The notes below the pieces were generated by a model, which saw only the letters and a program-made list of their open reading frames with translations, did no database searches and was not told the origin of the DNA. This document shows positions 1 to 34,994 of a DNA stretch of 34,994 bases, in pieces. The position numbers and the translations under genes are program-made. Position 1 is the stretch's first letter, and every line of letters starts with the position of its first letter. Source of the stretch: Bacteroidia bacterium (GTDB lineage: Bacteria; Bacteroidota; Bacteroidia; Flavobacteriales_D; Sanyastnellaceae); the NCBI GenBank assembly GCA_030427925.1, contig JAUICJ010000028.1, positions 1-34,994 on the forward strand, given 5' to 3'.

Positions 1-3000
1 GCAGCAGTGTCTTTTGAGGATGGTGAATTGAGCATCGTTCAATTCCATGAGTATCGCAAGACCACAAGCCGGCAGGGTCGCTCAGAGACGTTTTTACTTT
101 ATCCCGACGACTCGGAGTCAGACAATCGGGCCCTCATCGGCCTTTGCTTGAGTCTGGAAAAGCAAGAAGCATTGAGTCTGAACCTTGGGACCGGAGAAAT
201 GCCGTCCGGATGCACTCAGGAAATTTGCACGGATGAGGCTGTTCAGGAGAACCAAGGCGGCGGACCTGCAATGGCTTCATCTCCCGCTTCAATCGCATTC
301 CAACTCAACGGAATCCGGGAGTTGAACAGCGCGATTTCTTATTCTGCAGGGATGAAAGGGCTCCTTCCGACCACCTTCCCCATCAGTTCACACGCCATCT
401 TATTCACGGGTTTAGCGAACGGTTTTTTTCGCCCAGAGTTGGGAGTGGTTCTGCGCCCGCAGTTTACCCACTTCATCACAGCAGACGTCTACGAAGGAGT
501 GGACACGTCGCACTATGAATTCTCCAATCCTCCCGTAATGGCGAGCATGTTGGAAAAAGAACTCTCGTTGCCGGGCCTACCTGAAGTGCACATAGGCCAT
601 CAACTGATGCACGGACGGGGCGGTAAGAGCGCACTAGCCTCTGCCTGTTATTCGAACGCATTAAAATACAGTGCTCGATCGCGAACGATGAATGCATTTA
701 CCGCTAGTGGATTGGATACATTTATCCACGAAACGGGGCATCAATTGGGGGCGAATCACACCTTCAATGCCAACTGCGGTGGACGCGCTGACTCCCATGC
801 CTACGAAGCCGGATCCGGATACAGCATCATGGGTTATGCCCCCGGCTGCACGGAACATACCACGGACAATGAGGGAAACTCGATTGTTGCAAATCACAGA
901 TCATTGGGTTGGATAAAGTCCCGAATGAATCACTACACCGTGTGGGAGGATTACTACACGAACATTCGAATAAGGTTCCACATACACAGCGCAGAACAGA
1001 TCAGCAATTACGTGAACAACGCGTGTCCCGTCTCAACCGCAGGGACTGCCATCGGGCCCAATCTGGAGTTGGAATTGGCCTATGGAACTTCTGAATTCTC
1101 TGAAGCTGGAGCAAAAAACGTTCCCTTGGGAAAACCCATTATGCTCGCTGTCAATCCGGAGCCCTATACGTCCTATCGCTGGAATCAAATGGACCTCGGG
1201 CCTGCGGACGCAGCTCCCGACACCCGCGCAACCGAAAACGACCCAGTGGGTCCCAAGGTGGCAAACAACGGCCCAACCCGAGATGGTTTGACGTTCATTC
1301 CAGCGCGGGATTACTTGCTTGCGGGCAACACACCTGACCACCATTACAGCACCTTGTGCGAAGATCCCGGAACGAGTTACAACTTTCGCGTTCAGGGGAA
1401 CCGGCACATTCCCATCGGCCTCTCAGGCACAGGCGGATTAGGCCAAGTAGCAATCAGCGCATCAAACAACGTCACAATCAATTGTGTTGATACGTTGGGG
1501 TTCACGCTGACTGACGGACCTTGGAACGCCTCCTCCAGCTCGTTGATTGCCACCACGGAGGTGGGCACCAGTGAAGACGGGGCCCTGTTGGAATTTGAAA
1601 TCGATTGGAACGTCGGGGGAACGACCGACCAACCGTATAACGACAGCACCGTCAACGTCTACCGGTTCCTCGGTGAAGACGCCAATTCATTGGCCCTCAT
1701 CGCCGAAGGGTTGCCCAACAACGGGGGCGCCGTGCTCGAACTTCCTCCTTCACCGATCGGGGATGACGGAAGCATCGAAGAAATTCGCTTGATGTTGAAG
1801 TTTCCCAACGAGGTTTGGTTCGAGCTCTCGCCACCCTTCCAAATCCTATACCCAGGCTGTACCGATCCCAACTTCGATTCGTACGACCCTCAGGCGAACA
1901 TGCATGATCCCTCCGCCTGCACCTTCAGCAACCCGGTCCCGGAGCTGTTCGGGGCAGCCGCTTGCCAAGATCTGTTCGCCTGCAATTACAATCCGATGGC
2001 CCAAATCCACGTGCCGTCAGCCTGCCAGTATGCCCAATGCGATGACCCCGACGCACTGAACATGAGCTATTCCACCATTCCTGGATTGAATGCGGCCACA
2101 ACGTGCAGCAACGGCGATTGCGTGTACACCGAGCACGAATGCGTGGAGGGTGCGTGGATTGCACCGGGGACGTATTCGACGGGTTGGGGATTCCACGGAC
2201 CGTTTGCCGCGACCGCTTGGAACCTCGACAACTGGGGAGAACCCTCCTATTCGCAATTCGATGCGAGCTACCCGAATCGACTTGTTTTCAAAAACTTCAA
2301 CAGCCGTTTGCATCTCTTGGGGGGACGTCCGCAAGGAGCAACGCAAGCGCATGTGATGGAGGCCTCAATCGTCGCGAACCAGTCCGGAACAGTCAGTTTC
2401 GATTGGCAAGTCCTGGAATCGGGGGTGGCGAACACCTCGGATTTGGTCTTCCGGCACAATGGTGAAATCATCAACTTCGCGCACGGCAGCGATTGGACCA
2501 ACAGTTGGCTCGTCGACGCCGTGCAGCCCAGCATCGGCGAACTGAGTGTCAACTTGACCACGGGCGATGTATTCGAAGTGCTCGTCACCACCACCGCACC
2601 GGCCACTGCTCCCGTCGGGGTGATCCTGTCGGAATTCCGGTACGAGATCCATTCAGTATCCGGATGCATGGACCCCGATGCACTCAATTTCAATCTCTTG
2701 GCGACGTGTTCCAACGATGAAGATTGCCATTACTTCGGCTCCTCCAACAACGGGACGTGTTACGATCCCGCAGCGTGCAACTTCACCTTCATGGTACCGG
2801 GAGAGCACCACGATCCTGATTTCTGCGAATACCCGGGGTGCCAAGATGAAGGCGCAGCGAACTACGACCCCACGGCAGACTGCGAGGGACCATGCTGCTA
2901 CACCGGCGATTGCGATTTCGCGTCGGGGGGCATCCTTTGGAAGGACTACAACGAAACGTGGATTGAGTTCGATCCCCTTCCGGACTTTGACGAGGTTCTG

Positions 3001-5721
3001 TACTTGGATGGGGGAATGGTGTTGACCTCGCCCCAAACCACAACTCCCATGGCGCAATCCGTCTCCTACACGTTCAATGGCGCGGAAGCAGAGAAAGTCA
3101 GCTTCATGTTCGCTTGGGTTCCGGGCTTGATGCAGCTGCCCGCGGACATGCTGTCGCCGGCGCGGTTCCAGATTTGGGAAGGAGGTGCGCTCGTTCAGGA
3201 ATTCATCCTCGACGAGAACGCGGGGGTGGCCTTGTCCGCAACGGCCATGGATTTCCCCATGCAGGGCTTCGGGCTTCCGTTGGCGGCTTGGCCAGGCGAC
3301 CCGTTCAACATGAATCCATGGCTCGAGGGCGGTGGCCTGCTCCTGACCTACGAGGAACTGCCCGCGTTCGAGGCAACGTTCCGGGGCCTCGAGGTCGACG
3401 TGCTGCCGGGCCAAGAGCTGCGGTTCGTCATGTACGCCGACTCCCAGGACATGGTCTACGACGACACGCCCTGCCGGCTCTACATCACCGGCACGAAAAT
3501 GCCGCAGCAATGCGGTGTCGCCAATGCCGACGAATTCCTCGGCTGCATGGACCCCACCGCCTGCAACTACGACCCCGCCGCGAACCTCGATGACGGTTCG
3601 TGCGAAGTGGCCGGCTGCATGGACTCGGCGGCGTTGAACTACAACGAAAACGCCACGTGCCAAACCGCCTGCTTCTACCCCTCCGACTGCGGCAACTGGC
3701 TGACGGCGGACACGGAGTACGCATACGGCTTCAACGGCGCCTTCGCTCCTGGCCTCGCTGCGGAGAACACCATCCCCACCGACCTGCTCATCACGGAAAA
3801 CAACCTGATGACCATCGTGGGGCCGGACTTTGAATTTGGCGGAGCGAGCGGCTTTGCTGCCGTCCACGAAATCTCCTGGGTGGCCCAAGTCGACATGGAG
3901 GTGCAGTTCGCCTACGCGGCCGCTTCCTACGACAGCGGCTACGACTTCGACCGCGCGTTTTATCGCTGGAACGACACCGAAGTCGTGTTGGATGCCAACG
4001 CAGGCGAGTTGATGGAGGATGGCACGTGGCTCGTGACTTCCGAGGACTGGAATCCGGGGCCGGATTACGTGCTGCCGTCCTTGGCGGAGGTGCCTTACCC
4101 CGGCTTTGAAGACCAAATCCACATCGGCCTCCACCTCCTGAAAACCCCCATCCCGATGCTGGCCGGCGACACCCTAACGCTCGGCGTCAAGTCGGACGAC
4201 AACGTGTTCGGCCCGGTGGTCCTCGCGGTCATGGGCATGGTCTGGACGGAACATTGTGTGTCCGGCCCGGAGGGCGTCGAAATCGTCGGGTGCATGGACC
4301 CAAGTGCCTGCACGTACAACGCGGAAGCGAACGAGCACGACGATGAACTGTGCCTCTACCCAGGCAGCCCCTGCAACGACGGCGACGCGTGCACCTTCGG
4401 CGACGCGTTTAGCGATGCGTGCATTTGCAAGGGGGACTTCCAGGACGCGGACGGGGATGACGTGTGCGACCTGGACGACGTTTGCCCGAACAACCCGGAC
4501 TTCACCACGGAGGAAGGGCCGTGTGGATGCGAGTCCATCGTGGACGGGAATGGCAATGGCATGGCGGACTGCTTGGAGTTGTGCGACGTGGACATGGACG
4601 GGGACGGGGTGTGTGCCGAGAACGACTGCGACGACAACAACCCCTTGCTGCCGGACCCTGTGTTTGGCGATTGCGAAATCCTGTGCGGCTGCTTCGATCC
4701 CGCCGCTTCCAATTACAACCCCGTGGCCAACTGCTCGTCGGCGTGCGTTTACGAGGACGGATGCGGTGGGGTATCCTTTGGGACGAACGAGCCGGGATTG
4801 CCCATGGGATTTGGCTTCACCGGGCCCTTTGACGATGTGGAGCATTTCGCACGCCGTTCCGACCCCTACAACCTGTTCGATGGCGGCAACTACGAGGGGC
4901 CAGTAAACTGGGCGTACATCACGGGTGACGCGGATCAATTGCTCATCATGAACGGACCCTACGAACCCTTTTCCGAACACAGCTTCGGATTCACCATGCC
5001 GATCGACGGAACCATCTCCTTCTCATGGAATTTCTTGCACTATGACAACGAGGAGCGTCCGCTTGCGTGGATTGAGACGTCCAGTGAGACGGTGGTTTTG
5101 GACCTGCGCAGCGACGGAATTTTCGCGGATGAAACCACGGTTCTGCCTGAAGATTGGTTTGGTCCCTTGACGTCCGCCAATCCCCGTGTGATCGGTCCCT
5201 ATTTGGGCGGATTTTCAGAGACCTTCGATCCCGCGGATTGGTGCGGCTTGGATTTGGCCACGCCCATTGAGGACATCGAGTCCGAAATGGTGTACCCGGT
5301 TCCACCCTCAATGACCTTTTACATCGACCACTGGTATGCGGAATTGGAAAACGGCGAACCGCTCCCGTGGGTCAACGGCTCTCCGCTGGGCGAATACGCC
5401 GCACTGTTGTACCCTCCGCTAGAAGACATGGACTTGTACGACCCTGCAATCTTCACGCCAACCGGATGGCAAAAGCCCCTTGTCATCCGGGCGAATGCCG
5501 GGGAGTTCATCCGCTTCTCCATCGGTTACAACGCCGGTTACGACGCGGGGTCAACGGGACGCCTCATCCTCGGCGCTCCGATGTGGTCATCGAACTGCGG
5601 CGCGGAGCCTTGTGCGAGCGATGCGGAACCGGTTTGTCCTGGGGATTTGGACAACAGCGGCACCGTCAGCATCAGCGACTTGCTGCTCTTGCTGTCGGTC
5701 TACGGAGAGGAGTGCCCGTAA
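1..5721 (+). CDS. Giant secreted M12B-like (reprolysin-type) zinc metalloprotease, 5' end outside window
   Basis: The reading frame is open to base 1; the first possible start is a GTG at base 7, but no signal peptide follows, so the true start lies upstream. Numbering from base 7, the zinc motif HETGHQLGANH gives ligands H241, H245, H251 and catalytic E242, followed by a Met-turn (SIMGY, M275), as in M12B-like metzincins. The rest (about 1,600 residues) alternates beta-rich modules containing GFxGPF-type segments with Cys-rich repeats of the GCMDPTACNYDP type, which are common in exported proteins of marine Flavobacteriia. Thrombospondin type-3-like calcium repeats (DADGDDVCDLDD, DMDGDGVC) lie near bases 4440-4640. 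The C-terminus is a dockerin/EF-hand-like segment (GDLDNSGTVSISDLLLLLS); no T9SS sorting domain is visible. Probable role: calcium-stabilised extracellular protease; substrate unknown. Confidence 0.88.
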   Translation, partial: AAVSFEDGELSIVQFHEYRKTTSRQGRSETFLLYPDDSESDNRALIGLCLSLEKQEALSLNLGTGEMPSGCTQEICTDEAVQENQGGGPAMASSPASIAFQLNGIRELNSAISYSAGMKGLLPTTFPISSHAILFTGLANGFFRPELGVVLRPQFTHFITADVYEGVDTSHYEFSNPPVMASMLEKELSLPGLPEVHIGHQLMHGRGGKSALASACYSNALKYSARSRTMNAFTASGLDTFIHETGHQLGANHTFNANCGGRADSHAYEAGSGYSIMGYAPGCTEHTTDNEGNSIVANHRSLGWIKSRMNHYTVWEDYYTNIRIRFHIHSAEQISNYVNNACPVSTAGTAIGPNLELELAYGTSEFSEAGAKNVPLGKPIMLAVNPEPYTSYRWNQMDLGPADAAPDTRATENDPVGPKVANNGPTRDGLTFIPARDYLLAGNTPDHHYSTLCEDPGTSYNFRVQGNRHIPIGLSGTGGLGQVAISASNNVTINCVDTLGFTLTDGPWNASSSSLIATTEVGTSEDGALLEFEIDWNVGGTTDQPYNDSTVNVYRFLGEDANSLALIAEGLPNNGGAVLELPPSPIGDDGSIEEIRLMLKFPNEVWFELSPPFQILYPGCTDPNFDSYDPQANMHDPSACTFSNPVPELFGAAACQDLFACNYNPMAQIHVPSACQYAQCDDPDALNMSYSTIPGLNAATTCSNGDCVYTEHECVEGAWIAPGTYSTGWGFHGPFAATAWNLDNWGEPSYSQFDASYPNRLVFKNFNSRLHLLGGRPQGATQAHVMEASIVANQSGTVSFDWQVLESGVANTSDLVFRHNGEIINFAHGSDWTNSWLVDAVQPSIGELSVNLTTGDVFEVLVTTTAPATAPVGVILSEFRYEIHSVSGCMDPDALNFNLLATCSNDEDCHYFGSSNNGTCYDPAACNFTFMVPGEHHDPDFCEYPGCQDEGAANYDPTADCEGPCCYTGDCDFASGGILWKDYNETWIEFDPLPDFDEVLYLDGGMVLTSPQTTTPMAQSVSYTFNGAEAEKVSFMFAWVPGLMQLPADMLSPARFQIWEGGALVQEFILDENAGVALSATAMDFPMQGFGLPLAAWPGDPFNMNPWLEGGGLLLTYEELPAFEATFRGLEVDVLPGQELRFVMYADSQDMVYDDTPCRLYITGTKMPQQCGVANADEFLGCMDPTACNYDPAANLDDGSCEVAGCMDSAALNYNENATCQTACFYPSDCGNWLTADTEYAYGFNGAFAPGLAAENTIPTDLLITENNLMTIVGPDFEFGGASGFAAVHEISWVAQVDMEVQFAYAAASYDSGYDFDRAFYRWNDTEVVLDANAGELMEDGTWLVTSEDWNPGPDYVLPSLAEVPYPGFEDQIHIGLHLLKTPIPMLAGDTLTLGVKSDDNVFGPVVLAVMGMVWTEHCVSGPEGVEIVGCMDPSACTYNAEANEHDDELCLYPGSPCNDGDACTFGDAFSDACICKGDFQDADGDDVCDLDDVCPNNPDFTTEEGPCGCESIVDGNGNGMADCLELCDVDMDGDGVCAENDCDDNNPLLPDPVFGDCEILCGCFDPAASNYNPVANCSSACVYEDGCGGVSFGTNEPGLPMGFGFTGPFDDVEHFARRSDPYNLFDGGNYEGPVNWAYITGDADQLLIMNGPYEPFSEHSFGFTMPIDGTISFSWNFLHYDNEERPLAWIETSSETVVLDLRSDGIFADETTVLPEDWFGPLTSANPRVIGPYLGGFSETFDPADWCGLDLATPIEDIESEMVYPVPPSMTFYIDHWYAELENGEPLPWVNGSPLGEYAALLYPPLEDMDLYDPAIFTPTGWQKPLVIRANAGEFIRFSIGYNAGYDAGSTGRLILGAPMWSSNCGAEPCASDAEPVCPGDLDNSGTVSISDLLLLLSVYGEECP

Positions 5722-5741
5722 CGGGTGCCACTTAAAACCAA

Positions 5742-5776
5742 AAATGCCCGGCTTCCACGATGGAAGCTGGGCATTT
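5742..5776. terminator. Bidirectional hairpin terminator
   Basis: A 16-bp stem (5742-5757 with 5761-5776, one G-U pair) with a 3-nt loop has an A-rich 5' side and a T-rich 3' side. It lies between the convergent protease and pirin genes and could end both transcripts. Confidence 0.85.
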
Positions 5777-5827
5777 GCATTTCATGGATGCGGCGCATCG
5801 GCTTGATCGACGAAGGGCCTGGCGGAA

Positions 5828-6700
5828 TCAGTCGGCCAGCACGCCGAACTTGCCGGCGTTGTAGTCCTGGATGGCCTGGTGGAGCTCTTCCGTCGTGTTC
5901 ATCACGAAGGGCCCGTAGGGTGCGATGGGCTCCTTGAGGTCGACGCCGCCGAACACGAGGACAGTGGACTCGCCTTCGGCCGAGAGGGTGAATTCGTTGC
6001 CCGATTCGCTTAGGACGGCCAGGTGATCCTGCGGCAGCGGGGTGCCGTTGACCACCGCATCGCCGCGGACGGCGAGGACGCCGATGCGGAAGCCGTCGGG
6101 GAAGGCGTAGGCCACGGGGTCGCCGTTCAGGTAGGCGTTGCTCAAGTGCACGGGCGAGAACGTGCTGGCAGGTCCGTGTTGGTCGCCAAATTCGCCCGCG
6201 ATGAGCTCGACTTCGGAGGAGCCGACCGGGATGTGCGCCATCTCGGCTCGCAGGATGCCCTGGTATTTGGGCGGGGACATTTTGAACTCGGCGGGGAGGT
6301 TCACCCAGAGCTGCACCATTTGGAAGTAGCCGCCCGTGCGGGTGAAGGCTTCGCTGTGGTATTCTTTGTGGAGGACGCCGCTGGCAGCCGTCATCCATTG
6401 GACGTCGCCTTGGCCGATGGTGCCGCCGCCGCCGCTGCTGTCGTGGTGCGAGATTTGGCCTTCGTAGGCGATGGTCACGGTTTCGAAGCCGCGGTGAGGG
6501 TGCACGCCCACGCCCCGCTTCACCTCTGATGGGCCGAAGTAGTGGCGGCTGTTGTAGTCGAACATGATGATGGGGTTCATGTCCTGGGACCGGATGGGGC
6601 TGCCCGACGGGGAAATGAACGAGTGGACCCGGAAGCCATCGCCGACGAAATGCACGGGTGGCGGGGCGACGACCTGGTGGACGATTTTTTCTGAATGCAT
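5828..6700 (-). CDS. Pirin family protein (bicupin)
   Basis: A 290-residue protein of usual pirin length. The N-terminal cupin carries the family metal-binding motifs: HPHRGFETVT with H67 and H69, then DVQWMTAASGVLHKE with H111 and E113. These match the four iron ligands of pirins. A C-terminal cupin half (VLVFGGVDL, EPIAPYGPFVMNT) is also present. Bacterial pirins include quercetinase-like dioxygenases and redox-linked regulators; the actual substrate cannot be read from sequence. The ATG at 6698-6700 gives the expected N-terminus. The frame stays open upstream and encodes a short hydrophobic stretch that could be read as a signal peptide from a GTG near 6778, but that is unlikely for a cytoplasmic pirin. 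The gene is divergent from the GH18 gene and convergent with the protease gene. Confidence 0.93.
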   Translation of the reverse strand: MHSEKIVHQVVAPPPVHFVGDGFRVHSFISPSGSPIRSQDMNPIIMFDYNSRHYFGPSEVKRGVGVHPHRGFETVTIAYEGQISHHDSSGGGGTIGQGDVQWMTAASGVLHKEYHSEAFTRTGGYFQMVQLWVNLPAEFKMSPPKYQGILRAEMAHIPVGSSEVELIAGEFGDQHGPASTFSPVHLSNAYLNGDPVAYAFPDGFRIGVLAVRGDAVVNGTPLPQDHLAVLSESGNEFTLSAEGESTVLVFGGVDLKEPIAPYGPFVMNTTEELHQAIQDYNAGKFGVLAD

Positions 6701-6888
6701 GTGCTGAAATGCGTTTGAGGTGAGCAGCAAGCCCAAAAGGGTGAGTGCGCTATTCAAGGCGTGTTGCGCATATAACACCGAAAAGGCGGAATTGGTTACG
6801 TTGCCTTGAGTTGGGCTTGGCAGGACGCGGCCCCGTGGTGCAGGGTGGTGGATTTGTTTGATCGCAGTTCCTGCGCGATGTTTGGAGA

Positions 6889-8241
6889 ATGAAGAACCCG
6901 ATGGTTGATCGGTCCATGCGCCGCTTGAAAGCGTGCGCGGACGTGCAGTTTTTGGTCCTGATGGGCATGCTCTCGAGCGCGTTTGCCTTCGGGCAGGACG
7001 CGAAGCTCGTGGGGTATTGGCACAATTGGAACGATGCGAATGCGCCTTACGTGGCACTCGATGCGGTGGATGACCGGTACGATTGGATTGAAGTGGCGTT
7101 TGCGCTGCCGGCATCGCCTACGGACATGACGTTGGTTTTCAATCCGGAGGGCGTTTCTCAGTCGGTTTTCATGGACCAAATCCAAACGCTCCAAGCCAAC
7201 GGCAAGAAGGTCCTGTTGAGCATCGGTGGGGCGACGGCGAACGTGGATTTGGCCACGGAAGAAGACCAACTCAACTTCATCAGCTCGGCGAATGACCTCA
7301 TCGACTTGTACGGCTTCGACGGCATCGATGTGGACATCGAACACGGCAGCACCATCCTAGTGACCGGCGGAACGGTCGCGGCGCCCAGCAACGAATCGCA
7401 GGTGCGGTTGATCGAGGCGATTCAGCAGATCATGGCGAATCACCGGGCCACCCACGGCGAAAAGCTGCTGCTGACCTTCGCGCCGGAGACGGCCTATGTC
7501 CAGGGCGGCCAGTCCGCATTCGGCAGCATTTGGGGCGGCTACTTGCCCGTCATCGACGCCTTGCGCGATTCGCTGGACGCGGTTCAGGTGCAGCTGTACA
7601 ACAGCGGGACGATGCTGGGGCTGGACGGGGTCGCTTACGCGCAGGGCACGGCCGACTTCATCGTTGCGATGTCGGAAGCGCTGATTCAGGGATTCAACAC
7701 CGCCGGGGGGGGCTTCGCCGGCCTGCCTGCTCATCAGGTCCTCGTCGGCCTGCCAGCATGCCCCAGCGCTGCCGGGGGTGGGTACACGGATGCGGGCACG
7801 GTGGAAGCCGCCGTGAATTACCTGAAAGGTGCGGGGCCGCAGCCGGGAAGTTATGCGCTGGTGAATCCGTCGGGGTACCCGGATTTGGGCGGGATGATGA
7901 CGTGGTCCATCAACTGGGACGCGACGGCGAATTGCGGGGACAGCTATGCCTTTGCGGAATTGCACGAAACGTTGTTCCCTGCGGCCAGCGGCACGTCCGT
8001 CGTTCGCGAGGAGCTTGCCGTGCGGGTTTACCCGAACCCTTCGTCGAGTGAGTTCGTCGTCGAGACGCCGGTGGAACGCGCCACCATCACGGTGTGGAAC
8101 GGACTGGGCCAGGCCCTGCAGCAGCGGGAAGCGCTGAGTGGGCAGCGAGCGGAATTCCGCGTGGAAGGCTCGGGAACGTTTTGGGTCCAAATCCAAACCG
8201 AATCCGGCTCCACCACCCGCCCCATTTTCATCCAGCGGTAA
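6889..8241 (+). CDS. Secreted glycoside hydrolase family 18 (chitinase-like) with T9SS sorting domain
   Basis: A 450-residue protein. A hydrophobic signal region ends near residue 35 (SSAFAFGQ). The GH18 barrel begins with KLVGYWHNWN and has the strand-3 motif KKVLLSIGG and the catalytic signature DGIDVDIE (D144, D147, D149, catalytic E151). QVQLYNSG and a GMMTWSINWD tryptophan motif follow near residue 340. These are the residues needed for substrate-assisted hydrolysis of GlcNAc polymers, so an active chitinase or endo-GlcNAcase is likely. Residues 378-450 (VRVYPNPSSSEF onward, ending RPIFIQR) are a type A T9SS C-terminal sorting domain, which predicts export through the outer membrane and surface attachment or release. 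No chitin-binding module is seen. The ATG at 6889 is used; in-frame Met codons at residues 5 and 10 are also possible. Confidence 0.93.
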   Translation: MKNPMVDRSMRRLKACADVQFLVLMGMLSSAFAFGQDAKLVGYWHNWNDANAPYVALDAVDDRYDWIEVAFALPASPTDMTLVFNPEGVSQSVFMDQIQTLQANGKKVLLSIGGATANVDLATEEDQLNFISSANDLIDLYGFDGIDVDIEHGSTILVTGGTVAAPSNESQVRLIEAIQQIMANHRATHGEKLLLTFAPETAYVQGGQSAFGSIWGGYLPVIDALRDSLDAVQVQLYNSGTMLGLDGVAYAQGTADFIVAMSEALIQGFNTAGGGFAGLPAHQVLVGLPACPSAAGGGYTDAGTVEAAVNYLKGAGPQPGSYALVNPSGYPDLGGMMTWSINWDATANCGDSYAFAELHETLFPAASGTSVVREELAVRVYPNPSSSEFVVETPVERATITVWNGLGQALQQREALSGQRAEFRVEGSGTFWVQIQTESGSTTRPIFIQR

Positions 8242-8257
8242 CCGGCTGAAAGCGGAC

Positions 8258-8297
8258 GCTGCGGCCTCCCGCACCGGTGGGTGCAGGAGGCTGCAGC
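8258..8297. terminator. Long hairpin between convergent genes
   Basis: An 18-bp imperfect stem (8258-8275 with 8280-8297; one G-U pair, one mismatch) has a 4-nt loop. It sits between the GH18 stop and the BspA-like stop. It has no strong T tract, so termination is inferred from position and stability. Confidence 0.6.
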
Positions 8298-8304
8298 GCG
8301 TCAA

Positions 8305-11300
8305 TCAAAGCGACAACGCCACCGTAAACGGCTCCCCGTAAACGATTCCGTGCGCATTCTCCGCGAACGCGCGAACGTACACCACCGGTGCGATGCCCAA
8401 ATCCGGATCCTCGACCGTGAACAGGCCGTGCACCGGGGCGACGGTGAGCGTGTCATCCGCAACGGTCGGAAGGCCGCTGTCGTTGAAACAAAATCCGAGG
8501 GCGGTCAAACTCTGTCCACCGTGCGTTCCCAACACGCCGCGCAGCGTGACCGGCCCGGAAGCCACCTCCGGCTCGAGCGTGTGCACGATGGGCGCATGGG
8601 TGTTGCCCGCGGTGATGGCGACACCCGCCATGGTCAAGCCCGCACCGCTGCCGATGTTGCCGTAACGATCCACCGCCAGGGGCACATCGAGGGTCGATCC
8701 GCCTCCGGTGGAGATGGCGATTTGGTCCACCACCTCCTCCGAAACGCCCTGATCGGCCACCTGGTACAACTTGTCCACCACCGCACTCCGCGCCGCCACC
8801 ACTTCGGGAATGTCCGAGTATTTCGACGACGACACGAGGCCAAAATTCGGCAACGAATCCTGGGCCAAACTCAGCAACAGCGCATCGTAATGGTAGGGCG
8901 ACAAGACCGCATTTCCGAGGAAACTGCGCGAATACACCACCGGATTCCAGTCCCACCCGCTCAAATCCTGGTCGAAGTCCAACGCCCCGTAGAACATCTC
9001 CAACATGTTCGTGGCGCTCGACACGTCCCAATCGGATAAGGGCTGATTGAATGCTTTCGCACCGTAAAACGTTTGCCGCATGTCCGTGACGTTCGAAACG
9101 TCCCATGCGTTGAGCGGCTCGTTGAATGCGTCGGCCCGAGTGAAGGTTTGGTAGAGCGTCGTGACGTTGGAAACGTCCCACTCATCAAGCGGCTGATTGA
9201 ATGCGTGCGCGTGCACAAAAGTGTACGAAAGATTCGTCACGCTGCTGACATCCCAGTGCCCGATGGGCTGGTTGAACGCGTAAGCGGAATTGAACATGTG
9301 CTGGAGGTTGTTCACGCCGCTGACGTCCAAATTCGTGAGCAGCCCATTGAATGAAACCGCCGCATAGAACATGTTCCGGCAATGCACCAGCGCCGGCGTG
9401 GTCCATGCATCCAAGTCCTGATTGAACGATGCGGCGGATTGGAACATGCTTCGGGTGTCTTGGACACTGGACAGGTCCCAATTGTTGAGCGGCTGATTGA
9501 ATGCACTGGCCTCCAGGAACATTTGCTGCGTCGTGGTCACCGAAGACATGTCCCACCCCTCGATGGGCTGGTTGAAGAGGTAGGCCCGATAAAACATGTT
9601 GACCATGTTGGTGGCTGCGCCCGTTTTAGCCCCCCAGTTCAGTGGCGAATTGAACACCAGTGCCGATTGGAACATGCCTGAGAAATTCGTCACGTGGCTC
9701 ACGTCCCAATCGCTCAAGTCCTGATCGAACACTTGCGCCCCCTGAAACATGTTGGTCATGTTCGTCGCCGAGCTCGTGTCCCACAGGTTCAAGGGCTGAT
9801 TGAATCCTCGTGTGCCGAGGAACATGCCGTTGAAGTTGGTTCCATTGCCCACGTCCCAACCGTTCAAAGGCTGATCGAAGTCCCACGTGCCCGCAAACGT
9901 GTAGACGAAATTCGTGCCGCTGCTCACCACCCAATTGTTGATGTCTTGATTGAATGCGCGGGCACCTTCGAACGTGGATTGAAAATTCGTCACGTGGCTC
10001 ACGTCCCAATTGTTCATCGGTTGATTGAATGCGTAGGCGTTGCGGAAGGCGTAGGAAACGTCGATCAAGGAAGGGGTGACCCAACTGTTCAAGGGTTGAT
10101 TGAACACGGGGGCCTGGTCGAACATTTGGCGCATGGTCGTCACGTTCGAAACGTCCCATCCGGAAACATCGGAATTGAACTGATAGGCCCGATAGAACAT
10201 GATGGACATGTTCAACCCGGACCCCGTATCCCAGCCGGTAAGGGGCTGATTGAACGCTTGAGCCGAGTTGAACATGTTCGTAAATTGGGTTACGCTGCTG
10301 ACATCCCACCCCATGAGCGGCTGGTCGAAGACGTACGTATTGGAAAACATCGACGCCATGTTTACGGCACTGCCCACGTCCCAGCCTTCGAGGGGTTGGT
10401 TGAACGCCCTAGCGCTGGCGAACACCTCATTGAACTGCGTCACATGGCTGACGTCCCATGACTCGAGCGGCTGATTAAACGCTCGGGTGCCGCGGAACAT
10501 GCCCGCGATGGTGGTGGTGCTCGAAAGGTCCCAGCCGGCCAACGGGCTGTTGAACGCCCAGGCTTCGTTGAACATGAAGGACGGGTTCGTCACATGACTC
10601 ATGGTCCACCCCGAAATGTCTTGATTGAAGGCACGGGCATTCTCGAACGTCCGGTGCATGTTCGTCACGTTCGCAACGTCCCAATCCGCGAGGGGCTGGT
10701 CGAATTGGTAGGCCTGCCGAAACGCGTACGACATGTTCGTCACGTTGCTGACATCAAATCCCCCAATCGGTTGATTGAAGGTCGTGGCCTGATCGAACAT
10801 TTGTTTCATGTTCGCGAGCGAAGTCGTTTCCCAACTGCTGAGGTCGCCGTTAAAGGCATAGGCGCGGTAGAACATGGCGTACATGCTTTCAACGCTGCTG
10901 ACATCCCATGCGCTCAAATCCCCATTGAAGGCCGATGCAGAGTTGAACATTTCGGACATGTCGACCACTTGCGAAACGTCCCAGTTGCTGACGTCTCCTG
11001 TGAAGTTGGCGCTCGCAAACAGGGCGGGCATGTGGGTGATGGTGCTGACATCCCAGCCCGTGAAATCGTAGTCCAGGAGGCCATCGCAATCTTCAAACGC
11101 CCGCTCCATGTTCGTGCAAGTCGGCCCAAAAACCGGTGCATCCGTGGCCGAGAACGCACAATTTCGCGCCCCGCGGAACGCTCTGTAAAACGTCGACCAT
11201 TCCCCGGTCCCGAAGCTCAGCACGTCCACGAGGTACCCCCTGTAATTCCACTCCACCTGGAAGCCTCCGAAGTCTTCCGGGGTGTCCGCGGAACAGAACA

Positions 11301-11550
11301 CCGCCATCTGATACGTCCCAGCGGGGTAACTGTGGCTGAGCGTGTTGCCGGTGAACGTCTGAAGTGGCGATCCATCGCCCCAGTCGATGGTCACGTTGTT
11401 CGCTCCAGAGAACCTCACCGGCAGCGTTGTCGGGTTGTTGAAGGTCCATTCGGTGACGAAAGGAAGGGTGTTTTGGCCCCAAACCACGCCCTGAAGGCAA
11501 AGCAGGGCCACGAGCAGTCCCCACCGGCTGGCGCGCCGCTCAGTACGCAT
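8305..11550 (-). CDS. BspA-like surface protein with about 28 DUF285 repeats
   Basis: A 1081-residue exported protein. A signal peptide (basic MRTERRASRW, hydrophobic core, VVWGQ) is followed by a PKD-like beta domain (VTIDWGDGSPLQTF) in the first 100 residues. Then come about 28-29 tandem 25-residue units of the type PLxxWDVSxVTNMxxMFxxAxxFNQ, the DUF285/BspA-like leucine-rich family. The C-terminal 200 residues lack repeats and end in a fibronectin-like module (VVYVRAFAENAHG). No T9SS domain is obvious. DUF285 proteins are usually surface adhesins or binding proteins; the ligand is unknown. The start overlaps the stop of the upstream tail-fibre-like gene by 11 bases, so the two are probably co-transcribed and translationally coupled. 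Repeat units show a higher-order period of nine. Confidence 0.9.
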   Translation of the reverse strand: MRTERRASRWGLLVALLCLQGVVWGQNTLPFVTEWTFNNPTTLPVRFSGANNVTIDWGDGSPLQTFTGNTLSHSYPAGTYQMAVFCSADTPEDFGGFQVEWNYRGYLVDVLSFGTGEWSTFYRAFRGARNCAFSATDAPVFGPTCTNMERAFEDCDGLLDYDFTGWDVSTITHMPALFASANFTGDVSNWDVSQVVDMSEMFNSASAFNGDLSAWDVSSVESMYAMFYRAYAFNGDLSSWETTSLANMKQMFDQATTFNQPIGGFDVSNVTNMSYAFRQAYQFDQPLADWDVANVTNMHRTFENARAFNQDISGWTMSHVTNPSFMFNEAWAFNSPLAGWDLSSTTTIAGMFRGTRAFNQPLESWDVSHVTQFNEVFASARAFNQPLEGWDVGSAVNMASMFSNTYVFDQPLMGWDVSSVTQFTNMFNSAQAFNQPLTGWDTGSGLNMSIMFYRAYQFNSDVSGWDVSNVTTMRQMFDQAPVFNQPLNSWVTPSLIDVSYAFRNAYAFNQPMNNWDVSHVTNFQSTFEGARAFNQDINNWVVSSGTNFVYTFAGTWDFDQPLNGWDVGNGTNFNGMFLGTRGFNQPLNLWDTSSATNMTNMFQGAQVFDQDLSDWDVSHVTNFSGMFQSALVFNSPLNWGAKTGAATNMVNMFYRAYLFNQPIEGWDMSSVTTTQQMFLEASAFNQPLNNWDLSSVQDTRSMFQSAASFNQDLDAWTTPALVHCRNMFYAAVSFNGLLTNLDVSGVNNLQHMFNSAYAFNQPIGHWDVSSVTNLSYTFVHAHAFNQPLDEWDVSNVTTLYQTFTRADAFNEPLNAWDVSNVTDMRQTFYGAKAFNQPLSDWDVSSATNMLEMFYGALDFDQDLSGWDWNPVVYSRSFLGNAVLSPYHYDALLLSLAQDSLPNFGLVSSSKYSDIPEVVAARSAVVDKLYQVADQGVSEEVVDQIAISTGGGSTLDVPLAVDRYGNIGSGAGLTMAGVAITAGNTHAPIVHTLEPEVASGPVTLRGVLGTHGGQSLTALGFCFNDSGLPTVADDTLTVAPVHGLFTVEDPDLGIAPVVYVRAFAENAHGIVYGEPFTVALSL
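8900..11085 (-). repeat. 75-bp tandem coding repeat array (DUF285), superperiod 675 bp
   Basis: About 28 units of 75 bp, each encoding one 25-residue DUF285 repeat. Units three to eight counted from the N-terminus resemble units twelve to seventeen in order. The matching anchor sequence gaacat ends at 10875 and at 10200, exactly 675 bases (nine units) apart. Confidence 0.9.
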
Positions 11551-12913
11551 AGTAGAATTGGATGCGGTCGCCGGTTTTCATCTCGGCATTCCCATTGAAC
11601 GTTTCATCGTACACAACGTCAGTGGAAGTCACCGCATAGCAGGTGGCACTGAGGAGGATGCCGTTCCGGTACATGCGCACGACGGTGGTGCTGGCGGGCA
11701 GCTGGGACAATTGGAACGTCGTTTCGCCATCGGCGGCGACGGTGAACTCTTGCAAGATGTCCTGCGTGGCCGATCCGGCGCCCGCGATGGCCGCGTCGAC
11801 GTATTCGGTGGTGGCGAGCTTCGTCGAGTTGTCCGAAGCGGATTGCGTGACCGCCGTGGTGCCGGTGGGAAGGCTGGGGGTTCCCGTGAAGGTCGGGCTG
11901 GCGAGCGGTGCTTTCAAATCCAAGGCGGTTTGGGTGGCGGTGGAAACGGGTTTGTCCGCATCCGACGTGTTGTCCGCGTTGCCCAAACCCACCATAGCAG
12001 CGGAGATGCCAGAAACCGTGCCTGTGAAGACTGGGCTGGACAGGGGGGCTTTCAAATCCAAGGCGTTCTGTACCGCGGTCGAAGCGGGTTTGTCCGCATC
12101 CGACGTGTTGTCCGCATTGCCCAATCCGACCATCGATGCAGTAATGCCCGTAACGGTGCCCGTGAATGCTGGGCTCGCCAGTGGCGCCTTCAAATCCAGC
12201 GCAGTTTGGGTTGCCGTCGAAACCGGCTTGTTCGCATCCGACGTATTCTCCGCATTGCCCAAACCGACCATCGCGGCGGTGATGCCGGTGACGGTGCCCG
12301 TGAACGCCGGGCTCGCCAGCGGCGCCTTCAAATTCAGCGCAGTCTGCGCGGCCGTCGAAATCGGCTTGTCCGCATCCGATGTGTTGTCGGCATCCCCCAA
12401 ACCGACCATCGCGGCCGTGATGCCGGTGACGGTGCCCGTGAACGCCGGGCTCGCAAGCGGTGCCTTCAAGTCCAACGCGGTCTGCGCGGCCGTCGAAATC
12501 GGCTTGTCCGCATCCGACGTGTTGTCGGCATCGCCCAAGCCCACCATCGCCGACGTTATGCCCGATGCTGAGCCCGTTACTTCGAGGTCGCCACTGACCG
12601 TCAGGTCGCCTCCAATGGACGCCGCGTCCATGATGGTCAGGCTCTCCATGAGGGACTCCCCGGTGATTTGGAGCGATCCTGTGGAAATCGAAATGGCTTG
12701 GTAGGCCTGTACTTGGAGCAAATGATCGATGCTGTCTTGCATCTGAACAACTTGGGCAATGAGGGTGTCCAAACCGTCCGAAACGGCTTGTGGCGCGAGG
12801 GTTTGGTACTGCCGATTCCCCGATTGCGAATGCCGAATGACATCCTGCGCGGTTCCGGTGCTGGCCACCAGAGCGCCTGCAAGGAGCAAGGCTCCCGTAA
12901 TGATTTGCTTCAT
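11540..12913 (-). CDS. Phage-tail-fibre-like exported repeat protein
   Basis: A 457-residue protein with a clear signal peptide (MKQIITGALLLAGALVASTGTAQ). After it comes a SGNRQY...LDTL segment (residues 31-51), then beta-helix-like hexapeptides (GGDLTVSGDLEVTG). Five tandem copies of a 46-residue unit follow (VGLGDADNTSDADKPISTAA, then QTALDLKAPLASPAFTG), then KLATTEYVDAAI. The C-terminal domain contains VVRMYRNGILLSATCYAV and ends GDRIQFYYAY. The VGLGNxxNTSDxxKPxSTxxQ and ATTEYVD motifs are typical of phage tail-fibre shafts. The signal peptide and absence of other phage genes argue for a host surface fibre rather than a prophage gene. It overlaps the downstream BspA-like start by 11 bases and may form a stalk that displays or partners with that protein (inference). 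Confidence 0.85.
   Translation of the reverse strand: MKQIITGALLLAGALVASTGTAQDVIRHSQSGNRQYQTLAPQAVSDGLDTLIAQVVQMQDSIDHLLQVQAYQAISISTGSLQITGESLMESLTIMDAASIGGDLTVSGDLEVTGSASGITSAMVGLGDADNTSDADKPISTAAQTALDLKAPLASPAFTGTVTGITAAMVGLGDADNTSDADKPISTAAQTALNLKAPLASPAFTGTVTGITAAMVGLGNAENTSDANKPVSTATQTALDLKAPLASPAFTGTVTGITASMVGLGNADNTSDADKPASTAVQNALDLKAPLSSPVFTGTVSGISAAMVGLGNADNTSDADKPVSTATQTALDLKAPLASPTFTGTPSLPTGTTAVTQSASDNSTKLATTEYVDAAIAGAGSATQDILQEFTVAADGETTFQLSQLPASTTVVRMYRNGILLSATCYAVTSTDVVYDETFNGNAEMKTGDRIQFYYAY
11880..12544 (-). repeat. Five tandem 138-bp coding repeats (tail-fibre shaft type)
   Basis: Copies begin on the minus strand at 12544, 12406, 12268, 12130 and 11992, exactly 138 bases apart. 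The first four are nearly identical at protein level; the fifth diverges after its SPTFTGT segment. Confidence 0.92.
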
Positions 12914-13297
12914 TTTCGCTGATTTCTTCGTTTCGAATCTCCATCCAAATTACCTGTCGACGCTTATATATGTTTCATCGAAAAATGGGCGGGAGGTCGT
13001 TTCCTGAACACCTGACCGACAAAACCCGATATATCTATTTCATATTCAGCTACTTGACAAAACGTGACATCGAAAGCAATAGGCGATTTCATGACTCCTT
13101 TTTTCAATCCGACTCTCCCCGAGTCCTCGCGCACGGTTTCACCAAGACCTCCCGCCCTCACGAAATCAAATTACACCTGACAATCAGCTTGTTAGAAATC
13201 CATGACTCGAAAGCGATAGGCATAACATGATACCAAGTCATGTTCATAATAGGTGAACGGATGCCGATATATTGACTCCATCGGTGAACTTCGCGTC
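12914..13297. promoter_or_regulatory. Divergent intergenic region with direct and inverted repeats
   Basis: This 384-bp AT-richer region separates the surface-protein operon (-) from the regulator pair (+) and holds no credible gene. It contains a near-perfect direct repeat tcgaaagc(a/g)ataggc at 13070-13084 and 13207-13221. It also has a perfect inverted repeat AACATGA-N7-TCATGTT (13224-13230 and 13238-13244) 53 bases before the regulator start. These are candidate operator sites. No convincing TAnnTTTG promoter box was found. Confidence 0.5.
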
Positions 13298-14794
13298 ATG
13301 CTGTTCATTCTACTCGGGTTACTCCTACTCACCGAACTGCAATCGGGCGAAGAACAAGCTCGCTGGTCCGCCATGGACGAAGCCTTTACCGAGCACTTTG
13401 TTCCCTTCCAGAGCAATGCCATCGGGCTGAAGGACCACGCCATCTCGTTGCGCCGACAAGCCGTTGAAGCGGGTGACTGCGATTTGGCCTTGGTCGCCCA
13501 AAGCCTCCAACTCCGCGCATTGATGATGCTTCGCGAGGCCCCCTCCTTGGAATTGCTTTCCGCACAGCGCCTCGCTGACTGCGACCCCGACTATCCGCGG
13601 TTGGCGTACGACATCGGTTGTTTCCTCATCGCGCGGGATTCACTCGAAGCCGCTGAAGAACGCCTGCTTTTGGCTACCCGGATGCCCACATGGGCGAGCC
13701 ATGCCTGGAACATGATCGGTTCTGCACGCATGCAAAAGGGCGACCTGACTGGGGCTGCAACCGCTTGGGAACAAGCACACAAGACCACCTTGAAGCACCC
13801 CAACCCCAGCGTTTTGGTCAATTTGGGATTGGTGGCATGCCGGCAAAATGATTGGGCGAAGGGGCAGTATTGGTTCAATTTGGCCTGGGAAGCTCACCTC
13901 TGGAATCAAGAAACTCAAGACTACGTCTTCATCGAGGACATCGGTGGCGTGATCCAGTTGAACCTGCTTCGAACGGCGGTCAACTTGCGGGACCCCCGAG
14001 CCGCGGACGCCGCTTGGGCGCAAGTGGCGCCGACCGCCAGCACGACTTATCCCCTTCAACAGTTGCGGCCCATGCTGGATTATGCGCTGTGGCGAGGCGG
14101 CTTCGAAGGGGTCGAGTCCTTGGTCCGAATTTATGGCAACCAACTGCCGGAAGATTCAGCCGAAGTGGTGAACGTCCTGAATGACAGGGCCCTGTTGTTT
14201 TCGCCGTGGCTGGATTCCAGCGGATGGTCCCTCGAACGCGCGGTGGAGGTGCTGTCGACTGCAGAGCGCACCCCAGGCGCTTCCTTCGCTGTGATGAACC
14301 AAAGCAACTTGCCTCCCGAGCTCACGGTGAGCAAGGATGCCGTCAACCGCTGGAATCGGTGGATGCGCGGTGCGGTTGCCTTCTTGGCCTTGATGTGCTT
14401 GACTTCGATTGCCTTTTGGTGGCGCTTGGAACGCAAAAGCAAGGCCATCGAGCGCGCTTCCAATGCGGGGTTGGTGGAGCTGTTGCGCAGCATTTCCCTT
14501 GACCGTACGGCGACGTGGAGGGCGCCGCTGATCATCAACACCATGAGCGCGCGGCTTCAGCGTACGGTTTTGGACGGTCGGGTGGCCTCGCGCAAATTGG
14601 CCGGACTTTCCGAGCGCGATGTGCAAGTCCTGGAGTGGGTCATGAACGGGCAATCCTCTCAGCAAATCGCCGAGCAATTGGGCATCAGTGTCCAACGGGT
14701 TTACAACATCCGTTCCGACTTGCGGACGAAACTTGGCCTGCATGCCGGGCAGGATTGGTCCGATTTGGAACTCAACGCCAGCGAATCACCATGA
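13298..14794 (+). CDS. Membrane-anchored TPR-like regulator with C-terminal LuxR-type HTH
   Basis: The ATG at 13298 is chosen because it begins a signal-like hydrophobic segment (MLFILLGLLLLTELQSG); a GTG at 13253 would add 15 hydrophilic residues. The 498-residue protein has a helical TPR-like periplasmic region (for example AWNMIGSARMQKGDLTGAATAWEQA, residues about 140-165, and a VNLGLVACRQNDW unit). A single transmembrane helix lies at about residues 357-377 (AVAFLALMCLTSIAFWW), and a cytoplasmic LuxR/GerE-type HTH at about 437-482 (LSERDVQVLEW...QQIAEQLGIS...VYNIRSDLRTKLGL). The layout suggests a one-component sensor that reads an envelope signal and controls transcription. It is divergent from the fibre/BspA operon, the likely target by position. 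Its stop overlaps the next gene's start (ATGA), implying an operon. Confidence 0.82.
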   Translation: MLFILLGLLLLTELQSGEEQARWSAMDEAFTEHFVPFQSNAIGLKDHAISLRRQAVEAGDCDLALVAQSLQLRALMMLREAPSLELLSAQRLADCDPDYPRLAYDIGCFLIARDSLEAAEERLLLATRMPTWASHAWNMIGSARMQKGDLTGAATAWEQAHKTTLKHPNPSVLVNLGLVACRQNDWAKGQYWFNLAWEAHLWNQETQDYVFIEDIGGVIQLNLLRTAVNLRDPRAADAAWAQVAPTASTTYPLQQLRPMLDYALWRGGFEGVESLVRIYGNQLPEDSAEVVNVLNDRALLFSPWLDSSGWSLERAVEVLSTAERTPGASFAVMNQSNLPPELTVSKDAVNRWNRWMRGAVAFLALMCLTSIAFWWRLERKSKAIERASNAGLVELLRSISLDRTATWRAPLIINTMSARLQRTVLDGRVASRKLAGLSERDVQVLEWVMNGQSSQQIAEQLGISVQRVYNIRSDLRTKLGLHAGQDWSDLELNASESP

Positions 14795-15459
14795 GCAATC
14801 CGTCCGACGTCACGCAAGCGCCTTGGGCCCTGCGCCCGTTTGAGGCCGATATGGCAAGCGCCTTCCATTGGACGGAGGCCGATTCGGCGGGCATGAAGCA
14901 GTGGCGTGCGTTGCGAGAAGGTTGGCCCAACACCGCCCAACCGTTCGCCGAGTCCTTCGATACGCCCCTGGTGAACGCGACGTCCTGGTCCTGGTGGTGG
15001 CAAGGGGATGAAGCGTTGGTGACCGTTTGTTTGGCTCTTGGATTCCTGGCGCTCGGGGCCATTGCTTGGTTTCGAAGCCGGCAACTCCGGCGACTCCACA
15101 TCCCGTCAACCAACCTCAGCATTTGGCGAGCCCTCCGAGCGTTGAACGATTCCGCGGCGGGAATTCCAGCGAATGAGGCGATCGTCCAAGCAGCCTACCT
15201 CGAAGTCCGGAATCGGTTGCTGCCCGAATCGGCCGCGGCCGCAGAATGGGAAGGCCTGGACTTGTCGTCCCGAGAAATCGAGTGCGCCGATTTCATCCTG
15301 CAGGGATTGGGCCCGCAAGAAATTGCAGAGATGATGCACTGCACTCCACGGCACGTCTACAACATCCGCTCGAGCATTCGGAAGAAATTGGACCTGCCGT
15401 CGGAGGAAAACCTGATGAAAATCTTGCTGCTGCGCAAGCAGGGACATCGGCGCCACTGA
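14791..15459 (+). CDS. Short membrane-anchored LuxR-type HTH protein
   Basis: A 222-residue protein whose ATG overlaps the upstream stop codon in an ATGA junction. About 72 N-terminal residues without recognised domains precede one transmembrane helix (about 73-93, ALVTVCLALGFLALGAIAWF). A basic stretch (RSRQLRR) follows, which predicts N-terminus out and C-terminus in. The C-terminal HTH at about 156-204 (LSSREIECADFILQG...PQEIAEMMHC...HVYNIRSSIRKKLDLP) is LuxR/GerE-like and shares the VYNIRS recognition-helix sequence with the upstream gene. It looks like a shortened paralogue that has lost the TPR sensor region. It may dimerise with the upstream regulator or set its activity; this is inference. 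It is convergent with the DUF4625 gene. Confidence 0.8.
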   Translation: MSNPSDVTQAPWALRPFEADMASAFHWTEADSAGMKQWRALREGWPNTAQPFAESFDTPLVNATSWSWWWQGDEALVTVCLALGFLALGAIAWFRSRQLRRLHIPSTNLSIWRALRALNDSAAGIPANEAIVQAAYLEVRNRLLPESAAAAEWEGLDLSSREIECADFILQGLGPQEIAEMMHCTPRHVYNIRSSIRKKLDLPSEENLMKILLLRKQGHRRH

Positions 15460-15469
15460 ATGGGAAGAA

Positions 15470-15508
15470 GCGGTCGGAACAGGGCGCCATGCACCGCGCT
15501 CCGACCGC
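15470..15508. terminator. Hairpin between convergent genes
   Basis: A perfect 9-bp GC-rich stem (15470-15478 with 15500-15508) encloses 21 nt. It overlaps the space between the HTH gene and the DUF4625 gene. There is no T tract, so this is a moderate call. Confidence 0.5.
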
Positions 15509-15515
15509 GCAAGGA

Positions 15516-16262
15516 TCATTCCACCTCCACGTGGAAGGAGGTTACGCAGGCATTGCCCGCTGCGTCCGTGGCTTCCAATTCCACTTCGAGCTCGCTTCCC
15601 GCTGCGTCACTCGGTACGGAGAAGGTGACCGAGGACAGGTCCGCGCTGACGTCCCCTTCGGTGAGGCCGATTTCCACTTCGGTCAGGAGGAGTTCGTCCT
15701 CGGTCAAGAGCCGTGCGAAGGCCGAAATCAACCCCTCCGGGTCGGAGACGGTTCCCTCCAACGCCTGTTCCGTTCCCGCCGCCCAGACGGGTTCCGCAGT
15801 GTACGGAACTTCGAACAAGGGGATGATGTCATTCTCGACATGAACCTCCATGTACGCGGTGGTGGCTTCGTTTCCCGTCGCATCCGTCGCGTCGAGCAGG
15901 AGGTGCCAGTGGCCGCGGATGTGATCGGGGATGGCATAACTGTGGGTGATTTGGGCTTCAACGCCCGCGGCATCCGCCACTTCCAGGGCGGCCCAGTCGT
16001 CGCCCCCTGAGGTGAGGACGAACTCGGCGTCCGCGCCTTCATGGCTGTGACCACCTGCGCCGTGCAGGTCGAGCCGGTAGGCTCCCAAGGCTTCGTCGTC
16101 GGTTAACTGGAGGACCACTTCGAGCGTGCCGCCGGCTTGGGCTTCCGCTTCAGCGGGGGCGGGGACGCCGTTGGCGGTGAGCACCGCAGTCGGTGCCGTT
16201 TCGTCGGATTTGCCGCAGGCGGCGAGGGCTACGAGGGCCGAGAGGTAAAGGATGTTCTTCAT
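15516..16262 (-). CDS. DUF4625-like lipoprotein
   Basis: A 248-residue protein with a lipoprotein signal (MKNILYLSALVALAACGKS; lipobox LAAC, Cys 16). Two beta-sandwich-like segments follow, with His-containing motifs HGAGGHSHEGAD and HIRGHWHLLLDATDATGNE. This pattern fits the DUF4625 family of Bacteroidota lipoproteins, whose function is not established. The start overlaps the stop of the TonB receptor gene (ATGA, 16259-16262), so it is the last gene of a three-gene operon. The clustered histidines and the neighbours suggest an outer-membrane or periplasmic metal-binding accessory to the receptor. That role is inference. Confidence 0.8.
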   Translation of the reverse strand: MKNILYLSALVALAACGKSDETAPTAVLTANGVPAPAEAEAQAGGTLEVVLQLTDDEALGAYRLDLHGAGGHSHEGADAEFVLTSGGDDWAALEVADAAGVEAQITHSYAIPDHIRGHWHLLLDATDATGNEATTAYMEVHVENDIIPLFEVPYTAEPVWAAGTEQALEGTVSDPEGLISAFARLLTEDELLLTEVEIGLTEGDVSADLSSVTFSVPSDAAGSELEVELEATDAAGNACVTSFHVEVE

Positions 16263-18223
16263 TGGAATTGTAGGGAGATTTCGATGGTTCGGCCTTGTTC
16301 CGCGAGGCCGAGGGCGCGGTAGGGGTTGATGTGTTGGAGGTAACTGGTGTTGAGGAGGTTGCGCGCGGTGAGCCGGAGGTGGCCGCGGGAGAAGGGGGCG
16401 CTGAAGCCCGCGTCGAGGAGGGCGAAGCCGGGGGTGTGGGATTCGTTGCGGGCGAGGATGAGGGAGGGGGATTGGGTTTGGACTGCAGACCAAATCCGCA
16501 TTCCACGCACCGCGCGCCCCACCTCCACCCGCGCATCCGCAGGCGGCGTGAACGGCAGCCCCATCCCATCGTCGAGCCGCCAAGCGCCGAGCACAGAAGC
16601 GCGCACATCCGCGTACCACGCCTCACCCCACGTCCAGGCGAACTCCGCGCCCGTCCGGAAAACCGGCGCCTGCTCGAACGCCATCACCTGCCCCGCATGC
16701 GCAATCGGCGCAAACGACGCCGTCGGCCCCAAGTAAATGAAATCCGGCGCCGCAGCCGCCCAAACCCGCCAAGCCCCCCGCCCCCACTCGACCAGCACCT
16801 CATGCTCGGCGTGGAGTTCCGGCGCCCCCCGCTCAAACCGCGCCGTCCCATGGTGAATCCCATTCGCTGCGAGTTCATACGGATCCGGAGCCCGGGTCGT
16901 CAACGCAACCCGCCACCCCGGCCGCGTCGCTTCCCCCGTCACGCCCACGAAGCCCCGCGTCAACTCCACCGCCCGCTCATCCACGCCCACGGCCTCCCCC
17001 GAAATCGCGTACAGCGGCTCCACAAAGCCCTCCGAAACGTGCCCCCACAGGTCGATGCGTCCCGCCACCTCCCAAACCGGCAAGTCCCACCCCACCAACG
17101 CCGCCACCCGCCCCCGCCGATGGCTCGGGAGCAGGAACTCCCACCCCGCGGTCGCGCCCACCAGCCCCTCGGCCTGCAGCCCCCACGTCACCCCGTCCCG
17201 CACCGGGCGTTCAACGGCCGCGAACGCCCCGACCTCCCGCAGCCGGAAACTCAGGTCGTCGCTCGGGAGCGGCCCCCAACCGTGCGCGTGTGGCGGAGCC
17301 AGTTCGGATCGCTCGTTCCATTGCAGCCCGACGTAAAGGTGCGTTCCGTCGGCGCGCCAGGTCTGGGCGGTCAGGGCGAGGCGGTCCGCGATTTGGCGCG
17401 GCAATTCCATGGCGCGGGGTGCGGCGTCCCCGACGAGATCAGCTTCCAAGGGAAAGCCGATGAAGCCCGGGAACAGGCCCTGTTCAAAGCGCCCGCCTGA
17501 AGCACCGAGCTCCCACTGGTGCCCCGTGGCGTGGCGCCAACTGGCCGCGAAATTCAACGAGCGGCCAGAGGTGTTCACGAGGCGGCCGCCGACGATGGGC
17601 AGTGTGCGGTCGAGGTAGGTGAACCCGGAGTCAGGGACGTTGCGGTCGGCGAAGGTGCGGAGGCCGAGCTCGAGGGCGGTTTGGGAGGGGCCACGGCGGT
17701 GGGTCCAGCGGGCCTCGATCGCGCCCAAACCGTCGCCGTGGCGCATGCGCGTGGCGGCTTCGACGGCGGTGGAGTCGGTGGCGGGGAGCCACGGAACGCC
17801 TTCAACTGCGAGCGCGCCACCGGCCATGAGGCGGTTGAGGCCGGTCGCGGGTTGGATGGTTTGGGACAACAGCGAATGCCACGGGAGCACGAGGCCATGG
17901 TCGCTGCCCCATCGCCCGCCTTGCATCGGCATCCCACGCTCGAGCACGGCGACGCGGGAGCCTTGGAGGCCCCGGAGCACGGGCTGAACGAGCCCTTCCC
18001 CGAGCGCAGCAAGGCGCACCGCGGGCAAGGCGACGAGTTGGTCGGACGCGGAGAGCGACGAGGCAAGCTGCCGCGAGGCGCCCCAAGGGCCGGCAACGGT
18101 GATGGCTGCGGACGGCAGTTCGATGGACCAGGCTGGGGACGTGAGGCTATCGCCGTCCGGGGTTTGGCCTGACACCCAAAGCGTCGAGCAGGCAGCACCC
18201 GCCAGCAAGAGCAGGTGTTTCAT
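16259..18223 (-). CDS. TonB-dependent outer-membrane receptor, ZnuD-like signature (probable metal uptake)
   Basis: A 654-residue protein with a signal peptide (MKHLLLLAGAACSTLWVSGQ). A plug domain spans about residues 38-125 (VLRGLQGSRVAVLERGMPMQ), and the rest is a beta-barrel ending NLLNTSYLQHINPYRALG...GRTIEISLQFQ, with the C-terminal aromatic strand expected of a barrel. Around residues 445-475 the sequence PDPYELAANGIHHGTARFE resembles the ELxxNGxHxxTxxFExGNxxL signature of the ZnuD zinc receptor group. No carboxypeptidase-like N-terminal extension or SusD partner is present, which argues against glycan uptake. It lies between a small His/Cys-rich protein gene and the DUF4625 lipoprotein gene. 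Zinc is the favoured substrate, but other divalent metals are possible. Confidence 0.87.
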   Translation of the reverse strand: MKHLLLLAGAACSTLWVSGQTPDGDSLTSPAWSIELPSAAITVAGPWGASRQLASSLSASDQLVALPAVRLAALGEGLVQPVLRGLQGSRVAVLERGMPMQGGRWGSDHGLVLPWHSLLSQTIQPATGLNRLMAGGALAVEGVPWLPATDSTAVEAATRMRHGDGLGAIEARWTHRRGPSQTALELGLRTFADRNVPDSGFTYLDRTLPIVGGRLVNTSGRSLNFAASWRHATGHQWELGASGGRFEQGLFPGFIGFPLEADLVGDAAPRAMELPRQIADRLALTAQTWRADGTHLYVGLQWNERSELAPPHAHGWGPLPSDDLSFRLREVGAFAAVERPVRDGVTWGLQAEGLVGATAGWEFLLPSHRRGRVAALVGWDLPVWEVAGRIDLWGHVSEGFVEPLYAISGEAVGVDERAVELTRGFVGVTGEATRPGWRVALTTRAPDPYELAANGIHHGTARFERGAPELHAEHEVLVEWGRGAWRVWAAAAPDFIYLGPTASFAPIAHAGQVMAFEQAPVFRTGAEFAWTWGEAWYADVRASVLGAWRLDDGMGLPFTPPADARVEVGRAVRGMRIWSAVQTQSPSLILARNESHTPGFALLDAGFSAPFSRGHLRLTARNLLNTSYLQHINPYRALGLAEQGRTIEISLQFQ

Positions 18224-18256
18224 GGAATGGATTCTGGGATGAAGTCAACGGAGGAC

Positions 18257-18550
18257 TCATCCCACCGGCGGAGCGCGGCCATGCGCGCGACCGGCTAAAC
18301 ATTGCGCCGCGATCTGGTCGTTGCACGGAGCGGGGCGCCATGCCTTCGTCCAAGCGACCACCCAGAATGGCACTTCCGTCGCCGGCTCCCATTCGGAAAC
18401 CACCGCCCAATCCCATGCACACACATCACAGGCTTCCTCCTCGGAATGGGCGTGGTGGTCGGACAGGGCATGCCCCAACTCGTGAGCGGCGTCCAAGGTG
18501 AACACCCCCACGAACAGCATCCACAGCCCCCATGCCAGTGCGCGTACCAT
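18257..18550 (-). CDS. Small exported His/Cys-rich protein, putative metal-binding
   Basis: A 97-residue protein: an N-terminal hydrophobic helix (ALAWGLWMLFVGVF) followed by HELGHALSDHHAHSEEEACDVC, with H23, H27, H32, H33, H35, C41 and C44. The region looks like a metal ligand cluster. The rest is Trp-rich with no recognised domain. It is the first gene of the operon, 33 bases before the TonB receptor gene. A TACTTTTG sequence on the minus strand (18556-18563) matches the Bacteroidota -7 box TAnnTTTG and lies only 5 bases before the ATG. Translation is therefore either nearly leaderless or starts at the Met at residue 11. Function is inferred only from ligands and context. Confidence 0.65.
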   Translation of the reverse strand: MVRALAWGLWMLFVGVFTLDAAHELGHALSDHHAHSEEEACDVCAWDWAVVSEWEPATEVPFWVVAWTKAWRPAPCNDQIAAQCLAGRAHGRAPPVG

Positions 18551-18584
18551 GGGTGCAAAAGTAGGCGCGACGCGATTTCTTAAC

Positions 18585-18602
18585 ATTGCAATATTGCGAT
18601 GC
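18585..18602. promoter_or_regulatory. Palindromic ArsR-type operator in a divergent promoter
   Basis: The perfect 10-bp palindrome GCAATATTGC (18588-18597) extends to ATTGCAAT/ATTGCGAT with one mismatch pair. It lies between the metal operon and the arsenic operon. For the plus strand, a -33-like TTG (18586-18588) is 19 nt from GAACTTTG (18608-18615), close to the Bacteroidota -7 box TAnnTTTG, so the palindrome sits inside the promoter. Repression by the ArsR encoded at 20312 is the natural reading. Confidence 0.65.
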
Positions 18603-18620
18603 TTAACGAACTTTGGCCGC

Positions 18621-19298
18621 ATGAAAACGCTTTTACTTCTGTTGATGAGCATGAACGCCCCGATGACCTTGAATGAAACCCTGACCGCGCTGAGCGAGCG
18701 CGCGGAATCGTTGCCGAGGGAGGTGACGGCGGAGCGCCTCGCGGAGTTGGACGCAATGGCGGCTTGGGTGGCGGAACAACCGGCGGAGGGGACCACGGAT
18801 TTGGTCTTCATTTGCACGCACAACAGCCGGCGGAGTCACATGGGCCAAATCCTGGCGCAAGCCGCCGCCCACCACCACGGACTGCGCGACGTGCGCACCC
18901 ACAGCGGCGGGACGGAGGCGACGGCGTTCAATCCGCGGGCGGTCCGTGCGTTGCGGGAGCTGGGCGTGGGGCTTTCGTGCGCCGATCCCTCCGCAGCGAA
19001 TCCGGTTTACGAGGTGGCGCTGCAAGCCGGTGCCCCGGCGACGGCGGCGTTCAGCAAAGTGTATTCGGACGCGGCGAATCCGCAGGACGGGTTTGCGGCG
19101 GTGATGACGTGCAGCGATGCGGACGAGGCGTGTCCGCTCGTGTTCGGGGCGGCGGCGCGGTTTGCCACGCCGTACGTGGACCCGAAGGTGAGCGATGGGA
19201 CGGATGCTGAGGCGGAAACGTACCGGGAACGCGCCCTGCAAATCGGGACCGAAATGATGTACGTGATGGCCCGGGCGGCCGCGCTGCGAAAGGGATGA
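18621..19298 (+). CDS. Arsenate reductase, LMW-phosphatase type
   Basis: Up to 225 residues. The LMW-phosphatase P-loop [15 protein letters not shown] has nucleophile C65 and R71 (C-x5-R). A second pair, C164 and C171 in [11 protein letters not shown], has the same seven-residue spacing as C82/C89 of thioredoxin-coupled ArsC, followed by YVDPK near residue 185. These features support reduction of arsenate to arsenite with cysteine relay. The protein continues into the ACR3 gene by an ATGA overlap, forming an operon with ACR3 and ArsR. The start is uncertain: the promoter elements predict transcription beginning near 18620, so one of the in-frame Met codons at 18645, 18651 or 18663 may be used. 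The short hydrophobic [10 protein letters not shown] would be odd for a cytosolic enzyme. Confidence 0.85.
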
Positions 19299-20299
19299 AG
19301 CTGCTCGACCGGTTCTTGACGGTTTGGATCTTCCTGGCCATGGCGGTGGGGGTGGCCATCGGGGCCGCCGCACCGGAACGAGCAGCTGAACAAACCGACC
19401 TCCCCATCGCCATCGGGCTCATCGTGATGATGTTTCCGCCGCTCGTCAAGATCGACTACCAGAAGCTGCCGGCCGTCTTCAAGAACACGCGGCTGCTCTT
19501 GCTTTCGCTGGGGCTGAACTGGATCGTGGGCCCCGTGCTCATGTTCGCCCTTGCGGTGCTGTTCCTGCGGGATGCGCCGGATTACATGGCGGGGGTCATC
19601 TTGATCGGGCTGGCGCGGTGCATTGCCATGGTGTTGGTTTGGAATGACTTGGCGGATGGGAGCCGCGAAGTGGCCGCGGGGTTGGTGGCGCTGAACAGCG
19701 TGTTCCAGGTGGTCGCGTATCCGTTCTATGCGTGGCTGTTCATGGCGCAGTTCCCGGCTTGGTTGGGGCTGGAGGGCGCGGCGGTGTCCGTGTCGGTGGA
19801 GCTCGTGGCAGAGAGCGTGTTGCTGTACCTCGGGGTGCCGTTCGCGCTGGCGGTGGGGGTCCGGCAGGCGGCGTTGCGTTGGAAGGGGCGCGATTGGTTG
19901 GACCAAACCCTGATCCCCCGCCTCTCCCCGCTCACGCTCGTCGCCCTCCTGTTCACCATCGTCGCGATGTTCTCGCTCAAGGGAGAGGCCATCCTCGACC
20001 TCCCGCTCGACGTGGTGCGCATCGCGGTGCCGTTGCTCGTTTACTTCGCGGCGATGTTTGGCATCAGCTTGCTGATTTCATGGCGGATGGGCCTGACGTA
20101 TGAGCGCAGCGCATCGGTGGCGTTCACGGCCTCGGGGAACAACTTCGAACTGGCCATCGCGGTGGCGATCGGGGTCTTCGGGCTGGACTCGGGCCAAGCC
20201 TTTGCGGGCGTCATCGGGCCCTTGGTGGAAGTGCCGGCGCTGATCCTGTTGGTGCATTTGGCCCGAAGCCTGCGCGGCAAATTTCGCCAAACCGCCTAA
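19295..20299 (+). CDS. acr3: ACR3-family arsenite efflux transporter
   Basis: A 334-residue inner-membrane protein with about ten hydrophobic helices. Hallmarks of ACR3 are visible: [18 protein letters not shown] with the essential Cys (C109), and [17 protein letters not shown] with the conserved Glu (E285). ACR3 exports arsenite using the proton motive force. The start overlaps the arsenate reductase stop by 4 bases and the arsR gene begins 12 bases after its stop, giving a compact arsenate reductase-acr3-arsR operon. Length is normal for the family and no lesions are seen. Confidence 0.95.
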
Positions 20300-20311
20300 C
20301 TTCGAAACCCC

Positions 20312-20647
20312 ATGGGCCTGACGAAAACCGACCTCTACACCGCCCGGCAAAACCGGCTCGCCGCCCTGGCCAAATCCCTGGCCCACCCCGCCCGCATCGC
20401 CATCCTCGACGAGCTGATGCGGCGCAACGCGTGCGTGAACACGGACCTCGTGGCGGAAATCGGGCTGGCGCAGGCGACCATCAGCCAGCACCTCAGCGAA
20501 CTCAAGGCGGCGGGGCTCATCCGCGGCACCATCAACGGGACGCGCATGAACTACTGCATCGACCCGGACGCTTGGGCCGATCTCGAGGCCACGCTCGGGA
20601 CGTGGCTGGCTTCAGGCCGCCCCACGGAGAACAACCGTTGCTGCTAA
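20312..20647 (+). CDS. arsR: ArsR-family metalloregulator
   Basis: A 111-residue winged-helix protein: LAHPARIAILDEL, then recognition-helix region GLAQATISQHLSELKAAGLI and beta-wing GTINGTRMNYCI. Four cysteines are candidate arsenite ligands: C41 (NACVN), C82 (NYCID) and the C-terminal C110-C111. The canonical ELCVCDL site of the E. coli and SmtB-like types is not present in that form. As the last gene of the arsenic operon it likely represses its own operon at the palindrome 18588-18597, and perhaps the divergent metal operon as well. A hairpin terminator follows about 70 bases later. Confidence 0.93.
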   Translation: MGLTKTDLYTARQNRLAALAKSLAHPARIAILDELMRRNACVNTDLVAEIGLAQATISQHLSELKAAGLIRGTINGTRMNYCIDPDAWADLEATLGTWLASGRPTENNRCC

Positions 20648-20711
20648 CGGAGTCGCAGAAATCGGTTCAACTGGCTCACAGCGAAATCCGCGCAGCACAA
20701 GACGCTTTGCT

Positions 20712-20745
20712 GAAAAAAAAGCGACCCTTTCAGGTCGCTCTTTTT
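20712..20745. terminator. Bidirectional rho-independent terminator
   Basis: A 7-bp stem AGCGACC/GGTCGCT (20720-20726 with 20733-20739), 6-nt loop, is flanked by eight A on the left and five T on the right. It serves arsR on the plus strand and the FISUMP remnant and gene on the minus strand. Confidence 0.88.
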
Positions 20746-20758
20746 CAACTTGATGTCA

Positions 20759-20990
20759 TCAAAGGTTCGGAACCAACTGCAACGTATCGCCGAACATGTA
20801 ACGATCGCCGAATTGGTCTGTGCCGCTTTTGGCATAAGCCCAGGAACAAAGCAACTGGGTGGGCAACGGATCGAGTAAGAATTTTCTAGAACGTGTTGCG
20901 AAGGTCATCGAAGTCCAGTGAGTCTGCCACCGCAGCGACCAAGGAGTCCGAAACGCTCAAATCAGGCAATGTTCCGATGACAATTGACCG
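20759..20990 (-). pseudogene. Frameshifted remnant of a FISUMP-gene linker module
   Basis: About 200 bases (20781-20983) are closely similar to 21606-21807 inside the neighbouring FISUMP gene. Read on the minus strand, the piece encodes VIGTLPDLSVSDSLVAAVADS, then after a one-base insertion (CGCAACACG against CGAACGTG) moves to another frame that gives AYAKSGTDQFGDRYMFGDTL and a TGA at 20759-20761. It begins right after the stop of the intact gene. It is best explained as the stub of a further tandem domain unit that was truncated and is no longer translated. Confidence 0.82.
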
Positions 20991-20995
20991 TGCGT

Positions 20996-23026
20996 TCAAT
21001 CCTCAAGACAACGAACGGAAAGCCCGAAGCGAGAGTTGGCTAAGCCCCTAAAAACACTGGCACTGTTGTTAGAAAGCTGGCGATACACAGCGTTGCTACC
21101 GTCGAGTGACGAACTCCAATAGTAGCCGATGACGTCAACATTGCCGAACTCCCCAACGTGGTTGCGTCTGCCGTTCGGCAAACCTGAAAAACCACTGCTA
21201 TTGTCGCCATCCCACAAATTTGACTTCATCTTCGTGGCAGCGACAGATTCTCCTCCCAAGGCAGTCGTTAGCGTCGTCCAGTCGTCATCTGTTGGCACAT
21301 GCCACCCCGATGGGCACAACTTCCCCGTGTTGACCGCGTACCAATTGTACAAGCGGCCGTAAGCCGCCAAGTTTGTAGCTTCATTCGCACTTCCCTCATC
21401 GTAAATCGTCGTCGCACCTGTGGTATTCGACGACCAAGCAGTAGCGTTCAGTCCGCTAGAGATTGCAGTTTCATCGTTGTAATTGTCGCTGCGCAAATTC
21501 TCTGCAAACCAGCACTGGTCTTCGATTTGGACAGTCGAGTATTCATGACCATCGAACGTCACGGTCTCAACACCGCAGTTGAAGGCATTCGGGTCAGAAA
21601 ATTCCAAGGTATCGCCGAACATGTACCGATCCCCAAATTGGTCAGTTCCGCTTTTGGCATAGGCCGAGTAATACAGTGTCTGGGTGGGCAACGTGTCCAG
21701 CAGGAATTTTCCAGAACACGTTCGAAGATCATTGAAGTCCAAGGAATCTGCCACTGCTGCGACCAACGTGTCTGAAACGCTCAAATCAGGCGATGTTCCG
21801 ATGACAAACCCCACTTCGGTCACCATCTCGCCACAGTAATACATGTCGCCATGAAGGACCATGGTGCCCGGAACCGCCTCTGCAGCCTCGGTTCGCACAT
21901 GCGGGAAATCGTGAAAGTCGCTCCAATTCGCCGCCAAATCTCCCGAAAGCAAGATGTTGTTCGCGATGTACTGATCGGCGGCCGTCGCGCGTGCAGGGTA
22001 CCGCGACCGGAAATCAGCGGCCCATTCCACGTAGTATGGGTCGTCGAACATTTCTGCAGCCCCCTTCAGGTAACAGGACACCGTGACTCCGTGGTTGTCG
22101 TTGACGTCCAAGTAGCCGGTGTTTGGATCCGGCAGGCCAAAGACCGAATACGTATCCCGATGGTTCTTCGCATAAAACGCAACGGAACCCGGAACCTCCT
22201 CTCCCGCAAAACTCAGCGCATTCATGCTCACTGTTGTCTCGTGATCGGTAAAGTTCCCATACTGCGACGTCACCAACCACGATTCCTTCTCAATCCAGCC
22301 CCCCTCTGGAAGGCGGCGCATCACAGTAGGAACCTCAGGCTCCGCCAAGGCAAGCGCAAAAATGGCGCTGTCCGGGATGGCCCAACCGGGAGGGCAAAGT
22401 TTGCGCTCATCCACAACCGCATGCAGGTTGTAATGGTATCCGTAATAGCTCTCAGGTTGGAGTCCTACCCCTTCAACCGATGTGCCGACATAGGGGTGCT
22501 GGCTTCTTGCCGGCTCCGATGTCACAGCCCAGCTCTCGTCATCGTCTGAATTGATGAACACAATGGAGTCGCCATTGAGGAAGGCACCCGTGTGAAGGGT
22601 TGTGATGTAACAGTACGATGCGCTGCTCCCACAAAGCTCCCGGTCAGAATAGTCGTAATGGTTGTAAAACACGCCTGATCCAGTGCCTTGGAACTTGGAA
22701 CATGGCGCGCACACGCCGCTGTTTGCACTTGCACGGGCTTGAGCAAGGAGTACACGCAGGTTGTAGATGGACGATTCCAGTTCGAACCCATCGTACTGCT
22801 GGTACAACCGATTCGGCGTGGATTCCAATTGGCGGTAGTCAACGATGATCGGTGTGCCGGTAATGGCTTCGATGGTGTCCTCGTACGCTTCGATTTGTCT
22901 GAGCATGTCGAGGTAGTCGAATTCCAAACGAACCTGTCCGTTGCCCGCACAACACGTGTCCACTTGAGCAGCCACTTGCCCCGCCGCGACGAAGAGCAAA
23001 GAAAAATAGACAAATAGGTGTTTCAT
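20996..23026 (-). CDS. FISUMP-domain exported protein
   Basis: The ATG at 23024-23026 is chosen because it starts a signal peptide (MKHLFVYFSLLFVAAGQVAAQ); the frame remains open about 65 codons further upstream without one. The 676-residue protein has an N-terminal helical region, then a degenerate FISUMP-like segment (ELCGSSASYCY, KLCPPGWAIPDSA). A fibronectin-like linker (VGFVIGTSPDLSVSD, YYSAYAKSGTDQFGDRY) follows. A complete C-terminal FISUMP domain closes the protein ([52 protein letters not shown], ending FGLSVRCLED). FISUMP domains are lectin-like folds of surface proteins with unproven ligands. The gene is divergent from a TPR/LuxR membrane regulator. Its 3' end abuts a decayed copy of its own linker. 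Confidence 0.85.
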   Translation of the reverse strand: MKHLFVYFSLLFVAAGQVAAQVDTCCAGNGQVRLEFDYLDMLRQIEAYEDTIEAITGTPIIVDYRQLESTPNRLYQQYDGFELESSIYNLRVLLAQARASANSGVCAPCSKFQGTGSGVFYNHYDYSDRELCGSSASYCYITTLHTGAFLNGDSIVFINSDDDESWAVTSEPARSQHPYVGTSVEGVGLQPESYYGYHYNLHAVVDERKLCPPGWAIPDSAIFALALAEPEVPTVMRRLPEGGWIEKESWLVTSQYGNFTDHETTVSMNALSFAGEEVPGSVAFYAKNHRDTYSVFGLPDPNTGYLDVNDNHGVTVSCYLKGAAEMFDDPYYVEWAADFRSRYPARATAADQYIANNILLSGDLAANWSDFHDFPHVRTEAAEAVPGTMVLHGDMYYCGEMVTEVGFVIGTSPDLSVSDTLVAAVADSLDFNDLRTCSGKFLLDTLPTQTLYYSAYAKSGTDQFGDRYMFGDTLEFSDPNAFNCGVETVTFDGHEYSTVQIEDQCWFAENLRSDNYNDETAISSGLNATAWSSNTTGATTIYDEGSANEATNLAAYGRLYNWYAVNTGKLCPSGWHVPTDDDWTTLTTALGGESVAATKMKSNLWDGDNSSGFSGLPNGRRNHVGEFGNVDVIGYYWSSSLDGSNAVYRQLSNNSASVFRGLANSRFGLSVRCLED

Positions 23027-23648
23027 GGGGATAAAACTAGTATCACTTCCTTTGTAGTCATGTGAATTCACATAATCCCACGCATCATAAAATTTATCCA
23101 AAACCCAATCACTCATTATAAACCATTGATTAACAGCACCATGGAATGCACACTCTACTACGCTCAAACGACATTGAAAATGACCCTTGCAGCGAACTCG
23201 GCACATGCTAACCTTATCCAACCAGCGCTATCCAATCAGTGACTGGCGAAAAAACCGATGTAGCCCCGAGTCCCCAACACCGAATCCACCCTGCAACAGC
23301 CTTGCTGTGAACCCGATCATCGTCCAGGATGATCCACGACCACGACATGGCAACTTCCAGAAACGGCAACAATTGAAGAACCTGCGCAAGGGACAGACTG
23401 CCAACCCAAGTCGTCCGACCGACCAACGTCCTTTAAGTCGGAGGTTTCACAGGGCACACCCCAACGCCTTCCGCGCCCGTGCGCTCAGCATTCCACCCAG
23501 TCCGTGAACCTTCCGTGAGAAAGACCTCCTGTTTTGGCAAATTTCTCAGATTCAACTTATAGGAAGCTGAAGTCCTCTCAGGGTTTGGAAGTCCGCCACC
23601 ATCTTTGTGCGCATGTACACTGCGTCACCCCACGTTTCAAGAACGCTC
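23027..23648. promoter_or_regulatory. Long divergent intergenic region with a 14-bp palindrome
   Basis: The region of 622 bases between the FISUMP gene and the third regulator is AT-rich near the FISUMP start. It holds a perfect palindrome ATGTGAATTCACAT at 23060-23073, 34 bases upstream of the FISUMP start codon, a candidate operator. The remainder (23150-23600) shows no credible gene: the frames open there lack family features and look like noise. Confidence 0.45.
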
Positions 23649-25268
23649 ATGCAACATCAGGTTTTACACAAGGTGGTGCGCACGGTGATGGTCGCATGCG
23701 CCCTCTCGATGGGACTTGCCCCCCGTTATGCTTGGGGCACTCCCATTTCGGAGGAGGCCTTCACGGACAGCCTGTTGCTCGGCGAGTGGAAGCACCACCC
23801 CGAGCGGCTCGATTCGCTCGCCTCCCTGCTCGGTGACGACGGCATCACGCTGACGTGTGAACGCATCCAGCGCATTCGTTCGGAAATCGCATTTGAATGC
23901 ATGGTCGGCGGGAATTCGGACTACCTGACGGAATTGGTTGCAACGGAAGACCCGTGCATGCCGCGATCCGGCGGTTTTGCCTATTGCATGGCTTCCATCC
24001 ATTTCAACCGGAACAACTATCCCGAGGCCGCATTGCAATATCAGCGGACGCTGAGCCTTCTTGAGGCCGGACATTATTTGGCGGTCAATGCGCAGTTCAA
24101 CTTGGCTGCGAGCTTGCATCATATGGGGAAAAACGACGCAGCGATTGAGCTGCTCAAGGAACTGGTGTTGCCCGATTCGAAGTGGAGCGACCACGTTTCC
24201 CTCCAATCGGTGACGTTTCGCAACGTCATCAAAATCAACGCCGCAGGGATGATGGTATCGAACCTTCAACACCACGACGCGCTCGACATCTTGAGCGAAG
24301 TGGACCGGGAGTCCCTGAATCCGTATTGGCGAACACTCGGCGACTGCAATCGCTACATGGCCTTCAAGGGGGCTGGGCAATTTGAACAGGCGGATTCACT
24401 TTGGCTGGCGAACATTCAATTCATTCCGTTCAACGACTTGCCTGAAGGGGTGCTGCGCAAAACCATGGATTCCGTGTTGGCTACGAACCAAAAAGACTAC
24501 CTCGACGGCATGCGTTCCGCCATGGCTTCCGGTCGCCTTTCCGTGGAAAACTTGCCCCCCCATTGGTACGCCGCCCTTTTGGCCTCCAACCTGACGGAAG
24601 AACAATTCGAGCAGAACTGGGAATTGCTGCGGACAAATACCGAAGAGAAGCGACAGGAACTGCAAGCGAGCCTGGCATATTCAGTCAACCCGATGAACGG
24701 CGATTCGCTCAATGACATCCAAATGCACCTCGACCGGGCCAGTGAGCGCATCGCCAATTGGCAATGGATTGCCTTGATGATGCTGATCATCAGCGCGGGG
24801 ATTGCCCTGATTTGGTGGAGCAAGGTGCGGCTTAAGCAGCGCACCATCAATGCCGCCATGGCGCAGGTGGAGAGCGAATCGAACCCGTTCAAAACCGAGC
24901 GCCTTGCGGAACAGCCGATGCACGTCTCCTTGAATGACATTCGATCGCTGCACGAAGCCATCATCAAAGGAAGCCGCATCGGCGAGGCGTTGAGGGTGGT
25001 GCGCAAATTGGAAATCCTCCAAGATGAACACGAAAAAGAGCAGCAGGACATGGCCTTCGATGCCATTCCCGGCATTGACAGCCTGACGCCCTTGGAATTG
25101 ACGGTGTTGAGGCTGGCCGCGCGCAGCATTCCGACGAAAGAAATGGCGATTCAACTGGCGTTGAGCGTCGGGCACATCAACAACGCGCGGAGTTCGATCC
25201 GGAGCAAGTTGGAAATCCCTTCCACCGAGCGGTTGAGCACCTGGCTGCACATGGCCATGCTTCAATGA
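23649..25268 (+). CDS. Membrane-anchored TPR-like regulator with C-terminal HTH
   Basis: The start at 23649 gives a plausible signal segment (MQHQVLHKVVRTVMVACALSMGLA); an ATG at 23613 or a GTG at 23607 is also in frame. The protein is about 539 residues. It has a TPR-like periplasmic region (AVNAQFNLAASLHHMGKND), a transmembrane helix near 371-392 (IALMMLIISAGIALIWW), a charged linker, and a C-terminal LuxR/GerE-like HTH near 478-525 (LTPLELTVLRLAARSIPTKE...INNARSSIRSKLEIP). It has the same architecture as the gene at 13298 and a related recognition helix (xRSxxRxKL). It is divergent from the FISUMP gene, its most likely target by position. The signal it senses is unknown. Confidence 0.8.
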   Translation: MQHQVLHKVVRTVMVACALSMGLAPRYAWGTPISEEAFTDSLLLGEWKHHPERLDSLASLLGDDGITLTCERIQRIRSEIAFECMVGGNSDYLTELVATEDPCMPRSGGFAYCMASIHFNRNNYPEAALQYQRTLSLLEAGHYLAVNAQFNLAASLHHMGKNDAAIELLKELVLPDSKWSDHVSLQSVTFRNVIKINAAGMMVSNLQHHDALDILSEVDRESLNPYWRTLGDCNRYMAFKGAGQFEQADSLWLANIQFIPFNDLPEGVLRKTMDSVLATNQKDYLDGMRSAMASGRLSVENLPPHWYAALLASNLTEEQFEQNWELLRTNTEEKRQELQASLAYSVNPMNGDSLNDIQMHLDRASERIANWQWIALMMLIISAGIALIWWSKVRLKQRTINAAMAQVESESNPFKTERLAEQPMHVSLNDIRSLHEAIIKGSRIGEALRVVRKLEILQDEHEKEQQDMAFDAIPGIDSLTPLELTVLRLAARSIPTKEMAIQLALSVGHINNARSSIRSKLEIPSTERLSTWLHMAMLQ

Positions 25269-25451
25269 AGCGCTTCACCGCGATGCCACTCATTCCCTTT
25301 GTTTCACTGACTTCGAGCAGAAATCGGTACAGTACAGGAGCCCACGCTCTTTAAAAACGCGCCCCTTCTGCGTGTAGCGCCCGTTTGATGCGCCTTGAAC
25401 CCGCGTGACCTCACCGTCCCTGAATCCTTTCTAAGAAACCACACGAAAAAA

Positions 25452-25472
25452 GGGGAGGCGCTTGGCCTCCCC
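25452..25472 (-). terminator. Rho-independent terminator of the FISUMP gene
   Basis: An 8-bp stem GGGGAGGC/GCCTCCCC with a 5-nt loop is followed, on the minus strand, by a run of six T (A run on the plus strand at 25446-25451). It lies about 85 bases after the stop at 25557. Confidence 0.85.
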
Positions 25473-25556
25473 CATTTCGACGCATCCTGTTGTGGGACCT
25501 GCCCAATGCAAGCTCCCACCCTAAAGGCCATCAGTTGATCCGAATTCCTGGCCGGG

Positions 25557-27917
25557 TCATTCAAGTTCATCCATCATGCAACGAACAGAAAAACCGTGGC
25601 CTATGAGGTTGCTTCCCCTGTAAACGTCGTCGACACCCATAGTGAGCAGACGGGTCCAAGAGCCAGAACCAGAAGACGTGGAACTCCACAACGCGCCATA
25701 GACGTTCACCTGTGTGTAGGCTCCAGTGGGAGAGCGGTAGCCGCCTGGCACAACCGATAACCCACTGCTGTTCGTACCATTCCAATTGGGCCCCCACGTA
25801 TCCGAGGACTTCATCTGTGCCCCTTGGTCCGTCCCGCGAGAATTCGAGAGGTCTGCATCCGAAGGCGACATCCCCAGCCCAATTTCAAGGACCTTCCAAT
25901 CTTCATCGGATGCAACGTGCCAACCCGCAGGACACAACTTGCCCGTTTCGACCGCGTACCAATTGTACAGCCGCCCGTACAACGCTGCGTTGTTTTCATC
26001 TCCGTCGTAAACAGCGACCGCTCCCAGAACATCCCCACTCCAAGCCGTTGCGTCCAAATCACTCGGAATCGCCTCATCATCGTTGTACAACAAGGACTGT
26101 AAATTCTCTGCGAACCAGCACTGGCTGCCGATTTCCACCGACGCGTAATCGTATCCTTGGTAATTCAAGGGATCGCCGCAGCTGAATGCAGCAGCCGTCG
26201 TGGTGAAACTCAACGTATCGCCAAATGCCGTCCCCGCACCATTCTGAGCAAACGCAGAAAAGTAGTACGTGGTGCCAGCTGTCAGCCCCGCCAGCGCTGC
26301 TGAGAACGAACCGCTGGTCGCGCTCCCCACCAAATTCGAGGCATCGTTCAAGTCCGAAGCTTGTCCCCAACGGAACCCCGTAGCCGTTACGGCGTCACCT
26401 CCATCACCGTCTACGGTTCCGTTGAACGTGACGCCGGACTCCGTCACATTGGTTTCAGCCGTGGTGGTCACCGACGGAACGGACGCATTGGTCCCATCGT
26501 CCATCAGGCATCGCACGGAAAGGCCGAACGACAAAGGCAAAATATTCCCCGCCAATAGGCCCGCATCCGTGTAAGCATACCTACAATTTAAATCCGAACT
26601 GCTCAAGGAAGTAGCGGGCGAACTCCACCAATAGGCATGGCTTGTCGATAAAATGAAGGCAGCGGCTCCCGTTCGCGCCCCACTGATCACACCCGAAAAT
26701 CCGCTTTCATTCGAACCGTTCCAATCGGGATCCACCCGCTTCATTTTGAGGCCTGCCACATCAGACCCATCTAAAAAATCGGTCAACTCGACCCACTCCC
26801 CATCCAATGGAACGTGCCACCCGGAAGGACACAGTTTGTCGGAGTTCACTGCATGCCCATTGTAGAGCAATCCCTTTGCGGCGACATTGGCAGCGTCGTC
26901 ATTCAATGCGACCAATGCGCCTTCTGAAGTGGCTGTCCACTCGGAGACCGTCAAACCACTCGCAATCGCCTCATCGTCTCGGTATGAGGTGGCTTGTAAA
27001 TTTTCTGCGAACCAGCACTGTTCACCGATTTGGACGGTTGCGTAATCGTATCCTTGGTAGGCCAACGCATTGCCACAGGTGAATGCGGTTTCAGGCGCAC
27101 CTCCCGATCCGTTAATGACCGCAATCAACGAATCCACGGTCGCCATCAATTGGGCCAAAGCCACGCGTTCGGCAGCCGTGAAATACAGGTTCGCCTCCCC
27201 TTCAGCCAATTCGTCTGAGGTCAAGTTGCTCAAGCTGCTGATGCGGCCGTTGATGACATCCGCAACGACGATGCTGTCCGCATGGATTGTACCGCCAAAC
27301 GTAGCGTCACCGTCCACGTTGAACAAGGCATCGAAATCGACGTTCGCTGTGACGTGCAAGCTGTCCCCGAGCGTCGTCAACCCCGAAACATGGAGCGTTT
27401 CGCCGATCGCAACCGCCTTCAAAACACGCAACGAGTCGGCGAATTCAACGAACCCCGCCACCCGAAGGGAATCCTCCAACTGCGTCACCCCGGTGATGTT
27501 CAGCCGTCCCAAGAGGGCTGCGTCCTTGTTCAGGACGAGGCTGTCTGCCGTCACCGTACCCGAAGCTGCGAGGTCGCCAATGCCTGAAGCACTGAATCCG
27601 TTGAACGCCACATCGACGCCAGGACTCCCTCCATTTGCGAGCACATCGGACCAAGTCAGCGAGCTCGCTTGCAAGGAGCGGGCGAACAGGGTGTCCAAAT
27701 TCGATTGCAACGCCGGCAAGCTCATTTCGAGGTAAACCCGATTGCCCGAAGTTTCGGAGACCACCGCGTTTTGTTGCCCCCAAAGCATCGTGGTAGCCGC
27801 CACCAGTGCAACGGCCATTCCGCCCCTCATCCATCGGGACAGGGGACGTTTCGTTTTCAAATCGTTGACGCGGGCTCCTCCCGGAGTCCAATGCGCGCCC
27901 AAACCAACATGCTTCAT
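25557..27917 (-). CDS. Exported protein with tail-fibre-like N-terminal half and two FISUMP domains
   Basis: A 786-residue protein from the ATG at 27915-27917, or 757 from a Met at 27828-27830 that starts directly at the signal peptide (MRGGMAVALVAATTMLWGQQ). After the signal comes SGNRVY...LDTL (57-77), spaced exactly as in the fibre-like gene at 12913. A beta-helix-like stretch of repeated DSLxVxG units follows, and then LAEGEANLYFTAAERVA, a motif common in phage tail fibres. A first FISUMP domain ([35 protein letters not shown]), a fibronectin-like linker ([16 protein letters not shown]) and a second FISUMP domain ([32 protein letters not shown], ending GFSVRCMMDELE) complete it. It is probably a surface fibre displaying lectin-like tips. 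No regulator gene is adjacent. Confidence 0.85.
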   Translation of the reverse strand: MKHVGLGAHWTPGGARVNDLKTKRPLSRWMRGGMAVALVAATTMLWGQQNAVVSETSGNRVYLEMSLPALQSNLDTLFARSLQASSLTWSDVLANGGSPGVDVAFNGFSASGIGDLAASGTVTADSLVLNKDAALLGRLNITGVTQLEDSLRVAGFVEFADSLRVLKAVAIGETLHVSGLTTLGDSLHVTANVDFDALFNVDGDATFGGTIHADSIVVADVINGRISSLSNLTSDELAEGEANLYFTAAERVALAQLMATVDSLIAVINGSGGAPETAFTCGNALAYQGYDYATVQIGEQCWFAENLQATSYRDDEAIASGLTVSEWTATSEGALVALNDDAANVAAKGLLYNGHAVNSDKLCPSGWHVPLDGEWVELTDFLDGSDVAGLKMKRVDPDWNGSNESGFSGVISGARTGAAAFILSTSHAYWWSSPATSLSSSDLNCRYAYTDAGLLAGNILPLSFGLSVRCLMDDGTNASVPSVTTTAETNVTESGVTFNGTVDGDGGDAVTATGFRWGQASDLNDASNLVGSATSGSFSAALAGLTAGTTYYFSAFAQNGAGTAFGDTLSFTTTAAAFSCGDPLNYQGYDYASVEIGSQCWFAENLQSLLYNDDEAIPSDLDATAWSGDVLGAVAVYDGDENNAALYGRLYNWYAVETGKLCPAGWHVASDEDWKVLEIGLGMSPSDADLSNSRGTDQGAQMKSSDTWGPNWNGTNSSGLSVVPGGYRSPTGAYTQVNVYGALWSSTSSGSGSWTRLLTMGVDDVYRGSNLIGHGFSVRCMMDELE
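26175..26480 (-). repeat. Fibronectin-like linker module, copy shared with the giant gene
   Basis: This segment encodes [19 protein letters not shown] and GDTLSFTT and is strongly similar in DNA to 29467-29750 and 30365-30660 in the giant DUF285/FISUMP gene. Confidence 0.8.
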
Positions 27918-28276
27918 GCTCCTAAGTTTTAAGTGTTCGTGTGTTTAAGTGGCCGAATCGCCCGCTGAACTTGAACTCAGCCCCGACGAAACAACCCCAC
28001 GAAATTCAACCAGAAGCCCTGGAATCACCCGTTACACAAAGGTTCCTGTATTGTTCATTCTCTCATGTTCACCTATTTGCAAACCGTGCGCCCGTTGAGG
28101 CATTCCCGCTGGATAACGGCTGAAAACGCGGCCCAACCAGAACCTTGAAATCGCAGGTCAACTCCAGGAAATTGGCATGACCCGCCCCGAGGGCACAACG
28201 CAATTCAACGCAATCTTCACGGAGTTTGCTTGGTGGGGATGATAGATTGGGCGGAAAAATCCATACTTGTTAAATC
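27918..28276. other. Intergenic region, no gene seen
   Basis: This region of 359 bases lies between divergent genes. Next to the minus-strand start there is an AT-rich block with repeated ACTTAAA on the minus strand (27924-27949). A GGAG sits only two bases before the ATG, too close for a normal ribosome-binding site. No hairpin terminator or small gene was recognised in the rest. Confidence 0.4.
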
Positions 28277-28696
28277 ATGTTCCCCATCACCCTGTTCGCG
28301 GCGGTTGCCCTCCTTCGCGCTGCTGGCCCCCTCTGCTCCACCGATGCCCCGACGCCTTCCCGTGTCGATTTCGCAGAATTGACCGCATCGTGCGATGTGG
28401 ACATCACTTCCGAAGCCAGCATTCAGCGCTACCTCCAGCAGGGGTTGCGGACGGAGGATGCGGGCGGATCGCGTTTGACCTATAAAACGCTCAACGCATG
28501 GAACACGGTGGGGGTCGAAATCCACTTTGATAACGGGAACCGCGTTTCGGGCATCAACGTCCGCATTGCCCCGGGGAAGGTGCGCGCGACCCTCTCCATG
28601 GACTTCCCCGAAATCAACGCTTCCGGGGTGTACTACCTCACGTCGGATGGCACGTTGACGTCCTCGGACGGAAGCTTCAGCTACCGGTGTCGATGA
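28277..28696 (+). CDS. Small secreted protein of unknown function
   Basis: A 139-residue protein with a signal-peptide-like N-terminus (MFPITLFAAVALLRAAGPLC). The remaining part reads like a small beta-sandwich: TYKTLNAWNTVGVEIHF, NRVSGINVRIAPGKVRATLS, then GVYYLTSDGTLTSSDGSF and a C-terminal YRCR. Two or three cysteines (C20, C39, near-terminal C) could form a disulfide. I do not recognise a family. It stands alone between divergent and convergent surface-protein genes and is followed by a strong terminator, so it is probably a single-gene transcript. Confidence 0.65.
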   Translation: MFPITLFAAVALLRAAGPLCSTDAPTPSRVDFAELTASCDVDITSEASIQRYLQQGLRTEDAGGSRLTYKTLNAWNTVGVEIHFDNGNRVSGINVRIAPGKVRATLSMDFPEINASGVYYLTSDGTLTSSDGSFSYRCR

Positions 28697-28794
28697 CAGG
28701 ATCGTGCGCAACACCATGCCAACGACCCTAGGGGATTTGAGGCTGCCCCGCTTCCGAAGCGTTTCACGTGGTTTGCACTCGCCTCCATCAACGA

Positions 28795-28825
28795 GAAAAG
28801 CCAGCGATTGAATCGCTGGCTTTTC
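28795..28825. terminator. Bidirectional hairpin terminator
   Basis: A perfect 15-bp inverted repeat (28795-28809 with 28811-28825) has GAAAAG at its left end and CTTTTC at its right end, followed by further T. It ends the small secreted gene and the giant minus-strand gene. Confidence 0.88.
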
Positions 28826-28869
28826 CTTTTACCAAAACCCAAGGCACCTTGCTGCGCCGCTCAAAAGGA

Positions 28870-31800
28870 TCAGTCGACGTCCTTGATGCACCGAATGGAT
28901 TGCCCCTCCGCGGGATTGCCCGTTTGGCCAAAAAGGTTCGAATTGCCCGTCACGAGCCTGCCCGTCGAGCCGTCATCGGCCACGTACCAGAAACCTTCGT
29001 CGCCAATCAATTGGTACGTTCCATCTTGCAGACGCTGGCCTCCGGGAAGACCAGAAAACCCAGATGAATTGGTTCCATCCCAACTTGGCACATCGTCCTC
29101 TGAAGACTTCAGGCTCGGCCCAAGCTCATCCTGAACAATCGCTCCGATGTAATAAGCGAGCGTGCCCCATTCGGTCGATCCCGGCACATGCCAGCCGACC
29201 GGGCACAACTTCCCGGTAAGCACAGCGGGGTAATTGTACAACCGACCGTATATCGCCACATTCGACTCGTCGTCGCCGTACGCAGCGACCGCCCCAGAGG
29301 TGGTTCCTCCCCATTGAGCATCGCTCAAATCAGTCGGAATCGCTGAACCATCGTTGTACAGGGTGGATTGCAAATTCTCTGCGAACCAACACTGGCCGAC
29401 GCTTTCAATCGTCGCGTAGTCGTAGCCTTGGTAAGATACCGCATCCCCGCAATTGAACAGAGCCGCCTGAACTGCAGGGGTGGTGAAGCTCAGCGTGTCG
29501 CCGTGTGCCGTGCCTTGACCGTTCGTGGCAAACGCTGAGAAGTAGTACGTCGCGCCATCCGCAAGCCCCGTCAACGAGCCCGTGAACGTTCCGGTGGTCG
29601 CGCTACCCGCCAAATCCACGGCATCGCTCAAGTCCGAAGCTTGACCCCAGCGGAAACCCGTCGCGGTTACTGCATCGCCGCCGTCCCCCTCAACGGTTCC
29701 GTTGAGTGTCGCGCCCGTCAGCGACAAGTCGCTTGCCGCAACGGTGGTAACCGAAGCGGTCGCCGGGTCCTTGATGCATCGGATGGAATTCCCATCTTTG
29801 TCGAAGCCGAAGCTGCTCGATACGCTGTTGTCGCTGAGGGACATGCTGAAATTCAGGGAGTAGCCTGCTGTGCTTGGATGGGGCGTGGTGGTCCACCATT
29901 TGCCTGTGAGTGAACCGTAGATGAAGGTCCCAAACTGTTGACGGGTACCGCCTGGCAAAGCCGAAAAACCGCTCGTGTTGTCGCCGTCCCAAGCGGGGGT
30001 GTCCGACTGCGAAGATTTCAAATCCAAGGCCGCAACATTTGCACCGCCAAACTCAGCAAGCAGCGCCGTCAACTCATCGCTCGAAGGCACATGCCAACCC
30101 GATGGGCACAACATGCCCGTAGCGACTGCTGGACCATTGTACAACATGCCGAACGTCGTCACATTCGAAACGTCATTGTTGTATGCGCTGCGCGCACCCA
30201 CGGTCGTGTTATACCAGTCCGAATTGTTCTCCACGAGAGCAATTCCATTCCCATCGTTGTAGTTCTCGCTGCGCAGGTTGTCCACAAACCAGCAATCCGA
30301 TCCGATTTGGACGGTTCCGTAATTGTAGCCTTGGTAACCCAGCTCGTCGCCACAGCTTACAAAAACCGCCAGCGCAGGGGTGGTGAAGCTCAGCGTGTCG
30401 CCGTGAGCAGTGCCGAGACCATTGGTTGCAAACGCCGAGAAGTAGTACGTCGTGCCATCCGCAAGCCCGGTCAACGAGCCCGTGAATGCACCACTGGTCG
30501 CGTCACCCGCCAAATCCACGGCATCGCTCAAGTCCGAAGCCTGTCCCCAACGGAAACCCGTAGCGGTCACCACGTCGTCCCCGTCGCCATCAACGGTTCC
30601 GTTGAGCGTCGCACCCGAAAGCGACAAGTCGCTTGCCGCAACGCTCGAAACCGATGGCGGATTCGGACACATCCCCCAAATGGGTTGGGTGAAGCCCGAG
30701 CCAAATTCAGTGGGTTCCGTCGCAATTTGATTCACACACCACGCACTGAGGTTTTGGGTGAACGCGTCCGCTTGATTGAACATTCTCGACATGTTCGTCA
30801 CGCTGCTCACGTCCCAATTCCCAATGTTCTGATCGAAAGCCAGTGTTTTGCGGAACATGTCTTCCATTGAAGCCACATTGCCCACATTCCAAGCACCGAT
30901 GTCCTGATTGAATGCCAACGCATTGTCGAACATTTTAGCCATCGTGGTCACGCTGCTCACATCCCAGCCCCCGATGGACTGATCGAACGCCAAAGCCAGG
31001 TAGAACATGTTTTCCATATCCGTCACACCGCTTACCGTCCACGTCCCGATGTCTTGGTTGAAATCATCTCCTCCTTGGAACATGCCGTGCATGGAAGTCA
31101 CATAGGTCACATCCCAATCCCCGATGGCCTGATTGAATCGATCGGCAGACTTGAACATTTCCATCATGGAGGTCACATTGCTCACATTCCAATCCCCAAT
31201 GTCCTGATTGAACACCGAAGCAGCCGAGAACATCCTTTGCATGTCGGTCACTTTGCTCACATTCCAGGTCCCGATGGGTTGATCGAAACTCCAATCCCCG
31301 GCGAACATGAATGAGATATCGGTCACATTGCTCACATCCCACCCCCCGATGGGCTGATTGAACGTTGTCGCACTGTAGAACATCCCTTGCATGTTCGTCG
31401 CACCGCTCACATTCCAGTTCCCGATGTTCTGATTGAAGAAGGGGGCGAGGTAGAACATGAACGACAGGTCCGTCGCACTGCTCACATCCCAGGTCCCGAT
31501 GTCCTGATTGAACGCTGTAGTCCTTTCGAACATGCCGTGCATCGAGGTCACACTGCTCACATTCCAACCCCCGATTGGCTGATTGAATGTGGATTCGTAG
31601 AACATGTCTTCCATATCCGTCACATTGCTCACATTCCACCCCCCAATGGCTTGGTCGAACGCACTTGCGCTTCTGAACATGTTCCTCATGGTGGTCACGC
31701 TGCTGACATCCCAGTTCCCAATGGCCTGATCGAAGACCGAAGCCCCGTAGAACATGCTGGACATATCGGTCACGTTGCTCACATTCCAAATCCCGATGGC

Positions 31801-34800
31801 TTGGTTGAACGCATCCGCTTTGATGAACATGCCTTTCATGTTCGCCACGTTGCTCACATTCCAACCGGTGATGTCCTGGTTGAATGCCGCTGCATTGGAG
31901 AACATGTCGCCCATGTAGCTCACACTGCTCACATCCCACCCCCCGATGTCCTGATTGAATGCATCCGTTTTGGAGAAGAGGCTGTTCATCGAAGTCACAT
32001 TGCTCACATCCCAACCCCCGATGTCCTGATTGAACGCCGCAGCCTCAAACAACATGATGCCCATATCGGTCACACTGCTCACAATCCACCCTCCGATGTC
32101 CTGATTGAACACCTCAGCTCCGGAGAACATGCGTTGCATCGTGGTCACGCTGCTCACATCCCAAAGAGAGAGGTCCTGGTTGAAAGCCGTTGCATCGTAA
32201 AACAGCCCTTGCATGTCCGTCACATTGCTCACATCCCAGCCCCCGATGTTTTGGTCGAAAACACCCGCACGCCTGAACATGTCCCTCATGGCCGTCACAT
32301 TGCTCACATCCCAGCCCCCGATGTCGTCATTGAACGTGGCCTTGTTGTAGAACAACATGTTCATGTCCGTGACGGCAACGGTATTCCAGTCTGAAATGTG
32401 CCCATAGGTTGCTACCGCAGAAGCCTCATCCGACACCCAAAGGTTGACGGCATCTTGGATGTTTCCATTCGTGATGGGAGTCAACGTATTGAATGACAGA
32501 GTATCGCCGAACGATGTGCCCGCAGCATTTGTGGCAAATGCACTGTAGTAATAGGTGGTTGACAACGTCAAATCCGACAACACCAGCTCAATCGCAGTGC
32601 TGCCCTCGGTCGTGTCAACGCCCACGGTCACCCCATCGCTCAAATCCGACTGCAAGCCCCAGACGAACCCTTGAGCGGTGATGGAATCCGCTGCGAACGT
32701 TGCGTTCAGGGTTCCACCATTCAATCCCAGCTCATCAGCTGCATTCGTCGCGATCCCGGGCGTTGTCAACAGCGAGAGGGTGTCGCTGTAGCGGTACACG
32801 CCGCCCCTTTCGGCGTACGCATTGAAGTAATGGACCGCTCCGGAGTTCAATCCAACCAGCGTGTCGACAATGGGACTGGTCCCTCCGGTATTTGAACCCG
32901 TTTGGGGAGAAGTCATCGCGGCGTCCGAGGCCCAAGCGAACCCGGAACTTTGCGGCCAGCTGCCAATGAAACTCGCACTCAACACCGCACTCGTGTCAGA
33001 GAGCACGACGACTGAATCCAGTGCAATGGGACACGTCCCCCAAAGGGGTTTGGTGAAATTGTAGCCAAAACTGCTCGGCTCCGTCTCAATTTGGTGCACA
33101 CACCATTCACTGAGGTCTTGGGAGAACGCCGGAGCTTGAGAAAACATGAACGACATTTGGGTCACGCTGCTCACATCCCAGCCACTGATGTCTTGATTGA
33201 ACGCGGTCGTGAGGTTGAACATGTTCGTCATCGAGTTCACACTGCTCACATCCCAGCCACCGATGTCCCGGTTGAATGCACTCGCTTGGAACATGCCGTA
33301 CATGGTGGTCGCATTGGACACATCCCATGCCCCGATGTCCTGATTGAAGGACGTCGTACCGTAGAACATGCTGGTCAAGACGGTCACGCTGCTCATGTTC
33401 CAATTCCCGATGTTCTGATCGAACGCCAACGCTTCGGAAAATGCGCTCTGCATGTTCGTCACATTGCTCACATTCCAAGTGGTGATGTCGGCATTAAAGG
33501 CTAACGCTCTGCCGAATATGCCCAGCATAGTCGTCACATTGCCCACATTCCAACTCCCGATGTTCTGATTGAATACCGAAGCATCATAGAACATGTTGAC
33601 CATCGTGGTCACATTGCCCACATTCCAGTTGCCGATGTCCGCATTGAACGCCGAAGCTTCCTGGAACATTCTTAGCATCGTGGTTACATTGCTCACGTTC
33701 CAATTGCCGATGTCCCCATTGAACGCCGAGGCCCCTTGGAACATGCCCTTCATCGTGGTCACATTGCTCACGTTCCAATTGCCGATGTCTCCATTGAACG
33801 CCGATGCGCCTTCGAACATGCTTTCCATCGAAATCACGCTGCTCACATTCCAGTCCCCGAGGTCATAATTAAAGGCCGAGGCGTCTTCGAACATGCCTTC
33901 CATCGTGGTCACGTTGCCCACGTTCCACGCCCCGATGTCTTGATTGAAGGCCGCAGCCCCTTTGAACATTTCCTTCATGTTCGTCACGCTGCTCACATCC
34001 CATCCCCCGATGTTCTGATTGAACAACGGCACATTCAAGAACAACATCACCATGTCCGTTACATTGCTTACATCCCAAGCACTGATGTCCTGATTGAAAA
34101 CATCTGCTTTTTGAAACATGAACGCCATTTGGGTCACGTTGCTCACATTCCAATCCCCGATGTACTGGTCGAACGCATCCGCATCACCGAACATGTTGGT
34201 CATCGATGTCACGCTCGACACATCCCAACCTCCAATGTCCTGATTGAAGGCCCGCGCATCGCCGAACATTCCGGTCATGACTTCCACGTTGCTCACATCC
34301 CAATCCCCGATGTCCTGATTGAAATCCCAGGCCCCAGCGAACATCAACAACGCCTTTTCGAAGTTGCCCACATTCCACATGCCGATGTCCTGATTGAAAA
34401 CGCGGGCCCACATGAACATTTTCTCCGCATTCGTCACATTGCTCACATCCCAATTGCTGATGTCGTCATTGAATGTTTCCTTGCCAAAGAACAACGAGTT
34501 CATGTCCGTGACTGCCCCCGTTTTCCAATCTGAAATGTGCCCATAGGTTGCTGTCGCAGAAGCCTCATCCGACACCCAAAGGTTGACGGCCGCATGGATG
34601 TTCAGGTCCGTGATGGGCGTCAATGTGGTGAAGGACAGGGTATCGCCGTACGACGTACCCGAAGCGTTCGTGGCGAATGCACTGTAATAGTAGGTCGACA
34701 ATCCCGTCAATCCCGACAACGCATACTCAATCGCGGTGCTGCCACCGGTCGTGTCGGCGGAAACGCTCAAGCCATCGCTCAGATCCGCCTGCGCGCCCCA

Positions 34801-34994
34801 AACAAACCCCTGAGCGGTGATGGAATCGGCAGAAAAGGTGGATTTCAGTGTGGCGGATTCCGCAGCGAGATCCGCCGCTTGTTCCGTGGTGATGCCCGGA
34901 GTGGTGAGCAGCGCCAGCGTGTCGCCGTAAGTGATGCCCGAAGCGTTGGTCGCGTGTGCGCTGAAGTGATGCACCGTACCCGGAATCAATCCCG
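28870..34994 (-). CDS. Giant DUF285/FISUMP surface protein, 5' end outside window
   Basis: The frame is open through the right edge and no signal peptide is present, so the start lies beyond the window; at least 2,040 residues are visible. Order from the N-terminal side: a fibronectin-like module ([20 protein letters not shown]), a DUF285 array of about 19 repeats ending ...[20 protein letters not shown], and two fibronectin-like modules. A second array of about 22 repeats ends ...[20 protein letters not shown]. Then come a linker, a FISUMP domain ([35 protein letters not shown]), a second near-identical linker and a final FISUMP domain ([29 protein letters not shown], ending SIRCIKDVD). Repeats follow IGxWNVSNVTxMxxMFxxAxxFNQD. 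It is probably a long surface adhesin with lectin-like C-terminal tips; ligand unknown, and no T9SS domain is visible. Confidence 0.87.
29467..29750 (-). repeat. Linker module, C-terminal copy
   Basis: Strongly similar in DNA to 30365-30660; both encode [24 protein letters not shown] sequence and share long identical runs around the region reading ccgccaaatccacggcatcg. Confidence 0.85.
30365..30660 (-). repeat. Linker module, second copy
   Basis: Partner of 29467-29750 in the same gene and of 26175-26480 in the neighbouring FISUMP gene. Confidence 0.85.
30665..32483 (-). repeat. DUF285 array 2 (about 22 units of 75 bp)
   Basis: Bounded by a conserved leader ([20 protein letters not shown]) and a conserved end ([21 protein letters not shown]). 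Most units are exactly 25 codons; one near 31590 is 24 codons. Confidence 0.9.
33029..34622 (-). repeat. DUF285 array 1 (about 19 units of 75 bp)
   Basis: Same leader ([20 protein letters not shown]) and same end ([21 protein letters not shown]) as array 2. Neighbouring units near 33590-33830 are very alike ([12 protein letters not shown] repeated), which points to recent unit duplication. One unit near 33290 has 24 codons. Confidence 0.9.

Follow-up and report, generated by a model that had tools for sequence, protein, structure and literature searches.

Membrane-tethered one-component regulators such as ToxR/TcpP and CadC combine a periplasmic sensor, a TM segment and a DNA-binding domain in one protein, while local regulators in Bacteroidota include ECF sigma/anti-sigma systems with SusCD and hybrid two-component systems with PULs. 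The regulators described here (the R family) differ from ToxR/TcpP and CadC in their LuxR-type HTH and TPR-like sensor, in occurring also as two-HTH fused and two-gene forms, and in numbering more than 20 paralogues, most of which lie beside surface genes. In this last respect they resemble the ECF sigma/SusCD and hybrid two-component/PUL systems, which are likewise expanded families with each member beside its presumed target surface genes, but the regulator class and the cargo are different and a motif is common across the modules. The TPR-TM-AraC regulators of the same lineage also join TPR, TM and HTH next to NTD/FISUMP genes; they differ in having an AraC-type HTH and in being upstream and co-directional rather than divergent at the four loci seen.

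The C-terminal HTH is the one found in GerE/LuxR-NarL-FixJ regulators (PF00196). According to the available part of one report, NarL prefers inverted heptamers with a 2-bp spacer (7-2-7) (PMC4549865), and the site at 23059-23074 of the present locus has this geometry; the R family differs from the NarL-FixJ type in its predicted exported TPR-like part and TM anchor, and its other candidate sites differ in spacing. Fib_succ_major (FISUMP) domains are given in the available part of another report as DGR targets elsewhere (PMC4159848). Those targets are like the genes studied here in carrying a C-terminal Fib_succ_major domain on an exported protein, but no reverse transcriptase was found here: DGR diversification was rejected on the basis of zero PF00078 matches in the 99.5%-complete source genome, the domain being found in 3 of 14 control genomes. 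Our literature search found no paper linking FISUMP with LuxR, and for TPR-LuxR surface control it returned nothing relevant by title or abstract start.

R2 and the surface genes beside it

The window, meaning the whole stretch of DNA analysed, is an entire contig of 34,994 bases (G000:C8), and its ends are therefore assembly ends. The source genome (G000) comprises 2.95 Mb in 51 contigs, with completeness given as 99.5%. Gene calls and the signal-peptide rule were custom and simple. The local HMMs for GerE and DUF285 performed weakly, returning 12 and 0 proteins, and coordinates were therefore taken from genome-wide profile searches, with 31 GerE, 60 FISUMP (57 over cut-off) and 36 DUF285 matches in G000, together with 39 matches to a profile built from the regulators' own HTHs.

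The earlier note had assigned the gene at 23649 the TPR-like/transmembrane/LuxR-HTH layout of the gene at 13298 (R1) and had placed it divergent from a FISUMP gene, and both readings were borne out. The regulator, R2 (23649..25268, plus strand), has a signal sequence, a TPR-like part, one TM segment and a C-terminal GerE/LuxR HTH; its GTG ORF is 23607-25268, and the signal-peptide-like start at 23649 gives a protein of 539 aa. The GerE domain at residues 477-528 scored 22.7 bits by hmmscan of the protein (cut-off 23.5) and 27.0 bits, above the cut-off, in the genome search, whereas several Pfam TPR models matched at E 2.5e-5 to 2.4e-3, every one below its own cut-off. The single strong hydrophobic segment (373-391) is followed by more K/R residues than precede it. 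An AlphaFold2 model built from two sequences was poor (mean pLDDT 38.6, pTM 0.21), all-helical and most confident in the HTH. R1 has the identical layout at 23% identity.

The divergent FISUMP gene (20996..23026, minus strand) matched Fib_succ_major at 145.6 bits and TIGR02145 at 127.1 bits. The gene caller placed its start at 23116, and a signal-peptide-like sequence, MKHLFVYFSLLF..., begins at 23026, which leaves a gap of 622 bp to R2 when signal-peptide-like starts are used for both genes (23026 and 23649). The 3' neighbour of R2, absent from the earlier sequence reading, is a second FISUMP gene convergent with it (25557..27917, minus strand; Fib_succ_major 227.7 bits) that carries the N-terminal domain NTD, described below, at 27522-27746. 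The FISUMP proteins have the Fib_succ_major domain and a signal peptide by the custom rule, and their surface location is predicted. Relatives of the 25557-27917 protein, at 39-46% identity over the best segment, occur on three IMG/VR viral contigs (L188, L189 and L190).

Farther right, a giant DUF285/FISUMP gene (28870..34992, minus strand) is cut at the contig edge. Contigs also end within FISUMP, DUF285 or other repeat surface genes at both ends of the window (1 and 34994) and in C3, C14, C41, C43, C48 and C50; with so many ends inside such genes, the assembly evidently breaks there, and some partners are visible only as fragments. A FISUMP domain match with an in-frame TAG stop at G000:C24:110189-110731 is possibly a broken copy.

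Pairing of regulators and surface genes across the genome

The regulator set comprised 23 loci in G000 (R1-R23). Left out were two response regulators (C17 and C11) and a C50 protein of 946 aa that on visual inspection did not resemble the TPR set. R20 came from a protein search, and R22 and R23 are matches to profile A2 rather than GerE matches, R22 having been seen beside a FISUMP gene before its inclusion in that profile. Pfam at E 0.01 found TPR_2 in 20 of the 23 and GerE in 17, and neither a receiver nor an autoinducer domain. In a simple analysis of hydropathy and charge, K/R residues were more numerous after the TM segment than before it in 19 regulators, equal in 4 and fewer in none; R11 (1.27) and R16 (1.49) had weak TM segments only. 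Judged by hydropathy and charge only, the regulators resemble the membrane-tethered one-component type, with the HTH predicted to lie inside the cell.

The earlier note had suggested a recurring module of an envelope sensor and a cognate surface protein, to be checked by a genome-wide count of TPR-TM-LuxR genes and their nearest divergent gene. That count showed enrichment of surface partners: by an automatic rule (FISUMP/DUF285, or a product of 300 aa or more that has a signal peptide and no TM) a partner was assigned to 12 of the 23 regulators and, in 17 control stretches, to 10 of 257 genes (for the 12, Fisher p 1.5e-9), the counts being approximate because the gene calls and the signal-peptide rule are simple. 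FISUMP/DUF285 genes numbered 0/280 in the control stretches. With inspection by eye, 15 of the 23 (R1-R5, R8, R9, R12-R15, R17, R18, R21 and R22) had an upstream divergent FISUMP, NTD, tail-fibre-like or large secreted gene, across gaps of 110-800 bp. The three judged by eye were R5, R8 and R21, two partners being contig-end fragments and the rule having failed to detect one signal peptide; R3 itself and the partner of R15, missed by the gene caller, were placed by ORF or domain coordinates. When R20, R22 and R23 were omitted, 14 of 20 were paired, or 11 of 20 by rule. Among the remaining regulators, R6 and R7 are convergent with a FISUMP gene and R16 is co-directional with one, and a divergent surface gene was not found for R10, R11, R19, R20 or R23.

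By this genome-wide count, the module of a membrane regulator and a surface-protein gene recurs more often than chance, and it was also found at 7 of 11 regulators (by eye) in a second species of the same genus (G001) and in another genus (G013). The term "cognate" held in part: adjacency is non-random, but the pairs are neither strictly private nor always divergent, and a candidate operator recurs across the loci.

Single-HTH, two-gene and fused forms

At six G000 loci (R1, R3, R5, R12, R14 and R23) a second small HTH gene lies directly downstream of the regulator, and at five (R6-R9 and R18) both HTHs are within one protein of 737-808 aa. R6 and the G001 relative of R8 have a further hydrophobic segment after their first HTH, so that both HTHs would sit on the same side of the membrane; the simple hydropathy rule did not detect this segment in R7, R8, R9 or R18. 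In the short protein R21, two HTHs accompany a single N-terminal hydrophobic segment. The two-HTH forms may act as dimers, and the natural single-HTH, two-gene and fused versions would be useful for studying the pairing of tethered LuxR proteins on DNA. L106:4004-4888 (C47) and L138:1482-2309 (G001:C34) encode short proteins that consist of little more than two LuxR HTHs, each divergent from a giant secreted gene (3332 aa in the case of C47).

A candidate operator in the divergent regions

Hexamers were counted in the 15 G000 divergent regions versus 26 control divergent regions. The top 6-mer, ATGTGA, occurred 19 times in 10 of the 15 regions (2.8 expected). The pattern TA[TG]GTGAA had 12 sites in 10 of the 15 regions versus 0.3 in 200 shuffles and was present in 0 of the 26 control divergent regions; in 338,300 control bases it had 13 sites, none of them intergenic. 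Since [TG]GTGAA[CT] was also enriched in the control divergent regions (11 sites versus 2.8 in shuffles), only the TA-containing form was kept. The motif was absent from the divergent regions of R8, R9, R15, R17 and R18, and R7 alone has TAKGTGAA among the eight regulators that are not in the divergent set. About half of the regulators carry the candidate operator. From -350 to +60, TAKGTGAA was found in 8 of 32 FISUMP/DUF285 gene rows (one gene being listed twice) versus 1 of 87 control genes. In G001 and G013, TA[TG]GTGAA had 3 sites in 2 of 8 regions.

The candidate operator, WTAKGTGAAY, which we propose as new for these loci, had 18 matches in the 2.95 Mb of G000 versus 14 for the reversed pattern, so the total number is ordinary and only the placement is unusual. 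Thirteen of the 18 are upstream of these regulators or of FISUMP genes, and 5 are inside genes away from these loci. Nine of the 13 are in-sample because the pattern was derived from regions of the same genome; the 4 outside the discovery set are C4:1156, C8:28067, C10:20891 and C10:26359. With the pattern fixed, G001 had 17 matches. Seven fall inside genes, two of these being FISUMP genes. Among the 10 in non-coding DNA, 6 lie upstream of a regulator or FISUMP gene, 1 lies upstream of a TPR-TM gene fragment and 3 are elsewhere. There was no match at the G013 module, both matches in that genome being inside genes. In three further genomes, G004, G023 and G037, no motif match lay within 5 kb of any of the 28 FISUMP matches listed out of 31 (by eye), and the GerE matches were in frames of at most 379 aa, which fits a link between the motif and the regulators.

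At the R2 locus the candidate operator is a 7-2-7 inverted repeat, CATGTGA-AT-TCACATA (23059..23074), 33 bp upstream of the FISUMP start at 23026 and including a perfect 14-bp palindrome (23060-23073). A minus-strand match at 28067..28076, outside the motif-discovery set, is upstream of the second FISUMP gene (25557-27917), and a plus-strand match at 13249..13258 is 40 bp upstream of the signal-peptide start of R1 (13298), overlapping the longer GTG ORF of R1 that starts at 13253. The matches at C8:13249 and C8:23066 count as non-coding only on the premise that the signal-peptide starts are correct. The candidate operator also lies upstream of some FISUMP genes that have no divergent regulator (C4, C8:25557 and C10:21036). 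The 7-2-7 geometry is clear at 23059-23074 and at C10:20891, and elsewhere there are other spacings, direct repeats or a single half-site. The distance of the motif from the nearest start ranges from about 20 bp to more than 250 bp.

Relatives and possible exchange of cassettes

BLAST-level relatives of R2 (E up to 1e-15) were found in 1 of 59 relative genomes besides G000, namely G001. Its seven divergently paired regulators, each opposite a secreted, NTD or FISUMP gene, are on C144, C4, C344, C14, C34, C63 and C32. The G001:C266 regulator is convergent with a five-domain FISUMP gene, and for those on C378, C244 and C57 neither a divergent nor a convergent surface partner was seen. In G013 the only module seen was a two-gene regulator divergent from an NTD gene. 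No relatives of R2 were confirmed among named genome contigs; a search with three second-HTH proteins returned one locus, JALQTD010000022.1 (Flavobacteriales bacterium isolate DAH.10), which is probably G001.

Cassettes were compared by reciprocal best hits within the compared stretches of G000 and G001. Kept pairs include C45/C32 (regulator 49%, partner 75%) and C18/C14 (regulator 48%, the partner being matched via a C18 fragment plus a window gene); for C47/C34 the partner alone was compared (69%). Elsewhere, differing cassettes are next to identical conserved flanking genes: the conserved gene beside R3 (G000:C12:2105-5453) adjoins another regulator with FISUMP genes in G001:C266:1-10728, and the flanks of R12 (G000:C36:242773-249571) are near other cassettes in G001:C344, with one gene between, and in C4.

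FISUMP domains were found in 41 of the 60 genomes of the order searched (G000 included). NTD, an N-terminal domain of ~80 aa common to twelve G000 surface genes, 8 of which directly adjoin a regulator, was found in 10 of 399 genomes of the order (G000 included) and 3 of 70 genera. The seven NTD loci examined in genus g5 (L218-L224) had no HTH-profile hit and no motif match, L222 being cut by its contig upstream; similar neighbouring genes surround the NTD gene in several of the seven species. The TPR-TM-AraC regulators form a second class, seen at four NTD/FISUMP loci (C21, G001 C400, C52 and C90; genes L118:16027-17586, L141:3850-5457, L226:2472-4232 and L228:918-2471).

A proposed mechanism and its rivals

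We consider it somewhat probable that R2 is a membrane-tethered transcription factor of a lineage-expanded family, that it and the divergent surface gene make up a cassette, and that its HTH binds the shared half-site in a feedback arrangement. The signal sequence would export the TPR-like sensor to the periplasm, the one TM segment would anchor it, and the LuxR/GerE HTH would face the DNA. Its most likely targets are TA[T/G]GTGAA half-sites (TATGTGAA/TAGGTGAA) in the intergenic region shared by the two genes, bound by a homodimer or, at the two-HTH loci, by a dimer of paired or fused HTHs. Such binding would set how far the surface gene is transcribed, and often the regulator's own gene too, and the exported part would most likely read the surface protein, its export or the envelope state, which would close a feedback loop. 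Cross-talk between cassettes is probable, since the half-site is common to many of them, and a common candidate operator favours cross-wiring over private pairing of one sensor with one adhesin.

The main rival assigns the TGTGAA element to a different factor, such as a CRP/FNR-family protein or an alternative sigma factor, which would coordinate surface genes and regulators together while the TPR-LuxR proteins bind elsewhere. CRP half-sites resemble TGTGA and are paired at a spacing of N6, the G001:C378 pair reads TGTGA-N6-TCACA, and at the remaining sites the spacing and orientation of the second half-site vary. However, most sites do not have the N6 arrangement and two are 7-2-7, and the matches cluster at regulator-holding loci, with none near the FISUMP matches listed in G004, G023 and G037. 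We therefore regard control by such a factor as unlikely, if the most serious of the alternatives.

The regulators and surface genes might also be variable-region genes that accumulate together, adjacency then having no bearing on control, as could be argued from the different cassettes beside identical flanking genes in two species, from regulators without a surface neighbour and from NTD/FISUMP genes without a regulator. The preference for divergent orientation with 110-800 bp between the genes, the motif within those gaps and the kept pairs such as C45/C32 and C18/C14 make this very improbable. We give equally little credence to a choice among adhesins in which modules repress one another, leaving each cell with one or few surface proteins expressed at any given moment. 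It would suit the many paralogous surface domains (57 FISUMP over cut-off), the many paralogous regulators, the common motif and the site at 23059-23074, whose position 33 bp from the start codon would be repressor-like, but nothing in the sequence shows mutual exclusion and no reverse transcriptase for DGR was found. The motif also lies at variable positions (about 20 to over 250 bp from the start), which makes activation as likely as repression.

Returning to the tethered-regulator reading, the arrangement suggests a network that may control the surface coat of the cell. Its most extended form would be a surface-coat choice network of interchangeable TPR-LuxR sensor and surface-protein cassettes, cross-wired via one operator, with exported proteins feeding back and cassettes exchanged between species beside fixed flanks; we regard this form as rather doubtful. 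FISUMP domains are common in the order. The finding provides a concrete regulator class and a candidate operator that can be tested by gel shift, and with them a model of a surface regulon, open to testing, for a Flavobacteriales lineage that is uncultured.

The R1 locus and the left edge of the window

R1 (13298..14794, plus strand; GerE 44.2 bits, weak TPR) overlaps by 4 bp a second TM-HTH gene (14791..15459, plus strand), which has a GerE score of 30.7 bits in its longer ORF and a TM segment near residue 76. Divergent from R1 is a tail-fibre-like repeat gene (11540..12913, minus strand) with matches to 28 PHROGs families, several of them tail fibre, and the locus also holds a DUF285 repeat surface gene (8305..11550, minus strand; 793 bits, 9 stretches). 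At the left edge, a secreted metalloprotease-like gene with Reprolysin models (7..5721, plus strand) is cut by the contig end. No overlap of the C18 and C8 contig ends was found, and their adjacency rests on protein homology: residues 21-129 of one G001 protein (C14:3367-6936) match the C18 end fragment (G000:C18:132952-133369) and residues 134-1190 match the window gene 7-5721, so the two contigs probably abut. The double-HTH regulator R8, on C18, is thus probably located just left of the window and divergent from gene 7-5721, its probable partner.
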